A stretch of DNA of 64,000 nucleotides from Caldimonas mangrovi. Its GTDB lineage: Bacteria; Pseudomonadota; Gammaproteobacteria; Burkholderiales; Burkholderiaceae_C. Where the stretch lies: the NCBI RefSeq assembly GCF_023721835.1, contig NZ_JAMKFE010000001.1, positions 310,001-374,000 on the forward strand, written 5' to 3'. How positions within the stretch are numbered: the stretch's first letter is position 1; every line of letters begins with the position of its first letter. Under the pieces are notes generated by a model. It was given only the letters and a program-made list of their open reading frames with translations, searched no databases and was not told the origin of the DNA. This document shows, in pieces, positions 1-64,000 of this stretch. Position numbers and translations under genes: made by a program.

Positions 1-318
1 CTGACCGGCTCGATCGGCATGCTGCCGTCGGCGTCGTTGAACGCGCGCGGGCAAGGTTTGTACGAGCCCAGCCACGGCTCCGCGCCCGACATCGCCGGCA
101 AGGGCGTTGCCAACCCGTTGGCGACCATCCTCAGTGCGGCGATGATGCTGCGCTTCAGCCTGAACCAGGAAGCCGCGGCGGCGCGCATCGAGGCGGCAGT
201 GAAAAGCGTACTGGCGCAAAACCTGCGCACCGCCGATATTTACAGCGAAGGCACGACGAAGGTCGGCACGAAGGAGATGGGCGACGCGGTTGTCGCCCGC
301 CTGAAAGCGCAGGGCTGA
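1..318 (+). CDS. leuB: 3-isopropylmalate dehydrogenase, C-terminal part
   Basis: This is the last ~105 residues of LeuB, the NAD-dependent enzyme that oxidises and decarboxylates 3-isopropylmalate in leucine synthesis. The reading frame is open from base 1, so the gene begins upstream of the window. The family signature around the NAD-binding region is visible ([13 protein letters not shown], then [27 protein letters not shown]). The end is a normal C-terminal helix finishing in VVARLKAQG. It lies just upstream of asd, as in other betaproteobacteria where leuCDB precedes asd. Confidence 0.95.
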
Positions 319-354
319 CACCGGCGAGCATGGGCCGACGGCCCTCGACTTCAG

Positions 355-390
355 GCCGGCCCGGTGCCGCCGCGACGGCACCGGGCCGGC
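355..390 (+). terminator. Strong GC-rich hairpin between leuB and asd
   Basis: A perfect 15-bp stem (GCCGGCCCGGTGCCG at 355-369 pairing with 376-390) encloses a 6-base loop (CCGCGA). It lies 36 bases after the leuB stop. There is no T run after it, so it is not a textbook intrinsic terminator. It could still end or stabilise the leuB mRNA. Confidence 0.6.
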
Positions 391-422
391 TCCAAGAGCA
401 AGACTGAACAGGATCAAGAGAA

Positions 423-1556
423 ATGGCGACGACTTTGGTAGGACTGGTGGGCTGGCGCGGTATGGTCGGCTCGGTGCTGATGGACCGCATGCAGCAGGAG
501 AACGACTTCGCGCTGATCGAGCCGGTGTTCTTCAGCACCAGCAATGCGGGCGGCGCAGCCCCGTCGATGGCGAAGAACGAAACCACGCTGAAGGACGCCT
601 TTGACCTCGAGGCGCTGAAGCGCTGCGACGTCGTCATCACGGCGCAAGGCGGCGACTACACCACCGAGGTCTTCCCGAAGCTGCGCGCGGCGGGCTGGAG
701 GGGGCACTGGATCGACGCAGCCTCGACGCTGCGCATGAAGGACGACGCCGTCATCGTCCTTGACCCGGTCAACCTGCCCGTCATCAAGAATGCGCTCGTG
801 CAGGGCGGCCGCAACTGGATCGGCGGCAATTGCACCGTCAGCTGCATGCTGATGGGCGTCGGTGCGCTCTACAAGGCGGGACTGGTCGAGTGGATGAGCA
901 CGATGACCTACCAGGCGGCGTCGGGCGGCGGCGCGCAGCACATGCGCGAGCTGCTGACGCAGTTCGGCACGCTGAACGCCGAGGTCAGGGCACTGCTTGG
1001 CGACCCGAAGAGCGCGATTCTCGAGATCGACCGCAAGATCATCTCGAAGCAGCGCGCGCTGTCGACCGATGAGACCGCGAACTTCGGCGTGCCGCTGGGC
1101 GGCTCGCTGATCCCGTGGATCGACAAGGATCTCGGCGACGGCGTCAGCCGCGAAGAGTGGAAGGGCGGCGCCGAGACCAACAAGATCCTCGGCATCGGCC
1201 CCGGCTTCGCGGCACCCGCCATTCCTGTCGATGGCTTCTGCGTGCGTGTCGGCGCGATGCGGTGCCACAGCCAGGCGTTGACTTTCAAGCTGAAGAAGGA
1301 TGTGCCGCTGGCCGACATCGAAGCGATGATCGCCAACGACAATGCCTGGGTGAAGGTGGTGCCGAACACGCGCGAGGCGACGGTGCGTGACCTGACGCCG
1401 GTGGCCGTCACGGGCACTCTGACCATTCCCGTGGGGCGCCTGCGCAAGATGGCGATGGGGCCGGAGTACCTGGGTGCGTTCACCATCGGCGACCAGCTCC
1501 TGTGGGGGGCGGCCGAGCCGTTGCGACGCATGTTGCGCATTCTGCTGGACGCCTGA
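423..1556 (+). CDS. asd: Aspartate-semialdehyde dehydrogenase
   Basis: Asd reduces aspartyl phosphate to aspartate semialdehyde with NADPH, the branch point for lysine/diaminopimelate, threonine and methionine. The 377-residue protein is of the Gram-negative type. The N-terminal NADP loop is [15 protein letters not shown]. The nucleophile Cys137 sits in [12 protein letters not shown]. The substrate-binding stretch [15 protein letters not shown] and the C-terminal [16 protein letters not shown] are intact. An AAGAG-like ribosome site precedes the ATG. The gene stands between leuB and fimV, the usual betaproteobacterial position. Confidence 0.97.
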
Positions 1557-1576
1557 AAAAGCGTGCCCCGGGCACA

Positions 1577-1622
1577 GGGGCGTTGTGGACAGGCGACAGT
1601 AAACGCCCCGTTACAACGCCCC
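1577..1622 (+). repeat. Inverted repeat after asd with two competing 3' arms
   Basis: GGGGCGTTGT at 1577-1586 is complementary to ACAACGCCCC at 1613-1622 (10 bp). An internal second copy of AACGCCCC at 1602-1609 can pair with the same 5' arm over 8 bp. The two pairings exclude each other. The position is about 20 bases after the asd stop and 155 bases before fimV, so it may form an asd 3' end or part of the fimV leader. Role unproven. Confidence 0.4.
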
Positions 1623-1776
1623 CATTCGCTAAAGAATGTCAGTAATTGCATGAGCTTGTCAGCGTATCTGCTTGATGTTATTGTGATTTCTGCAATTCCC
1701 TGCGGGGTTTTAGTGAACTATGCTCCTCAGAATGAAGGCCGTGCTGGGTCGGCCGCTTGATCCATTGGGAGACGCC

Positions 1777-4386
1777 TTGAAACGAAACAAACGATCCGTA
1801 GGGCGTTTCGCTCTGTCGGGAGTCGCTGCCGCGGCCATGTTCCTGGCTGCCGGCAATGCGGCTGCGCTCGGCCTCGGGCGACTGACAGTGCAATCCGCGC
1901 TGGGTGAGAACCTGCGCGCCGAGATCGACGTCACCAGCCTGACGCCGGAGGAGGAAGCGAACTTCCGCGCCCGCATCGCCGCACCGGACGCCTACCGGGC
2001 CGCCGGCGTCGAGTACAACCAGGCTTTGCCGGGCGCACAGATCACGCTGGAGCGGCGCACCGATGGCCGCCCTTACCTGCGCATACGCAGCGACCGCGTC
2101 GTGCAGGAGCCTTTCGTTGACGTGATCCTTGAGCTGTCCTGGGCCTCGGGCCGGCTGGTGCGCGAGTACACGCTGTTGCTCGACCCGCCGACGACACGCC
2201 AGGCTGCTGCTCCGGCGGCGCCTCCCGCCATGTCTTCACAGGCACCCGCGCCGCGTGCCGCGGCGCCGGCACAGGCTCCGGCCGCTGCACCCGCAGCCCG
2301 CGCTCCGGCGCCCGCCCCCGCCGCAGCCGCTGCTCCCGCTCCTGCCGAGCGCCGCCAGACGGCTCGCTCGGAAGCATCGCCGTCGGGCGCCGACGAGATC
2401 GACGAGTACACCGTGCGCCGCGGCGATACGCTTTACGGCATCGCGTCGCGCGTGCAGCGCTCGGGCGTATCGCTCGACCAGATGCTGGTCTCGCTGTACC
2501 GGGCCAACCCCCAGGCGTTCATTGGCGACAACATGAACCGCCTGAAGAGCGGGACCGTGTTGAACGTACCGGGGGCTGAACAGGCCCAGTCGGTCTCGCA
2601 GGCGGAAGCCCGCCAGGTGATCCAGGCCCAAAGCGCTGATTTCGCGGCCTACCGCCAGCGTCTGGCGGGTGCGGTTCCCGACGCCGGCACCAGTGAACCG
2701 AGCCGTGAGGCCTCCGGCAAGGTCGAGGCCGCCATCGAAGACCGCAAGGCGGCCGCTGCGCCGTCACCCGACCGTCTGACCCTCAGCAAGGGCGGTGTTG
2801 CCGCTGCTGCCAAGGGGCCGACGCCGGAGGAGCGTATCGCGAAGGAGCGTGAGCGCCGCGAAGCCGAGACCCGCGTTGCCGAGCTGTCGCGCAACCTCGA
2901 CGATCTGAAGAAGATGGCCCCGGCCGCCAGTGCACCGGCCGCGGCTCCCGCCCCGGCGCCGGCTGCGCCTGCCGCGCCCAGCGTGCAGGTTCCGGTTGCA
3001 GCACCTGTGGTGCCGGCGCCCGCTTCTGCGCCTTCGACCACGGTGGCCGAGGCGCCGGCTTCCGCTCCTGCGATGGAGGCGCCGGCCGCCAGCGTTGCCG
3101 AGGCCTCTGCGCCCGAAATCGCCGACGCTGCCAGTGTGCCCGCCTCGGCGCCCGCCGCGGTCGAGCCGCAGCCGCGGCCCCCAGTCGCCGCCCGCGAAGA
3201 ACCTGGCATGCTTGACGAATTGCTCGAGAACCCGCTGGTGCTGCCGGCGGCGGGCGGCCTGGTCGCGCTGCTGCTCGGCTTCGGCTTCTACCGCCTGCGC
3301 GCGAAGTCCAAGAAGGACAGCGGCGAAACGTCGTTCCTCGAAAGCCGTCTCCAGCCCGACTCGTTCTTCGGCGCGAGCGGCGGTCAGCGCATCGACACGA
3401 AGGACGCGTCCGGAGCGCCTTCGTCGCTGAGCTACTCGTTGAGCCAGCTCGATGCCATCGGCGACGTCGATCCGGTCGCCGAGGCCGACGTCTATCTGGC
3501 CTATGGTCGGGACCTGCAGGCCGAGGAGATTCTGAAAGAGGCCATGCGCGCCAACCCGGACCGCCTGGCCATTCGCACCAAGCTGCTGGAGGTCTACGCC
3601 AAACGCCGCGACACCAAGGGTTTCGAACTGCTGGCAACGCAGCTTTACGGGCTGACGGGTGGCGAGGGCGAAGACTGGGCCCGGGCGCAGGAACTGGGTC
3701 AGCAGATCGACCCCGAGAACACGCTGTACAAGCCCGGCGGGGCACCGGCCGAGGCGAAGTTCGCCGAAGGTCGCGCCGAACCGCTGGGGGCCAGTACGAT
3801 GCCGCAGTCCATCATGCCGACGCCCTCGAAGTTCGAGGACCCGGCAGACGCTGGGATCGATCTGGACCTCGACCTGCCGCTGGGCAATACGCCGGCTGCG
3901 CCGCCGATGGACCCGGACGTCACCAAGCCGTTCAATGCCCCGCCGGCGGCCGAGCTGCCGGCACTCGACGCGCTCGATTTTTCGACGCCCGCACCGGCTC
4001 CGGCGTCTGCGGGTGTTCAAGACCTTGACATGGCTTTCGACCTGCCAGACGTGGCAGCGCCTGCGCCCGCCCCGGCTGCGGGGCCGTCGTCGAAGGCGAT
4101 GGAATTCGATCTCGGCGGCATTTCGCTGGACCTCGATGGCGTCAAGGAAGCTGCACTCAACTTCGGTTCGCCGCGCAGCCAGCCAGGTGGCCTCGACGAA
4201 CTCGCTGACCTGGATCTGGGTGGCGGCGAGGCGGGCGATCCGCTGGCCCGCAAGCTCGAGCTGGCAGAAGAATTTCGTCAGATTGGCGACCGCGAAGGTG
4301 CACGCGAACTGCTGCAGGAAGTGGTGACGAAGTCGAGTGGCGCATTGAAGGCCAAGGCCGAGACCATGCTCGCCGAGTTGGTCTGA
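1777..4386 (+). CDS. fimV: FimV-like LysM/TPR inner-membrane protein
   Basis: FimV-type proteins anchor in the inner membrane, bind peptidoglycan through a LysM domain and help place polar machinery such as type IV pili. The TTG at 1777 is preferred: it follows a GGGAGA ribosome site and gives a clean signal-peptide-like start (KRNKRSVGRFALSG, then a hydrophobic run ending NAAALG). An in-frame ATG at 1720 would add 19 residues. Visible parts of the ~869-residue protein are the FimV N-terminal region (LGRLTVQSALGENLRAEI), an Ala/Pro-rich linker, LysM near residues 209-262 (YTVRRGDTLYGIASRV), a second Ala/Pro linker, a membrane segment near 487-507, a TPR-like region (DLQAEEILKEAMRANPDR) and the conserved FimV C-terminal domain (LDLGGGEAGDPLARKLELA...AETMLAEL). 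Confidence 0.9.
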   Translation: MKRNKRSVGRFALSGVAAAAMFLAAGNAAALGLGRLTVQSALGENLRAEIDVTSLTPEEEANFRARIAAPDAYRAAGVEYNQALPGAQITLERRTDGRPYLRIRSDRVVQEPFVDVILELSWASGRLVREYTLLLDPPTTRQAAAPAAPPAMSSQAPAPRAAAPAQAPAAAPAARAPAPAPAAAAAPAPAERRQTARSEASPSGADEIDEYTVRRGDTLYGIASRVQRSGVSLDQMLVSLYRANPQAFIGDNMNRLKSGTVLNVPGAEQAQSVSQAEARQVIQAQSADFAAYRQRLAGAVPDAGTSEPSREASGKVEAAIEDRKAAAAPSPDRLTLSKGGVAAAAKGPTPEERIAKERERREAETRVAELSRNLDDLKKMAPAASAPAAAPAPAPAAPAAPSVQVPVAAPVVPAPASAPSTTVAEAPASAPAMEAPAASVAEASAPEIADAASVPASAPAAVEPQPRPPVAAREEPGMLDELLENPLVLPAAGGLVALLLGFGFYRLRAKSKKDSGETSFLESRLQPDSFFGASGGQRIDTKDASGAPSSLSYSLSQLDAIGDVDPVAEADVYLAYGRDLQAEEILKEAMRANPDRLAIRTKLLEVYAKRRDTKGFELLATQLYGLTGGEGEDWARAQELGQQIDPENTLYKPGGAPAEAKFAEGRAEPLGASTMPQSIMPTPSKFEDPADAGIDLDLDLPLGNTPAAPPMDPDVTKPFNAPPAAELPALDALDFSTPAPAPASAGVQDLDMAFDLPDVAAPAPAPAAGPSSKAMEFDLGGISLDLDGVKEAALNFGSPRSQPGGLDELADLDLGGGEAGDPLARKLELAEEFRQIGDREGARELLQEVVTKSSGALKAKAETMLAELV

Positions 4387-4417
4387 CCGTAGTGCAGCAG
4401 CCGGGAGCCGCACCGCA

Positions 4418-5200
4418 TTGAGGATCGCGCTCGGCGTCACCTATCGCGGAACCGCCTACAACGGCTGGCAGAGCCAGCCGGGCGGTGTCACCGTCCAGGA
4501 TCGTCTCGAAAACGCCCTGAGCCGTTTTGCCGGCCAGGGCGTTCGTACGATCTGCGCCGGTCGCACCGATGCCGGGGTGCACGGGATGAACCAGGTGGTT
4601 CACTTCGACACGGCACTGGAGCGCGAACCCTTTTCCTGGGTGCGCGGTCCGAACACCTACCTCCCTGCCGATGTCGCCGTGCAGTGGTGCCACCGGGTGT
4701 CCGATGGCTTTCACGCCCGCAACAGCGCGCTCGGGCGCCGCTATGCCTACATCCTGCGTGAGTCGGCGGTGCGGCCGGCTCTGGAAACCGGCCTGGCGGG
4801 TTGGGTGTTTCGGCCGCTGGATGGCGCGGCGATGCGCGCGGCCGCGTCGTTGCTGATCGGCGAACATGACTTTTCGGCCTTCCGTTCTTCGGAATGCCAG
4901 GCGAAATCACCGGTCAAGACGCTGCGCGAGATCACGATCGAACGGCACGGGGCATACTGGCGGTTCGAGTTCGAGGCGAGCGCCTTCCTGCACCACATGG
5001 TGCGCAACCTGATGGGCTGCCTGGTTGCGGTGGGCGCTGGCAGCCAGCCGCCCCAGTGGGTGGGCGAGGTGCTCGCAGGACGCGACCGCCGCCGTGCGGC
5101 GCCGACGTTTTCGCCCGACGGGCTGTACTTCCTCGGGCCGCGTTACGACCCGGCCTACGGACTGCCGCAGAGCAATCTTGCGGCGGACTGGTTGCCATGA
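4418..5200 (+). CDS. truA: tRNA pseudouridine(38-40) synthase
   Basis: TruA converts uridines 38-40 of the tRNA anticodon arm to pseudouridine. The 260-residue protein begins at a TTG (RIALGVTYRGTAYNGWQSQ). It carries the catalytic aspartate in CAGRTDAGVHG (Asp51). Other family motifs are RRYAYIL, SAFRSSECQAKSPVKTL and FLHHMVRNLMGCL. The gene lies between fimV and trpF, its normal location in this group. The non-ATG start is supported because no in-frame ATG precedes the conserved N-terminal strand. Confidence 0.96.
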   Translation: MRIALGVTYRGTAYNGWQSQPGGVTVQDRLENALSRFAGQGVRTICAGRTDAGVHGMNQVVHFDTALEREPFSWVRGPNTYLPADVAVQWCHRVSDGFHARNSALGRRYAYILRESAVRPALETGLAGWVFRPLDGAAMRAAASLLIGEHDFSAFRSSECQAKSPVKTLREITIERHGAYWRFEFEASAFLHHMVRNLMGCLVAVGAGSQPPQWVGEVLAGRDRRRAAPTFSPDGLYFLGPRYDPAYGLPQSNLAADWLP

Positions 5201-5213
5201 CGAGCCTCTACGC

Positions 5214-5888
5214 ATGCAGCACCCACAACGCACACGCATCAAGATCTGCGGTCTGACCCGCGAGGCCGATGTCGACGCTGCCGTCGAAGCCGGCGCCGAT
5301 GCGGTCGGCTTCGTGTTCTATGCGGCCAGCCCGCGTGGCCTGACCCCGCAGCGCGCGGCGGTGCTGGCGCGTCAGCTGCCGCCCTTCGTGACACCGGTGG
5401 GGCTGTTCGTCAATGCCGAGCCTGCCGATGTTGCAGCGGCCTGCGAGCGGATACCGAACCTGCTGTTGCAGTTCCACGGCGACGAGGTGCCCGATGCCTG
5501 CGAGCGGTACGGCCGGCCCTACCTGCGCGCGGCCCGGATGTCACCCGGCTTCGATTTGCTACACTTTGCGGCTCGATACGCCACCGCGTCCGCGCTTTTG
5601 CTGGACGCCTTCGTCGAAGGCTATGGTGGCGGCGGAAAGGTCTTCGATTGGTCACTCATTCCACCAAGCGTTCCCCGTCCAGTCGTTTTGTCTGGTGGGT
5701 TAACGCCTGCAAACGTGACCGATGGGATTCTTCAGGTACGGCCCTGGGCCGTTGATGTGAGTTCCGGCGTCGAAAGCGCGAAGGGCATCAAGGATGCCGA
5801 TGCGATCCGCCGGTTCTGTGTAGCCGTCCGCGAAGCCGATGCTCGCGTCGCGACGCCGAAGCTTGAACAGCGCCACTTCCTGACCTGA
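5214..5888 (+). CDS. trpF: Phosphoribosylanthranilate isomerase
   Basis: TrpF performs the Amadori rearrangement of N-(5-phosphoribosyl)anthranilate in tryptophan synthesis. The ATG at 5214 gives a 224-residue (beta/alpha)8 barrel. The first strand [13 protein letters not shown] holds the catalytic cysteine (Cys12). The phosphate-binding [10 protein letters not shown] and the catalytic aspartate in [16 protein letters not shown] follow. The frame stays open upstream inside truA, but the family start fits 5214. It is the first gene of a trpF-trpB-trpA unit. Confidence 0.96.
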
Positions 5889-5892
5889 AGCC

Positions 5893-7122
5893 ATGATTCA
5901 GTATCAACAACCCGACGCCCGGGGTCATTTCGGGCCGTACGGCGGCTCCTTCGTCGCCGAAACCCTCGTCCACGCGCTGGACGAACTGAATGCCGCCTAC
6001 GAGAAGTACCGCACCGATCCGGCGTTCGTCGCCGAATTCCGCAACGAGCTGGCGCACTACGTCGGCCGGCCCAGTCCGGTCTACCACGCCGCGCGCACCA
6101 GCCGCGAGATGGGCGGCGCGCAGATCTTCCTGAAGCGCGAAGACTTGAACCACACTGGCGCGCACAAGATCAACAACACGATCGGCCAGGCCTTGCTGGC
6201 CAAGCGCATGGGCAAGCCACGCGTCATCGCCGAGACGGGTGCCGGCCAGCACGGCGTCGCGACGGCGACGATCTGCGCGCGCTACGGCCTTGAATGTGTC
6301 GTCTACATGGGCAGCGAGGACGTCAAGCGCCAGTCGCCGAACGTCTACCGCATGCATTTGCTCGGTGCCAAGGTGGTGCCGGTCGAAAGCGGCTCGAAGA
6401 CCTTGAAGGACGCGCTCAACGAGGCGTTGCGCGACTGGGTCACCCACGTCGAGAACACCTTCTACATCATCGGCACCGTCGCCGGTCCGCACCCCTATCC
6501 GATGATGGTGCGCGACTTCCAGAGCGTGATCGGTGATGAATGCGTGAAGCAGATGCCTGAGATGACCGGCCGCCAGCCCGATGCGGTGGTGGCGTGCGTC
6601 GGCGGGGGCAGCAATGCCATGGGCATCTTCTATCCGTATATCCCTTATGAAGAAACGCGACTGATCGGCGTCGAGGCTGCAGGACAGGGGCTCGAGACCG
6701 GCAGGCATGCGGCCTCGTTGAGTGCCGGCTCGCCCGGGGTGTTGCACGGCAACCGGACCTATCTGCTGCAGGACGACAACGGCCAGATCATCGAGACGCA
6801 TTCGGTCTCGGCCGGCCTCGACTATCCCGGGGTGGGCCCCGAGCATGCGCACTTGAAAGACATCGGCCGTGCCGAGTATGTCGGCATCACCGACGACGAG
6901 GCACTGCAGGCCTTCCACTACCTGTGCCGCACCGAAGGCATCATTCCGGCGTTGGAGTCCAGCCATGCCGTGGCTCATGCGATGAAGCTCGCCAAGACCA
7001 TGCGCCCTGACCAGTCCATTCTCGTGTGCCTGTCCGGCCGCGGCGACAAGGACATCGGCACCGTCTCGACGCTGACAGGCACCAGCCTGCCGGACGTGCA
7101 ACTGCCGGGAGCGACGCAATGA
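5893..7122 (+). CDS. trpB: Tryptophan synthase beta chain
   Basis: TrpB joins indole and serine to make tryptophan, using pyridoxal phosphate. The 409-residue protein has the PLP lysine Lys92 in [11 protein letters not shown]. It also has the glycine-rich phosphate site [10 protein letters not shown] and the activation loop [12 protein letters not shown]-like sequence ([13 protein letters not shown]). It starts 4 bases after the trpF stop, and its stop overlaps the trpA ATG, so the two subunits are probably translationally coupled. Confidence 0.98.
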
Positions 7123-7945
7123 GCCGCATCCAGCAGACGTTCGCCCGCCTGCAGCAGGCGCGGCGCAAGGCGCTGATTCCCTATGTGACGGCAGGCGACC
7201 CCTACCCCGAGGCGACAGTCGAGTTGATGCTTGCGCTGGCGCGCAATGGCGCCGATGTGATCGAACTCGGCGTGCCGTTCTCCGACCCGATGGCTGACGG
7301 TCCGGTCATCCAGAAGGCGGCCGAGCGGGCCCTCGCGAAGGGTATCGGCATGGCGCAAGTGCTGGCCTACGTGCGGGAATTCCGTGCGAAGGACAACGTC
7401 ACGCCCATCGTACTGATGGGCTACGCGAACCCCATCGAGCGCTATGACCAGCGTCACGGCGCCAGCGCTTTTGTCGCCGCTGCCCAGGCGGCCGGCGTGG
7501 ACGGCGTGCTGGTGGTCGACTATCCGCCGGAAGAATGCGAGGACTTCGCCGCGACGCTGGCCTCGCACGGCATGGACCCGATCTTCCTGCTCGCACCCAC
7601 CTCGACCGAGCAACGCATGAAAGACGTCGGCCGCGTCGCCAGCGGCTATGTCTATTACGTTTCGCTGAAGGGCGTCACCGGCGCGGGCCACCTCGATACC
7701 CGGGCGGTCGCCGAGATGGTGCCGCGCATCAAGTCTCACGTGAAGGTGCCGGTCGGCGTGGGTTTCGGCATCCGCGACGCCGCGACCGCCAAGGCAGTGG
7801 GCGCGGTGGCCGACGCCGTCGTGATCGGCTCCCGCCTGGTGCAATTGCTCGAAGAACAGCCGCGCGAACGCGTGGCAGACGCAGGAGGGCGCTTCATCGC
7901 GGAGATCCGCGCTGCCCTCGACACTCTCTCGGAAGGAGTTCACGC

Positions 7946-7949
<4 letters not shown>
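7119..7949 (+). CDS. trpA: Tryptophan synthase alpha chain
   Basis: TrpA cleaves indole-3-glycerol phosphate and channels indole to TrpB. The 276-residue barrel has the two catalytic acids at the canonical positions Glu49 and Asp60 ([16 protein letters not shown]). It also has the phosphate-binding [12 protein letters not shown] and [12 protein letters not shown]. The ATG overlaps the trpB stop (ATGA), and its own stop overlaps the accD ATG in the same way. Confidence 0.98.
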
Positions 7950-8818
<869 letters not shown>

Positions 8819-8862
8819 CGACGCTTCGCGGCCTCTGTGCCGTTTGATTTGGCAATATGAAA

Positions 8863-8954
8863 ACCGGCAGGCGAGCCTGCCGGTCGGAATGAGGAGGCCG
8901 GACAGGATGAGGAAATCCTGTCCGGCAGGGGCTTGAGCTGGAGGACCAGCTCAA
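8863..8954. terminator. Three tandem perfect hairpins between accD and a convergent small gene
   Basis: Three palindromes follow one another. ACCGGCAGGC/GCCTGCCGGT is at 8863-8884 (2-base centre). A 12-bp stem, GCCGGACAGGAT with ATCCTGTCCGGC, is at 8897-8926 (loop GAGGAA). A 9-bp stem, TTGAGCTGG with CCAGCTCAA, is at 8933-8954 (loop AGGA). The last one includes the stop codon of the minus-strand gene. Being symmetric, they could end transcription from both sides; none has a long T run. Confidence 0.6.
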
Positions 8955-9313
8955 ATCCCTGCAAGAGCCCCCAAGCCCACCAGCAGCATGCTGAGCACCA
9001 GACCTGCGGCACCCACACCCCGAAGGATGTTGCGTGCCTTCTGGCGGTGCTTGCCGAAGCATGCACCCACCTCACCAGCGCTGGCTTTTGCCACTCCACC
9101 CAGGAGGGCGAAGTAGGCGCCAGCCTTCACCAGGAGGTGAGAGGCACTGTCCACATGGTCGACGATGGCGAAGGCCAGGCAGATCATGAGGACAGGGAGC
9201 AGGACTGCGGAAAGGAATGAGATGAGGATGTGCTTCAGGCTTCCCAGCCCTGAGTAGGAGTGGCGAGTGGTGCCAGTCTTGCCAGAGTGGGTGGGACGAG
9301 AAGACGCGCTCAT
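8951..9313 (-). CDS. Small two-helix membrane protein, function unknown
   Basis: The gene encodes 120 residues. The ATG at 9313 is preferred because it has a GGAAGGAAA ribosome site; the frame stays open upstream. After a polar, Ser/Thr-rich head (about 28 residues) there is a long hydrophobic segment (ILISFLSAVLLPVLMICLAFAIV), a middle segment that may be amphipathic or membrane-embedded, a basic loop (FGKHRQKARN) and a C-terminal hydrophobic segment ending LVGLGALAGI. I recognise no family. It sits on the opposite strand inside an otherwise conserved accD-folC junction, which suggests insertion. It is closed off from accD by a row of hairpins. Confidence 0.65.
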   Translation of the reverse strand: MSASSRPTHSGKTGTTRHSYSGLGSLKHILISFLSAVLLPVLMICLAFAIVDHVDSASHLLVKAGAYFALLGGVAKASAGEVGACFGKHRQKARNILRGVGAAGLVLSMLLVGLGALAGI

Positions 9314-9538
9314 GGCGACGTTTCCTTCCGGGAGGACAACAGGGGACCTTGCAGAGATGTGACTGGGGCGTTCCCGACAGGGAGACCCGAGCACGAGCAG
9401 GGTGTAGGGCGCCCCGGCTTCGGTACAAGGGGGGCTGGACATGTAGTTACCATCGCTGGGCCGGCGCTCGACCGTCGCTACCCGGCCCTGTCGTCTTCAG
9501 CCCTGTTTCAGCGGCCGCTTGCACTCCATTTCTTTGCA

Positions 9539-10873
9539 ATGCCTACCTCCGTGCCAACTTCTCTGTCCGAATGGCTCGCTCACTGCGAGCGGTTGCACCC
9601 TGCCACCATCGACCTCACCCTCGCCAGGGTGCAGGCGGTCGCTGAGCGGCTCGGGCTGCGCTTCGAATGCCCCGTCTTCACCGTGGCCGGCACCAACGGC
9701 AAGGGCTCGACCTGCGCGATGCTCGAGGCCATCCTGCTGCAAGCTGGCTATCGCGTGGGCGTCTACACGTCGCCGCACCTGGTGCATTTCGAGGAGCGCT
9801 GCCGCGTCAACGGCGAGGTGGTGCAGGCCGACGCGCTGCTGCCGCACTTCGAAGCGGTCGAGCAGGCGCGCGGCGGCGAGTCGCTGACCTATTTCGAGTT
9901 CACGACGCTGGCCATCCTTCGGCTGCTTTCCGTGAGCGAGCTTGATGCCGCGGTGCTGGAAGTGGGCCTGGGCGGCCGGCTCGATGCGGTGAACGTCATC
10001 GATGCCGATTGCGCGGTGATCACCAGCATCGACCTCGATCACATGGATTTTCTCGGGCCCGACCGCGTATCGATCGGCCGCGAGAAGGCGGGCATCATGC
10101 GGCCGGGCAGGCCAGCGGTGGTCAGCGACCCGATGCCGCCGGCCAGCGTGATCGAGCATGCACAAGCCATCGGCGCCGATCTTCGGCGATTCGGGCACGA
10201 TTTCAACTACGCCGGGCAGCAAGGCGGCACCGGCGGTTGGCAGCAGTGGTCGTGGGCCGGGCGCAGCAAGCGCTACAACGGGCTGGCGTACCCGGCACTG
10301 CGCGGCGCGAACCAGTTGCTGAACGCCTCCGGCGTGCTTGCTGCGCTGGAGACGCTGCACCAGCGGCTGCCGGTCACCGCGCAGGCGGTGCGCAACGGGC
10401 TCGCACTGGTGGAGTTGCCGGGACGGTTCCAGATCGTGCCGGGGCAGCCGACGCTGGTGCTCGACGTCGCCCACAACCCGCACGCGGTGGCCACGCTGGC
10501 GCAGAACCTCGACCAGATGGGCTTCTACCCGCGCACCCATGCGGTGTTCGGCGCGATGGCAGACAAGGACGCTGCGGCCATCCTGAGGCGCATGGCGCCG
10601 CTGGTGAACGCCTGGTACTTCACCGACCTGCCGACGTCCCGCGCATCCAGTGCGTCGGCGCTGGCCGGCCTGTGGAGAGAGAGCGCCGGGACGCTGGGTG
10701 TCTCCGCCGGCCAGACCACCGCAACATGTCACGCGAGCCCGATGCAGGCCTTGCATGCGGCCCTCGAAGCTGCAGACCCCACTGATAGAATCCTCGTCTT
10801 CGGTTCGTTCTACACGGTGGGGGGCGTGCTGGAGCAGGGAGTGCCCCGGCTCACGGCAAAACACGTCGGCTGA
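9539..10873 (+). CDS. folC: Bifunctional dihydrofolate/folylpolyglutamate synthase
   Basis: FolC adds glutamate to dihydropteroate and to folates, a Mur-ligase-type ATP reaction. The 444-residue protein starts at ATG 9539. The P-loop TVAGTNGKGSTCAML lies near residues 48-62. The folate-binding region VYTSPHLVHFEERCRVNG, the metal site ITSIDLDHMDFLG and the C-terminal DVAHNPHAVATLAQNL are present. It normally follows accD; here the small minus-strand gene separates them, so folC probably has its own promoter. Confidence 0.96.
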   Translation: MPTSVPTSLSEWLAHCERLHPATIDLTLARVQAVAERLGLRFECPVFTVAGTNGKGSTCAMLEAILLQAGYRVGVYTSPHLVHFEERCRVNGEVVQADALLPHFEAVEQARGGESLTYFEFTTLAILRLLSVSELDAAVLEVGLGGRLDAVNVIDADCAVITSIDLDHMDFLGPDRVSIGREKAGIMRPGRPAVVSDPMPPASVIEHAQAIGADLRRFGHDFNYAGQQGGTGGWQQWSWAGRSKRYNGLAYPALRGANQLLNASGVLAALETLHQRLPVTAQAVRNGLALVELPGRFQIVPGQPTLVLDVAHNPHAVATLAQNLDQMGFYPRTHAVFGAMADKDAAAILRRMAPLVNAWYFTDLPTSRASSASALAGLWRESAGTLGVSAGQTTATCHASPMQALHAALEAADPTDRILVFGSFYTVGGVLEQGVPRLTAKHVG

Positions 10874-10938
10874 CTGCTCCCTTCCGGGCCGCCGGGCCTC
10901 CTTGTCTGTCCACCGCCGCGGTTCAACTTCTTCGACGC

Positions 10939-11703
10939 ATGGGTTTGCTCTCCTTCTTCAAGCGTTCTGCGGCAAACCCGCCCGCACCCGCTGCGGCGCC
11001 CGAATCGGTCGAGCAGGCGCGCGCGCGCGCGCGCCACCGTCTGATCGGCGCTGCCGTGCTGGTCCTGATCGGCGTGATCGGGTTCCCGCTGCTGTTCGAG
11101 ACCCAGCCCCGTCCCATCCCCGTCGACCTGCCGATCGAGATCCCGCAGCGCGACGGTGCGCCGCCCCTCGCGGTCCCGGCGCCGAAGCCCGCACCCGAGC
11201 CGACACAAGCGCCAGCACCTGCCGAACGCAGCGGTGACGTGATCGATGAATCGGCGGCCGAGGCCGGGCGGGAGGTCGCCGCCGATCCCACGGCTCCGAT
11301 GCCGGCGCCTCGGCAGGAAACGGCCCGCGCCGAGCCCAAACCTGCCGCAGCCACGCCGCCCAAGCCCGAACCGTCCCGTCCGGAACCGCCCAAGCCGAGC
11401 GCCACCGATGCTGCGCGTGCACGGGCCCTGCTCGAAGGGCGCGATACGGCCAAGCCTGCTGCGGCCGCTTCCGACAGCCGCTTTATCGTCCAGGTGGGCG
11501 CCTACAGCGAAACCGGCAGTGCGCGCGACATGCGGCTGAAGGTCGAAAAGCTCGGCCTGAAGACCTACACGCAGGTGATCGACACCGGATCGGGCAAACG
11601 CGTGCGCGTGCGTGTCGGTCCCTTCGCGAGCCGCGAAGAGGCCGATCGTGCTGCTGCGAAGCTGAAGGCCGCGGGCCTGCCGTCGGCCGTGCTGACGCTT
11701 TGA
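10939..11703 (+). CDS. SPOR-domain cell-division protein (DedD-like)
   Basis: The 254-residue protein has a short cytoplasmic head and one membrane helix near residues 34-54 (LIGAAVLVLIGVIGFPLLF). A long Pro/Ala/Glu-rich periplasmic linker follows. The C-terminal SPOR domain is from about residue 176 (RFIVQVGAYSETGSARDMRLKV ... VRVGPFASREEADRAAAKL). SPOR domains bind denuded glycan at the division septum. The position between folC and cvpA is that of dedD in gammaproteobacteria and of its homologue here. Symbol withheld because sequence identity to DedD is limited. Confidence 0.9.
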   Translation: MGLLSFFKRSAANPPAPAAAPESVEQARARARHRLIGAAVLVLIGVIGFPLLFETQPRPIPVDLPIEIPQRDGAPPLAVPAPKPAPEPTQAPAPAERSGDVIDESAAEAGREVAADPTAPMPAPRQETARAEPKPAAATPPKPEPSRPEPPKPSATDAARARALLEGRDTAKPAAAASDSRFIVQVGAYSETGSARDMRLKVEKLGLKTYTQVIDTGSGKRVRVRVGPFASREEADRAAAKLKAAGLPSAVLTL

Positions 11704-11706
11704 ACG

Positions 11707-12198
11707 ATGGCGTTCGCCTGGGTCGACATCGCGCTGCTGGCGCTGCTGCTGATCTCGATGATCGTCGGCCTGGTGCGCGGCCTGGTGTTCGAGGTGCTGT
11801 CGGTGGCCGGCTGGGTGGTGGCCTACGTGGCCGCACAGTGGATGACGCCGCACATCGCGCACCAGATCCCGATCGGCACGAGCGGCTCGATGATCAACCA
11901 CGTCGCCACCTTCGCGATTGTCTTCATCGGCGCGTTGTTCATCTGGGGGCTGGGCGCCTGGCTCGTCAAGAAGCTGGTGCGGGCGAGCGTGCTGAGTGCC
12001 GCTGACCGGGTGTTCGGCGCGGGTTTCGGGTTGGTGCGGGGCTTGTTGATTGCACTGGTCGTCGCCACCTTGGTGACCTGGACACCGCTGGCGCGCAGCG
12101 CCGCCTGGCAGGAATCGCGTGGCGCAGCCATGCTGCAGGACGTGCTCTCGGGCTTGAAACCCCTCATGCCGGCAGAGCTGGCGCAGCGGCTACCCTAG
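11707..12198 (+). CDS. cvpA: CvpA family membrane protein
   Basis: The 163-residue protein has four predicted membrane segments, starting FAWVDIALLALLLISMIVGLVRGLVFEV, the CvpA family signature. A conserved second half follows (ADRVFGAGFGLVRGLLIALVV). CvpA was named for colicin V production in E. coli and is thought to act in envelope homeostasis. It starts 3 bases after the SPOR gene and lies just upstream of purF, as in E. coli. Confidence 0.93.
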   Translation: MAFAWVDIALLALLLISMIVGLVRGLVFEVLSVAGWVVAYVAAQWMTPHIAHQIPIGTSGSMINHVATFAIVFIGALFIWGLGAWLVKKLVRASVLSAADRVFGAGFGLVRGLLIALVVATLVTWTPLARSAAWQESRGAAMLQDVLSGLKPLMPAELAQRLP

Positions 12199-12226
12199 CG
12201 GATAGCGCAAGACGGAAGGTGAAGTT

Positions 12227-13744
12227 ATGTGCGGCATCGTAGGCGTCATCTCGAAGGCGCCGGTCAATCAGCTGATTTATGACGCGCTGCTGCTGCTGCA
12301 GCACCGCGGACAGGATGCGGCCGGCATCGTCACGGCCACGGGCAGGAAGTTCTTCATGCACAAGGCGCGCGGCATGGTGCGCGACGTCTTCCGCACCCGC
12401 AACATGCGCGCGCTGCCGGGGACCATGGGCTTGGGCCAGGTGCGCTACCCGACGGCGGGCAACGCCTACAACGAGGAAGAGGCGCAGCCCTTCTACGTCA
12501 ACGCGCCGTTCGGCCTGGTGCTGGTGCACAACGGCAACCTGACCAACGCCCATGCGTTGCGCCAGGAACTGTTCGCGATCGACCGTCGGCACCTGAACAC
12601 CGATAGCGACTCCGAAGTGCTGCTCAATGTCGTGGCGCACGAACTGGAGCTTGCCGCTCGCGATCTGCCGCTGACGCCGGAAGAAGTCTTCAAGGCGGTG
12701 CGTGCGGTGCATCGCCGCATCAAGGGCTCGTATGCGGTGGTCTGCCTGATAGCAGGCCATGGCCTGCTGGTGTTTCGCGACCCCTACGGTATCCGCCCGC
12801 TGTGCTATGGCGAGGCCGAGACGCCGGACGGCAAACAAGTCCTGGTGGCCAGCGAATCGGTCGCTCTGGAAGGCACCGGCCACCGGGTGGTGCGGGACGT
12901 GGCGCCGGGCGAGGCGCTGTTCATCGACCTCGACGGCAATGTGCACGCCCAGCAATGCGCCGAGCAGCCGTCGCTGCACCCGTGCGTGTTCGAGTTTGTC
13001 TATCTCGCACGGCCGGATTCGGTGATCGACGGCATGTCGGTCTACCAGGCTCGCCTCAACATGGGCGAGACGCTGGCGCAGCGCGTGATCTCGACGATGC
13101 CGCCGAGCGAGATCGACGTCGTGATTCCCATTCCGGAATCGAGCCGCCCGTCGGCGATGCAGCTGGCACAGAAGATCGGCAAGCCGTACCGCGAAGGCTT
13201 CGTGAAGAACCGCTATGTCGGCCGCACCTTCATCATGCCGGGGCAGTCGGTGCGCAAGAAGTCGGTGCGGCAGAAGCTGAATGCCATCGCGCAGGAGTTC
13301 AAGGGTCGCAATGTGCTGCTGGTCGACGATTCCATCGTGCGCGGCACCACGTCGAAAGAGATCGTGCAGATGGCACGCGAAGCCGGGGCCCGCAAGGTCT
13401 ACATGGCCTCGGCCGCGCCGCCGGTGCGCTTTCCGAATGTCTACGGCATCGACATGCCGACCAAGAGCGAGCTGATCGCGCACGACCGCAGCATCGAGGA
13501 GATCCGGCAGTTCATCGGCGCCGATGCCTTGATCTATCAGGACGTCGCCGCGATGAAGCGGGCGGTCGGAATGCTGAACCCCAGGATCGAGGGCTTCGAA
13601 GCGTCGTGCTTCGACGGTTGCTACATCACCGGAGACGTGTCGGCCGAGGACTTTGCTGCGATGGCAACGCAACGCGCGTCGCAGGGCGACGAGGAAGACG
13701 CGCAGCGTTCGCGCCTGTCGCTGCAAAGCGCCGGCGAACATTGA
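12227..13744 (+). CDS. purF: Amidophosphoribosyltransferase
   Basis: PurF makes phosphoribosylamine from PRPP and glutamine, the first step of purine synthesis. The 505-residue protein begins MCGIVGVIS, so Cys2 becomes the N-terminal glutamine-hydrolysing nucleophile after Met removal. The glutaminase motifs are ALLLLQHRGQDAAGI, GLGQVRYPTAG and LVHNGNLTN. The PRPP loop LLVDDSIVRGTTS lies near residue 365. An AAGGTGAAG ribosome site precedes the ATG. Confidence 0.97.
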   Translation: MCGIVGVISKAPVNQLIYDALLLLQHRGQDAAGIVTATGRKFFMHKARGMVRDVFRTRNMRALPGTMGLGQVRYPTAGNAYNEEEAQPFYVNAPFGLVLVHNGNLTNAHALRQELFAIDRRHLNTDSDSEVLLNVVAHELELAARDLPLTPEEVFKAVRAVHRRIKGSYAVVCLIAGHGLLVFRDPYGIRPLCYGEAETPDGKQVLVASESVALEGTGHRVVRDVAPGEALFIDLDGNVHAQQCAEQPSLHPCVFEFVYLARPDSVIDGMSVYQARLNMGETLAQRVISTMPPSEIDVVIPIPESSRPSAMQLAQKIGKPYREGFVKNRYVGRTFIMPGQSVRKKSVRQKLNAIAQEFKGRNVLLVDDSIVRGTTSKEIVQMAREAGARKVYMASAAPPVRFPNVYGIDMPTKSELIAHDRSIEEIRQFIGADALIYQDVAAMKRAVGMLNPRIEGFEASCFDGCYITGDVSAEDFAAMATQRASQGDEEDAQRSRLSLQSAGEH

Positions 13745-13756
13745 CGGAACTGCCCC

Positions 13757-14992
13757 ATGAACGACAAGAAAATTCCGCGCGTCGACCTGCCGCCCGATGT
13801 GCGGCTCGACACGCTGGCCGTGCGTGAAGGCCTGCCGAATTCGCCCTGGGGCGAGAACTCCGAGGCGCTGTTCCTGACGAGCAGTTTCGTTCACCCCGAT
13901 GCCGCAACAGCGGCGGCGCGTTTCGCCAACGAGGAAGAGGCCTTCGTCTACACCCGCTTCACCAATCCGACGGTGATGATGATGGAGCGCCGCCTCGCCG
14001 CGATGGAGGGCACCGAGGCCTGCATTGCAACCTCCAGCGGCATGGCGGCGATCCTGCTGCTCGTGATGGGCCTGCTCAAGGCCGGTGACCATGTCGTCTG
14101 CTCGCAAAGCGTGTTCGGCTCGACGATCAAGCTGCTGGCCGGCGAGTTCGGCAAGTTCGGCGTCGAGACCAGCTTCGTGTCGCAGACCGACGTCAGTGAA
14201 TGGCGCAAGGCCATGAAGCCCAACACCAAGCTGCTGTTCGCCGAGACGCCCAGCAACCCGTTGACCGAGATCTGCGACATCCGGGCTCTGGCCGACATCG
14301 CCCACAACGCGAGTGCACTGCTGGCGGTGGACAACTGTTTCTGTTCGCCGGCGCTGCAACAGCCGGCCAAGCTGGGCGCCGACCTGATCATCCATTCGGG
14401 CACCAAGTACCTCGACGGCCAGGGTCGCGTGATCGCCGGCGCGTTGTGCGCGAGCGAAGCGCTGGTGAACGACAAGTTCGTGCCCGTGATGCGCAGTGCG
14501 GGCATGTCGCTGTCGCCGTTCAACGCGTGGGTGGTGCTGAAGGGGCTGGAGACGCTGTCGATCCGCATGCAGGCGCAAAGTGCCCGCGCGCTGCAATTGG
14601 CGCAATGGCTCGAAGCGCATCCGGCGGTCGAGCGTGTCTACCATCCCTGGCTCGCCTCGCATCCGCAGCATGAACTGGCGCTGCGCCAGCAGAGCGCAGG
14701 TGGTGCGGTCGTGTCCTTCGTCGTGCGTAGCCAGCAAGCCGCTGGCGCTGCGCTTGCGCGCAGGAATGCCTTTGCGGTGGTGGACGCCACGCGCATCTGC
14801 TCGATCACGGCCAATCTCGGCGACACGAAGACCACCATCACCCATCCGGCCAGCACCTCGCACGGCCGCCTGACCGAGGAGCAGCGCCTGGCCGCCGGCA
14901 TCACGCAGGGCATGCTTCGCGTGGCGGTCGGACTGGAAGACCTGGAAGACCTGAAGGCCGACCTCGCACGCGGCCTGGACCCCCTCGCATGA
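13757..14992 (+). CDS. metZ: O-succinylhomoserine sulfhydrylase
   Basis: MetZ makes homocysteine from O-succinylhomoserine and sulfide using pyridoxal phosphate. The 411-residue protein is of the Cys/Met-metabolism PLP family, with Lys217 in [17 protein letters not shown] and the aromatic stacking region [18 protein letters not shown]. The first residues ([17 protein letters not shown]) and the position directly after purF match the betaproteobacterial MetZ type. Cystathionine gamma-synthase is the main alternative and is less likely given this context. Confidence 0.93.
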
Positions 14993-16389
14993 CGATTCGC
15001 AAAGTACGCACCCGCATCGCTCCGTCGCCGACCGGCTTCCTGCATCTCGGCACCGCGCGCACCGCGCTGTATTCATGGGCCTACGCTCGCCACCATGGCG
15101 GTGAACTCGTGCTGCGCATCGAGGACACCGACGTCGCGCGCTCGACCCAGGATTCCGTCGACCAGATCCTGGCCTCGATGAAATGGCTGGGTCTCGATTT
15201 CGACGAAGGGCCGATCTACCAGATGCAACGGCTGGCGCGCTACCAGGAGGTGGTCGATCGCCTGATCGAGCAGGGCAAGGCCTACCGCTGCTATTGCACG
15301 CCGGAGGAACTCGACGCGATGCGCGAAGAGCAGAAGGCGCGCGGCGAGAAGACACGCTACGACGGCCGCTGGCGCCCCGAGTCCGGCAAGCTGCTGCCGC
15401 CGCCTCCCGAGGGCGTGAAACCGGTCGTGCGCTTTCGCAATCCGCTCGACGGCGACGTGACCTGGGACGATCTCGTGAAGGGGCCGATCACCATCAACAA
15501 TCGCGAGATCGACGACCTGATCATTCTGCGGCCTGACGGCGTGCCGACCTACAACTTCGCGGTGGTCGTCGACGACTGGGACATGGGCATCACCCACGTG
15601 TTTCGGGGTGACGAGCACGTCAACAACACGCCGTGGCAGATCAACATCTTCCATGCGCTCGGCGCACCGCTGCCGCAGTTCGGCCATGTACCGGTGATCC
15701 TGGGCGACGACGGACTGAAGCTGTCGAAGCGCCGCGGCGCGGTCAGCGTGACGGCTTACGAAGAGGGCGGCTACCTGCCCGAGGCGATGTTGAACTATCT
15801 GGCCCGCCTCGGCTGGAGCCACGGGGACGACGAGTTGTTCACCCGCGAGCAACTGGTGGCGTGGTTCGACGGCTCGCATCTGTCGAAGAGCCCCGCACAG
15901 TGGGACCCGGCGAAGCTGTCGTGGGTCAATGCCCAGTATCTGAAGCAGGCGGACGACGAACGCCTGGCCCGGCTGGTCGCCGATCAGCTCAAGCAGCGCG
16001 GGCTCGATGCCGGCGGGCGGGCAGGCCGGCTGCCCGCGATGTGCACCTTGTTCAAGGACCGTTGCAGCACGACGGTCGAGTTGGCCGACTGGTTGTCGAT
16101 GTACTTCGCGCCGGTGCACCCCGGCGAGCAGGACTTGGCCGGCCACGTGACCGATGCGGTCCGGCCGGCGCTCGCCTCGCTGGCGGCCAGGCTCGAAACC
16201 TGTGACTGGACCAAGGCGGCCATCAGCCAGTGCATCAAGGAAACCATCGCGGAACACGGCCTCAAGATGCCGCAACTCGCGATTCCCGTGCGTGTGCTGG
16301 TGTGCGGGCGCGCCCAGACGCCGTCGGTCGATGCGGTGCTTGAGCTGTTCGACCGCGAGACGGTGGTCGGCCGCTTGCATCGTCGATAA
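14989..16389 (+). CDS. gltX: Glutamyl-tRNA synthetase
   Basis: GltX charges tRNA-Glu. The 466-residue class I synthetase has the HIGH-like motif in [15 protein letters not shown] and the KMSKS-like motif in [12 protein letters not shown]. It also has the family stretches [12 protein letters not shown] and [20 protein letters not shown]. Its ATG overlaps the metZ stop (ATGA). It ends just before a tRNA operon that includes tRNA-Glu, its own substrate; the promoter of that operon overlaps the gltX 3' end. Confidence 0.97.
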
Positions 16390-16404
16390 AAAGCGTTATA
16401 TACT
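16375..16404 (+). promoter_or_regulatory. Sigma-70 promoter of the tRNA operon
   Basis: TTGCAT at 16375-16380 and TATACT at 16399-16404 are separated by 18 bases. Transcription would begin near 16411, about 65 bases before tRNA-Ala, in a GC-rich discriminator (CTCGGTCTCGC), as expected of stringently controlled stable-RNA promoters. The -35 box lies inside the last codons of gltX. Confidence 0.65.
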
Positions 16405-16476
16405 CTCGGTCTCGCTTGAACGGCGCGAAACCCGGCAAAAAGCTCACGAGCTTGGCGCACGAACAGACAAGTTCAC

Positions 16477-16552
<76 letters not shown>

Positions 16553-16601
16553 CGATTCACAAGATCCGGTGGCGCGCGGTTCAGGAAGTACGAAGATTTA
16601 A

Positions 16602-16677
16602 GTCCCCTTCGTCTAGAGGCCTAGGACACGACCCTTTCACGGTTGTAACAGGGGTTCGAATCCCCTAGGGGACGCCA
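16602..16677 (+). tRNA. tRNA-Glu (anticodon UUC)
   Basis: A 76-base cloverleaf. The acceptor GTCCCCT pairs with AGGGGAC, discriminator G, CCA encoded. The anticodon loop CTTTCAC reads TTC. The T arm is GGGGTTCGAATCCCC. It lies 49 bases after tRNA-Ala and shares its promoter. Confidence 0.96.
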
Positions 16678-16734
16678 AGTTTGGCAAGGCTTGCGCCAAG
16701 AACCAGAGTTCGAAGCGGAAACTTGCTGCCACGC

Positions 16735-16811
16735 GGAGTGGTAGTTCAGTTGGTTAGAATACCGGCCTGTCACGCCGGGGGTCGCGGGTTCGAGTCCCGT
16801 CCACTCCGCCA
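16735..16811 (+). tRNA. tRNA-Asp (anticodon GUC)
   Basis: A 77-base cloverleaf. The acceptor GGAGTGG pairs with CCACTCC, discriminator G, CCA encoded. The anticodon loop CTGTCAC reads GTC. The T arm is CGGGTTCGAGTCCCG. Last gene of the tRNA operon, directly followed by a terminator. Confidence 0.96.
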
Positions 16812-16817
16812 AGTTCG

Positions 16818-16853
16818 AAAGCCGTTGCATCCACCAGGTTGCAACGGCTTTTC
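16818..16853 (+). terminator. Intrinsic terminator of the tRNA operon
   Basis: A 12-bp stem (AAAGCCGTTGCA at 16818-16829 with TGCAACGGCTTT at 16840-16851) has a 10-base loop and ends in a short T run. It starts 7 bases after the tRNA-Asp CCA end. Confidence 0.88.
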
Positions 16854-16897
16854 CGTTTCTGACGACTGCCCGGGACGAGTGGCCTCATCATGGCGCA

Positions 16898-17542
16898 ATG
16901 GACACCTTGCGTTCAGACCTTCCCCCGCAGGGCAGCCTGCCGGGTTTCGATACGCCGTCGGATCTGTTCGATCTCGACGGCGCGGACGAAGTCCGCGGGC
17001 ATCGCAAAGGCTACCTGCTGTTTTTTGCGATCTTTCCCGACGCAGCGGATGCACACCGTATCGCGGCGGCCGCCTCGGATATGCGCATCGGTCATGGTTT
17101 GAACGGCTCCTTGTTGTTGCCCGAGCGCCTGCACCTCACGTTGCACGCCGTCGCCTCGTTCAGCACTCTCGTGCCGCGGTTCATCGTCGATGCTGCCTGC
17201 GCGGCAGCGCGCAGCGTGGCCTGCGCTCCGCTGTCTGTCACCTTCGACCGTGCCATGAGCTTCGCCGGCAGCAAGGCCTTCGTTCTGCGCAGCGATGCGG
17301 CCAGCGATCAAGGCATCGCCTACTTGAGGCACTCCTTGACTGTGGCATTGCGGCGGGCCGGGCTTCGTCCGCGAGCGTCACACACTCCTCACATGACGCT
17401 GCTCTATGACACGCGACGCATCCCTGAGCACGGCATTGAACCGATGCGCTGGACGGCGACGCGCTACGCGCTGATCCTCAGTCATGTCGGCGCGACCCAC
17501 CACCAATGGGTCGATCAGTGGCCCCTCGATGGAAGGGCCTGA
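16898..17542 (+). CDS. 2'-5' RNA ligase family protein (2H phosphoesterase)
   Basis: The 214-residue protein carries the two HxTx motifs of the 2H phosphoesterase fold: HLTL at residues 79-82 and HMTL at 165-168, each in the expected strand setting (LPERLHLTLHAV; HTPHMTLLYD). Family members act on 2',3'-cyclic or 2'-5' phosphodiester ends of RNA (ThpR/LigT). The first ~35 residues are extra and polar. It is transcribed after the tRNA operon and converges with the minus-strand gene ending at 17543, directly abutting it. Confidence 0.85.
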   Translation: MDTLRSDLPPQGSLPGFDTPSDLFDLDGADEVRGHRKGYLLFFAIFPDAADAHRIAAAASDMRIGHGLNGSLLLPERLHLTLHAVASFSTLVPRFIVDAACAAARSVACAPLSVTFDRAMSFAGSKAFVLRSDAASDQGIAYLRHSLTVALRRAGLRPRASHTPHMTLLYDTRRIPEHGIEPMRWTATRYALILSHVGATHHQWVDQWPLDGRA

Positions 17543-17707
17543 TCAGTCGCCCTTCAGGCGCTTCTCGAGTTCGCGTTTGCTCTCTTGCCGCTCGGCCGAA
17601 CGGCTCTTGCGATGCGCCCCTGCCTTACGCTGGGCTGCCGCAGGCACCAGTGGGTTGCGCGGCTTCGGCGTCGGGATGCGCAGCTTGTGCTTGCGGGCAG
17701 AGGTCAC
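17543..17707 (-). CDS. Very small basic protein coupled to the CMD family gene
   Basis: A 54-residue frame starts at GTG 17707. The GTG overlaps the TGA of the preceding carboxymuconolactone decarboxylase family gene by 4 bases (GTGA), a strong sign of coupled translation. The protein is Lys/Arg/Pro-rich: TSARKHKLRIPTPKPRNPLV near the start and a charged helix ESKRELEKRLKGD at the end. No signal peptide or membrane segment is visible. I recall similar short basic proteins in Burkholderiales but cannot name a function. It may bind nucleic acid or ribosomes; that is only inference. Confidence 0.6.
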   Translation of the reverse strand: MTSARKHKLRIPTPKPRNPLVPAAAQRKAGAHRKSRSAERQESKRELEKRLKGD

Positions 17708-18132
17708 TTCGGCTCGGCCCGGTACTGCTCGATCACCGCGGCGGCGGTGCGGAAGCCTTCGATCGCGGCGGGGAAACCGCAGTAGACCGCGCTGTGCAGC
17801 AGGATCTCCTTCAGCTCGTTCACGGTCACGCCGTTGTTCAGTGCGCCGCGCAGATGGCCTTCGAGTTCCTTGTGCTTGCCGAGCGCCACCAGCATCGCAA
17901 CGGTCAGCATGCTGCGGGTTTTCAGCGGCAGGCCTTCACGGGTCCACACGGTGCCCCAGGCAAACGCGGTCACGAGTTCCTGCAGCTCGGCCTGGAAGTC
18001 CCCGGCGTTGTTCAACGAACGCTCGACGTGGGCGTCGCCGAGCACCTTGCGGCGTACTTCCAGGCCCGGCCCGAAGACGTCGGCGATGGGCGTGCAGGGT
18101 TCGAAGGGAAGGGGGGTTGGGTCCTGGCTCAT
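17704..18132 (-). CDS. Carboxymuconolactone decarboxylase family protein
   Basis: The 142-residue protein is a single CMD/AhpD-like helical domain (FAWGTVWTREGLPLKTRSMLTVAMLVALGK, then LRGALNNGVTVNELKEILLHSAVYCGFPAAIEGFR). It resembles PcaC-type 4-carboxymuconolactone decarboxylases, with the conserved HSAVYCGFPAA segment. No other beta-ketoadipate genes lie nearby, so the substrate is open. The ATG at 18132 is chosen because the family begins with about this length; the frame continues open upstream as a shadow of the next gene. Confidence 0.85.
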   Translation of the reverse strand: MSQDPTPLPFEPCTPIADVFGPGLEVRRKVLGDAHVERSLNNAGDFQAELQELVTAFAWGTVWTREGLPLKTRSMLTVAMLVALGKHKELEGHLRGALNNGVTVNELKEILLHSAVYCGFPAAIEGFRTAAAVIEQYRAEPK

Positions 18133-18176
18133 GGCAATGCTGGCGCGCCGAGTGCTGAAAATCGCGCGATTCTCGC

Positions 18177-19094
18177 TCAACGGCTCGTTGGCGATACCGG
18201 CGTTGCCGGCACAACTGTTTTGCGCGGCCGCGGCAGCAGACCCGTGGCAAGGGCGGTGCCGAGCAGGATCACCACGCTGCCGATGATCATGGCGAGCGTG
18301 ACGCCTTCGTCGAGGAACAGCCAGCCCCACAGCACGGCAAAAGCGGGAATCAGGAAGGTCACCGCGATGGCATTGGCCGGCCCGACGCGCGATATCAGAC
18401 GGAAGAACAGGATGTAGGCGACGCCTGTACACAGCAGGGCCAGCGCGATCGTCGCGCCCCACGCCTTTGGCGATGGCATCTCGGCGGGCCACCACAACAC
18501 GGCCGGCACGGCCAGGAACAGCGCAGCCGAGAGCTGCGTGCCAGTGGCCACCGCAAGCGACGGCACGCCGGAGAGGAAGCGTTTGATGTAGCTGGCCGAC
18601 AGCCCGTAGCACAAGGTCGCCGCCAGGCAGGCGACGACGGCCCAACCGGTCGACGCGGCGCCGGGCTTGAAGCTGGCCTTGTCCCACGCCAGCCACAGCA
18701 CGCCGGCAAAGCCGATCGCAAGACCGGCAGCACGCCATCGGGTCGGCTGATCTTTCAGCCACCACCAGGCGATCAGCGCGCCGAACAGCGGGGTCGTTGC
18801 ATTGAAGATGGACGACAGACCCGCCGTGATCGACAGCGCGGCATAGCTGAAGCACAGGAAGGGCAGCCCGCTGGTGAGCAGGCCGGCTATCGCCAGGTGC
18901 CCCGCATGGCCGCGCAAGACGTGCAATTGCCCGTGCAGGCCCAGCACGGGCAGCAGGAACAGGGCGGCCCCCGTCACACGCACGGCCGACAGCGCGACCG
19001 GACCGAACTCGCCCGCGCCCAGGCGCATGAACAGGAAAGAGGCGCCCCAGATGGCGGCCAGCAGCAGAAGGTCGGAGAGGTCTCGGGTTTTCAT
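18177..19094 (-). CDS. EamA/DMT superfamily transporter
   Basis: The 305-residue protein has ten predicted membrane helices in two EamA repeats. The first begins LLLLAAIWGASFLFMRLGAGEFGPVALSAVR; the second contains VAYILFFRLISRVGPANAIAVTFLIPAFAVLWGWLFLDE. Such proteins export small metabolites across the inner membrane; the substrate cannot be told. It starts 8 bases after the methyltransferase stop, so it is likely the last gene of the alkylation-repair transcript. Confidence 0.9.
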   Translation of the reverse strand: MKTRDLSDLLLLAAIWGASFLFMRLGAGEFGPVALSAVRVTGAALFLLPVLGLHGQLHVLRGHAGHLAIAGLLTSGLPFLCFSYAALSITAGLSSIFNATTPLFGALIAWWWLKDQPTRWRAAGLAIGFAGVLWLAWDKASFKPGAASTGWAVVACLAATLCYGLSASYIKRFLSGVPSLAVATGTQLSAALFLAVPAVLWWPAEMPSPKAWGATIALALLCTGVAYILFFRLISRVGPANAIAVTFLIPAFAVLWGWLFLDEGVTLAMIIGSVVILLGTALATGLLPRPRKTVVPATPVSPTSR

Positions 19095-19102
19095 GAATTC
19101 AT

Positions 19103-19600
19103 TCAAATGGCGAGCACGCCTTCGAGACGCAGCAGCGCGGCCTTGCGTTCCAGGCCGCCGGCATAGCCCGTCAGGCTGCCGCCGCTGCCGATGATGCGGT
19201 GGCACGGCACGATGATGGACACCGGGTTGCGCCCCACGGCGGCACCGACGGCGCGCGTCGCGGTGATGGAACGGACCTGCTCGGCGATGCGCCGGTACGT
19301 GAGCGTAGCGCCCAGCGGCACTTCCAGCAGAGCCAGCCATACATTGCGCTGAAAACCCGTGCCGAGCAAGTCGAGCGGGACCGCGAACTCCCGGCGCTGC
19401 CCGCGCCAGTACTCGTCCAGCTCGTGCGCGGTCTGCTGCAGCAGCGGGTCGTCGTCGGCCACTGGGGCGTCGAGCGTGCCGGGATGGTCCTTCTGGCCCT
19501 CGAACCACAGACCGGCCAAGCCTTGGGCGGTGCGGGCCAGCAGGATGTTGCCGAGCGGCGAGTCGATATGGCGTTGGGCGATGTACGGACGGGGCGTCAT
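19103..19600 (-). CDS. ogt: Methylated-DNA--[protein]-cysteine S-methyltransferase
   Basis: This suicide enzyme removes methyl groups from O6-methylguanine. The 165-residue protein has the acceptor Cys133 in VPCHRIIGSGG, the DNA-binding helix around TLTYRRIAEQVRS and the conserved AVGAAVGRNPVSI. The ATG at 19600 overlaps the stop of the Ada/AlkA gene (ATGA), so both repair proteins are made together. It lacks the Ada N-terminal zinc domain, hence Ogt type. Confidence 0.93.
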   Translation of the reverse strand: MTPRPYIAQRHIDSPLGNILLARTAQGLAGLWFEGQKDHPGTLDAPVADDDPLLQQTAHELDEYWRGQRREFAVPLDLLGTGFQRNVWLALLEVPLGATLTYRRIAEQVRSITATRAVGAAVGRNPVSIIVPCHRIIGSGGSLTGYAGGLERKAALLRLEGVLAI

Positions 19601-21096
19601 GGCGTGATGGGGGCCGGTGTAGTAGGGGCCGCGCCCAGTGAGCCCCACAACCGCAGCACGGCATAGGAGCGCCACGGGCGCCAGGCCTGCGAACGCTGCT
19701 CGGCGTCACGTGGATTGCAATCCATGGCCTTCAGCACGGCGACGTCGCGTGGCGGAAACGCATCGGGCCAGGCCAGCGCCCGCATGGCAATGTAGTGGGC
19801 TGTCCAGGGACCGATACCGGGCAGCGATTCGAGCAGCGCGATGGTAGCGCTCGCGGGGCTTGCGCTGTTGAAGCGGGCTTGCAACACATCCCACTGCTGT
19901 GCGAGCGCGAGAATGGCTGCACAACGCTGGCGCAGGATGCCGAGCGTACCGAGGTTGGACGGTGCCAAGGCCGCCAGCCGTGCCGGCGACGGGAACGACC
20001 GCGACACCAGCCCGGGCCATGGCGTGGCGATCGGTTCGCCGTACGCGTCGACCAGCCGAGTGGCCAGTGTGCGGGCCGCTGCCACCGTGACCTGCTGGCC
20101 GAGCACGGCGCGGACGGCGAGCTCAAACGCGTCGAGCGAGCCTGGCAGCCGCGTGCCGGCACCCGGTAGCTCGTGCAACGCCTGCTCGATGACATCAGGC
20201 ATCGCGTCGAGATCGAGCCAGCGGCGCACTGCGCGGATCAGCGCTGCGCTCGAATCGGCGAATTGCGGGGCCAGTTGCACCTGCACCAGAGGCTTGCCCT
20301 CGACAAAACGCACCTGCAGCCAGCCGCTCGCCTCGCGCCCGGGCGGTCCGACGCGCAGACTGCGCCGGATGCCGGGTGCACTGCCTTCCACCTCCACGTG
20401 CTCCACGCCGGGGATCGCACGTTGCGCCAGAAAGCGCAGCATCGCGTGCCGGTCATAGGGCTCTCGATAGGCCAGCTGCAGCGTCAGCGCCTCGGCTGAC
20501 GGTGTGCGAGGGCCGGCGCGCCGGCGCAGCGCGGTCGGGTTGAGGCGGTAGCGCTCGATGAAAGCGGCATTGAAGCGCCGCAGGCTGCCGAAACCGCTGG
20601 CGAGTGCGACCTGCGTGATGGGCAGGGTGGTATCGGTCAGCAGTTGCTTCGCGAGCAGCAGGCGGCGGGTCTGCAGGTATTGCAGCGGTGTCACGCCGTG
20701 TTCGGTCGCGAAGATCCGGCGCAGGTGCCGATCGGTGATGCCGAGCGTGCGGGCCAGCGCCTGAATGCTCGTGTCGCCGCGGACGTCGGCATGTCGATCG
20801 AGCCAGGCGGCGGCCTGGTGCGCGAGCGTGCGCGACGCGTCCATCACCGACCAGGCGATGCCACCGCCCGGTGCAATCTCCGGGCGGCACTTCAGGCACG
20901 GCCGGAACGCCGCGGCCTCGGCCTGTGCGGCACTCGCGAAGAACCGGCAGTTCTCACGTCGCGGCGTGCGCACCCGGCAAATCGGGCGGCAGTACACGCC
21001 GGTCGAGGTGACGCCGACGAACAGCACGCCGTCGAAACGGGCGTCGTGGGCTTTGAGCGCGAGGTAAGCGGCGTCGGCGTCGAACATGGGGACCAT
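19597..21096 (-). CDS. alkA: Ada-type regulator fused to AlkA 3-methyladenine DNA glycosylase
   Basis: About 499 residues in three parts. Residues 1-80 are an Ada metal-binding domain with Cys36, 40, 67 and 70 spaced as in E. coli Ada, where the first cysteine takes methyl from phosphotriesters. An AraC-type helix-turn-helix region follows (SIQALARTLGITDRHLRRIFATEHGVTP; TQVALASGFGSLRRFNAAF). The C-terminal half is AlkA: an N-terminal subdomain, then the helix-hairpin-helix LPGIGPWTAHYIAMRAL and the catalytic Asp in FPPRDVAVLKAMD. This fusion is known as a combined sensor and glycosylase. The start could also be the ATG at 21087. It heads the alkylation-repair operon. Confidence 0.92.
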   Translation of the reverse strand: MVPMFDADAAYLALKAHDARFDGVLFVGVTSTGVYCRPICRVRTPRRENCRFFASAAQAEAAAFRPCLKCRPEIAPGGGIAWSVMDASRTLAHQAAAWLDRHADVRGDTSIQALARTLGITDRHLRRIFATEHGVTPLQYLQTRRLLLAKQLLTDTTLPITQVALASGFGSLRRFNAAFIERYRLNPTALRRRAGPRTPSAEALTLQLAYREPYDRHAMLRFLAQRAIPGVEHVEVEGSAPGIRRSLRVGPPGREASGWLQVRFVEGKPLVQVQLAPQFADSSAALIRAVRRWLDLDAMPDVIEQALHELPGAGTRLPGSLDAFELAVRAVLGQQVTVAAARTLATRLVDAYGEPIATPWPGLVSRSFPSPARLAALAPSNLGTLGILRQRCAAILALAQQWDVLQARFNSASPASATIALLESLPGIGPWTAHYIAMRALAWPDAFPPRDVAVLKAMDCNPRDAEQRSQAWRPWRSYAVLRLWGSLGAAPTTPAPITP

Positions 21097-21262
21097 TATC
21101 GGCAGTGGCGGTCCCGGTACTGGCCGTTTTCGGACATGTGGCCCACGGCTTGCGTGGACACTCGCTGCCCGTGCCGTCACGTAAACGGCCGGACACAAGC
21201 GGCCCGGAGGGCGTCCCTACAATCTTGTGCACACAGGCAGTTCAACAAAGGGAGTGCTATTC

Positions 21263-22654
21263 ATGAAAGTTGCAGCATCGATCTTCAAGGCCTACGACGT
21301 GCGTGGCATCGTCGGGCAGACGCTGGATGTCGCCGTGGCCGAGCACCTCGGCCGTGCATTTGGCACCGAGGCGCGTGCGCTCGGCGAGACGACCGTCGCG
21401 GTCGGCCGTGACGGCCGGCTGTCCGGGCCGTCGCTGTCGGCTGCGTTGATCATGGGGCTGCGCAGCACCGGGTGCGACGTGATCGAGCTGGGCCCGGTGA
21501 CGACACCGATGACTTATTACGTGGCCTCGACGCGCTGCCGGTCCGGCATCCAGGTGACTGGCAGCCACAATCCCAAGGACTACAACGGCTTCAAGATGGT
21601 GCTGGCCGGCCGCGCGATCTACGGCGATGAGATCCAGGGCCTGCGCCGCCGCATCGAGGAAGAGGACTACACCAGCGGCGCCGGCGGGCTGATGCAGCTC
21701 GACGTGCTGAAGGAATACAGCGACCGTATCACCGGCGACGCGAAGCTGGCGCGGCCGATGAAGATCGTGATCGACTCCGGCAACGGCATCCCTGGCGCCT
21801 CGGCTCCCGGCATCCTGCGTGCGCTTGGCAGCGACGTGACCGACCTCTACTCGGAGGTCGACGGCGACTTTCCGAACCATCACCCTGATCCGTCCAAGCC
21901 CGAGAACCTGGCCGACCTGATCCGCACAGTGAAGGAAACCGGCGCCGAGCTCGGCCTGGCCTTCGACGGCGACGGTGATCGCCTCGGCGTGGTCACCCGC
22001 GACGGCAACGTGATCTACCCTGACCGTCAACTGATGCTGTTCGCACAGGACATCCTGGCGCGCAATCCTGGTGCGTCGGTGATCTATGACGTCAAGTGCA
22101 CGCAGCGTCTGGCGCCGGCGATTCGTGACGCCGGTGGCGTGCCGGTGATGTGGAAGACCGGGCATTCGCTGGTGAAGGCCAAGCTGAAGGAGATCGATGC
22201 ACCGATCGCCGGCGAGATGAGCGGCCACATCTTCTTCAAGGAGCGCTGGTACGGCTTCGACGACGCCACCTATACGGCAGCACGTCTGCTCGAGATCCTG
22301 TCGCGCCACGCCGACCCGAGCGCGGTGCTCGACGGGCTGCCGACCAGCTTCAGCACGCCCGAACTCAACGTGCCGTGCGCCGAAGGCGAGCATCACCAGG
22401 TGATCGAGCAACTGCGCCAGCGCATCGCCGGCGGTGCACGTTTTGAAGGCGCCAAGGAAATCATCACCATCGACGGCATTCGCGCCGAGTACGAAGACGG
22501 CTTCGGACTGGTGCGCGCGTCCAACACGACGCCGGTGCTGGTGTTGCGCTTCGAGGGGCACACGCCGCAGGCGCTGGAACGCATCGAGCTGGAATTCATG
22601 GCCGCGCTGCGGGCGGTGAAACCCGACGCTCAAGTGGGCGCGAGCGCGCACTGA
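21263..22654 (+). CDS. Phosphomannomutase/phosphoglucomutase
   Basis: The enzyme interconverts hexose 6- and 1-phosphates for LPS and exopolysaccharide precursors (AlgC/ManB type). The 463-residue protein starts at ATG 21263 behind an AAAGGGAG ribosome site. It has the phosphoserine Ser101 in VTGSHNPKDYNGFK, the metal loop FDGDGDRLGV, the sugar-specificity loop GEMSGHIFFKE and the C-terminal phosphate-binding RASNTTPVLVLRFEG. It is divergent from the alkylation operon and upstream of waaA. Confidence 0.94.
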   Translation: MKVAASIFKAYDVRGIVGQTLDVAVAEHLGRAFGTEARALGETTVAVGRDGRLSGPSLSAALIMGLRSTGCDVIELGPVTTPMTYYVASTRCRSGIQVTGSHNPKDYNGFKMVLAGRAIYGDEIQGLRRRIEEEDYTSGAGGLMQLDVLKEYSDRITGDAKLARPMKIVIDSGNGIPGASAPGILRALGSDVTDLYSEVDGDFPNHHPDPSKPENLADLIRTVKETGAELGLAFDGDGDRLGVVTRDGNVIYPDRQLMLFAQDILARNPGASVIYDVKCTQRLAPAIRDAGGVPVMWKTGHSLVKAKLKEIDAPIAGEMSGHIFFKERWYGFDDATYTAARLLEILSRHADPSAVLDGLPTSFSTPELNVPCAEGEHHQVIEQLRQRIAGGARFEGAKEIITIDGIRAEYEDGFGLVRASNTTPVLVLRFEGHTPQALERIELEFMAALRAVKPDAQVGASAH

Positions 22655-22720
22655 AACCCGGCGCTGCGGGCGCCCGGCTTTCGTAGACAATCGCCCGGTG
22701 CGCCAACGTCCTGTCACATC

Positions 22721-22774
22721 GGTGCCCCTTGTCGGGGCGCCCGTTCCCCCTCCCGGCCCTCGCCTGAGCGAGGG
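22721..22774 (+). repeat. Two hairpins between the mutase and waaA
   Basis: GGTGCCCC (22721-22728) pairs with GGGGCGCC (22734-22741) over 8 bp around TTGTC. CCCTCGC (22757-22763) pairs with GCGAGGG (22768-22774) around CTGA. The second hairpin adjoins the G-rich ribosome site of waaA, so it may affect translation, or the pair may mark the 3' end of the mutase mRNA. Confidence 0.4.
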
Positions 22775-22783
22775 GGGCCTGCC

Positions 22784-24076
22784 TTGAGCGCGATGCGCCG
22801 GGGCGTGGCGCGTCATGCCTATTCGCTGCTGCTGTCGGTGCTGAAACCGGCCTATCTTTTCAAGCTGTGGTGGCGCGGCCGCGATGAGCCGCTGTACCGG
22901 CATGCCGTCCTCGAGCGCCTGGGCGTCTATCGCCACCAGCGCTCGGAAGGGTGGGTATGGATCCATGCGGTATCCCTGGGCGAGACCCGGGCGGCTGCCA
23001 GCCTGGTCGAAGCACTGCGCGAGCAACTGCCCGGCATGCAACTGCTGCTGACGCATGGCACCGCCACCGGGCGCGAGGCCGGGCGCGCCCTGCTGCGCCC
23101 GGGCGATGCGCAGGCCTGGCTGCCGTACGACACCCCTTCGGTCGTCAGACGCTTCTTCGCGCAGTTCCGCCCGCGCGCCGGCGTGCTGATGGAAACGGAG
23201 GTGTGGCCCAATCTGCTGCATGCCGCCCACGCGGCGAGCGTGCCCATGGTGCTGGCCAATGCCCGCCTGAGCGAAAAAAGCCTGCGACAGGCGAAGCGCC
23301 TCGAAGCGGTGATGCGCCCGGCCATCGATACGCTCGCGATGGTGCTGGCGCAGACGCCGGACGATGCAACCCGGTTGCGCGAAGCCGGTGCGATCAACGT
23401 CGAGGTGTGCGGCAACTTGAAGTTCGACATGACGCCTGCACCCCAGTTGCTCGCGCTCGGGCGCAGCTGGCGCAGGGCGGTGTCGCCGCGGCCGGTGGTG
23501 TTGGCTGCGAGCACCCGCGAAGGCGAGGAAGAGCCGCTGCTGGCCGCCTGGCGCGCACGGGCCTCTCCTCGCCCGCTGCTGCTGCTGGTGCCGCGTCATC
23601 CGCAGCGCTTCGACGAGGTCGCGGCGATGGTGCGCAACGCCGGCCTGCGGGCCGTTCGGCGCAGCGAATCGAAGAACCCGCCTGCTGAAGAGGTAGACGT
23701 CTGGCTGGGGGACTCGATCGGCGAGATGCCGGCGTACTACGCGGCCGCCGATGTGGCGCTGCTCGGGGGCAGCTTCGCGCCGTTGGGCGGGCAGAACCTG
23801 ATCGAGGCGGCGGCTTGCGGTTGCCCGGTGGTGATGGGGCCACACACGTTCAACTTTGCCGAGGCGGCCGAGCTGTCGCTGGGGGCCGAAGCAGCGGTGC
23901 GCGCCGACGACCTGGCGGCGGCCGTGCCGCTGGCTTGCGGCCTGGCCGCTTCACCTGAACGCGAGGCGATGTCGCAGCGCTGCCTGGCCTTTGCGACAGC
24001 GCATCGCGGTGCGGCGCGCGCGATGGCACAACGCATCGCGGCGCTGGCCGAGCTTACGGCGTCAACAGCGAATTGA
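22784..24076 (+). CDS. waaA: 3-deoxy-D-manno-octulosonic acid transferase
   Basis: WaaA (KdtA) adds KDO to lipid A at the inner membrane. The 430-residue GT-B enzyme has an N-terminal membrane anchor (HAYSLLLSVLKPAYLFKLWW). The conserved motifs are WIHAVSLGETRAAASLVEAL, MLVTHGTATGREAG-like (LLTHGTATGREAG), METEVWPNLL and the C-terminal nucleotide-sugar site GGSFAPLGGQNLIEAAACGCPVV, cited here in parts. The TTG at 22784 follows a G-rich ribosome site; an ATG 9 bases on is the alternative. Its end overlaps the end of the convergent tolC-like gene by 23 bases. Confidence 0.93.
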   Translation: MSAMRRGVARHAYSLLLSVLKPAYLFKLWWRGRDEPLYRHAVLERLGVYRHQRSEGWVWIHAVSLGETRAAASLVEALREQLPGMQLLLTHGTATGREAGRALLRPGDAQAWLPYDTPSVVRRFFAQFRPRAGVLMETEVWPNLLHAAHAASVPMVLANARLSEKSLRQAKRLEAVMRPAIDTLAMVLAQTPDDATRLREAGAINVEVCGNLKFDMTPAPQLLALGRSWRRAVSPRPVVLAASTREGEEEPLLAAWRARASPRPLLLLVPRHPQRFDEVAAMVRNAGLRAVRRSESKNPPAEEVDVWLGDSIGEMPAYYAAADVALLGGSFAPLGGQNLIEAAACGCPVVMGPHTFNFAEAAELSLGAEAAVRADDLAAAVPLACGLAASPEREAMSQRCLAFATAHRGAARAMAQRIAALAELTASTAN

Positions 24077-25421
24077 TCGGCGCAAGATCGTCGGGCGCCA
24101 GTTGCCCGGCCACCTGGCGCAGGCGCAGGTTGCCGACCAGCACGTTGTAGCGCGCCTGCGCCAACTCGGTCTGCGTGTCGAACAGCTGCGTCTGGGCGTT
24201 CAGCACGTCGAGGTTGACCCGCACACCGACCTTGTAGCCGAGCTGCGTCGCTTCGAGCGCCAGCTTGCTCGACGACTCGGCGGCTTCAAGCGCCTTGACC
24301 TGGGCCAGGCCGGATTGCACGCCGGAGAAGGCCTGGCGCGTCGCCAGCGCCACGGCGCGCCGGGCGGCTTCGAGGTCGTTGCGAGACTTCTGTTCGAGCA
24401 GCAAGGTTTCTCGCACCCGGTTTTGCACCGAGAAGCCCGCGAACAGCGGCATCTTCAGTTCGATCCCGATGTTGGCGCTGCGGTAGGTGCCGGTTGGTTG
24501 CGTGGGTGATTCCGGGCTGTAACTGTTGCGGCTGCGGCCGACGCCGCCCACCAGGTCCACCGTCGGCAGGTGGCCGGCACGTGCTTTCTCGGTCTCGAGC
24601 TCCGCGATCTCGAGCGCAAGTTGCGCCTGCTGCACCGACGGCGATTGCTCGCTGCGCATCACCCATTCCTGTTCGTTCGCAGGCATCAGCGCGGGCAGCG
24701 TGACGGGGGCCGCCAGCGGGTGCGGGTCGACGTCGGTGCGGCCCACCAACTGGTTGAGGGCCGCCTGTGATGTCTGCAGGTTGTTCTGCGCGGCGATCTC
24801 CTGCGCCGTAGCGAGATCGAAGCGCGCCTGCGCTTCGCGTGTGTCGGTGATCGTTGCCGTGCCGACCTCGAAGTTGCGCTTGGCCGATGCCAGCTGCTCG
24901 GAGATCGCTGTCTTGTTCGACTGCGCCGAGGCCAGCGTGTCTCGGGCGGCGAGTACGTCGAAGTAGGCCTCGGCGACGCGCACGATGAGGTCCTGCTCGG
25001 CGTTGCGCAGTTCGGCCTGGGCGATCGCCAGCGAACGCTCGGCCTGCTCGATGCTCACACCGTTGGCACGGTTGAACAGCGGCTGCAAGGCGGAGATGCC
25101 CGCCTGACGGGTCGTGGTGTCGCGTTCGCCCACCGGTGACTTGCTTTCGTTGCGCTCTACAGTTGCCGACAGCCCGACGCTCGGCCGCCGCAGCGCATAG
25201 GCCTGCTCGGTCGCGTATTCGGCAGATTCCGCCTGTGCACGTGCTGCGAGGTAGGTGGCGTCGTAGCTGCGCGCCGCGTTGTACACGTCCACCAGCGTCT
25301 GTGCCTGCGCAAGGCCGGCTGCACCGAGCAGCGAGCCGAGGCCGATCGCGATCGAGAGCATCAGGCGGGTCGGCCGCAGGCGGGCGGGACGTGAGGAGGA
25401 CTTCAGGGCGCGCTCGGACAT
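24054..25421 (-). CDS. tolC: TolC family outer-membrane efflux channel
   Basis: The 455-residue precursor has a signal peptide ending AGLAQAQ. The duplicated outer-membrane efflux domain follows: the first repeat around YLAARAQAESAEYATEQAYALRRPSV, the second around YSPESPTQPTGTYRSANIGIELKMPLFAGF. The conserved NLDVLNAQTQLFDTQTELAQARYNVLVG is near the end. GGAAG precedes the ATG by 5 bases. TolC proteins form the exit duct for RND and type I systems. Rhodanese, Pcm-like, RND and adaptor genes lie on the same strand upstream, so it probably serves the RND pump here. Confidence 0.92.
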   Translation of the reverse strand: MSERALKSSSRPARLRPTRLMLSIAIGLGSLLGAAGLAQAQTLVDVYNAARSYDATYLAARAQAESAEYATEQAYALRRPSVGLSATVERNESKSPVGERDTTTRQAGISALQPLFNRANGVSIEQAERSLAIAQAELRNAEQDLIVRVAEAYFDVLAARDTLASAQSNKTAISEQLASAKRNFEVGTATITDTREAQARFDLATAQEIAAQNNLQTSQAALNQLVGRTDVDPHPLAAPVTLPALMPANEQEWVMRSEQSPSVQQAQLALEIAELETEKARAGHLPTVDLVGGVGRSRNSYSPESPTQPTGTYRSANIGIELKMPLFAGFSVQNRVRETLLLEQKSRNDLEAARRAVALATRQAFSGVQSGLAQVKALEAAESSSKLALEATQLGYKVGVRVNLDVLNAQTQLFDTQTELAQARYNVLVGNLRLRQVAGQLAPDDLAPINSLLTP

Positions 25422-25465
25422 GGTGCTTCCTTGTTGTTGGGTTCCGCTTCGGGCATGAGACTGCT

Positions 25466-25807
25466 TTAATAACGCGGCACGCCGGGGTCGATCTGTTCGG
25501 ACCAGGCGTCGATGCCGCCCTGCAGGTTGATCACGTCTTCGTAGCCTTGCTGAACGAGGAAGTGCGCGACCTGCAGGCTGCGCATGCCATGGTGGCAAAC
25601 GCAGATGACGAGGCGTTGCGCGTCAATCTCGGCCAGGCGGGCCGGAATCTCGCGCATCGGGATGTGCAGTGTCTCGGCCCCGGCCGAGCGGATGGCCGCC
25701 AGCGAGAACTCCCACGGTTCGCGTACGTCGAGCAACAGGGGCGCTGCACCGGCGTGGGCGGCGTCGATCAGTCGCGCGACGTCTTGTACGGACAACTCTC
25801 TGAGCAT
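25466..25807 (-). CDS. Single-domain rhodanese-like protein
   Basis: The 113-residue protein is one rhodanese fold with active-site loop CHHGMRS led by Cys71, the substrate-side LLLDVREPWEF and the C-terminal INLQGGIDAWS. Such proteins move sulfane sulfur. It is found between pcm-like and tolC genes here, an arrangement I know from other Burkholderiales. It starts upstream of tolC with a short gap, so probably shares the transcript. Confidence 0.92.
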   Translation of the reverse strand: MLRELSVQDVARLIDAAHAGAAPLLLDVREPWEFSLAAIRSAGAETLHIPMREIPARLAEIDAQRLVICVCHHGMRSLQVAHFLVQQGYEDVINLQGGIDAWSEQIDPGVPRY

Positions 25808-25904
25808 GTCGATGACCTAGTGCGCGTAGCGCTCGACGACCCGCGCATACCGAAGCTGGCCAAGCGGACGCCGCGGATCCGGCTCTGCCGGGCCGCTGGT
25901 GGCG

Positions 25905-25933
25905 CCCCCTTGAGGGGGAGCGCCGAAGGCGCT
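25905..25933. repeat. REP-like double palindrome downstream of the Pcm-like gene
   Basis: CCCCC-TTGA-GGGGG at 25905-25918 is followed directly by AGCGCC-GAA-GGCGCT at 25919-25933 and another GGGGG run at 25936-25940 that can compete for the first arm. I know near-identical elements from intergenic regions of Comamonadaceae and relatives. It lies within 45 bases of the Pcm-like stop codon and may act as its 3' structure. Confidence 0.55.
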
Positions 25934-25947
25934 TCGGGGGTGGGTCA

Positions 25948-26613
25948 TCAGAACTTGAATTTCGCAGGCTCGTCAAAGCCCTGCAGTCGGGGAGCGACGG
26001 TGTCGAATATCTCGACGGTGCGGAAAGCGCGCTCGTCGATGCGTGTGACGACGACGGCTCGCATGATCGGCTCCATGCCGACGATGGCCGCGAGCCGGCC
26101 GCCGACCTTCAACTGGTCCAGCAGCACCTGCGGCACGCTGGCGACCGAGCCGGAAGCGATGATCACGTCGAACGGGCCTTCGGCCTGCGCGCCGTTGGAG
26201 CCGTCGGCATGGCGCACGTCGGCGTTGACGACAGCCGCGCGCTTCAGGTTTTCCGAGGCGAGCTTCGCGAGATCGGGGTCGATCTCGAGCGTCAGCACGC
26301 GTTGCGCCTTGTGCGCGAGCAACGCGGCCATGTAGCCCGAGCCCGCGCCGATCTCCAGCACCTTCTCGTGCTTGTGCACGGCCAGTTCCTGCAGCAGCCG
26401 TGCCTCGACCTTGGGCTCCAGCATGCAGCGGCCCCTGGAGCCGCCGTCGATCAGCGGCACCGACAGGTCCATGAAGGCCCTGGCCCGATAGGCGGCGGGC
26501 ACGAAGTCTTCACGCTTGACGACGGCCAGCAGCGACAGTACGGACTGATCCAACACGTCCCAGGTGCGGATCTGTTGTTCGATCATGTTGAAGCGAGCTT
26601 GTTCGATGTTCAT
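25948..26613 (-). CDS. Protein-L-isoaspartate O-methyltransferase family protein
   Basis: The 221-residue protein has the SAM-binding motif VLEIGAGSGYMAALLA and the Pcm-family substrate region (AFMDLSVPLIDGGSRGRCMLEPKVEARLLQ, cited in part). The family repairs isoaspartyl residues in damaged proteins. In this group the copy next to tolC differs from classical Pcm (ends in GFDEPAKFKF), so the exact substrate is uncertain. Start at ATG 26613, matching the family start NIEQARFNMIEQQIRTWDV. Confidence 0.85.
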   Translation of the reverse strand: MNIEQARFNMIEQQIRTWDVLDQSVLSLLAVVKREDFVPAAYRARAFMDLSVPLIDGGSRGRCMLEPKVEARLLQELAVHKHEKVLEIGAGSGYMAALLAHKAQRVLTLEIDPDLAKLASENLKRAAVVNADVRHADGSNGAQAEGPFDVIIASGSVASVPQVLLDQLKVGGRLAAIVGMEPIMRAVVVTRIDERAFRTVEIFDTVAPRLQGFDEPAKFKF

Positions 26614-26659
26614 GGCAGCCGTCCTGGCGTGGTTGGGGGCGGGGGAGGAAACGCGCATT

Positions 26660-29600
26660 TTATTTCGCCTCTCCCGGCAGGACGGGAACGGCCGAACGGG
26701 CGCGGCCGGTGATCTTGCGCTTGAACCAGGCGCCCAGGTCGTCCAGGTAACAGTAGACGACGGGCACCACCACCAGCGTCAGCAGCGACGAGGTGATCAC
26801 ACCGCCGATCACCGCCTGTCCCATGGGAGCGCGCTGCTCCGAACCTTCCGACAGCGCAAAGGCCAGCGGCACCATGCCGAACACCATGGCCAGCGTCGTC
26901 ATCAGGATGGGGCGCAGCCGCACGCGGGCGGCCATCAGCAGCGCCGCTTCACGGTCGAGCTTCTCGCCGTCCAGGCCTTCGGCGCCGTGGCCGTCGCGGG
27001 CGCGGTTGGCGAAGTCGACCAGCAGGATCGCGTTTTTTGTCACCAGGCCCATCAGCATGATCACGCCGATGATCGAAAACAGGTTCAGGGACGAGCCGAA
27101 CAGCAGCAGGATCAGCACCACGCCGATCAAGGTCAGCGGCAGCGACGACATCAGCGCGATCGGCTGCAGAAAGCTCTTGAACTGCGATGCCAGGATCATG
27201 TAGATGAAGATCACCGCCAGCGCCAGCGCCGAGAGGGCGAACCCGAACGACTCCTGCATGTCCTTGGTCGAGCCGCCGAAGCGCGCGCGGTAGCCGGGCG
27301 GCAGGGGTTCGGCGTCGAGCACACGGCGGATGTCGGCCGACACTTCGCCGAGCGAGCGGCCCGAGACGTTGGCGGTGATCTCGACCTCACGGCTGAGGTC
27401 GCGCCGATTGATCTGGTTGGGGCCGAACGACGGCACCACCTCGGCCACCTGCGACAGCCGCACGATGCGCGTGCTGCCGTCGGCGGCCGTCAGCGCCAGG
27501 CCCAGGCGCTCGATGTCGGGCAGCACCTGTCGCGCCTCGGGCTGCAAACGTACCTTCACGTCGTAGCTCTGGTCGTCGGCCGCGCGCCAGTTGCCGGTGG
27601 TCTGGCCGGCCACCAGCGCACGCAAGGTGCTGGTGATGCTGCCGACGCTCAGGCCCAGGTCGGACGCCGCCTCGCGCCGCACCTTCACATCGACGGTCGG
27701 CTTGTTCGGCTTCATCGTGGTGTCCAGGTCCACCAGGCCGGGGACCTGCTGCAGCTGCGTCGTCAGCTGCAGCGTCAGCCGCTGCAGTTCCAGCAGGTCG
27801 GTGCCCTGGATCGACAGCGAGATCGGCTTGTTGCCGCCGACGGCATCGAGCAGGCCGACGTGCGTGACGGTGATGCCCGGCACGCGTGCCAGGCGCTCGC
27901 GCAGCACCACCGACATCTGGTCGACGTTGCGCTGACGCTGCTCGCGGTCGACCAGCCGCACGTAGGCGTTCGCGTAGTTCTTGCCTTGCGCTGCACCGGT
28001 GTTGACGGTCATGACGGTGTAGCGCACCTCGGGGAACTCGCGCAGGATCGCGTCGACCTGGCGCGCCTTGGCTTCCGTCACTTCGATCGACGAGCCGGTC
28101 GGGGTATGGAAGCTGACGGTGGTCTCGGAGAAGTCGGCCTTGGGCACGAACTCGGTGCCCAGCACCGGCACCAGCGCAAAGCTGGCAACCAGCGTGGCGG
28201 CCGCGATGCCCAGCGTGGCGGCCTTGTGTGTCAGCGACCAGGCGAGGATGTCCTGGTAGATGTCGCCCAGGCGGTGCGAGAGGCGATCCACCGCACCGGT
28301 GACGCGGCCCAGCGTGCGGTCGTACAGCGACTTTCGACCGGGCTGGCCGTTCGGGTGCACGGCCGGGTCGTGCCACACGCTGGACAGCATCGGATCCAGC
28401 GTGAAGCTGACGAACATCGAGATCAGCACCGCCGCGACGATGGTGATGCCGAACTGGTGGAAGAAGCGGCCGATGATGCCGCCCATGAAGCCGATCGGCA
28501 GGAACACCGCGACGATGGACAGCGTGGTGGCCAGCACTGCCAGCCCGATCTCGTGCGTGCCGTCCAGCGCCGCCTGGTGGGCGTCCTTGCCCATCTGCAC
28601 GTGCCGGACGATGTTCTCGCGCACGACGATGGCGTCGTCGATCAGCAGGCCAACGCACAGGCTCAGCGCCATCAGCGTGATCATGTTGATCGAGAAGCCG
28701 AACCAGTACATGAACAGGAAGGTGCCGACCAGTGCGATCGGCAGCGTGAGCCCGGTGATGACGGTCGAGCGCCAGGAGTTGAGGAACAGGAAGACGATCA
28801 GCACCGTCAGCACCGCCCCTTCGATCAGCGTCTGCCGCACGTTCTTGACCGCCACCCGGATCGGCCGCGAGTTGTCGCGCACGACGTCGACGGCGACGCC
28901 GGGCGGCAGCTGCGGCTTGAGTTCCTCGACCACGCGGTTGAGCCCGTCGACGACGTCGATGGTGTTCTCGCCCTGGGCCTTCAGCACGTCGAGCGCGAGC
29001 GTGCGCCGGCCGTTGTACAGCGCCAGGCTCTCGATCTCTTGCGGGCCGTCGACCACGTCGGCGACCTGCCACAGCTTGACCGGTACCGTGCTGCCGGCCG
29101 TCCCCTTGCGCGCGACGACGAGTTGCTTGAAGTCTTCGGGGCGGCCGACGCGACCGGCGATCTGCACCACGCGTTCGCTTTCGCTGGAGCGCAATGCGCC
29201 GGCGGGCAGGTCCTGGTTCTCGGTGCGTACCGCGTTGACGACCTGGTCGACGCCGACGCCCAGGGCTTCCATCGCATCAGGCCGCAGGTAGATGTTGATC
29301 TCGCGCTTGACGCTGCCGACCAGCGTGACCGAACCCACGCCGCGCACGTTCTCGAGCCGTTTCTTGACGACCTGGTCGGCATAGGTGGTCAGGTCGACCG
29401 GACTGCGCGAGCCGTCTGGAGAGGTGAGTGCGAGTGTGTAGATCGGGCGTGAGGCCGGGTCGAAGCGCAGCACCCGCGGCTCCTCGACCTCGTCGCGCAG
29501 CGACGGACGGATCGCCGCCACCTTCTCGCGCACGTCTTCGGCGGCCTTGCGGCCGTCGGTGTCGAGGTTGAACTGGATGATGACGACGGAGCTACCGTCA

Positions 29601-29854
29601 TAAGAGCGCGAATAGAGCTGGTTGATGCCGGCGATCGAGTTGACCGCTTCTTCGACCTTCTTGCTGACCTCGGTCTCGACGATCTCCGGCGAGGCGCCTG
29701 GGTAGTCGACCTGCACCACCACGACGGGAAACTCGACGTCCGGGAACTGGTCGACCTTCAGCCGCTGGTACGAGAACACGCCGAGCACGACGAAGGCGAG
29801 CATCACCATCGTGGCCAGCACGGGGTTGCGGATCGAGACGCGGGTGAACCACAT
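26660..29854 (-). CDS. RND multidrug efflux pump, inner-membrane permease
   Basis: The 1064-residue protein is an AcrB/MexF/MdtB-like hydrophobe/amphiphile exporter driven by protons. It has twelve membrane helices and two large periplasmic loops. The proton-relay motif [13 protein letters not shown] with the paired aspartates is intact. The start [19 protein letters not shown] and the late [29 protein letters not shown] are typical. Its ATG is 22 bases downstream of the adaptor stop. The nearby TetR regulator and the TolC gene on the same strand suggest a complete tripartite pump. Confidence 0.96.
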   Translation of the reverse strand: [1064 protein letters not shown]

Positions 29855-29875
29855 GGTGGGGTGCTGTGGCCGTCG

Positions 29876-31018
29876 TCAGGGGCCGGCCGGCGCCGCGATC
29901 GCGGTCAGCCGCACCGGCGTGCCGTCGCGCACCAGGCCGACACTGCCGGCGAGCACCTGTTCGCCGGCGCGCAGGCCGGCGCGGACAGCCACGAGGCCCG
30001 GGCCGCCGACCTGGGCGTAGCCGCGCGTACCGAGGGTGACACCGCGCTGCATCGCCTTGCCGTCGCCGACCACCAGCACATAGGGCAGCGGCTGGTCCAG
30101 GCGCACGGCCGATTCAGGCACGGCCAGCACGGCCTGGCGCTCCAGTTCCAGCCGGCCGGTGGCGAACAACCCGTGCCTCAGCGCGGGGTGCGGTTCCACC
30201 GCGAAGTACACCATCACGGCCCGGGTACCGGCCTGGGCGCTCGGGTTGATGCGTGCCACGCTGGCCGGGACCGGCTCGGGCAAGCCGTCGATCTTCAGCT
30301 GCGCCTGCTGCCCGACGCGCACGGCGCCGACGTCCTCGGGCGCCACCGCGGCTTCCAGCTCGATGCGTGTCAGGTCCACCACTTCGAGCAGCTTGGCGTC
30401 GATGCCGACGCGTTCGCCCGGCTGTACCAGCCGCTGCGAGACGTGGCCGCTGATCGGCGCACGCAGCACCGTGTCGTCCATGGCCTTGCGTGCGAGATCG
30501 GCGTTGGCCTGCGCCGCCAGCAGCGTCGCGCGTGCGGCGGCGGCGTTCGACACCGACGTGTCGAGCGCGTTCTTCGAGATGAACCCCTGGTTCACCAGTG
30601 CGCGATTGTTCTCCAGCGTGCGCTCGGCAATCTCGAGCTGAGCCTCGGCCGATGCCGCCTGCTCGCGGGCCTGCCGCAGCCGCGCCGCGTATTCGGTCGG
30701 GTCGAGGTGGCCGATGACCTGACCGGCCTTCACCGCGTCACCTTCGCGTACCGCCAGGTCGCGGACCTCGGCGGCGACCTTGGCCTTCACGACCGCGGTG
30801 TTGACGGCCTTCAAGCCGCCGGAGACCGCCAGCGTGCGCACCAGTTGCTGCTCCCGCACCTCCAGCACGTCGGTGGGCGCCAGCTCGAGCACCGGCGCGG
30901 TGCGGGGCTCGGCGGCGCGTTGCTGCTCCGCCTTGCGTGCCGTCAGGCCGCGGCCGACGGCCAGCACCAGCAGCATCACCAACAGCAGTGGAACCGCCCA
31001 TTTCAACGAGCGCTTCAT
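29876..31018 (-). CDS. RND efflux periplasmic adaptor (membrane fusion protein)
   Basis: The 380-residue protein has an N-terminal membrane anchor (KWAVPLLLVMLLVLAVGRGL). Lipoyl-like halves (VKAKVAAEVRDLAVREGDAVKAGQVIGHLD; RAPISGHVSQRLVQPGERV) flank an alpha-helical hairpin rich in Ala/Gln/Glu. A beta-barrel domain follows. The ATG at 31018 has GAGGG 5 bases upstream; an ATG at 31030 is an alternative. It lies between the TetR gene and the RND permease, forming an operon with the permease. Confidence 0.93.
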   Translation of the reverse strand: MKRSLKWAVPLLLVMLLVLAVGRGLTARKAEQQRAAEPRTAPVLELAPTDVLEVREQQLVRTLAVSGGLKAVNTAVVKAKVAAEVRDLAVREGDAVKAGQVIGHLDPTEYAARLRQAREQAASAEAQLEIAERTLENNRALVNQGFISKNALDTSVSNAAAARATLLAAQANADLARKAMDDTVLRAPISGHVSQRLVQPGERVGIDAKLLEVVDLTRIELEAAVAPEDVGAVRVGQQAQLKIDGLPEPVPASVARINPSAQAGTRAVMVYFAVEPHPALRHGLFATGRLELERQAVLAVPESAVRLDQPLPYVLVVGDGKAMQRGVTLGTRGYAQVGGPGLVAVRAGLRAGEQVLAGSVGLVRDGTPVRLTAIAAPAGP

Positions 31019-31058
31019 CGCATCCCTCATGTGCTTGTTCGTGGGGTCAGTCCCGGCG

Positions 31059-31733
31059 TCAGCCGGCGCGCGGCACGGACAGGCCATGCAGCATCAGGTC
31101 GATGTGGTTGGCGATAAAGCCGCTCGGATTCTTGGCGATGGCTTCGGCGGCCGAGCAGGCGCCGATCGAGTGCTTGTGCAGACACAACATCAGCATCGGG
31201 AAGATCAGCGAGTGCGCCGTGTCATACAGATTGGTGGGCCGGAACTCGCCCCGGTCGACGCCGCGTTGCAGCAGGCGCACGATCAGGCGCTCGCCGGGCT
31301 CGATCACTTCTTCGGCGTAGAACCTGGCGAGGTCGGGGAAGTTGCGGACCTCGGTGATGATGAGCTTGAAGATGCCGGAAGCCTGCGTCTCGCCGACGCG
31401 CTCCCACCAAGTGTTGGCGACCAGCCGGATCAGGTCGGCGGTCGGGCCATCGAACTGTGCGACGATGCCGTCGCCCTGTGCGATCGTCAGCGACAGGTTG
31501 TGCCGGATCACGGCCTTCAGCAGCTCTTCCTTGCTGGGGAAATACAGATAGACCGTGCCCTTGGACACGCCAGCGCGTGCTGCGACGTCGTCGATCTTGG
31601 TCGCGGCAAATCCCTTCTCGACGAACAGGTCGAGCGCAGCGTCCAGGAGTTCCTGCGGACGCGCCTCCTTGCGCCGGCGCCGGGACGGCTCGGGCTCGCC
31701 CGGGAGGGTAGAAGTGGTGGGCTGTGAGGGCAT
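31059..31733 (-). CDS. TetR/AcrR family repressor of the RND operon
   Basis: The 224-residue protein has the TetR DNA-binding domain near residues 25-75 (LLDAALDLFVEKGFAATKIDDVAARAGVSKGTVYLYFPSKEELLKAV, cited in part). A C-terminal ligand and dimerisation domain follows, including the TetR_C-like segment NLYDTAHSLIFPMLMLCLHKH. A perfect operator-like palindrome lies 13 bases upstream of its start, so it most likely represses itself and the co-directional adaptor/pump genes. Confidence 0.93.
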   Translation of the reverse strand: MPSQPTTSTLPGEPEPSRRRRKEARPQELLDAALDLFVEKGFAATKIDDVAARAGVSKGTVYLYFPSKEELLKAVIRHNLSLTIAQGDGIVAQFDGPTADLIRLVANTWWERVGETQASGIFKLIITEVRNFPDLARFYAEEVIEPGERLIVRLLQRGVDRGEFRPTNLYDTAHSLIFPMLMLCLHKHSIGACSAAEAIAKNPSGFIANHIDLMLHGLSVPRAG

Positions 31734-31745
31734 CTTAAATAAATG

Positions 31746-31759
31746 ACTGACCGGTCAGT
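31746..31759. promoter_or_regulatory. Probable TetR operator palindrome
   Basis: ACTGACCGGTCAGT is a perfect 14-base palindrome, 13 bases before the TetR ATG. Its form (ACTGACC arms with CGG centre) is that of known TetR/AcrR operators such as those controlling RND pumps. The flanks are AT-rich (AAATAAATG, AATG), fitting a promoter overlapped by the repressor. Confidence 0.75.
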
Positions 31760-31930
31760 AATGTAGCGGCGCGGTGGCAGCCGGTCAAGGACAGGGGCAA
31801 AACCCGGCGGGTGCACCGCCGAGGAGTGTGTACGACCCGGGGTGTCTGTTGCCGGCTCGTGCGGTAAAGATCGGTGAAGTCTTGCTGCGCCCGGTGCCGG
31901 GCGTCAAAGACGCTTCCTAGAATCGGCAGC

Positions 31931-33271
31931 ATGAAGCACAAGTTGTGGTGGTGGATCGTTGCGGCAGCGGTTCTGGCCGCATCCGCCGGTGTCTGGTGGT
32001 CCGCGCAGCGTGACGGGTCTCGGACCAGCTACCGGACCGCAGCGGTCGAACGGGGGGCGTTGCAGGCTACCGTTTCCGCAGCGGGCACCGTGATGGCGGT
32101 GTCGCAGGTTCAGGTCGGCAGCCAGGTCTCCGGGCAGATCATGGAAGTGCTGGCCGACTTCAACTCGGAAGTGAAGCGCGGCCAGCTGATCGCGCGGCTC
32201 GACCCCAAGAGCTTCGAGTACCGCGTGCAGCAGGCCAGCGCCGACGTCGAGGCGGCTCGGGCGGCCGTGCTGACGGCGCAGGCGAGCGCGCTTTCGGCGA
32301 ATGCCAGTGTCGCGCGTGCGCAGGTCGAGCTGCGGCAGGCCGAACGCGACCTGGCCCGCAACCGCGATCTGGTGGCGCAGGCGTTTCTGTCACCGGCGGA
32401 ACTGGAGCGTACGCAGGCCACGGTGAACACGCTGCGCGAGGCGCTGAACGTGGCGCAGGCGCAGTTCCAGGTGGCCCAGGCGCAGACGCGCAATGCCGAG
32501 GCCACGGTAAGGCAGCGCCAGGCGCAACTGGCGCAGGCCAGGGTCGACCTGGAGCGCACGCAGATTCGCTCACCGGTCGACGGCATCGTCGTCAAGCGCA
32601 GTATCGAGCTGGGGCAGACGGTGGCTGCCAGCCTGCAGTCACCGGAGCTGTTCGTCATTGCGCGCAATCTCGACGACATGCAGGTCGAGGTGCCGGTCGA
32701 CGAGGCCGACATCGGCCGCGTGCAGCCGGGACAGCAGGCCTCGTTCACGGTGGACGCCTTTCCAGGGCGTGGCTACGACGGCCAGGTGCGGCAGGTGCGC
32801 AAGTCGGCGACCAACACTCAGAACGTCATCACCTACACGGTAGTGGTCAGTTTCCGTCAGCAGCGCGGCGAGTTGCTGCCGGGCATGACGGCCAATGTGC
32901 GCATCGTCACTGACGTGCGCGACAACATCCTGAAGGTGCCCAACGCCGCGCTGCGCGTGCGACTGCCGGGACCCGCCGGTGAAGACGCGCAGCCCTCCGG
33001 GCCGCGGCGCGAGGCCGCCCGGGCGACGCCGCGCGATACCGGCGGCGACGGCCGGGCGCGCCAGGAAGTGGGCACGCGCGGCAAGCTCTACCTGCTGCCG
33101 GCCGGGCAGCTCGAGCCGCATCCCGTGGCCGTGCGGCTCGGCATCAGCGACGGGCAGATGACCGAAGTGCTGGCGGGCGACGTGAAGGAGGGCGACCTGG
33201 TCGTGACCGGCGTTTCGGCAGGCGAGCAGGGTGGCGGGCGGTCCGCCGGGGGCCCGCGGATGCGGCTGTAG
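31931..33271 (+). CDS. macA: MacA-like periplasmic adaptor of an ABC exporter
   Basis: The 446-residue protein has an N-terminal anchor (LWWWIVAAAVLAASAGVWW). The lipoyl domain has VGSQVSGQIMEVLADFNSEVKRGQLIARLD and IRSPVDGIVVKRSIELGQTVA (cited in parts). A long alpha-hairpin of Ala/Gln/Arg repeats and a barrel domain follow. A low-complexity insert around residues 350-385 (PSGPRREAARATPRDTGG) is unusual. The next two genes encode the ABC ATPase and permease, so this is the adaptor of a MacAB-type system. Substrate unknown (macrolides, peptides or lipids in relatives). Confidence 0.9.
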   Translation: MKHKLWWWIVAAAVLAASAGVWWSAQRDGSRTSYRTAAVERGALQATVSAAGTVMAVSQVQVGSQVSGQIMEVLADFNSEVKRGQLIARLDPKSFEYRVQQASADVEAARAAVLTAQASALSANASVARAQVELRQAERDLARNRDLVAQAFLSPAELERTQATVNTLREALNVAQAQFQVAQAQTRNAEATVRQRQAQLAQARVDLERTQIRSPVDGIVVKRSIELGQTVAASLQSPELFVIARNLDDMQVEVPVDEADIGRVQPGQQASFTVDAFPGRGYDGQVRQVRKSATNTQNVITYTVVVSFRQQRGELLPGMTANVRIVTDVRDNILKVPNAALRVRLPGPAGEDAQPSGPRREAARATPRDTGGDGRARQEVGTRGKLYLLPAGQLEPHPVAVRLGISDGQMTEVLAGDVKEGDLVVTGVSAGEQGGGRSAGGPRMRL

Positions 33272-33275
33272 CGCA

Positions 33276-33994
33276 ATGGCCCTGATCGAAGCACGCGAGC
33301 TGACCAAGACCTACCGCATGGGCCAGGACGAGGCCACGGTCGTCCATGCGTTGCGCGGCGTGTCGTTCGACATCGGCGCCGGCGAATTCGTTGCCATCAT
33401 GGGCGCTTCCGGCTCGGGCAAGTCGACGCTGATGAACATCCTCGGCTGTCTCGACCAACCCGGCACCGGCAGCTACCGGCTTGCCGGCGAGAACGTCGAG
33501 ACGATGACGCCCGACCAGTTGGCCGCTGTGCGCAACCGTCGCATCGGCTTCGTCTTCCAGCAGTTCAACCTGTTGCCGCGGACTTCGGCCCTCGAGAACG
33601 TCGAGTTGCCGCTGGTCTACGCCGGCGTCGGCAGCCGCGAGCGCCGCGAACGCGCGATGGACAGTCTCGGGCGCGTCGGGCTGGCCGGCCGCTGGGCGCA
33701 CACGCCTTCGGAGCTGTCGGGTGGGCAGCAGCAGCGGGTCGCGATCGCGCGGGCGCTCGTGAACCGGCCCGAGCTGGTGCTGGCCGACGAACCGACCGGC
33801 GCGCTCGACACGGCCACCTCCGAAGAGGTGATGCGCTTGCTGGGCGAGTTGCATCGCCAGGGCATGACGGTCGTGCTGGTGACACACGAACACGACATCG
33901 CCGAATGGGCGTTGCGCCGCATGGTGTTTCGCGACGGGGAGGTGATCGACGACAGCCGCCAGCCGGGGCGCATGCATCCACAGGAGGCTTCCGC

Positions 33995-33998
<4 letters not shown>
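33276..33998 (+). CDS. MacB-type ABC transporter ATPase
   Basis: The 240-residue protein is a LolD/MacB-family ATPase. Walker A is GASGSGKST (residues 43-51), the Q loop is FVFQQFNLLPRTSALENVELPL, the signature is LSGGQQQR and Walker B is LVLADEPTGALD. It begins 4 bases after the adaptor stop, and its stop overlaps the permease start (GTGA). In E. coli MacB the ATPase and membrane parts are one protein; here they are separate. Confidence 0.95.
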
Positions 33999-35216
<1,218 letters not shown>

Positions 35217-35224
<8 letters not shown>

Positions 35225-35807
35225 GGCGCGGGTTCCTCGTGCACCGGGCGTCGGGGGGATGCTCCGCCGCCGCGCAGTCGTGCTCGGCGGCGTGGCGGCA
35301 TGCGCCGGCTGTGCGTCGCTGGGCGGCCTTCGCACCGTCGAGGTGTCGCAGGCGCAACTGCTCGACGCCATTGCACGCCAGTTCCCGCTGCGGCTGGGTG
35401 GGCCCGAACCGTTCGAGCTTGTCGCGGTCTCGCCACGCCTGCGTGCGATGCCCAAAGAAAACCGGCTCGCCACCGAGGTCGATCTCGACATCGGGCCGGG
35501 TATCGCCGGGCGTGTCTTGAGCGGAACGGTCGGCTTCAGCTATGGGCTGCGCTATGAGCCGGCCGACCACACGGTGCGCATGAACAGCCTGCGCGTCGAC
35601 CGGCTCGATCTGGGGCCGTACGGCGACCTGCTGCGCCTGCGGGCCGGCAGCTTGGCCAGCCTGTTGGCCGAGGAATTGCTTGAAGGCCTGGTCGTCTACG
35701 CACTGGGGCCCGAAGACGTGCGCCGGCTGGACGCAGGCGGCTACCAACCAGGCGACATCCGCGTGACGCCGGCCGGGCTGGCGATCACCTTGGTGCCCCG
35801 GCGCTGA
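35217..35807 (+). CDS. DUF1439-like lipoprotein
   Basis: The 196-residue protein has a signal peptide with a lipobox ([12 protein letters not shown]), an N-terminal Arg pair, and a mature part resembling DUF1439 proteins ([22 protein letters not shown] ... [30 protein letters not shown]-like sequence). Its start overlaps the permease stop by 8 bases, so it is the fourth gene of the MacAB-like operon. The function of the family is unknown; an envelope location is likely. Confidence 0.75.
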
Positions 35808-35902
35808 CGGCGACGGCCTCGAACGGCCTCGGTTGCGAAGCCAAACAGCTTTGTATCGAGCGCTGGGTATCATCCGCGGCGTCTTCCAAGAGAGGGTTCG
35901 GT

Positions 35903-36766
35903 TTGGACATCGTATTGCTGTTGAAGGCGGCCGTGATGGGCATCGTCGAGGGGCTCACCGAGTTCCTGCCCATCTCTTCCACCGGCCACCTGATCCTCGC
36001 TTCCTCGCTGCTCGATTTCACCGGCGACAACGTCAAGGCTTTCGACATCGCGATCCAGACCGGCGCCATGTTCGCCGTCGTCTGGCAATACCGAGAGCGC
36101 CTGCGCTCGACGGTGTCCGGCCTCGGTCGCGATCGGGTCGCGCAGCGCTTTGCGGCCAACGTGATCATTGCTTTCCTGCCGGCGGTCGTGTTTGGTCTGC
36201 TGCTGGGCGGCTGGATCAAGGAGCACCTGTTCTACCCGGTGCCGGTGGCGATCGCGCTGGTGGTGGGCGGCTTGCTGATCCTGTGGATCGAGCGGCGCCA
36301 CAAGCGGCTGTACGGCGAGCGCGATCTGCAGGGCGCGCGGTTGGCCAGGGTCGAAACCATCGACGACATGACCGCACTCGACGCGCTGAAGGTCGGCCTG
36401 CTGCAGTGCCTTGCGCTGATCCCCGGCACCAGCCGTTCCGGTGCCACCATCATGGGCGCCATCGTGCTCGGTTTCTCGCGCAAGGCGGCCACCGAGTTCA
36501 GCTTCTTTCTCGGCATTCCGACGCTGATGGGGGCGGGCGTCTACTCGCTATGGAAGCAGCGTGACGGCCTCAGCTGGGCCGACATGCCGATGTTCGCCGT
36601 CGGCACGGCGCTGTCCTTCATCAGCGCCCTGGTCTGCATACGCTGGCTGATCCGCTATGTGTCCAGCCACGACTTCACGCTGTTCGCGTGGTACCGGCTG
36701 GTGTTCGGCGGCATCATCCTGCTGACCGCCTACACCGGCTGGATCGAGTGGCACGGGCACGGCTGA
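35903..36766 (+). CDS. uppP: Undecaprenyl-diphosphate phosphatase
   Basis: UppP (BacA) recycles undecaprenyl diphosphate for peptidoglycan and confers bacitracin resistance. The 287-residue membrane protein starts at TTG 35903 behind AGAGAGGG. The two catalytic loops are visible: [17 protein letters not shown] near the N-terminus and [14 protein letters not shown] in the second half. Eight membrane helices are predicted by eye. Confidence 0.96.
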
Positions 36767-36776
36767 TGCCTCCGCC

Positions 36777-37499
36777 TCAACGGCGCGTGAAGACCAGGTC
36801 CCACACGCCGTGCCCGAGCTTCAGGCCCCGGTTCTCGAATTTCGTCAGCGGCCGGTATGCCGGCTTCTCGGCATAGCTTTCGGCCGTGTTCTGCAGCGCC
36901 GGCTCGGCAGACAGCACCTCCAGGATCTGCTGCGCATAGGGCTCCCAGTCCGTCGCGCAGTGCAGGTAGCCGCCCGGCGCCAGACGCGATACCAGCTTCG
37001 TGACGAGCGGCGGCTGGATCAGCCGGCGCTTGTGGTGCCGCTTCTTGTGCCACGGGTCGGGGAAGAAGATGTGGACCCCGGCGAGCGATGCAGGCGCGAT
37101 CATGTGGTCCAGGACTTCGACGGCGTCGTGCTGGATGATGCGCAGGTTCGTCAGCCCCTGCTCGCCGATGCGCTTGAGCAGCGAGCCAACGCCCGGCTCG
37201 TGCACTTCGCAGCCGATGAAGTCGTGCTCGGGCCGCAGCGCCGCGATGTGCGCGGTGGCGTCCCCCATGCCGAAACCGATCTCCAGGATCGCTGGTGCAC
37301 GCCGGCCGAAGACGGCCGCGCAATCCAGCACCTGCTGGCGGTAAGGCAGCACGAACTGAGGCCCCAGCGTCACCAACGCTCGCGCCTGGCCTTCGGTGGT
37401 GCGCCCTGCACGCATCACGTAGCTGCGGATCGAACGCGGATGCTCGACGTCGGCCGGTGGCGGCGTTTCGGGTGGGGAGAGGGGAGCTTTCTGTGACAT
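36777..37499 (-). CDS. trmB: tRNA (guanine-N7-)-methyltransferase
   Basis: TrmB makes m7G46 in tRNA. The 240-residue protein has the SAM motif [16 protein letters not shown] and the family signatures [19 protein letters not shown] (here [19 protein letters not shown]) and [14 protein letters not shown]. The C-terminal [17 protein letters not shown] segment is typical. It converges with uppP, the stops being 10 bases apart. Confidence 0.96.
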
Positions 37500-37604
37500 G
37501 GACGCGCATTTTGCCGCCGTCGGCGGATGGCGGCATTGCGTGATGCTGACTGCCGCTGCCGACTCGGCGGGCGATGATCGTTCCAGCTTCGAAGAGCACC
37601 AGCG

Positions 37605-37633
37605 CTCGACGGACCGAGTGACGCCCCTATAAT
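37605..37633 (+). promoter_or_regulatory. Promoter of tRNA-Gly
   Basis: A perfect -10 box TATAAT lies at 37628-37633, 11 bases before the tRNA. A weak -35 (CTCGAC, 37605-37610) sits 17 bases upstream. Transcription would start near 37640, just ahead of the tRNA 5' end. Confidence 0.6.
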
Positions 37634-37644
37634 CGCTGCTCAGT

Positions 37645-37715
37645 GCGGGTGTAGTTCAATGGTAGAACGGCAGCTTCCCAAGCTTCATACGAGGGTTCGA
37701 TTCCCTTCACCCGCT
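37645..37715 (+). tRNA. tRNA-Gly (anticodon CCC), no encoded CCA
   Basis: A 71-base cloverleaf without CCA. The acceptor GCGGGTG pairs with CACCCGC, discriminator T. The D arm is GTTC-AATGGTA-GAAC and the anticodon loop TTCCCAA reads CCC. The T arm is GAGGGTTCGATTCCCTT. The anticodon stem has one C-T mismatch (GCAGC/GCTTC). After the discriminator the DNA reads CATCC instead of CCA, unlike the three tRNAs at 16477-16811. The 3' part recurs at 51732. Confidence 0.93.
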
Positions 37716-37720
37716 CATCC
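37701..37720 (+). repeat. Candidate attachment site, left copy (in tRNA-Gly 3' end)
   Basis: TTCCCTTCACCCG (37701-37713) followed by CT and CATCC matches 51732-51751, where the same 13 bases are followed by TG and CATCC. The two copies are direct repeats, 18 of 20 bases identical, 14.0 kb apart. Placement in the 3' end of a tRNA gene is the classic target of tyrosine integrases. Confidence 0.5.
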
Positions 37721-37882
37721 ATAGAGGCCGCGGACGTCTACGAGGCCCCATATAGGCCGTCTCATCGCCTTTTGGTGTATGCCAATGCTCTTCTCGTGCC
37801 GCTCTCGGCGGGAGCACGACGCTGAATACATGTGGAATTGCCTTGCGCAATTTCGCCTTGCTCGGCCGGGCCGGGGCCCTTG

Positions 37883-39187
37883 TTACCCAAGCGCAATGGG
37901 CCGAGTGGGCAAAACCCGATGAATCTCGTCGGCCAAGACATGAAGACACATCGGTTTTGCCAGGTAGCCGTCCATCCCGGCTGAGAGGCATGCTTTCCGA
38001 CGGCTGGCGTCATCGTTGGCTGTCGCCGCGAGGATGGGAAACGGTGGAAGGCTGCCTGCTTGTTGGCAGGCACGCAGGCGCTCGGTGGCCTCCATCCCGT
38101 CCATCACCGGCATGTCTATGTCCATCAGCACCATGTCAGGCGGGTGCGCGCGGCAGAGCTCGATGGCCTCGACCCCGTTGCTCGCGATCGCCACCTCGTA
38201 TCCCAGCAATTCCAACTGCCCGCGCGCGATCAGCTGATTGACGGCGCTGTCGTCGACAACGAGAACAAGCCCCGCATCTTCCGCGTACAAGGGGCTGGGC
38301 GAGGTTTCACGGGATTCGACTGTGGAGGTACGCCAGTCCACATGAGCGGTGAGCCGCTCGAGTTCGAGAGGGCTCAATGGCAGGAGGCGGACGTCGACCG
38401 AAGTGGAGCCGCGCGCCTGCACGGTAGGTGACCCGGCAAGTACGGCCAGCACGGTCCACATGGCCGGTACCGAGGTTGCCATCCTCTCCATTTCTGCCAG
38501 CTCCGTCCCCGTGAACTCTGCGACGATGAGCAGCATGGGAAGGCGTGGTCCCTCGGCGTTGCCCGCCAAGTCGACTTGCTCCGAAACTTGCTCCAGTGAC
38601 CGAAACGACCTGATACGCCAACCGAGGCGGCGCAGGCGCCGGTGCACTGAGTCCAACGCGCCGGGCACCGGACTCACCAGCCACGCTGTCACGCCGGCCG
38701 CATCTGGCAGCGGTTCTGCACCAGAAACCTCTACCGCGGATATCCATGTCCGCAGGGAGAGGACCAGGCCCTCCGGCCCGGAATCGAGGAACGTCACGTC
38801 TCCGTGGGTCACCGGGCAAACACCAAAGGCCTCCACTGCGTTTGTCCCAAGTGGAGCTGACTGCACGGGTCGCAGCTCCAGGCGCTCCAGGACATGAGCA
38901 ACGGTCTCGTCTGACGCCTTGGTGCCGGTACCCGCCGCATGCACAATAACTTCACTTCGGCCGGCTTGGGGCGTTTCGACCTCGGCGCTAAACATCACGA
39001 AACCCGCATCGATGCAATCGGTCATCGCGATCAGAACTCGGTGTATGGCTGCCCGCAAGCCCGGATTGCTGGATGGCAACTCCAGATAGGGGCCGCGGTA
39101 ATCCAAATACGAGATCAGCTTCTTCGAGCGTGCCAGCGGCAAGACTTCTCGCGCGCTCTGCGTAAAGAGTTCCGAGAATTCCGTCAT
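37883..39187 (-). CDS. Receiver-domain protein with a degenerate kinase-like N-terminus
   Basis: The 434-residue protein ends in an intact receiver domain (residues ~315-430: VLVVDDSAVNQLIA, phosphoacceptor Asp in MVLMDIDMPVMDGMEAT, ATAND, YLAKPM). The first ~150 residues resemble a histidine-kinase ATPase domain without the dimerisation helices and without catalytic motifs: an N-box-like VLIAMTDCIDAGFVMF lacks Asn, and GTGTK and PLGTN stand where the G boxes would be. A middle segment (~170-300) looks like a decayed receiver. It is therefore probably a phosphorylation-controlled scaffold, not a kinase. The start at 39187 is chosen by alignment with the paralogue at 40248; 39265 is possible. 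Confidence 0.75.
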   Translation of the reverse strand: MTEFSELFTQSAREVLPLARSKKLISYLDYRGPYLELPSSNPGLRAAIHRVLIAMTDCIDAGFVMFSAEVETPQAGRSEVIVHAAGTGTKASDETVAHVLERLELRPVQSAPLGTNAVEAFGVCPVTHGDVTFLDSGPEGLVLSLRTWISAVEVSGAEPLPDAAGVTAWLVSPVPGALDSVHRRLRRLGWRIRSFRSLEQVSEQVDLAGNAEGPRLPMLLIVAEFTGTELAEMERMATSVPAMWTVLAVLAGSPTVQARGSTSVDVRLLPLSPLELERLTAHVDWRTSTVESRETSPSPLYAEDAGLVLVVDDSAVNQLIARGQLELLGYEVAIASNGVEAIELCRAHPPDMVLMDIDMPVMDGMEATERLRACQQAGSLPPFPILAATANDDASRRKACLSAGMDGYLAKPMCLHVLADEIHRVLPTRPIALG

Positions 39188-39346
39188 GGTCTGGATCCCA
39201 AGGATTGCGCACAGAATGACGCGCTTGCGGGAATCGGTGTGGCGCGAAGAGGGTGCCGCTTCCACATCGTGTTCCAGTCACGGTCGAAGGCAGCTCGCTC
39301 AGGCGTTTGCGAGCAATCGGGGCTCCCGCTCGATCGTCCTGATGTC

Positions 39347-40070
39347 CTAGTGGTCGGTCAGAGTCAGCAGGATGTCCGCATACCACGCGCATTTGAGGCC
39401 GAGTGTTTCATCCAGAACAACGTCCCGGCTTCCCATGTCGATCCGTGAGGAGTGGGTCCCAAGCAGCTTGCACGGCAGTGCCGCCGAGCTGGAGCTTGGG
39501 GTCGGATCTCTCATCGGGGCGGGGGCGCCGCTGGTCCCACGGTGCGTGCGCGCATCAGTCAGAAAGTACCCTTGCCCCTGAAAGCGCACGCCGAAAGACG
39601 AGGCAACGCAGGCAAGACGAGCGACAGGCAGGTGATGGAGCGTGTCGTGAAAACCGAGCGGGAAGCCGATCACCAGCAGCGGACTGCCGATCTCGACATC
39701 TGAGTGGGCCGCTTGCAGATTCGCCGGTGTCAAGGCAACGAAGGCGCACCGCACCGGCATGACGGCGCTCCAACTCGATGACGGCGACATCAATGTCGCC
39801 ACCCGTGTCGGTTCCCTCCCGCCAGACGGCAGTGTCGTCGCGGTACGGCAGGATGGAAAAAAGCGGTAGCCAGTTGAAGTTCTATCTCCACGCGGTCCGG
39901 CTCATGGCCGCTCTTGGCTTCGCACAACACATGCCGGCTGGTTACCAGATCGAGCCTCGAATCCCGTTCGAAAAAGAAGCCGCTGGCGCTGCTGAGGAAG
40001 TTTGCCCCCGAAACGTGCTGACGCGAGTGGACGTCAGCAACACGGATTCGATCATGGCTCGTTTATTCAT
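39347..40070 (-). pseudogene. Trypsin-like serine protease, broken by several frameshifts
   Basis: Read on the minus strand, one protease can be followed only by changing frame. It begins MNKRAMIESVLLTSTRV (from ATG 40070). A second frame continues FLSSASGFFFERDSRL then LVTSRHVLCEAKSG, with the catalytic His. A third gives ILPYRDDTAVW and GGDIDVAVIELERRHAGAV, with the catalytic Asp. The last frame (to 39347) gives FVALTPANLQ, IGSPLLVIGFPLGFHDTLHH and THRGTSGAP, with the nucleophile Ser, ending ADILLTLTDH. All three catalytic residues exist but in different frames, so no active enzyme can be made without at least three corrections. The length (~240 residues) fits an unbroken family member. Confidence 0.75.
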
Positions 40071-40247
40071 ATGAGGCTTTTTTGCTGGGGATGCCGGCCG
40101 GTGACATCCGGGACGTCGTCGCTTCTTAAAGATGCTGACACGGAAAGCCGTTGCGATCTGCCTGATTGTGTGCGTGGGCGTACCGACACCTCGCACGAAG
40201 ACCGGCATAGTGCTTGCCCTGTTTGCCACAAGCCGTGGAGCAGCCGC

Positions 40248-41648
40248 ATGTCGGCGTCGTCTCGAACCTCGCATTCCCCCCTGAATCTGGCCGACTTGCT
40301 CACCGCGCACGCGCAGAGGACGGTGACGAAGGCCCAACAGCACGGAGCGCAGCTCTATTTCGACTATCGAGGCCCGGTCTGCTTTGCAGATGCCGACGCT
40401 GAACGTGCTGAACAGTGTGCGGGCGCATCTGCTAGCTGAGGCGTTGAAGGCGGTGAACGAGGGGGCCGAATGCTTTTATTTACCGTACACGCGGTCGTGT
40501 TGTCGGACAGCTTGTGCCGGGTGCGGATTCAAGTCGCCTTTCCTGATGCGGACACGGATGCGACCTTTCACGCCATGCGCCGCAATGCTCGAAGCCATGC
40601 GACAGAGGCCGCTGCTCAAGACATGGAACTCCCTGCCTCGTTCGCGCCGCTGCCCGCGTGGTTCGAGCCGCGCTACAGCAAGTTGCGGTCCCCTGGCATC
40701 GGTGCAATGCTCCAGCTCTCGATGACGTTGAGATTGGCTGAGGACAAGGTGTTCGACGAGATGGCGGTGCTCGCCATTCCTCAAGCCTGGCTCATCGGAT
40801 CGCCGGCAGACGAGAACGAAGCCCTGGCCAGCCGGCTGCAGCGCGACGGCTGGCTCGTGCGCATCTTCGGCAATGTGGAGGCGGCTCGCGCTCAACTTCG
40901 AGGCATAGACCGCGCCCCGCCTGCGCCTGCCTTTCTGTTTGCTCGCGAGGGTCCCAGTGCGAGCGTGCAGGAGTTGCGAGCGTGGGCGGCGGAACTCCCC
41001 TCCACAACACGCGTCGTTCTCGGCATGCCGAGCGAGTCCGACCATCGCCGCTTGGCCCAAATCGGCAGGCTGGAGATACGCAAGATTCCGTTCAGTCCTG
41101 CTGACCTCGGGGACATACGTGAGCAGGCACGCCAATGGGAAATCGACCGCGGCGACGAAGTCGCTCCCGCTCCACGCGATGCGGAGCATCGTCCGCGCGT
41201 GCTGGTCGCGGATCACGATCCGGCGAACCTCGTCCTTGCCAGTGAGATGCTTCGGGTACTGAGCTATGCATCAGACACCGCGGTCAGTGGACTGGATGCG
41301 ATTGAATACTGTCAACGCTTCCGGCCCGTTGCCATTCTCATGGATGTGCAGATGCCTGACATGAGCGGAATCGAAGCCACACAACGATTGAGGCGGATGG
41401 AAGCGCACCAGACAAGCGACGCGCTGCATATCATCGGCGCAACGACGCAGAATGATGAGGAGACACGCGCTGCGTGCATGCTGGCGGGGATGAACGGATT
41501 CCTGCACAAGCCGCTCGGGCCGTTGAACCTGGCTCACCAGATCGGCACGGCGGTGCCCCGTGCCGCCAGACCCTCGCGCGTTGGCGTCACTGTGGCACCG
41601 CTCAGGTCGCGGTTCGATCCGGCAGCAAGCGATCCGTCTCCCGCTTGA
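40248..41648 (+). pseudogene. Paralogue of the 37883-39187 receiver protein with two compensating frameshifts
   Basis: From ATG 40248 the frame gives SASSRTSHSPLNLADLLTAH then LYFDYRGP, matching the paralogue's YLDYRGP, and then meets a stop at 40437. Shifting frame near 40375-40385 gives LQMPTLNVLNSVRAHLLAEA then LKAVNEGA. Shifting back near 40465 gives LLFTVHAVVLSDSLCRVRIQ and an open frame to 41648. That last part (392 codons from ATG 40470) has the decayed middle receiver and a C-terminal receiver with ILMDVQMPDMSGIEAT and a conserved Lys (FLHKPLG); the acidic pair reads VADHD. A shortened protein could start at 40470. The 3' end overlaps the convergent Crp-like gene by 47 bases. Confidence 0.7.
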
Positions 41649-42339
41649 CGACGGCATAGCACTCGCAAGCCTGCGCCTCGAGTGCAGGCCTGTCGAGCAC
41701 CGTGATGTGGCCGCGCCGGTAGCTAATGATTCCGGCGTGCTGAAGGTGGCCTGCGGCTGCAGTCACTCCCTCGCGCCGGACCCCTAGCAAGTTGGCGATC
41801 AACTCCTGCGTCATCACCAACTCGGGGCCCGGCAAGCGGTCCAGGGTCAGCAGTAGCCAGCGACACAGTTGCTGCTGCAAGGAATGATGGCGGTTGCATA
41901 CCGCCGTCTGTGCCATCTGAGTGATCAGCGCCTGGGTATAGCGCAGGAAAAGATGCATCGCAGGCCCTCCACGTTCGAATTCCTGTTGCAGCACCGGCGC
42001 CGGAAGCTTCAACGCATGCCCTTCGCTCTGGACCACCGCGCGGCTGGGCGTACTGCCACCGCCCATAAAGAGGGACACGCCCACGACGCCATCGAACCCG
42101 ACCAGCGCGATTTCGGTCGATGCGCCATTCTCCAGGACGTGCAACAGCGAAACGATGGCGGTTGTCGGGAAGTGGACCTGCTTGGACACGGCGCCGGATT
42201 CGTACAAGGCGGTACCGAGCGGAAGGAACACCCACTCAAGGTGAGGCGCTATGCGTTGCCACACATCGTTGGGTACCACCCGAAGCAGACGGTTGGGGCA
42301 GTATCGAGGACCGCGCGAGGTCAGACCTTCGAGTGGCAT
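41602..42339 (-). CDS. Crp/Fnr family transcriptional regulator
   Basis: The 245-residue protein has an N-terminal cyclic-nucleotide-binding-like beta roll (LEWVFLPLGTALYESGAVSKQVHFPTTAIVSLL, cited in part; LVGFDGVVGVSLFMGG). The long dimer helix follows, then a C-terminal winged helix (ELIANLLGVRREGVTAAAGHLQHAGIISYRRGHI). It has no Fnr-type N-terminal Cys cluster, so it is not an obvious oxygen sensor. The ATG 42339 is chosen by family length; 42390 is possible. Such regulators often stand beside two-component genes in Burkholderiales. Confidence 0.88.
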   Translation of the reverse strand: MPLEGLTSRGPRYCPNRLLRVVPNDVWQRIAPHLEWVFLPLGTALYESGAVSKQVHFPTTAIVSLLHVLENGASTEIALVGFDGVVGVSLFMGGGSTPSRAVVQSEGHALKLPAPVLQQEFERGGPAMHLFLRYTQALITQMAQTAVCNRHHSLQQQLCRWLLLTLDRLPGPELVMTQELIANLLGVRREGVTAAAGHLQHAGIISYRRGHITVLDRPALEAQACECYAVVKRETDRLLPDRTAT

Positions 42340-42475
42340 GTGCGGCAGCGGGGGGCAGAGACTTGTACGGTAGCGCACATTGCGCCCCACGGCCCCGTCT
42401 CCTTGCGCGCGGCGAGGGCATACGCGCCTGCGTGCAGTGCAGAACCGTGTCGCTGCCTCGCGCTCCGCTCAACGC

Positions 42476-42763
42476 CTAGCCTCTTCCGGCAAGAAGCCCA
42501 AGCACAAGGCCGACCGCTGCGGAAGCAAGGATCGCTCCCCACGGGTACACGCGCACGTAGCTGTCCACGTTCTGCGCTGCATTCCGGGCGCCATCGGCAA
42601 CAGCGTGTTCCAACTGCTCCATCCGCGACTCCGCGGGCGAAACAAGCTGCCTCGCCTGCACGGACGGAGTGGTATCTGGCCGAGGATCGTCGTCGACCGC
42701 CATCGGCGGGACCGTCCCCGGTGTCGTTCCCGGGGATTGTGGTGTTCTCGGATCGCTAGTCAT
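42476..42763 (-). CDS. DUF883 (ElaB/YqjD-like) membrane-anchored protein
   Basis: A 95-residue protein with a GGAGA ribosome site 5 bases before the ATG. A Pro/Thr-rich head precedes an amphipathic helix (RMEQLEHAVADGARNAAQNVDSYV) and a C-terminal membrane helix (YPWGAILASAAVGLVLGLLAGR). The tail YPWxAxxxAAxVGxxLGxLxxR is the DUF883 hallmark. E. coli YqjD binds ribosomes at the membrane in stationary phase; the same role here is inference. Confidence 0.85.
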   Translation of the reverse strand: MTSDPRTPQSPGTTPGTVPPMAVDDDPRPDTTPSVQARQLVSPAESRMEQLEHAVADGARNAAQNVDSYVRVYPWGAILASAAVGLVLGLLAGRG

Positions 42764-43186
42764 GATTTCTCCAATCTGGCTGGGTATCCACAAAATCGGT
42801 GTGGCCGCCGCCGCGCCGGGCGGGCGCAGTTGGCATCCATCGGGCATCAGTACCCGGCACCAGCCGCGTCCGTCCGCACTCTTCCAGGGGATGCGCGGGG
42901 CCCGGTTTGCGAGATCCTGTCAGGACGAACCAGCTGAACGTGAAGATGGCATCTGACGGCTTTTGCATGAGGGCATGTTGCCCTGAGAGGCCTTCGCCGT
43001 ATGTGCGGCGTCGCACCAAATGCGCAGGGCGTCCATCGGAGCAGCTCTTCAGGAGTCGGTGCACAGCGCTTGGTGGTCATGGACGCCTCTTCACGCTGCC
43101 GATGTGTCCGAGCGCACCGACGCCCGGGCTCTGCTCGGCCAAGCTGCCTCATCCCGCGGGATCAACCGCTGAAGAGGAGCAACGCG
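42764..43186 (+). other. 423-base stretch without a convincing gene
   Basis: Several overlapping open frames on both strands are Arg/Pro-rich and share no recognisable motif; I take them as shadows. The stretch separates the DUF883 gene from a small frame with a good ribosome site. No strong promoter or hairpin was recognised. Confidence 0.5.
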
Positions 43187-43366
43187 ATGAACGACATGGA
43201 AAATGGGCGGCGGCCCTTTGCATCGCCACCCGGGGAAGCCGGGGACAGGTTCACCTCCGAAGGTGGGGCGGTCGGGCCGCGGCATCCGGCCCCTGCGCCC
43301 GCGGAGAGCCGATCCATCGTGTCGGCTGAACAGCGCAGCCACCGTGCGGTGGCCCGGGCGTCGTGA
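43187..43366 (+). CDS. Possible small protein, unknown
   Basis: A 59-codon frame with a strong ribosome site (GAAGAGGAG, 7 bases before the ATG). The product begins NDMENGRRPFASPPGEAGDR and is polar and Pro/Ala/Ser-rich, without membrane segments or a known motif. The ribosome site is the main support. In this decaying region it may be a remnant of a longer gene; a further 218 bases to the PAS gene hold nothing I can name. Confidence 0.3.
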   Translation: MNDMENGRRPFASPPGEAGDRFTSEGGAVGPRHPAPAPAESRSIVSAEQRSHRAVARAS

Positions 43367-43584
43367 AGCAGCCGCGAGCTCCGCTCAGCCACCGACTCCC
43401 GGTCAGATGGAACTGATGCAGGACATGAACCTCGACTTTTGCCATGGGTCGTACCTCCACGACCACCAGCGCTTCCTTCGTTTCGAGGACGCTATCGATT
43501 GCGCGGAAACTGCCCGCCGCACCCGTGCTCGTCACGGCGAGTAGCGCTGTCAGTGAGTGCAAGCGACTGGTCGCTTCCTGCGTT

Positions 43585-44175
43585 TCAGTGCCCAATGGGC
43601 ATGAACGCCAGCAGGAAACCGGTGCCCGCCGCATCGCGACTGATCGCAGCATGCGCTTGACGTCCCGGTGTGCCCCCCACCGACGGCAGGTCCAAGGTGC
43701 AGCTGCCGCTGCGGTCGCCCCGGGCCGCCTCCGACAACATGCTCTTCAATACACCGGTGCCCTGCGGCGTAAGCAGCCGATACAGCGACTGGCCTTGCAG
43801 CGCATCCGGGTCGCTTTGAAAAAGTGTCGCTCCTGTAACGTTTGTTTCCTGCACGATTCCATCTTTGTCCACGGTGAACAGGCCGACGGGTGCCGCATCG
43901 TAGAGATCAGTGTGCCGTTGCAATGCCGCCTCTGCCTCCGAATGCAACCTGCGCAGTTCTTCGGCCTGCAGTTCGAGTTCCACCTGATGCACCTGCAGTT
44001 CGTGCAGCACGGCCAGCGCATCCACTGCTGTCTGCGGCGACGCTGCCAATTCATAGAGAACACGCAGCGCCGCGGCGCTGCGTTTGACGTTGTCTTCGGT
44101 GTCTCCCGTCAATCGCGAGACGGCACGCTTGCGAAGCTCTTCTTCGCTGGCCGGATTGTTCATCCCGGTTTTCAT
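43585..44175 (-). CDS. PAS domain protein
   Basis: The 196-residue protein has an N-terminal helical region with a coiled coil (ALAVLHELQVHQVELELQAEELRRLHSEAEAAL, cited in part). One PAS domain follows (LYDAAPVGLFTVDKDGIVQETNVTGATLF ... LYRLLTPQGTGVLKSMLSEA). It has no output domain. AAGGGAG precedes the ATG at 44175. It follows the CheB-CheR-PAS fusion gene by 47 bases on the same strand and probably works with it. Longer relatives continue into kinase domains, so it may be a shortened form. Confidence 0.85.
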   Translation of the reverse strand: MKTGMNNPASEEELRKRAVSRLTGDTEDNVKRSAAALRVLYELAASPQTAVDALAVLHELQVHQVELELQAEELRRLHSEAEAALQRHTDLYDAAPVGLFTVDKDGIVQETNVTGATLFQSDPDALQGQSLYRLLTPQGTGVLKSMLSEAARGDRSGSCTLDLPSVGGTPGRQAHAAISRDAAGTGFLLAFMPIGH

Positions 44176-44222
44176 GGGCACTCCCTTGAGGCGGTGACTT
44201 GTGGCCGCCTGCAAATTTCACT

Positions 44223-46760
44223 TTACTCCTTGCGCAGCCGCGCTTCGAGTTCCTTGGCGGTCGTGATGTCGACGAGGGTGATGACCGTTCCCTGGATCAC
44301 ATTGGCCAACGTGCGGTACGGCATGATGCGCACCGAATACCAGCGTCCGTCGGTGGTGGCAGCGTCCTTCTGCGAAAACGCCAGCGTCTGCAAGGTTTTC
44401 TGCGCATCAGCGATCAAGTCCGGATAGAGCAGGGTGGTGGCCAGATCGCTCAGCGGCCGGCCGACGTCCGTCTCGCGCAGGTGGATCACGCGCGTGACTT
44501 CGTTGGTGAAGCGACGCACGTTGAGGTGGTTGTCGAGGAACAGCGTGGCGATGTTGGTGCTGTTCAACAGGTTCTGCATGTCGCTTTGCGCGAGCGCGAG
44601 GTCATCGAGCTTGGATTGCAGCTCCGAGTTGATCGTTTGCAGCTCCTCGTTCATCGATTGCGCTTCTTCCTTCGACGTGGTCAGCTCTTCATTGGCGGAC
44701 TGCAATTCCTCGTTGGTCGACTGGAGCTCTTCGTTGGCCGCCTGCAACTCCTCGCGGGAGGTGAGCATCTCCTGGCGAAGCGCGCGGATTTCATCGTGCG
44801 CGCGCGCCAGTTCGGCCGCTGTGACCGGATCGGCCGAACTGGTGGATTTGCGCCGGCTCTTCTTGCCGTTCGCCGGCGTGGGCACGTCGCGGAAGACGAC
44901 CATCACCATGCCTTCGAGCGGCTTGGGTTCGAGCAGGGGTTGAACCGCGATGTCGACAACGGCTCCATCCGGCTCTTCGCCCAGACGAAGGCTGCGGAGT
45001 TCGACAGGCATGCGACTTTGCAGCGCGTTCTGCAGCGCCACGCCCAGTTGCGCCCGTATGCTGGGCCGCGTCATCACGTGGATGTTCCAGTTGGCCTTGC
45101 CTGCCGCCGGCTCCAGGTATTTCCCGGTATGGCCGTGGATGTAGACGATGTCGCCGCCGGCCGTCACCAGCACCGCGGCAGGTGTGAACGCCTTCAGCAG
45201 CACTTGGTCTGCATGCGTCTGGAGATTGACCGAGGAGGACATGGGGTGTGACACCGTGGTGGTTTCTTCGGCCGGAGCCGACAAAGGTCGACGGCTGTGG
45301 AAGTGAAGCTGCGAGGCATTGGCGCGATTGTCCTGGCGCCAGTACAGGCGCGACTTCGGGTGCGTCGGCGTGAACAGCGCGTGCGATCGACCCACGGTTT
45401 CCGAACTGCCGAGCACCAGCAGGCCGCCCGGGCGCAGGCCGTAGTGGAACAGCGGCACCAAATGCTGCTGCAGCGTGGCGTTGAAGTAGATCATCAGGTT
45501 GCGGCAGCAGAGGATGTCGAGCTTGGTGAACGGCGGATCCCGGCTGACGTCGTGCCGGGCGAACAGCACCATCTCGCGGATGCGTTTGTCGACGGTGTAG
45601 CCACCTGCCTGCGCAGTGAAAAAACGCGCCAGGCGCTCGGGCCCCACGTCGGCCGTGATCGATGCCGGATAGTGGCCCTTGCGGGCTGCTGCAATGGCGT
45701 CGGCGCTGAGGTCGCTGGCGAAGATTTGCAGTGTGCGGCCTGCAGCGCCCGCCGTTCCTTCGGTAACCTGCTTGAAGACCATCGCGAGCGAGTAGGCTTC
45801 CTCGCCGGTGGAGCATCCCACCACCCAGGCGCGCAATGGCTCCTGCGCGGATGTGCGGCGCGCCAGCAGTTCCGGCAACGCGGAGTCTTCGAGTTCCTGC
45901 CAAACCGGCGGGTCGCGGAAGAAGCGTGTCACACCGATCAGAACCTCGCTGAAGAGCAGGTCTACCTCGGCCGGGTTCTGCCGCAAGAAGCCCGCGTAGG
46001 CATCGATGCCGGCCAGACCATGCACTGCCATGCGCCGCTCGATGCGGCGGATCAGCGTGCTTGACTTGTACAGTGAGAAGTCGTGCCGCGTGCGCGCACG
46101 CAGGAGCGCCAGGATGCTCCTCAGTGCCATCGCGTCTTGCGGGTGGTCGTCCAGGGTGTGCGTTCCGCGCAGGCCTGCCTTGTCCGCCAGGGCGCGGGCG
46201 AGGATCGCTGGCAACTGTTCGGGCGGCGCCACGAAATCCGCGTGCCCGGCCGCCAGCGCGCTGCTGGGCATCGAGTCGTACTGGGAAGACTCCGGCTGTT
46301 GCACCAGCGCCAGTCCACCGTGCTTCTTGATCGCCCGCAATCCCAAGGTGCCATCGGATCCCATGCCAGACAGCACGATGCCCACGGCCTGGTGCCCGCG
46401 CTCGCGGGCCAGCGAATCGAACAGCGCGTCGATGGGCAATTGGCGGTGTGCTCCTGACGGGCGCGTCGAAACACGGAGATGGTTGCCGGAGATGGACAGT
46501 TCTGCGGCCGGCGGAATGACGTAGACGACATTGGGTTCGATGGATTGCGCGTCTGACGCTTCGCGCACGGGCATAGCCGTCACCTTCTGGAGCAGCTCGC
46601 CGAGCATGGATTTCTGCTTCGGGTCCATGTGCTGGACCACGACGAACGCCACACCAAGATCGATGGGCGCGTGCGTGAAAAAGCGCGTCAGCGGATCCAG
46701 TCCGCCCGCGGAGGCGCCCAGTCCGACAACGCGAGTGCCGGGCAATGCAGCGAGGGTCAT
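44223..46760 (-). CDS. CheB-CheR fusion with coiled coil and PAS domain
   Basis: The 845-residue protein starts with a CheB methylesterase domain (residues ~10-190: GLGASAGGLDPL, VVQHMDPKQKSML, SGMGSDGTLGL holding the Ser, His and Asp of the triad). A CheR methyltransferase domain follows (~215-480: SLYKSSTLIRRIERRM, WVVGCSTGEEAYSLAM, CCRNLMIYF). A PAS-like stretch, a long coiled coil with repeating ELQxxNEEL heptads (~650-715) and a C-terminal PAS domain complete it. Unlike CheB it has no receiver domain. No receptors, CheA or CheW lie nearby, so it likely serves a non-motility signalling route. Confidence 0.92.
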   Translation of the reverse strand: MTLAALPGTRVVGLGASAGGLDPLTRFFTHAPIDLGVAFVVVQHMDPKQKSMLGELLQKVTAMPVREASDAQSIEPNVVYVIPPAAELSISGNHLRVSTRPSGAHRQLPIDALFDSLARERGHQAVGIVLSGMGSDGTLGLRAIKKHGGLALVQQPESSQYDSMPSSALAAGHADFVAPPEQLPAILARALADKAGLRGTHTLDDHPQDAMALRSILALLRARTRHDFSLYKSSTLIRRIERRMAVHGLAGIDAYAGFLRQNPAEVDLLFSEVLIGVTRFFRDPPVWQELEDSALPELLARRTSAQEPLRAWVVGCSTGEEAYSLAMVFKQVTEGTAGAAGRTLQIFASDLSADAIAAARKGHYPASITADVGPERLARFFTAQAGGYTVDKRIREMVLFARHDVSRDPPFTKLDILCCRNLMIYFNATLQQHLVPLFHYGLRPGGLLVLGSSETVGRSHALFTPTHPKSRLYWRQDNRANASQLHFHSRRPLSAPAEETTTVSHPMSSSVNLQTHADQVLLKAFTPAAVLVTAGGDIVYIHGHTGKYLEPAAGKANWNIHVMTRPSIRAQLGVALQNALQSRMPVELRSLRLGEEPDGAVVDIAVQPLLEPKPLEGMVMVVFRDVPTPANGKKSRRKSTSSADPVTAAELARAHDEIRALRQEMLTSREELQAANEELQSTNEELQSANEELTTSKEEAQSMNEELQTINSELQSKLDDLALAQSDMQNLLNSTNIATLFLDNHLNVRRFTNEVTRVIHLRETDVGRPLSDLATTLLYPDLIADAQKTLQTLAFSQKDAATTDGRWYSVRIMPYRTLANVIQGTVITLVDITTAKELEARLRKE

Positions 46761-46901
46761 CTGAGGATAGGGGGTGGAGCTCCAGAGCGGGAGTATCGGG
46801 GGTTGCGAGCCGGGACCGGGCCCGCGCTATGTCGGCGACCGCACAGACAGCCTGCCACGGGAGGTCCAACGTGGTCCGATGCAAAGCAAAGGGTCCTCTC
46901 A

Positions 46902-47791
46902 ATGACGCACTCAGTCAACGCCAATGCCGCACAGGACGATGCGGGTACAAGGACGGCCACCGAACTTGCCCAAGCCGGCATGTTCAAGGCCTCGGGCGAC
47001 GTGCGGCGCGAGCGCCTGCGGCATCTGGCCGCCCTCGACGGTGGCGCGGTCGCGGGAGCGGATACCGAGAAAGCCGACGTCCTGGCCCTGGTGGCGCATG
47101 AGTTCCGCGGCCCGCTATCGGCCATCAGTGCGGCTCTGGTGCTGATCGATCGCCGCATCGGTACCCAGTGTGCGCGGGAGCGCGCCATCGTCGGGCGGCA
47201 ACTCGGCACGTTGGTGCGGCTGGTGGAGGATCTCCTCGATGCCAGGCGCACGGCGCGCGACGGGATGGCACTGTACTGCGAGCACGTCTCGCTGCGTGAG
47301 GTGGTGACCCATGCGCTGGAGACCACAGCTCCCCTGCGCCACGCCATGCGTCACCGGCTCCGGGGCAGGCTGCCCGATGCCAAGCTCCTTGTGTACGCCG
47401 ACAGGACGCGGTTGGCGCAAGTGTTCGCCAACCTTCTGTCCAACGCGGCGCGTTACACCCGGAAGGGGGCTGTATCGAAATCGACGTCGAGGTGGCGGCC
47501 GGCAGTTGTTGCGTGCGCGTGAAGGACAACGGCCGGGGCATCGAGGCTGATGTGCTCCGTCATCTGTTCGAGCCGTATTTCCAGGGCACAGGGAGCGAGC
47601 AGGCGATGCCTCGCGGCCTGGGGCTGGGGCTCGCCCTGGCCAAGGCGATCACCGAGCGCCACGGTGGGGCCGTGACCGTGCACAGCGACGGCCGGGACCT
47701 CGGCAGCGAGTTCTCGGTGCGGTTGCCCCTGGCGGCCCACGTCACCGTCGCAACCCCCGCCGTTGACAGCAACCGGAGGAGGTGCACATGA
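46902..47791 (+). pseudogene. Histidine kinase interrupted by a one-base deletion in a G run
   Basis: From ATG 46902 the frame encodes a HisKA-type dimer domain with His66 in LALVAHEFRGPLSAIS, then the ATPase N-box QVFANLLSNAARYTRKG, and then leaves the kinase and stops. From about 47466 the +1 frame continues GCIEIDVEVAAGSCCVRV, DNGRGIEADVLRHLFEPYF, GLGLGLALAKAITERHGG and ends at 47791. A G run of five (47465-47469) marks the junction; six Gs would rejoin the frames into a ~297-residue kinase without sensor or membrane segment. The downstream gene overlaps its stop (ATGA). Confidence 0.8.
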
Positions 47792-48258
47792 ACACATTTG
47801 CAGCGCGCGCCGGGCCGGAGGCTGCTTCTGCTAGCCCTCTCTACAAGGAAGGCGAGGACATGCCCTCATCCCCCGCCGAGCCGGACCACCGGGCTTTCAA
47901 GGAAGCGCCGAGGGGCGTGCCGGCGCAGGACAGCGAGGACCTCATGGCGGAACTGAAGATCCGCTACAACGGTCGCCACTTCTGCTTTCAAGCGTATCGA
48001 TACGACCACCTGGAAGACGCGCTTGCGTATGCGCGGTTGCAGCGTGACCGTGCCTTGCACGGCTTGGATGAGGATGTGACGCCTGAAGGCGCAACCACCG
48101 GCGAGCCGGAGTTCCCGGCAACTTCCGATCGGCCCGAGATGGAGGCGCTGGGCGTGTCATACGAGGCGGGCAGGTACGTCTTCCAGGGCTTTCACTACGA
48201 TCACCTGCGAGATGCCCTTGCGTACGCCCGGCTGGACAGGGCACGCGGCAGCACCTGA
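47788..48258 (+). CDS. Protein with two copies of a YDHL-DALAYARL motif, unknown
   Basis: The ATG at 47788 follows GGAGGAGG and overlaps the kinase stop (ATGA), so it was co-translated with the kinase. The 156-residue protein holds two similar blocks, residues 55-88 and 120-153: one reads RYNGRHFCFQAYRYDHLEDA then LAYARLQRDR, the other SYEAGRYVFQGFHYDHLRDA then LAYARLDRAR. Each looks like strand-strand-helix with conserved G-R-[HY]-F-Q and YDHLxDALAYARLxR. The repeat spacing is 65 residues. No family is recognised. The linker and head are polar. Confidence 0.7.
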   Translation: MNTFAARAGPEAASASPLYKEGEDMPSSPAEPDHRAFKEAPRGVPAQDSEDLMAELKIRYNGRHFCFQAYRYDHLEDALAYARLQRDRALHGLDEDVTPEGATTGEPEFPATSDRPEMEALGVSYEAGRYVFQGFHYDHLRDALAYARLDRARGST

Positions 48259-48277
48259 TGCCCTCGGCGCGGCCACT

Positions 48278-48655
48278 TCAGCCCGGGCGCGGGGGGGAGG
48301 GGGGCGTTTCCGCGAGGGCCTGCTTTACGAGCCTGTCGAGTTCGCACTCGAGCGATTCGGCCAGGAAATACGCTTCGAGGTACTTTTCCTGGCGCCCCGC
48401 GGCTTGCCACGCGGTTCTGTCGCCTTCGGCCTTGGACAAGCGGTACTTGACAGATGCGATTTGCTGCTCGGTGATCAGCTTACTCCGCGGGCGACCGGCG
48501 TGGCGGCGGGTTTGGTGTTTGCACGGACCATGCTCCCCTGACCAGGCCACGGCGTCTGTGTGACGCCACACCGATGAGGTCGAGCGCTCACTGTCGCGCC
48601 GGGGGCGGATCCATGTGCTCTGACGCCGGGTCTGCTCGAAGAAGAATCGCAGCAT
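48278..48655 (-). CDS. Small conserved-looking helical protein, N-terminus uncertain
   Basis: The last ~70 residues look genuine: RSKLITEQQIASVKYRLSKA, EGDRTAWQAAGRQEKYLEAY and FLAESLECELDRLVKQAL form charged amphipathic helices. The first ~55 residues of the open frame are Arg/Ser-rich and look like a shadow. A different frame starting at ATG 48531 (VRANTKPAATPVARG) runs into the same point and stops, so the gene may be frameshifted near 48480. Function unknown. Confidence 0.45.
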   Translation of the reverse strand: MLRFFFEQTRRQSTWIRPRRDSERSTSSVWRHTDAVAWSGEHGPCKHQTRRHAGRPRSKLITEQQIASVKYRLSKAEGDRTAWQAAGRQEKYLEAYFLAESLECELDRLVKQALAETPPSPPRPG

Positions 48656-48775
48656 CTCCGCGGTGGCGTCGGGGCCACGGGCGTCTCTCTACCTCGGGCT
48701 CTGAGGTTTGAGGCCAGGCATATTCTCATCAGCGCATCGTTTCCGATGGATATCTCATGCCGGGTCCACATGGCG

Positions 48776-50128
48776 TCAGCGAGAAGAGGGGGCCGGAACC
48801 TGGGGAGGTACTCGGCTCAACAGAACAAGCCCGGCCACCGCGGAGAAGGCGGAAGCCAGGAAAATGCCCAGCTTCGCGCTGCCGATGAGCGGCGCAGCAA
48901 AGGCGAGGTCCGCAATGAAGAGCGCCATCGTAAAACCGATGCCCGCCAAGATGCTTCCTCCTGCGATCTGCCTCCAGCTGAGGTCCGGCGCCCGCACGGC
49001 AAATCCCGCCCGCACGGCCAGCCAGCTGAACGCAAAGACGCCCAGTGGTTTGCCCACGGCGAACCCCGCGAACACGGCGGCCGTCACCGGATGGGCGAAG
49101 TCGTCCCAAGATAGCGACAGTCCGGCGTTGGCGAACGCGAACAGCGGCATGACCGCAAAGGCCACCCAGGGGTGCAGCCCCATTTCGAGCCGCTCGACGG
49201 GTGCCAGCGTCTCTCTCGCAGCCACTTCTGCAATTTGCAGGCTCTTTCGATCCCGAGTACTGCCGCTGCGCAGGTCTTGGGTGGGATGGGCGACCACCCT
49301 TTGCAGGATGGCGTACAGTCGCTTGTCGCTGACCCAGCGGCGGGCCGGTGTCATCAGTCCGAGAATGACGCCGGTGGTTGTCGCATGAATTCCGCAAGCG
49401 TCGATTGCGACCCATGCAAACCCGCCGGCGACGAAGTAGAGCGGGAGGGCCCTGAAGCCGGCCATGGCCATGGCGCGCACAGCAGCTATGCACAGTGCAC
49501 CTGCACCGAGCATGGCCCAGTTCAGTCCATGGCTATATCCAATTGCGACGACGAGGATAGCGCCGATGTCGTCGACGATGGCCAGCGACAGCATGAACAC
49601 GCGCAAGCTTTTCGGAATGCGATCCTTCAACAGTGCCAGACAGGCCACGACAAATGCCGTGTCGGTGGCCATCACGGTGCCCCAGCCGTGCTGACCAGGC
49701 AGTCCCCATTGAAGTGCCAGATACAGCGCAGCCGGCACCACCATGCCTCCGATTGCTGCCACGACCGATAACGCGGCAACCCGCGGCTCGCTCAACTCGC
49801 CCAGCACCAGCTCTCGTTTGAGCTCTAGCGCGACGAGGAAGAAGAACAACGTCATCAAGCCGTCGTTGATCCAATCCTTCAGCGAGCGCCCATAGTCGAG
49901 CGGGCCCACCCGGAATCCGACGTGAACGTCCCACGCGCCGAGAAACTCGGCACTCCACGGCGAGTTGGACAGCGCGAGCGCCGCCGTCGTAGAGAGCAGA
50001 AGGATGGCGCCGGCGGCTGCCTCGATGCGCAGGAACCTCGAGAGCGACGGAGCGAATCGATCAACAAGCGCTTTCGGTAGCCGAGCAAGATCGCGGTCGT
50101 ACGCCGCCCGAGAACTGTCATCGCTCAT
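48776..50128 (-). CDS. nhaA: Na+/H+ antiporter NhaA
   Basis: NhaA exchanges sodium for protons at the inner membrane and is pH-regulated in E. coli. The 450-residue protein has the ion-binding aspartate pair in MLSLAIVDDIGAILVVAIGY, the unwound-helix region VMATDTAFVVACLALL and the late GIGFTMALFIADLAF. About twelve membrane helices are visible. It is longer than E. coli NhaA by a hydrophilic loop (PTQDLRSGSTRDRKSLQIAE) and a Pro/Ser-rich tail. Start at ATG 50128; 50146 is possible. Confidence 0.94.
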   Translation of the reverse strand: MSDDSSRAAYDRDLARLPKALVDRFAPSLSRFLRIEAAAGAILLLSTTAALALSNSPWSAEFLGAWDVHVGFRVGPLDYGRSLKDWINDGLMTLFFFLVALELKRELVLGELSEPRVAALSVVAAIGGMVVPAALYLALQWGLPGQHGWGTVMATDTAFVVACLALLKDRIPKSLRVFMLSLAIVDDIGAILVVAIGYSHGLNWAMLGAGALCIAAVRAMAMAGFRALPLYFVAGGFAWVAIDACGIHATTTGVILGLMTPARRWVSDKRLYAILQRVVAHPTQDLRSGSTRDRKSLQIAEVAARETLAPVERLEMGLHPWVAFAVMPLFAFANAGLSLSWDDFAHPVTAAVFAGFAVGKPLGVFAFSWLAVRAGFAVRAPDLSWRQIAGGSILAGIGFTMALFIADLAFAAPLIGSAKLGIFLASAFSAVAGLVLLSRVPPQVPAPSSR

Positions 50129-50189
50129 ATTCGGCTCGCCGGGCACGGCCGATGGCAGTCAACGCGCCCGACTCGATCTGTCCGCCCTT

Positions 50190-50546
50190 TTAGCCGCTGT
50201 TGACGAGCAGCGCGGCACACGCACCTGCGACAGCAGATATCTGTTCTGGCGTATGCGTACCGGGCACCCGGGCCCAGCCGCCTCTCTCCACGAATTCTCC
50301 CTGCGACCATGTACGGGTTTCCTTCAGTGCAGTGAGGTGGGTACGTGCATCGCCATCTCGTCTAAATTTCTCGACGCAGACGGGCGCTAAGGCAGCGGTC
50401 ACCGCATGGTCGGCACGCATGTTAGCTGCGGTCTCCGCATCTGTGCGCGTGGCCCATCCTGCCCACGTGAACCCGGCGATGACCGTGGCAACGGCTCCGG
50501 TAGCGGCACCGATCAGTGCAGGCTTGATTTGCATGGAAATAGTCAT
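50190..50546 (-). CDS. Membrane-anchored conserved hypothetical protein
   Basis: A 118-residue protein with a GGAGG ribosome site. One N-terminal membrane helix (LIGAATGAVATVIAGFTWAGW) is followed by a soluble part with the pattern AVTAALAPVCVEKFRRD ... WSQGEFVERGGWARVPG ... ISAVAGACAALL. Two cysteines lie in the soluble part. I know similar proteins as uncharacterised in proteobacteria. Confidence 0.75.
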   Translation of the reverse strand: MTISMQIKPALIGAATGAVATVIAGFTWAGWATRTDAETAANMRADHAVTAALAPVCVEKFRRDGDARTHLTALKETRTWSQGEFVERGGWARVPGTHTPEQISAVAGACAALLVNSG

Positions 50547-50794
50547 AGCGGTCCTCCAGTTGCATCAATGTTGATGGCTCGGCAGGTGATCCGGACGCCC
50601 GGCCAGGCACTGAGCATTCGACCTCAATTGAGGCGGCACTAACCAGGACTCAGGGTCGACTTTCCATGGGAATCCCCAGCTGGGCAGTTGCAGGGAGTGT
50701 TGTTGCAGAATGGGATGCGGATGTAGAAGCCGCGTGGGCCCACGCCGACCCCTGGCTGTCCGCCGACGAGCCTTGGCGCGCGCCGAGCAAGCCC

Positions 50795-51376
50795 CTACCT
50801 CGCAGGCAAACGGTTCGCATGCGGGATGGCATCGTCGTTGAACAGCAATGCAGCGCGCATCGCGACCATCTTTCTGCCGAGTTGCTCTGCGCCCAGCTTG
50901 CTCCGCCGGATCATGTCGAACAAGACCGACTGCTCTTGCTCGATGTGGCGGCGGACATTCGTGTCCAGAACGTCAAGGTGCGCGTTGTACAACTCGTCAT
51001 CGGGCTCCATGTCGTCGATCTCCATGACGATCTGCATCGCCACTTGGTGTTCCACATCAAGAACGTTCATCAACGCGTCGTTTCTGACGGCTTCGCGTAC
51101 GGCAGGGTAGAACACCTCATCTTCGATCTGGATCAGCAGGTTCAGCTCGCGCAACAATTCGCCTACTAGCCGCGCCTTGCGGTCTGGCAGCAGGGCCCCT
51201 TGATCGACAGCCGATCCGATGTCATCGAGATCGACGAAGAGACGCAGCAACGCGTCTTGGTATCCACGCAGTACGACCAGTGCGTCGGTATCGTCCGTCG
51301 GCGAGCGTACTCGTTGGGCCTGCACGGGAATGGCGCGGGATGAAGGTTCGTCTCGAACCTGAGGATGGTGACTCAT
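50795..51376 (-). CDS. Hemerythrin-like HHE domain protein lacking one His ligand
   Basis: The 193-residue protein starts at ATG 51376 behind AAGGAG. Its four-helix bundle resembles HHE cation-binding domains: VEHQVAMQIVMEI and VRRHIEQEQSVLFDMIRRSKL supply His and HxxxE. In the helix that should read HxxxE the sequence is LLIQIEDEVFYPAVREAV, so the first His is replaced by Leu. Iron binding may therefore be altered or lost. It lies near the right end of the proposed island, with no partner gene. Confidence 0.8.
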   Translation of the reverse strand: MSHHPQVRDEPSSRAIPVQAQRVRSPTDDTDALVVLRGYQDALLRLFVDLDDIGSAVDQGALLPDRKARLVGELLRELNLLIQIEDEVFYPAVREAVRNDALMNVLDVEHQVAMQIVMEIDDMEPDDELYNAHLDVLDTNVRRHIEQEQSVLFDMIRRSKLGAEQLGRKMVAMRAALLFNDDAIPHANRLPAR

Positions 51377-51853
51377 GACTACTCCTTGCGATGCAGTGTG
51401 CGCCGCTGGTATCTCCAGGGTCGCATGCCGCACCTTCAGTGTCTGTGCCTCGCGCCACATAGCCGGCAGAGCGAAGGACTCTATCGAGTTCATGTTCTTG
51501 ATTGAACCAAGAATGGCGGAAGGGCTTGCACTGAGTACATGGACATCAACGCCCTCGCAGTTTCCTGGCGTCGCGGGCCCGTCGCCTCAGACGCTCATCA
51601 GTAGCCGTTGAAAGATGGCCAGGGACGACCAGCCGTCGTCGGTCGTGAAGAGCTGGTACACAGTCTGGCCAATTCCGAAGTGCGAGCGGAATAAGGTTAT
51701 TGTCAATCAACGGGTTGGAAGGTCGAACGTGTTCCCTTCACCCGTGCATCCCACAGAAGTCGGTGGACTTCTGCGAAGCTTGGTAGAGACCTGAGTGTGT
51801 ACCTGGGTCTTTGCTGCGCAGTGCTCCACGCTTGCGAGCGGCCTGCGCGAAAA
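51377..51853 (+). other. 477-base stretch without a gene; holds the right repeat of the island
   Basis: Open frames here have no recognisable motif. The stretch carries the second copy of the tRNA-Gly 3' sequence at 51732-51751 and an AT-richer patch before it (AATAAGGTTATTGTCAATCAA, near 51690-51710). No tRNA or integrase gene is present. Confidence 0.5.
51732..51751 (+). repeat. Candidate attachment site, right copy
   Basis: TTCCCTTCACCCG at 51732-51744, then TG and CATCC. It matches the tRNA-Gly 3' end at 37701-37720 in direct orientation, 18 of 20 bases. Nothing else of the tRNA is present here, as expected for a partial copy left by site-specific integration. Confidence 0.5.
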
Positions 51854-52654
51854 TCATCCATTCGGGCCGCGTGCGGGTTTCCTGTTCGCTGGTGACACCG
51901 ACCCTGCCGAGACGGTCTCTTCGATGGCGGCTGGCGGCAGCAGGTTCTGCTGGTGGGCCGGTAGCCGCGCTCGCAGTGCCGCAATCTGCGCCTGCTTCTG
52001 GGTGTCGTCGAGGTGGGGGTCATGGTTGATCAACACCGTCTGCATGCTCAGACGTGCCAACAGCATCTCTTGCTCGAAGAAGGCTGCGGCAGTCGTTTCA
52101 CCCAGATGCTGGCGCTGGATACTCTCCACGCGCTCGAAATATTCATTCACCTCCTGCGACGTCTGCGGGGCTTCCATTTGGTGTAGCTGCCGGCTCATGT
52201 CCGCCGAGTATTCGCGGTAGTTCCCCAGCAGCTTCATCACCTCTTCCGCGTCATCGAACGGCAAGCCCTCACGCAGAGCCGCGCGTAGCCGTTCGAGTTC
52301 GTCCGCGGAAGGGCCCGCAGACATGTTCATAAGCAGTGTCTCGATGGCTCGCCGGGTGTCGGCGTTGATGATGAGCCCGCCACCGAAACCAATCTCGAAC
52401 AACTGGGCCGGGTGGAGCCCGGGCATCGAGTTCGGCACGTCTGCGGACAGCCCCGTGAAGGCGACGGTCGGGTTCGGATGCATGGCGCCGGCCCCTGTAT
52501 AGGCATCGGCAGGAGTGGGCGGCGCCAGATCTGCCGCAGCCTTCGGTTGATCTCTGGCAGACGAAGGTGGTTCCTTCCACCACCAACCGGCCGCTCCCAT
52601 CAGCGCGAAAAGCAGACTGGCGACGACGATGCAGCCCCATCGAAAATCCGTCAT
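51854..52654 (-). CDS. Lipase-chaperone (Lif/LimK)-like membrane-anchored foldase
   Basis: The 266-residue protein has an N-terminal membrane anchor (CIVVASLLFALMGAAGWWW), an Ala/Pro linker, and a helical domain with the layout of lipase secretion chaperones: GLIINADTRRAIETLLMNMS, then ELERLRAALREGLPFDDAEEVMKLLGNYREY, and LDDTQKQAQIAALRARLPAH near the end (each cited in part). The canonical RxxFDYxLSA motif is degenerate (RRAIETLLMNMS). Lif proteins fold secreted lipases in the periplasm and usually adjoin their lipase gene; here the upstream neighbour is a PHA-depolymerase-like hydrolase. Confidence 0.7.
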   Translation of the reverse strand: MTDFRWGCIVVASLLFALMGAAGWWWKEPPSSARDQPKAAADLAPPTPADAYTGAGAMHPNPTVAFTGLSADVPNSMPGLHPAQLFEIGFGGGLIINADTRRAIETLLMNMSAGPSADELERLRAALREGLPFDDAEEVMKLLGNYREYSADMSRQLHQMEAPQTSQEVNEYFERVESIQRQHLGETTAAAFFEQEMLLARLSMQTVLINHDPHLDDTQKQAQIAALRARLPAHQQNLLPPAAIEETVSAGSVSPANRKPARGPNG

Positions 52655-52815
52655 GGCTTCACCTCATTGCGCGGCGCGTTGTCCCGAAAGCGTAGAGGAT
52701 TTCGTCGCACAACGAGACATCCTCTGCGCAAACTCGACGAACGAAAGACATGGCGACGCCAAGGGAACTGACGCCGCCACGGTGACCCCTTCGTCGTAAG
52801 CATCTGCGCCGTTGA

Positions 52816-53763
52816 TCAGAACCGGTCGAACCAGGCTTTGATGCCGCTGCGACCGACGGTCGGTGGTCCGAACTCGTGCCCGCCATAGTGCAGCTCCCGA
52901 TCCGTAGGAACGCCTTGCGATTTCAGCTTTTCATGGTATCGGTTCATCGTCGTCACAGGAACGACGAAGTCGAAAACGCCGTGATAGAACTTCGTGGGCG
53001 GGTGGTTGCTTGGCAGCTTGTCCGGGATGAAGCACAGCGGGCCTGAACAGGTGGCGTAAGAACCGGCCACGATGGCCAGCGCGGACCACTCCGAGTTCTT
53101 GTTGAACGTCACTGCCATGCGGCTGGTGTTGTATCCCCCGCTCGAGATGCCGAACGCATAGCGCTTCGTCATGTCGACCGGCCCGTAGGCGCCCATCTTG
53201 GCTTCCTCGAACAGGTCTGGCAGAAAGCAAGCGTCGCTCGAGTACTCGTAGGGAAAAGGAACGTTGGTGTCCCAGAACTGCGTGACGAACCCCACGGTCG
53301 GTGCTTCCGCGGCAATGACCGCGTACTTCTTTCCGGTACCCCTCGGATCGTCGAGCAGCTCATGGAGGACTCGCGAACCGTAGACGGCGCCGAAAGGCTC
53401 CCACCATCGGGAGTCAAAGGGGTTCTGCTGCGGACTGCCGACCGCGACGAAACCGTTGTAGTAGAAGACCACCGGCCACCCTCCTGCGGGTGGCGTGCCT
53501 TCGGGCACTTCGTAGCGCACGTGCCGTGAGATCGGCATACCGACGCAGCCGAACAGCGAGTTGGAGTTGAAGGTGTGCTTGCGTTCCTGGAAAGAACATT
53601 TCCAGTTGCCGATACTGTCGCGGTTGCAGCGCGCAGCCTGTGCGTCGGGCACGTGAGCGATCGAGGCTGCCGCGGTGATTGCAGTCAATGCCAGCAGCTT
53701 CCCCAGTGAAGCGGCTGCCCCTCGCATTGATCTCAACATGAAAAGTCCATGCGTGCGTTCCAT
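52816..53763 (-). CDS. Secreted alpha/beta hydrolase, mcl-PHA-depolymerase-like
   Basis: The 315-residue precursor has a signal peptide ending around HVPDAQAA. The catalytic elements are the nucleophile Ser207 in FGISSGGYNTSRMAV, Asp265 in GVFDFVVPVTTM and His296 in HYGGHEFGPP. The setting SGGYxTSRMAV...ALAIVAGSYATCSGPLC resembles extracellular medium-chain-length polyhydroxyalkanoate depolymerases of Pseudomonas. Several Cys (CNRD, WKCSF, FGCVG, DACF, TCSGPLC) suggest disulfides. The exact polyester or ester substrate is unknown. Confidence 0.8.
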   Translation of the reverse strand: MERTHGLFMLRSMRGAAASLGKLLALTAITAAASIAHVPDAQAARCNRDSIGNWKCSFQERKHTFNSNSLFGCVGMPISRHVRYEVPEGTPPAGGWPVVFYYNGFVAVGSPQQNPFDSRWWEPFGAVYGSRVLHELLDDPRGTGKKYAVIAAEAPTVGFVTQFWDTNVPFPYEYSSDACFLPDLFEEAKMGAYGPVDMTKRYAFGISSGGYNTSRMAVTFNKNSEWSALAIVAGSYATCSGPLCFIPDKLPSNHPPTKFYHGVFDFVVPVTTMNRYHEKLKSQGVPTDRELHYGGHEFGPPTVGRSGIKAWFDRF

Positions 53764-54198
53764 TGGATATGTCCCCTATGAGTGGATGAACGGAAGAGGC
53801 GAACACCCGCTTCTCCTGCTCCAGCAGGTCAAGGCCGCCTCTCTCGCTGTTCATGCGGCTGATGCGACAACGGTCATTGACCCGGGGACACGTTATGGGG
53901 ACGGCTCGCTCGAGCCCATCGGACTATTCCGGTGCGGTTTCCGGAGTTGCACGCTGAGCGTTAACCCTGAACGTAGGGTGTCTCGGCGAGACGCGGAGCC
54001 TCCTATCCGATTGACCAGACCAGTACATGCGGCGAGTGCGTGCCGATGTCCCTCGGTTGACACCCGACGCACGATCGCGTCAATCGGAAGATTCCGAGTG
54101 GGCATCGGTACATGAACACGCTGCAGCGCCGGTCCTTGCTGGTCAGAATGGTCTACGGCGGGGCAACGAGTCCACGCCTGCAACACTAGGAGACGAAC
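53764..54198 (+). other. 435-base divergent intergenic region
   Basis: It lies between the divergent hydrolase and carboxylesterase genes, so it must hold promoters for both. I found no open frame with a recognisable motif and no clear operator. A GGAGACGAAC ribosome site precedes the carboxylesterase ATG. Confidence 0.5.
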
Positions 54199-55956
54199 AT
54201 GGATGAGTCACCTTCGCGCGCGGCCCGCTCGCGTGCCTTGGTTTACGCAGCACTGCTGCTCCTCACAGGCTGGCTGAGCATCGGGGTGGCGCATGCTGCC
54301 TATGACCGCAGCCTGACCCGCACGCTCGACGCCGGGCAGATCCACGGCAAGGTCGATGCGAGCGATACGCACGCCTTTCTCGGCATCCCATTCGCCCAAC
54401 CTCCAGTGGGTGAACTGCGCTGGCGTGCGCCGCAACCGCCTGCCCCCTGGGGCGGCTCGCGTCCGGCGACCACGATGGCGCCGATGTGTGCACAAGTCGG
54501 CAGCTTCTTCGGCGAACCCGACCCGGCCACCTTCGGCCACCCGGTCGGCAGCGAGGACTGCCTATATCTCAACGTCTGGCGGCCCAATTCGACCGCCGAC
54601 GACCTGCCGGTGTTCGTGTGGCTGCACGGTGGCAGCAATTTGAAGGGCACGGCGCGAGAGCCGACCTACAACGGCGCCTACCTGGCTCGCAAGGCCAACA
54701 TGGTGGTGGTGACGGTGCAGTACCGCATGGGCATGTTGGGCTGGCTCAACCACCCGGCCGTGAAAACCGGCAATGCGTTGGACGACTCCGGCAACTTCAC
54801 GACGCTCGACCTCGTGCGTGCCCTGGACTGGGTTCAGGCCAATGCGGGGGCCTTCGGCGGCGACAGGGACCGGGTCACGGTGGCGGGGCAGTCGGCCGGC
54901 TGCATCAACACCTGGGGGCTGCTGCAGTCGCCACTGGCCGCAGGAAAGTTCCATCGTGCCCTGTGCACGTCGGGCATTCCGAACGGCTACCCGCCCGTGA
55001 TTGGGCATGTCGCGGCCAACTACCTGATCGATCGTTTGCTCGTGGACACAGGCCGTGCATCGGATCTGCTGCACGCCGCCGCGCTGCGCGTACTGATGAG
55101 CAATACCCAGATCGCCGAGCTGCTGCGCAGTGCGAGTGCAGCGCAGATCATGAAGTTCTCGCCAGCGCCCGTCGTGCCGGGGCACTTCACGGACGGCACG
55201 GTGATCCGGCGCAGCGGACTGGCCGGGCTGGTGGCCGGCCACTACAACCGCGTGCCGTTGATGATCGGTTCGACTCGCGACGAAGGCGCTTATGCCCTCT
55301 ACCTGGCCGGCATGGGGCGGCCGACGCCGCAGGAGTACTGGCACCTGGCCAACTATGCGCCACCGGGCACCGTGACCTACGATCAGCTCATCAAGCCCGA
55401 GTTCCAGCCGATCTACACGCAGACGCACCAGGTGCTCAGCTATGCTTACGGTCTCATCACCGACAACACGCTGCGGCTGATGCGCCTGACGAGCGGGCCG
55501 AACATGCTGTTCCGCTACAACTTCGACTGGGACGACACACCCGCACCCTGGAAGCAGGCCCTGGGCGCCTTTCACGGGATCGACGTTGCGTTCCTGTTCG
55601 GGAACTTCGTGACCGACCAGCCGCACGTCATGAGGTTCGCGTGGACCAGCGCCAACGAGAGCGCAAGCAGGGCGCTGTCGGACAGGTTCATCCGGCACGT
55701 GGCCAGCTTTGCACGCTACGGCCGCCCGAGCAGGCTGTTCGACGGGCAGACCTACTGGAACGACTGGACCAACTTCACCTGGGGCGACAAGCGCATGGTG
55801 CTGGACAACCGTTCCTACATGTCCTCCGACGACCATCTGTTCTTCTGGCCTCGCTACTCGCTGCTGTCGGCCGAGCAGAAGGAGTTCATCCGGAAGGCGA
55901 TCGACTTCGACGCACTGCCGGCCAACGTCGACCCGTTCCGTGGCGGCATGCGGTGA
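54199..55956 (+). CDS. Secreted type B carboxylesterase
   Basis: The 585-residue precursor has a signal peptide (residues 12-34, ending GVAHAAYD). The family elements are visible: oxyanion-hole WLHGGSN, DCLYLNVW, the nucleophile Ser232 in VTVAGQSAGC, the catalytic Glu in GSTRDEGAYALY and His in GAFHGIDVAFLFGN. These enzymes hydrolyse esters and amides with broad specificity. It stands next to the Lif-like and PHA-depolymerase-like genes on the opposite strand, forming a small secreted-hydrolase locus. Confidence 0.92.
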   Translation: MDESPSRAARSRALVYAALLLLTGWLSIGVAHAAYDRSLTRTLDAGQIHGKVDASDTHAFLGIPFAQPPVGELRWRAPQPPAPWGGSRPATTMAPMCAQVGSFFGEPDPATFGHPVGSEDCLYLNVWRPNSTADDLPVFVWLHGGSNLKGTAREPTYNGAYLARKANMVVVTVQYRMGMLGWLNHPAVKTGNALDDSGNFTTLDLVRALDWVQANAGAFGGDRDRVTVAGQSAGCINTWGLLQSPLAAGKFHRALCTSGIPNGYPPVIGHVAANYLIDRLLVDTGRASDLLHAAALRVLMSNTQIAELLRSASAAQIMKFSPAPVVPGHFTDGTVIRRSGLAGLVAGHYNRVPLMIGSTRDEGAYALYLAGMGRPTPQEYWHLANYAPPGTVTYDQLIKPEFQPIYTQTHQVLSYAYGLITDNTLRLMRLTSGPNMLFRYNFDWDDTPAPWKQALGAFHGIDVAFLFGNFVTDQPHVMRFAWTSANESASRALSDRFIRHVASFARYGRPSRLFDGQTYWNDWTNFTWGDKRMVLDNRSYMSSDDHLFFWPRYSLLSAEQKEFIRKAIDFDALPANVDPFRGGMR

Positions 55957-56093
55957 GCTTCGGCTTGGCAGGCTCGCCGAGCAGGACTGCCGGCAGCTTG
56001 CCGGTCGCGCCGCGCTGTGCTTTGCAACCGGCCGCCTCGGCGGCACGGCTGCAAGCCATGGCGCGGTCCACAGATCGAAAACGGAGACGACGC

Positions 56094-56885
56094 ATGAGGC
56101 GGTTCCGCGGTTCGATGGACGAAGCTGTACGGCGCCCGGGCCGGGCTGGCCTGCCGCGCCTGCAGATCGCAGGAGCGGCGCTGCTGGCCTTCGCCGCCCT
56201 GCCTGCGGCGGCCTGCATCGATGGCAGCCGCGAGAAATTCTTCCTCGCGGCCCAATGGTGCCCATCGGCGGCGGGCGCCCGGGAAGAACACCCCGCCGAG
56301 CCGGCGCAGCAGTTGTCGCTGTACGGGCTGCCGGACACAAGACCGCGTACCGTGAGAGACGCTCGGGACCGGGCGCTGGTGCAGCCGGTACTGGCCGTGG
56401 TCGAGCGAGCCTCGCCGCCGGCCTCAGTGCCGCTCAGCATGCGCCGTGCGCTGCAACTTGTTCCCGACGTGGACGCGACGGCGCGTGCGCATGACATCGA
56501 TCCGCTGCTGCTGCATGCCATCGCCGAAGTCGAGTCGCGCCACGACGAGCGCGCCGTCTCGCCGGCCGGGGCACGCGGGCTGATGCAGGTGATGCCGGCC
56601 ACCGCGCGCCGCTTCGGCGTCCGTGAACCCCACCGCGAACTGCATGACGTGCGCATCAATCTCGGCGCCAGTGCCGCCTACCTCAAGTGGCTGCAACGCC
56701 GCTACGGCAAGGACCTGAAGCTTGTGCTGGCCGCCTACAACGCGGGCGAAGGCGCGGTCGACAAATACGGCCGGCGTGTGCCGCCCTACCCGGAGACGCA
56801 GCGCTACGTTACCGAGGTGCTCGATCGCTACCTGCGCTGGAAACGCCAGCAATCCGAGCTGGCCGTCTCGTCGACGCATCGTTGA
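56094..56885 (+). CDS. Lytic transglycosylase (SLT family) of the type III secretion operon
   Basis: The 263-residue protein has a signal-type segment (residues 23-41, LQIAGAALLAFAALPAAAC). The SLT domain is from about residue 130: catalytic Glu147 in HAIAEVESRHDERAVSP, GARGLMQVMPATARRFGV and LVLAAYNAGEGAVDKYG. Such enzymes cut glycan strands to let the secretion apparatus cross the cell wall. GGAGA precedes the ATG. sctV follows after 22 bases. Confidence 0.92.
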   Translation: MRRFRGSMDEAVRRPGRAGLPRLQIAGAALLAFAALPAAACIDGSREKFFLAAQWCPSAAGAREEHPAEPAQQLSLYGLPDTRPRTVRDARDRALVQPVLAVVERASPPASVPLSMRRALQLVPDVDATARAHDIDPLLLHAIAEVESRHDERAVSPAGARGLMQVMPATARRFGVREPHRELHDVRINLGASAAYLKWLQRRYGKDLKLVLAAYNAGEGAVDKYGRRVPPYPETQRYVTEVLDRYLRWKRQQSELAVSSTHR

Positions 56886-56907
56886 ATCGGCAGCCGCCGT
56901 CCGACGC

Positions 56908-58887
56908 ATGAGCCTGTCTGCCTACTTTCGCTCGGCCGCACGTCCCGCTCCCGAGAGCGCCTTTGCACGCTACAGCGACCTGATGCTGGTGGCCGGCGTG
57001 ATCGCGATCGTCGCGCTGATGGTGCTGCCGATGCCGGCGCTGGCGATCGATGCGCTGGTGGCGGTCAACATCCTGGTCGGCGTGACGCTGCTGCTGGTGG
57101 CGATCTACATCGCCGCGCCGCTCGAGTTCTCGGTGTTCCCGAGCCTGCTGCTGATCACGACGCTGTTCCGCCTGTCGCTGTCGATCGCGACCACGCGCAT
57201 GATCCTGCTGGAAGGCCACGCCGGCCACATCATCGACACCTTCGGCAAGGTGGTTGCCGGCGGCAACCTGGTGGTCGGACTGGTGGTGTTCCTGATCATC
57301 ACGGTGGTGCAATTCATCGTCATCGCCAAGGGCGCCGAGCGCGCGGCCGAGGTCGCGGCACGCTTCTCGCTCGACGCGATGCCGGGCAAGCAGTTGTCGA
57401 TCGACTCCGATCTGCGCTCCGGCCTGATCGACAAGGACGAAGCGCGCCGCAAGCGGCGCGAGCTGGAACAGGAAAGCAAGCTGCACGGCAGCCTCGACGG
57501 TGCGATGAAGTTCGTCAAGGGCGATGCGATCGCGGGCATCGTGATCATCCTCATCAACCTGCTCGGCGGGCTGGCAGTGGGAGTGATGCAACAGGGCATG
57601 GCGATGAGCGACGCGATGGTGAAGTACTCGCTCCTCACCATCGGTGACGGGCTGGTGACACAGATCCCTGCGCTGCTGGCAGCCATGTCGGCCGGCCTGA
57701 TCGTCACGCGCAGTGCCGACGACGAGCACGACAAGCACCTGGGCGATGCGATCCGTCGCCAGCTCACGGCCAAGCCGCGCGTGCTGCTGGTGGCCGGCGG
57801 CATCTGCGTGCTGATGGCACTGGTACCGGGCTTCCCCGCGCTGGTGTTCCTGGCGCTGGGCGCGGTGGTGGGTAGTGCCGGTGCCTTGCTGACGCCGGCA
57901 CTCAGGCATCGCTTCGATCGCGTCTCTCGACCCGCGCTGGAGGCCGTGACCAAGCGCCGCGAGCATGCGCCGCAGGTACTGGCAACCTCGGTGCCGCAGA
58001 TGCAGCCTTCGGTACCGCTGTTGCTGGAGTTGCCCGAGGGCGCACTCGACGCCGCGTCCGCCCGCGTGCTGGTGCATGCGCTCGAGGGTGTGCTGGAGCA
58101 GTTTCACCTGCATCTGGGCCTGCCCCTGCCGCGCATCACGCTGCACCTGGTGGGTGACCGTCAGGCGCAGGCATGGCGGCTGTTGGCCTTCGAGGTGCCG
58201 ATCACCAGCGGCCGGATCGAAGGCGATGCGGCGCTGGCCGCGATTCCCGTCGCGGTCGAGCAGGCGCTGAGGCGACATGCGGCGCTGTTCCTCGGCATTC
58301 AGGAAACGAGCGCGCTGCTCACCCGTGCCGGTGGCGACTACCCCGACGTGGTGAAGGAGACGCTGCGCGCGATACCAATGCAGCGTCTGGCCGAGATCCT
58401 GCGCCGGCTGGTGGAAGAGGAGGTGCCGATCCGCAACCTGCGCGACATCCTCGAAGCGCTGGCCGAAGCGGGGCAACGCGAGAAGGACGTCTTCACGCTG
58501 ACCGAGTTCGCACGCATGGCGCTCAAGCGCTCGATCAGCCACCGCCGTGCACCGCAGGGAACCATGCGCGCGCTGCTGCTGCAGCCCGGGCTGGAGGACC
58601 AGTTGCGCCAGGCGGTGCGCGTCACCGGCGGCGTGCACCAGCTCGCGCTCAATCCAGCGGTCGCGCAGCGCATCGTGCGCCGCATCGAACAGGCGGTGCA
58701 GGCACGCAAGCCCGATGCCATCGTCACGACGGTCGACGTACGCCGCCACCTGCGCAAGCTCATCGAACCGGAGTGCTTCGACATGCCGGTGCTGTCCTAT
58801 CACGAACTGATGCCTCACGTGAAACTCGACGTGCTCGACCGGCTGGAGCTTCCGCCTCCGTCAGCCACCCTGCTGGAGGCGGCATGA
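56908..58887 (+). CDS. sctV: Type III secretion export gate protein SctV
   Basis: SctV is the large export gate of the injectisome. The 659-residue protein has seven to eight N-terminal membrane helices (start LMLVAGVIAIVALMVLPMPA; APLEFSVFPSLLLITTLFRLSLSIATTRMIL cited in part). The FHIPEP-like cytoplasmic loop reads RFSLDAMPGKQLSIDSDLRS, then ALIDKDEARRKRRELEQESK-like sequence. A ~300-residue C-terminal export domain follows. Its stop overlaps the sctC ATG (ATGA). In the Ysc system sctV lies in another operon; here it leads the C-D-I-J-K-L block. Confidence 0.96.
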   Translation: MSLSAYFRSAARPAPESAFARYSDLMLVAGVIAIVALMVLPMPALAIDALVAVNILVGVTLLLVAIYIAAPLEFSVFPSLLLITTLFRLSLSIATTRMILLEGHAGHIIDTFGKVVAGGNLVVGLVVFLIITVVQFIVIAKGAERAAEVAARFSLDAMPGKQLSIDSDLRSGLIDKDEARRKRRELEQESKLHGSLDGAMKFVKGDAIAGIVIILINLLGGLAVGVMQQGMAMSDAMVKYSLLTIGDGLVTQIPALLAAMSAGLIVTRSADDEHDKHLGDAIRRQLTAKPRVLLVAGGICVLMALVPGFPALVFLALGAVVGSAGALLTPALRHRFDRVSRPALEAVTKRREHAPQVLATSVPQMQPSVPLLLELPEGALDAASARVLVHALEGVLEQFHLHLGLPLPRITLHLVGDRQAQAWRLLAFEVPITSGRIEGDAALAAIPVAVEQALRRHAALFLGIQETSALLTRAGGDYPDVVKETLRAIPMQRLAEILRRLVEEEVPIRNLRDILEALAEAGQREKDVFTLTEFARMALKRSISHRRAPQGTMRALLLQPGLEDQLRQAVRVTGGVHQLALNPAVAQRIVRRIEQAVQARKPDAIVTTVDVRRHLRKLIEPECFDMPVLSYHELMPHVKLDVLDRLELPPPSATLLEAA

Positions 58888-60692
58888 CGGCAGCGTCTCT
58901 GCGCTGTCTCATGACGACTCTGCTCGTACTGCTGGCCGGTGCCGCGCAGGCGATGCCGATCCCCTTCCCGGACCGGCGCGTGACCCTCACCGCGCGCGAG
59001 CAGCCGATCCAGGCCTTCCTGCAGGACCTGTTCGGCCAGATGGATCTGCCGGTGAATGTGAGCCCGAGCGTGCGCGGGCAGGTCAACGGCAGCTTCGACG
59101 GTTCGGCTGAGCGGGTGCTGCGCGACATCGGCCGCGCCTTCGGCCTGTTGACCTACTACGACGGTACGGTGGTGCACGTCTATGCGGCGTCGGACGTGCA
59201 CACGCGCACGTTGCCTCTGTCGGGGCAGGCGGGCCGGCAGGTGGTGCGGCTGGCCCACGACATGGGGTTGCCCGACGCGCGCAACACCGTGCGCGCCGCG
59301 CGCGACGGCTCGGTGCTGGTGACCGGCACGCGCCGCTTCGTCGAACAACTCGAGGAGCTGGCGCGTGCCAGCCGCGGCAGCGCGGCGGCACCGGCGCCTC
59401 TGAGCTTCAAGGTGTTCTACCTGCGCTACGCGTGGGCGCAGGACGTGACGCTGCAGTTCGGCGGGCGGCAGGTGGTGGTGCCGGGGGTGGCGAGCATCTT
59501 GCGCTCGCTGGTCACCACCAGCGGTACGCAGCCGGCCTATCTCGCGCAGGCCGGCCCGCAGCAGCCGACGCTGCCGGGCTTGCGCGGCCAGGGACTGAAC
59601 CGCACGCAGAGCCCAGGGCGTCTCGGCCTGCAGGACGAAGGGCGGGCACTCGCGGGCGTGGACCCGCTGGTCGCCGCCTACGCGGGTGGGGCGGCAGCCG
59701 CTCAGCACGCTCTCGCGGTGCAGTCTGCCGCGCCGAGCATGCTGCCCTTCGGCGACGCACAGCAGGTGCGTGTGCAGGTCGACCCCAGGCTCAACGCGAT
59801 CATCGTGCGCGACGCACCCGAGCGCATGCCAGCCTACCAGCAACTGATCGACGCGCTGGATGTCGAGCCCCAGTCGCTGGAGATCGAGGCCACCATCATC
59901 GACATCGACACCGACCGCATGCGCGAGCTCGGCGTCGACTGGCGCTGGAGCAACGCCGGCAACTCCATCCTGTTCGGCCGCGGCGACGCGACCGATCTGC
60001 GCCTGCGGCCCGATGCCGACATCACGCCGCAAGGGCGCGGCGGTTTCGTCACCGCGGTGCTGGGCAGCGGCGACCAGTTCGTCGCCCGCATCTCGGCGCT
60101 GCAGACCGAGGGCGCGGCGCGCGTGGTGTCGAGTCCGCAGGTGGTGACGCTGTCGAACGTGGAGGCGATCTTCGAGAACAACTCGACCTTCTACGTGCGC
60201 GTGGCTGGTCGCGAGGAGGTGGACCTGTTCAACATCTCGGCCGGCACGACGCTGCGTGTCACGCCGCACGTCTTCAAGGACGGCGAGCAGGTGCGCATCA
60301 AGCTGCTCGTGACGGTGGAGGACGGCGCGCTGACGAACGACGCGGTCGATCAGATCCCCGTGGTCGAACGCTCGGGCATCAACACCCAGGCGCTGATCCG
60401 GGAGGGCGAGAGCCTGTTGATCGGCGGCATGGTGCGTGACTCCAGCGGCAATCAGGTCGACAAGGTGCCGCTGCTCGGTGATCTGCCGCTGGTCGGCAAC
60501 CTGTTCAAGCGCCGCAGCGAAAGCTGGGCGCGCGTGGAGCGCATGTTCCTGATCTCGCCGCGTCTGGCCCGCTCGCGGCCGCCGCCACAGGTCCCGTCGT
60601 TCTCATCGCTCGACGCGGCGACGCCACCTTTGATCGTCGCACCTCCTTCCACCCCTGCTGAACGCGCTTCCGTGGAGACCGTGCAGCCATGA
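58884..60692 (+). CDS. sctC: Type III secretion outer-membrane secretin SctC
   Basis: SctC forms the outer-membrane ring. The 602-residue precursor has a signal peptide (MTTLLVLLAGAAQAMP). The N0/N1 domains follow (EQPIQAFLQDLFGQMDLPVNVS; NTVRAARDGSVLVTGTRRFVEQL, cited in part), then an Ala/Gln-rich insert around residues 225-280. The secretin core has VSSPQVVTLSNVEAIFEN and VPLLGDLPLVGNLFKRR. It is coupled to sctV and sctD by ATGA overlaps on both sides. Confidence 0.95.
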   Translation: MTAASLRCLMTTLLVLLAGAAQAMPIPFPDRRVTLTAREQPIQAFLQDLFGQMDLPVNVSPSVRGQVNGSFDGSAERVLRDIGRAFGLLTYYDGTVVHVYAASDVHTRTLPLSGQAGRQVVRLAHDMGLPDARNTVRAARDGSVLVTGTRRFVEQLEELARASRGSAAAPAPLSFKVFYLRYAWAQDVTLQFGGRQVVVPGVASILRSLVTTSGTQPAYLAQAGPQQPTLPGLRGQGLNRTQSPGRLGLQDEGRALAGVDPLVAAYAGGAAAAQHALAVQSAAPSMLPFGDAQQVRVQVDPRLNAIIVRDAPERMPAYQQLIDALDVEPQSLEIEATIIDIDTDRMRELGVDWRWSNAGNSILFGRGDATDLRLRPDADITPQGRGGFVTAVLGSGDQFVARISALQTEGAARVVSSPQVVTLSNVEAIFENNSTFYVRVAGREEVDLFNISAGTTLRVTPHVFKDGEQVRIKLLVTVEDGALTNDAVDQIPVVERSGINTQALIREGESLLIGGMVRDSSGNQVDKVPLLGDLPLVGNLFKRRSESWARVERMFLISPRLARSRPPPQVPSFSSLDAATPPLIVAPPSTPAERASVETVQP

Positions 60693-61846
60693 CCCTGCTT
60701 GCCGACAACCTTGACGACGCTATCGAGTTGCGTGTTTTGCGAGGCGAACAGGTGGGCGCCCGATGCCCGCTCGTTCCCGGGCGCCGGCTGTGCATCGCGG
60801 CCTCGCTCGACGAGGCGCCCGACTGCGACGTGCTGGTGCGCGATGCCGAGGCGCTGCCCGGGCTGCGGCTGTACTGCACGCTCGGCGTCTCGGCGCAGGG
60901 AGCCGCCGACGCCTGGCTGGAGGTGGCCCAGGGCGAGGTGCAGGTGGGCGGGCGGCGAGTCGGTGAAGGCGAGAGTGCGCGGTGGCCTTTGCATGCGTCG
61001 CTGCGGATCGGCTCCACATGTCTGGCCTTCGGCCCCGAGGCGCTGCAGACCTGGCCGGAGGCCCCGCTGTGTGCCGAGCCTCCGGTGCCGCCCACCGCCC
61101 CCGGCGACGCCTGCGGCCCGGCTGCCGCAAGCGGGCCGGCGCACGCACCGGGCTGGTGGATGGCAGCGAGTGCTGCGGCCCTCGTGCTCGGCACCTTCCT
61201 CGTGCTCGGGTTCGCGTCGCTGTCGGTGCCCGCACGCTCAGAGTCCGGTGCCCACGCGCTGCAGCGCGTGCAGCAGGCCCTGCAGCAGTCGCGCGAGTTC
61301 CATCGCCTGCGGGCCGAGCCGCTGGCCGGCGGCGTCGTGCTGGTGCGCGGGCACGTCGAGACGCTGCCGCAACGCATGCGGCTGCAGCGCGCGGTGGCAA
61401 CCAGTGGTGCCGAGGTGCAATTCGATGTCTGGGTTGACGAGGTGCTGGTGGACGCGGTGCAGGACGTGTTCCGCGTCAACAGCGTCGATGCACGCGCCTC
61501 GCTGCAGGCTGACGGTTCGGTGCGTGTCGACGCGCGGGAGGCCGATGCCGCCAAGCTGCAGCGCGTCGAGGCGCTGGTGCGGCGCGACGTGCCCGGCCTG
61601 GTCGCGCTCGCGGTTCGCAACGAGGCGCCGCCGCTGCCACCTTCGACGAGCGCCGCGCCGACGGTCGACGACCCCGGAAAACGCGTCGCTTCGATCGTGC
61701 CAGGGGACACCGCGTATGTCGTCACCGCCGACGGCGCACGCTATTTCATCGGTGCGCTGCTGCCCACCGGCCACCGCATCGCCGCGATCGAGGAGCAGCG
61801 CGTCTGGCTGGAGCGCGACGGCATGCGCACCGCCTTGCAGTTCTGA
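60689..61846 (+). CDS. sctD: Type III secretion inner-membrane ring protein SctD
   Basis: The 385-residue protein has the SctD layout: an N-terminal FHA-like cytoplasmic domain (IELRVLRGEQVGARCPLVPG ... GEVQVGGRRVGEGE), one membrane helix near residues 158-178 (MAASAAALVLGTFLVLGFASL) and periplasmic ring-building domains (VVLVRGHVETLPQRMRLQRAV; VRVDAREADAAKLQRVEALV). It starts within the sctC stop (ATGA). Sequence similarity in this family is low; position and topology carry the call. Confidence 0.88.
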   Translation: MTLLADNLDDAIELRVLRGEQVGARCPLVPGRRLCIAASLDEAPDCDVLVRDAEALPGLRLYCTLGVSAQGAADAWLEVAQGEVQVGGRRVGEGESARWPLHASLRIGSTCLAFGPEALQTWPEAPLCAEPPVPPTAPGDACGPAAASGPAHAPGWWMAASAAALVLGTFLVLGFASLSVPARSESGAHALQRVQQALQQSREFHRLRAEPLAGGVVLVRGHVETLPQRMRLQRAVATSGAEVQFDVWVDEVLVDAVQDVFRVNSVDARASLQADGSVRVDAREADAAKLQRVEALVRRDVPGLVALAVRNEAPPLPPSTSAAPTVDDPGKRVASIVPGDTAYVVTADGARYFIGALLPTGHRIAAIEEQRVWLERDGMRTALQF

Positions 61847-61888
61847 GCCGTGCATGACTTTCATTCACACACACCGAAGGAGATCGTG

Positions 61889-62200
61889 ATGAGCAACGAC
61901 ATCAACTCCCTGTCCCTCCTGGCCGCGGCGCCGATGCTCGGCCGCAACGGCACCGGCGGCAGCGGCTCCGCAGAGGGAAGCTGGTTCGAGGCGATGGCCG
62001 AGGCCTGGGGCCGGACACTGGACCAGCAGGCCGGCCGCATTGAAACCCTGGCGCAGGAGATCGGCACCGGCAACGACAAGCCGGCCGCGCTCACGGAGCT
62101 GAGTGCCGAGTCGCTCAAGATGAGCTTTCTCGCGAACAGCTCGCACACCTCGCTGTCCAGCGTCGGCAGCGCGCTGGAGACGATGGCGCGCAAGCAGTAA
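61889..62200 (+). CDS. Candidate needle protein SctF
   Basis: A 103-residue protein behind AAGGAGA, between sctD and sctI, the place of sctF in Ysc-type operons. The C-terminal half has the needle-like helix-turn-helix pattern (WFEAMAEAWGRTLDQQAGRI, then NDKPAALTELSAESLKMSF and SLSSVGSALETMARKQ). The PAAL-xEL-turn and the polar C-terminal helix resemble SctF. It is about 20 residues longer than usual needle subunits because of a Gly/Ser-rich head. A small chaperone or regulator is the alternative. Confidence 0.55.
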   Translation: MSNDINSLSLLAAAPMLGRNGTGGSGSAEGSWFEAMAEAWGRTLDQQAGRIETLAQEIGTGNDKPAALTELSAESLKMSFLANSSHTSLSSVGSALETMARKQ

Positions 62201-62230
62201 GCCCGGTCGTTTCGAACCAAGGAGCAAGGC

Positions 62231-62623
62231 ATGTCTTTCGAACTCGCAGCCCTGGCGGCTGTCGCCCCTGTAGCGCAGGGCGCGGCTCAGCCGCCGCTGT
62301 GGCAGCCTGCAGGCTACGGCGCATCGCTGACCGACGTGACGGCGTTCTCGCAGTCGCTGGAACGCGCGCAGCAGCGCGCGCAGGCGGTGCCTTCCGAGGC
62401 CGTGCGCAGCGTGGTCCGGCCGCTGGAGCACATCAACGTCGAGGCCAGCCAGCTTGCCGCGCACGCCAAGGCGGCGATGGCTTCCGGCAATGAGCTGACG
62501 CCCGGCGAGATGATCATGCTCACCGTGCGCTGTCACGAGTTCATGTTCCACTGCCAGCTCACGTCCAACATCGCGAACCGAACCTCGGACGGGCTGCAGC
62601 AGTTGTTCCGCCAGCAGGCCTGA
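62231..62623 (+). CDS. sctI: Type III secretion inner rod protein SctI
   Basis: A 130-residue protein with GGAGC ahead of its ATG. The C-terminal ~50 residues fit the SctI/YscI inner-rod consensus (ELTPGEMIMLTVRCHEFMFH, then CQLTSNIANRTSDGLQQLFR), ending in RQQA. The first part is a low-complexity Ala/Gln-rich head. Position between sctD/F and sctJ matches the Ysc order. Confidence 0.85.
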   Translation: MSFELAALAAVAPVAQGAAQPPLWQPAGYGASLTDVTAFSQSLERAQQRAQAVPSEAVRSVVRPLEHINVEASQLAAHAKAAMASGNELTPGEMIMLTVRCHEFMFHCQLTSNIANRTSDGLQQLFRQQA

Positions 62624-62628
62624 CCGCG

Positions 62629-63381
62629 ATGGCACGCGCACGCTCTGCTGCCTGGCGGCCGCTCGCGGCCGCGGCCCTGCTTGCCGGCTGCGGCGCGCAG
62701 GAGCTCTACGGCCGCGTCGGTGAGCGCCAGGCCAACGAGATGGTGGCCCTGCTGCGCAATGCCGGGCTCGACGCCGACAAGGAGTCGCGCGAGAGCGAGA
62801 CCTTCGCAGTCACCACTGCGCGCGGCGACTTCGCCCGCGCTGTCGAGCTGCTGCATGCGCACGGCTACCCGCGCGACAGCTTCGACACCATCGGGCAGGT
62901 GTTCAAGAAGGAGGGTTTCGTCTCCTCGCCGCTGGAAGAACGTGCCCGTCTGATGCATGCGCTGTCGCAGGAGATGGCAAACACCATTGGCAGCATCGAC
63001 GGTGTCGTGATGGCGCGGGTGCACCTGTCGGTCCCGGAGAAGGACCCGCTCGCGCAGCAGGCCAGGCCGGCGGTGGCCTCCGTGTTCATCAAACATCGTC
63101 CGGGACGCGACCTGTCGCAGAACATGGGGCAGATCAAGTCGTTGGTGGTCAACAGCGTCGAAGGTCTGCCGTACGACAACGTCACAGTGGCGCTGTTTCC
63201 TGCCGAACCGTGGCCGGGCGGACAACCCGCAGCCGGCTCGGCGCGGGCCGGGGCCGACACGCCCCTGATCGTCGCCGCAGGCGGCGGTGGAGCTGCGGCT
63301 GCGCTCGGCGTGGCGGCAATGGTCGGATGGCGCCGCCGCACGGCGGCCGCTCCAGCTCGACAAGGAGGCAAACGTGCTTGA
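62629..63381 (+). CDS. sctJ: Type III secretion inner-membrane ring lipoprotein SctJ
   Basis: The 250-residue lipoprotein has the lipobox ALLAGC (lipidated Cys21). The YscJ/FliF ring domains follow: ELYGRVGERQANEMVALLRN, DTIGQVFKKEGFVSSPLEER, HLSVPEKDPLAQQARPAVAS and SVFIKHRPGRDLSQNMGQIK. The membrane helix (AGGGGAAAALGVAAMVGWRRR) is near the C-terminus. It starts 5 bases after sctI, and its end overlaps the sctK start by 8 bases. Confidence 0.95.
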   Translation: MARARSAAWRPLAAAALLAGCGAQELYGRVGERQANEMVALLRNAGLDADKESRESETFAVTTARGDFARAVELLHAHGYPRDSFDTIGQVFKKEGFVSSPLEERARLMHALSQEMANTIGSIDGVVMARVHLSVPEKDPLAQQARPAVASVFIKHRPGRDLSQNMGQIKSLVVNSVEGLPYDNVTVALFPAEPWPGGQPAAGSARAGADTPLIVAAGGGGAAAALGVAAMVGWRRRTAAAPARQGGKRA

Positions 63382-63883
63382 GATCGCGCGGGCGAGACAG
63401 GCTCGCTGTCAGTTGCATGAGGCGGCGAGGTGGTGGGACGCACGTCCGGCGCAGCCCGGCCTGCCCTGGGCGGTGCTCGAGGACTTGCCCGGCTGGTGCT
63501 GCTGGCCTGAGCCCCGGCGGGCCCGGCTGCAGCACCTGGCCGGCGCGCTGTTCTGCGGGCCTTCGCTGAAGCGCTGGATCGATGCCCGCCGCGTCGATTC
63601 GGTGCGCCGCCTCCTCGGCGAGGGCGATTTCGATGCGGTCTTGCAGGCGTTGCCCGGCATGCCGGCCGCGCCCGATCTGCCGCGCGAGGAAGAGCCGGTG
63701 CAGGCGGTGCGGCGCAGCGGCGCCTGTGTGATGGCGGCCGGCAGTGCGTCGCCGGTGCTGCGCGAGGCGCTGCTGCTTTGGCTGCTGCCACATGGCGGCG
63801 GCTTCACGGTTGCGCCCGCCGTCGCCGGCGCCTTGATGCAGCAGGCGCTGCACCTGATGCTGCCCCAGGAGGAAACGCGGTGA
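63374..63883 (+). CDS. sctK: Type III secretion sorting-platform protein SctK
   Basis: The 169-residue protein starts at GTG 63374, behind a strong AAGGAGG site within sctJ. Its Trp/Arg/Leu-rich sequence (ARWWDARP, LARLQHLAGALFCGPSLKRW-like segment, VDSVRRLLGEGDFDAVL) fits the poorly conserved SctK/YscK family, and the position between sctJ and sctL is canonical. Its stop overlaps the sctL GTG (GTGA). Confidence 0.75.
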   Translation: MLEIARARQARCQLHEAARWWDARPAQPGLPWAVLEDLPGWCCWPEPRRARLQHLAGALFCGPSLKRWIDARRVDSVRRLLGEGDFDAVLQALPGMPAAPDLPREEEPVQAVRRSGACVMAAGSASPVLREALLLWLLPHGGGFTVAPAVAGALMQQALHLMLPQEETR

Positions 63884-64000
63884 ACTACCTGCTATGGACC
63901 GGTGGGCGCGACCTGCGCGTGGTGTCGCGCCGCCAGGTGGTGCCGGCCCACGAGGTGCCGCTGCTCGACGACGCACAGGCCCTGGTCGCCTCGCTGAGGC
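63880..64000 (+). CDS. sctL: Type III secretion ATPase stator SctL, N-terminal part
   Basis: A GTG at 63880 overlaps the sctK stop and follows AGGAGG by 7 bases. The 40 visible residues (NYLLWTGGRDLRVVSRRQVV, then AHEVPLLDDAQALVASL) look like the short beta-strand start of SctL/HrpE proteins, which link the ATPase SctN to the sorting platform. The gene continues beyond the window. Confidence 0.7.
   Translation, partial: MNYLLWTGGRDLRVVSRRQVVPAHEVPLLDDAQALVASLR

Follow-up and report, generated by a model that had tools for sequence, protein, structure and literature searches.

Two probable integrase-less elements arranged head to tail at a tRNA-Gly(CCC) gene of Caldimonas mangrovi, one carrying a type III secretion cluster

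The 3' end of a tRNA-Gly(CCC) gene in Caldimonas mangrovi is repeated 14 kb downstream, raising the question of how much of the adjoining DNA was inserted, and in how many steps. The repeat has the pattern TTCCCTTCACCCG-xx-CATCC, with both copies on the same strand (Table 1), and the initial annotation of the locus, made from a 64,000-nucleotide stretch (the window), had read them as the attL and attR of an integrative element that had lost its integrase. We found that the repeat itself is real. Only these two sites in the whole window match the 20-base pattern with up to three mismatches, whereas none of 100 dinucleotide shuffles contained two matches (mean, 0.06 per window at the same threshold). 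In the entire genome (5,519,315 bases, up to two mismatches) there were three matches, the copies at 37701 and 51732 having no mismatch and the other having two; they are thus the only mismatch-free pair in 5.5 Mb, and the repeat is not frequent elsewhere. The observation that this tRNA gene lacks an encoded CCA also holds, as the other three tRNA genes in the window encode CCA, and so does tRNA-Gly in 12/12 relatives inspected.

A third direct copy, att3 (TTCCCTTCACCCGCTCA, an exact 16-mer match), is located at position 399396 of contig C1 (89396 on the window scale), 25 kb past the end of the window and therefore invisible within it. This copy is followed by a terminator hairpin resembling that found immediately after tRNA-Gly in relatives whose site is nearly empty; its likeness to the tRNA-Gly hairpins of genomes G004, G005 and G010 gave z values of 7.2, 9.9 and 6.8, respectively (0/300 shuffles each), although a consensus scan reported the att3 hairpin on the opposite strand only. 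The codon-usage method used for gene calling is a simple one and misread frames in G001; we therefore repeated the synteny comparison using tblastn. In seven of eight congeners, the DNA beside tRNA-Gly, or past a different insert there, corresponded to the region past 90.4 kb in C. mangrovi, and in G004 and G005 orthologs of the 90.5- and 91.8-kb genes follow the tRNA within about 0.3 and 0.1 kb, respectively; in G008, the right flank was not found within 20 kb of tRNA-Gly. An empty site joining the tRNA to the Lif/hydrolase region near 51752, as had been predicted, was seen in none of the eight. About 1 kb behind att3, with an 86-aa frame, had no congener match, which counts against this placement. 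Because of the third copy with its terminator and the synteny of the congener flanks, we place the insert at 37.7-89.4 kb, a length of 51.7 kb. Its 48 predicted proteins have no close counterpart near the tRNA-Gly of the congeners, in agreement with the earlier view that everything between the first two repeats is accessory; the accessory DNA does not, however, end at 51751 but runs on past it, low G+C included. Of the attL/attR proposal, then, integration at a tRNA 3' end, the att nature of both copies and the failure to detect an integrase are retained, but the copy at 51732 appears to be an internal seam, with att3 forming the right end. Within a single window, a repeat present in two copies can thus mark a seam rather than the far end.

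The sequences flanking the second copy support its role as a junction. When compared with a matrix of 45 columns, core excluded, built from G012, G159, G084 and G219, the left arm of att2 (45 bases) ranked first among 440,502 positions, and 0/3000 random segments equalled its score in gapped alignment. The arm motif was found with no mismatch in 7 of 250 family genomes (one match for the reversed control), and all seven sites run into a tRNA-Gly-like 3' end. The right arm of att2 resembled the attL arms of G219, G084 and G022 (2, 6 and 2 of 300 shuffles, respectively), with no likeness to those of 15 other relatives in the shuffle test. An attR-type left arm followed by an attL-like right arm is as expected of a tandem junction and, judged by its sequence, att2 is a true attachment site. 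The left arm of att3 is weakly like the others, ranking 15 with the 45-column matrix and 2873 with the 22 inner columns, and 26/3000 random segments did equally well in gapped alignment. For the right arm of att1, there was no convincing likeness to the attL arms of relatives; its highest score came from comparison with G005 on the native right side (3/300 shuffles), a match that may represent chance or a decayed terminator, and its likeness to the right arm of att2 was at the level of 19/2000 shuffles.

Table 1. Positions of the main features on the window scale
Feature	Position	Strand	Basis
tRNA-Gly(CCC), probable integration target, without encoded CCA	37645..37716	+	tRNA confirmed in sequence
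att1, tRNA 3' end with CATCC, left boundary of module A	37701..37720	+	pattern search
Module A, 14.0 kb, partly decayed signalling genes	37717..51731		Pfam
att2 left arm, AATCAACGGGTTGG-N13-TTCCC, common to attR sites of other genomes	51705..51736	+	matrix rank, motif search
att2, second copy, putative seam of modules A and B	51732..51751	+	pattern search, left-arm motif
Module B, 51.7-89.4 kb, type III secretion cluster	51752..64000 in the window, on to C1:399395 (window scale 89395)		Pfam, NCBIfam, att3
SctV, type III secretion export gate	56908..58887	+	TIGR01399, 719.9 bits (cut-off 692.25)
SctC, secretin	58911..60692	+	TIGR02516, 417.7 bits (cut-off 238.45)
SctJ, inner ring lipoprotein	62629..63381	+	TIGR02544, 209.6 bits (cut-off 161.95)

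These data are best explained, with a probability of about 0.88, by two mobile elements lying head to tail at tRNA-Gly(CCC) and delimited by three direct att copies, that is, by integrase-less tandem islands at a site of the ICEclc/PFGI-1 class. Each integration would copy the tRNA 3' end and push older DNA away from the tRNA, in which case the positions would make the insertion of module B, which holds the type III secretion genes, older than that of module A. The terminator sequence now behind att3 would have belonged to the tRNA gene and been displaced by 51.7 kb, and a displaced terminator of this kind may offer an easy way to recognise the real distal end of stacked tRNA islands. As att2 matches the attR sites of elements with Arm-DNA-bind_3 recombinases, the same recombinase type may have built the island here.

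Alternatively, one 51.7-kb composite may have brought A and B together, att2 being a pre-existing internal site. Both parts carry two-component signalling genes and att1 plus att3 alone would bound the whole insert, but we consider this rather unlikely, because att2 combines a complete left arm of attR type with a right arm like the attL arms of relatives, and because G+C differs between A (63.6%) and the secretion genes (70.0%). A single 14-kb integrative element at 37.7-51.75 kb, with ordinary chromosome beyond, would account for the window's two-copy repeat and for the gene decay and low G+C of the DNA enclosed by it; it is, however, very unlikely in view of the third copy with a tRNA-type terminator at 89396, the joining of the tRNA side to DNA past 90.4 kb in 7/8 congeners, and the absence of any SctV above 56% identity from the other eight genomes of the genus. 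The cores have no more than 13-17 bases in common and match imperfectly, but an origin of the repeats by chance, or as debris of tRNA genes without site-specific recombination, has a negligible likelihood, given the two error-free sites unique in the genome, the left-arm motif at att2, the terminator behind att3, and the occurrence of same-strand 16-mer repeats, up to about 100 kb apart on a single contig, in 10 genomes out of the 117 that matched when 250 were searched.

Base composition gave no boundary at 51751, and one proposed there was rejected: G+C was 67.2% at 1-37.6 kb, 63.6% at 37.7-51.7 kb and 63.1% at 51.8-56.0 kb, low values continuing to about 54-56 kb. Unlike module A, the secretion cluster is not distinct from the host in G+C, which counts against the tandem reading.

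Pfam matches in module A comprise two response-regulator proteins, a Crp-type regulator, a PAS protein, a CheB-CheR-PAS hybrid, an NhaA-type antiporter, a hemerythrin-domain protein and a histidine kinase split over 46902-47522 and 47513-47791 in different frames. No copy of the module lay in the regions around tRNA-Gly examined in eight congeners, and a search of 250 family genomes, scoring only about two candidates per genome, revealed among the matches listed only pieces of it (CheB-CheR hybrid, Crp regulator, NhaA and a receiver gene). Ten open frames in gaps had no Pfam match, nine in module A and one (53414-53854) in module B. The left part of module B contains a lipase-chaperone fragment (the match at 51854-52483 spans profile positions 1-99 of 192, giving a truncated-looking gene), a PHA-depolymerase-like hydrolase, a carboxylesterase, a lytic transglycosylase and the first type III secretion genes. 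SctV, SctC, SctJ, SctR, SctT and SctU (6/6) scored above their NCBIfam cut-offs. The best family of the SctN candidate, TIGR02546 (SctN), gave 578.9 bits, below the cut-off of 604.75; the candidate passes that of TIGR01026, the FliI/YscN subfamily, and has a T3SS ATPase C-terminal domain. The needle protein matched PF09392 with 31.5 bits (cut-off 29.4) at residues 140-203 of 205. Among the best 80 of at least 557 matches, the nearest SctV proteins were from Rubrivivax (70%), a MAG labelled Gammaproteobacteria (70%), Azohydromonas (68%), and Scleromatobacter and Ottowia (67%); the best named relatives were mostly Burkholderiales, with Luteimonas/Lysobacter at 50-54%. SctV at 64% identity or more was present in 17 of 249 other family genomes.

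Degenerate tRNA islands often have no integrase gene. Profile searches of contig C1 gave no match to the integrase domain PF00589, tblastn with six integrases revealed no remnant at 37.6-92.0 kb (E<=1), and a Pfam scan of 38 of the 48 island proteins yielded no integrase, relaxase, type IV transfer or ParB gene. In the family, integrase domains adjoin tRNA-Gly in G084, G159 and G012, the tyrosine recombinases beside this tRNA being of the Arm-DNA-bind_3 type, and the G084 element has a PFGI-1-class ParB. Integrases of the G012 type occur in at least 107 of 250 genomes and lie directly behind tRNA-Gly in at least four (G012, G093, G138 and G009); in C. mangrovi, there was none at E<=1e-60 among the matches listed. 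Since neither module yielded an integrase, both resemble cis-mobilizable elements, whose cargo would be movable only if a second element at this tRNA provided one. It is doubtful, and quite unlikely on present evidence, that the type III secretion cluster is cis-mobilizable cargo that can be picked up and moved by PFGI-1/ICEclc-class conjugative elements at this tRNA-Gly; if it were, the patchy distribution of the secretion lineage in the family would be easier to understand. On the tandem reading, a type III secretion cluster from an apparently environmental lineage lies within an insertion with defined ends, at a site that many ICEs use. Our literature search found no paper joining cis-mobilizable genomic islands, tRNA and type III secretion, and, for Caldimonas with type III secretion, only a paper on Pseudomonas fulva.

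Among known systems, ICEbph-sal and the ICEclc family, PFGI-1-class ICEs at tRNA-Gly, have a published 18-bp repeat, TTCCC(T/A)(T/C)(C/T)(G/A)CCCGCTCCA, which fits the native core of the congeners, TTCCCTTCACCCGCTCCA (PMC6563109). All three island copies differ from this core near the 3' end, a further point against the tandem reading. The att2 arm is common to elements at the tRNA-Gly site in relatives. Unlike those ICEs, the island has degraded cores and a cargo of signalling and type III secretion genes, and the proteins scanned include neither an integrase nor a relaxase, nor any type IV transfer protein; with ParB likewise not found among them, classification as an ICE was rejected. Cis-mobilizable elements (CIMEs) are att-bounded, without recombination or transfer genes, and become stacked head to tail by tandem accretion. 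Both modules are like them in being att-bounded on each side, head to tail, and without detected recombination or transfer genes (38/48 scanned), mobilisation in cis being putative, but the att cores of the island differ from one another. The LEE is an example of a tRNA-linked type III secretion island; the present cluster likewise lies in an island ending in tRNA 3' repeats, but its SctV is closest to those of environmental bacteria (best 80 of at least 557 matches). We read the locus as a known kind of island with an unusual cargo.

We found that the region downstream of the tRNA-Gly(CCC) gene is better read as a tandem pair of integrase-less islands, modules A and B, bounded by three direct copies of the tRNA 3' end (att1 to att3), than as the single 14-kb element ending at 51751 proposed in the initial annotation. 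Three observations carry the tandem reading: the arm of att2, the combination of att3 core and hairpin, and synteny. The repeat itself stood up: both copies lie where they had been placed, and the error-free 20-base pattern occurs only at these two sites in the 5,519,315-base genome, the third match in a whole-genome pattern search carrying two mismatches. As had also been claimed, an encoded CCA is absent from the tRNA-Gly(CCC) gene and present in the three further tRNA genes that the window contains; it is encoded in the tRNA-Gly gene of all 12 relatives inspected, versus none in the Caldimonas mangrovi copy.

Positions of island features and of loci in related genomes (window scale unless a contig is named; G000, this genome; G001 to G008, congeners; other G numbers, family genomes)
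Feature	Position	Remark
tRNA-Gly(CCC)	37645-37716	
att1	37701-37720	
att2	51732-51751	
att3	89396	C1:399396
Module A	37.7-51.7 kb	14.0 kb
Module B	51.7-89.4 kb	37.6 kb core to core
Crp-type regulator	41620-42206	module A
CheB-CheR hybrid	44221-46734	module A
Module A pieces	39354-40052; 40754-41542	~70% identical to G000 C52:5500-7764
Lipase-chaperone fragment adjoining PHA-depolymerase-like hydrolase	51854-53727	immediately right of att2; low G+C
Two tRNA-Gly 3' ends, G045	C14:128387-128585	183 bases apart; identical terminator after each; far from tRNA
attL-type arm, G219	C1:279106	after second copy
tRNA-Gly(CCC), G007	C9:74040-74133	inverted relative to neighbours
tRNA-Gly(CCC), G008	C1:1251693-1251764	inverted relative to neighbours
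Separate ~10.6-kb insert, G006	C1 ~1,842,985-1,853,600	between orthologs of window genes 35259-35807 and 35936-36766
tRNA-Gly insert, G006	~1,857.4-1,905 kb	
Deletion DT2, DSM 7029	1,869,872-1,900,850	PMC8302735 (excerpt)
13-kb element L056, G012	C1:1732838-1745902	at tRNA-Gly

A second copy of the tRNA end lies downstream of tRNA-Gly in several family members, and in four of these, G012, G159, G084 and G219, an integrase gene begins about 0.2 kb past tRNA-Gly; Arm-DNA-bind_3, Phage_int_M and Phage_integrase domains were found in all three of these integrases that were tested, and those of G219 and G084 share 99% identity. A scoring matrix was made from the 45 bases that precede the second copy in each of the four, with the core left out; across both strands of a 220-kb part of the window's contig (440,502 positions), att2 ranked first, scoring 29.7 versus 17.4 for the runner-up. 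The arm motif was absent from G045 and G075, relatives with other integrases compared alongside the matrix genomes. With one mismatch permitted, AATCAACGRGTTGG-N13-TTCCC was found in seven of 250 family genomes, each time mismatch-free, and a reversed control gave one match; all seven sites lead into a tRNA-Gly-like 3' end, TTCCCTTCACCCG being exact in five and changed at one base in two. Since G159 and G219 are among the seven, five motif genomes, counting that of the window, did not contribute to the matrix. The second repeat copy is a real attachment site. The exact 16-mer of the tRNA end was present in 117 of the 250 genomes by pattern search, 10 of which, counted from the search output, carry it at least twice within about 100 kb, on one contig and in one orientation; in one of these ten, G206, the first copy is without tRNA sequence. 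The arm behind the second copy in G219 suggests a tandem pair of elements there as well.

The proposed right boundary at 51751 is wrong, given the third copy, its hairpin and congener synteny. Immediately past the third copy, TTCCCTTCACCCGCTCA, is a GC-rich hairpin like that immediately past tRNA-Gly in G004, G005 and G010 (z of 7.2, 9.9 and 6.8, respectively; 2.8 for G007), with the long stem GGGCCGC...GCGGCCC occurring once in 220 kb and the shorter GGCCGC...GCGGCC four times. A consensus terminator scan called this hairpin on the opposite strand only, the T run on the tRNA strand failing its rule, and past tRNA-Gly itself the sole candidate was a weak, 5-pair one about 330 bases on. By position and similarity, we read the att3 hairpin as a displaced tRNA terminator. 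The left arm of att3 resembles the other arms weakly, and the right arm of att1 bears hardly any likeness to relatives' arms.

Proteins encoded from 90.5 to 122.5 kb were located in the tRNA-Gly regions of the eight congeners, and in seven the first of them adjoin tRNA-Gly or follow another insert. The spacing was about 0.1 kb in G005, 0.3 in G004, 2.4 in G003, 5.4 in G001, 33 in G002 and 48 kb in G006; in G007 the flank genes adjoin a tRNA-Gly that is inverted relative to its neighbours, and in G008 a search reaching 20 kb from tRNA-Gly did not find the right flank. G005 and G001 are without the 90.5-kb ortholog, their flank starting with the 91.8-kb ortholog, and for about 1 kb past att3 no counterpart was found in congeners. 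None of the 48 predicted island proteins had a close counterpart in the congener regions compared (33-97 kb each), matches at E<=1e-5 being distant paralogs of the ABC-ATPase, receiver and kinase types (23-34%) and, in G001, a binding protein (40%, 60 kb from tRNA-Gly). In G002 and G006, a second tRNA-end copy 4.5 and 17.2 kb downstream encloses different cargo, and the site is thus a hotspot. If G006 is DSM 7029 with the same numbering, DT2 falls within its tRNA-Gly insert, much of which would then be dispensable.

Because the evidence is compatible with one or two steps, we retain the joint arrival of modules A and B as a composite, albeit as an unlikely course. A single element ending at att2 is highly improbable.

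Module A carries signalling and stress proteins, with one kinase split across two frames. Several family genomes (G060, G183 and G265 among them) have relatives of its Crp-type regulator and CheB-CheR hybrid separated by a few kb, and the two may thus be a travelling gene set. Module B encodes two carboxylesterases, a lytic transglycosylase, type III secretion genes, two two-component pairs and a branched-chain-amino-acid type ABC transporter; its hydrolase scored 269.2 bits, just below the cut-off of 270 for medium-chain PHA depolymerase. Among the best 80 of at least 557 relatives, SctV was 70% identical to proteins of Rubrivivax and of a MAG labelled Gammaproteobacteria, and 67-68% to those of Azohydromonas, Scleromatobacter and Ottowia. 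Identity reached at least 64% in 17 of 249 other family genomes; the best other match in the genus was in G002 (56% over 343 residues), and most remaining ones look, by identity and coverage, like the flagellar homolog. In G023, G156 and G220, SctV and the 16-mer share a contig but are separated by hundreds of kb or more, so the secretion lineage has no fixed link with this site, which weighs somewhat against its mobilisation as cargo of PFGI-1/ICEclc-class elements using the same tRNA-Gly.

A Pfam scan of 38 of the 48 island proteins revealed neither an integrase nor a relaxase nor any protein of type IV transfer. The integrase that would have put the two modules in place is inferred. In G084, the 76-kb element encodes topoisomerase III and a PFGI-1-class ParB (400.3 bits versus a cut-off of 143.75), with no type IV transfer gene among ten of its proteins scanned, integrase included. 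The G012 element, with an Arm-DNA-bind_3 integrase, capsid-, portal- and terminase-like proteins (as read from their sequences) and few other phage genes, looks like a capsid-forming phage satellite. The arm is therefore common to more than one kind of element. The 3' ends of tRNA-Gly genes are targets of ICEclc-family elements (excerpt of PMC9960961), and ICEbph-sal elements target tRNA-Gly(CCC), their published repeat being TTCCC(T/A)(T/C)(C/T)(G/A)CCCGCTCCA (excerpt of PMC6563109). The congeners' TTCCCTTCACCCGCTCCA agrees with that repeat.
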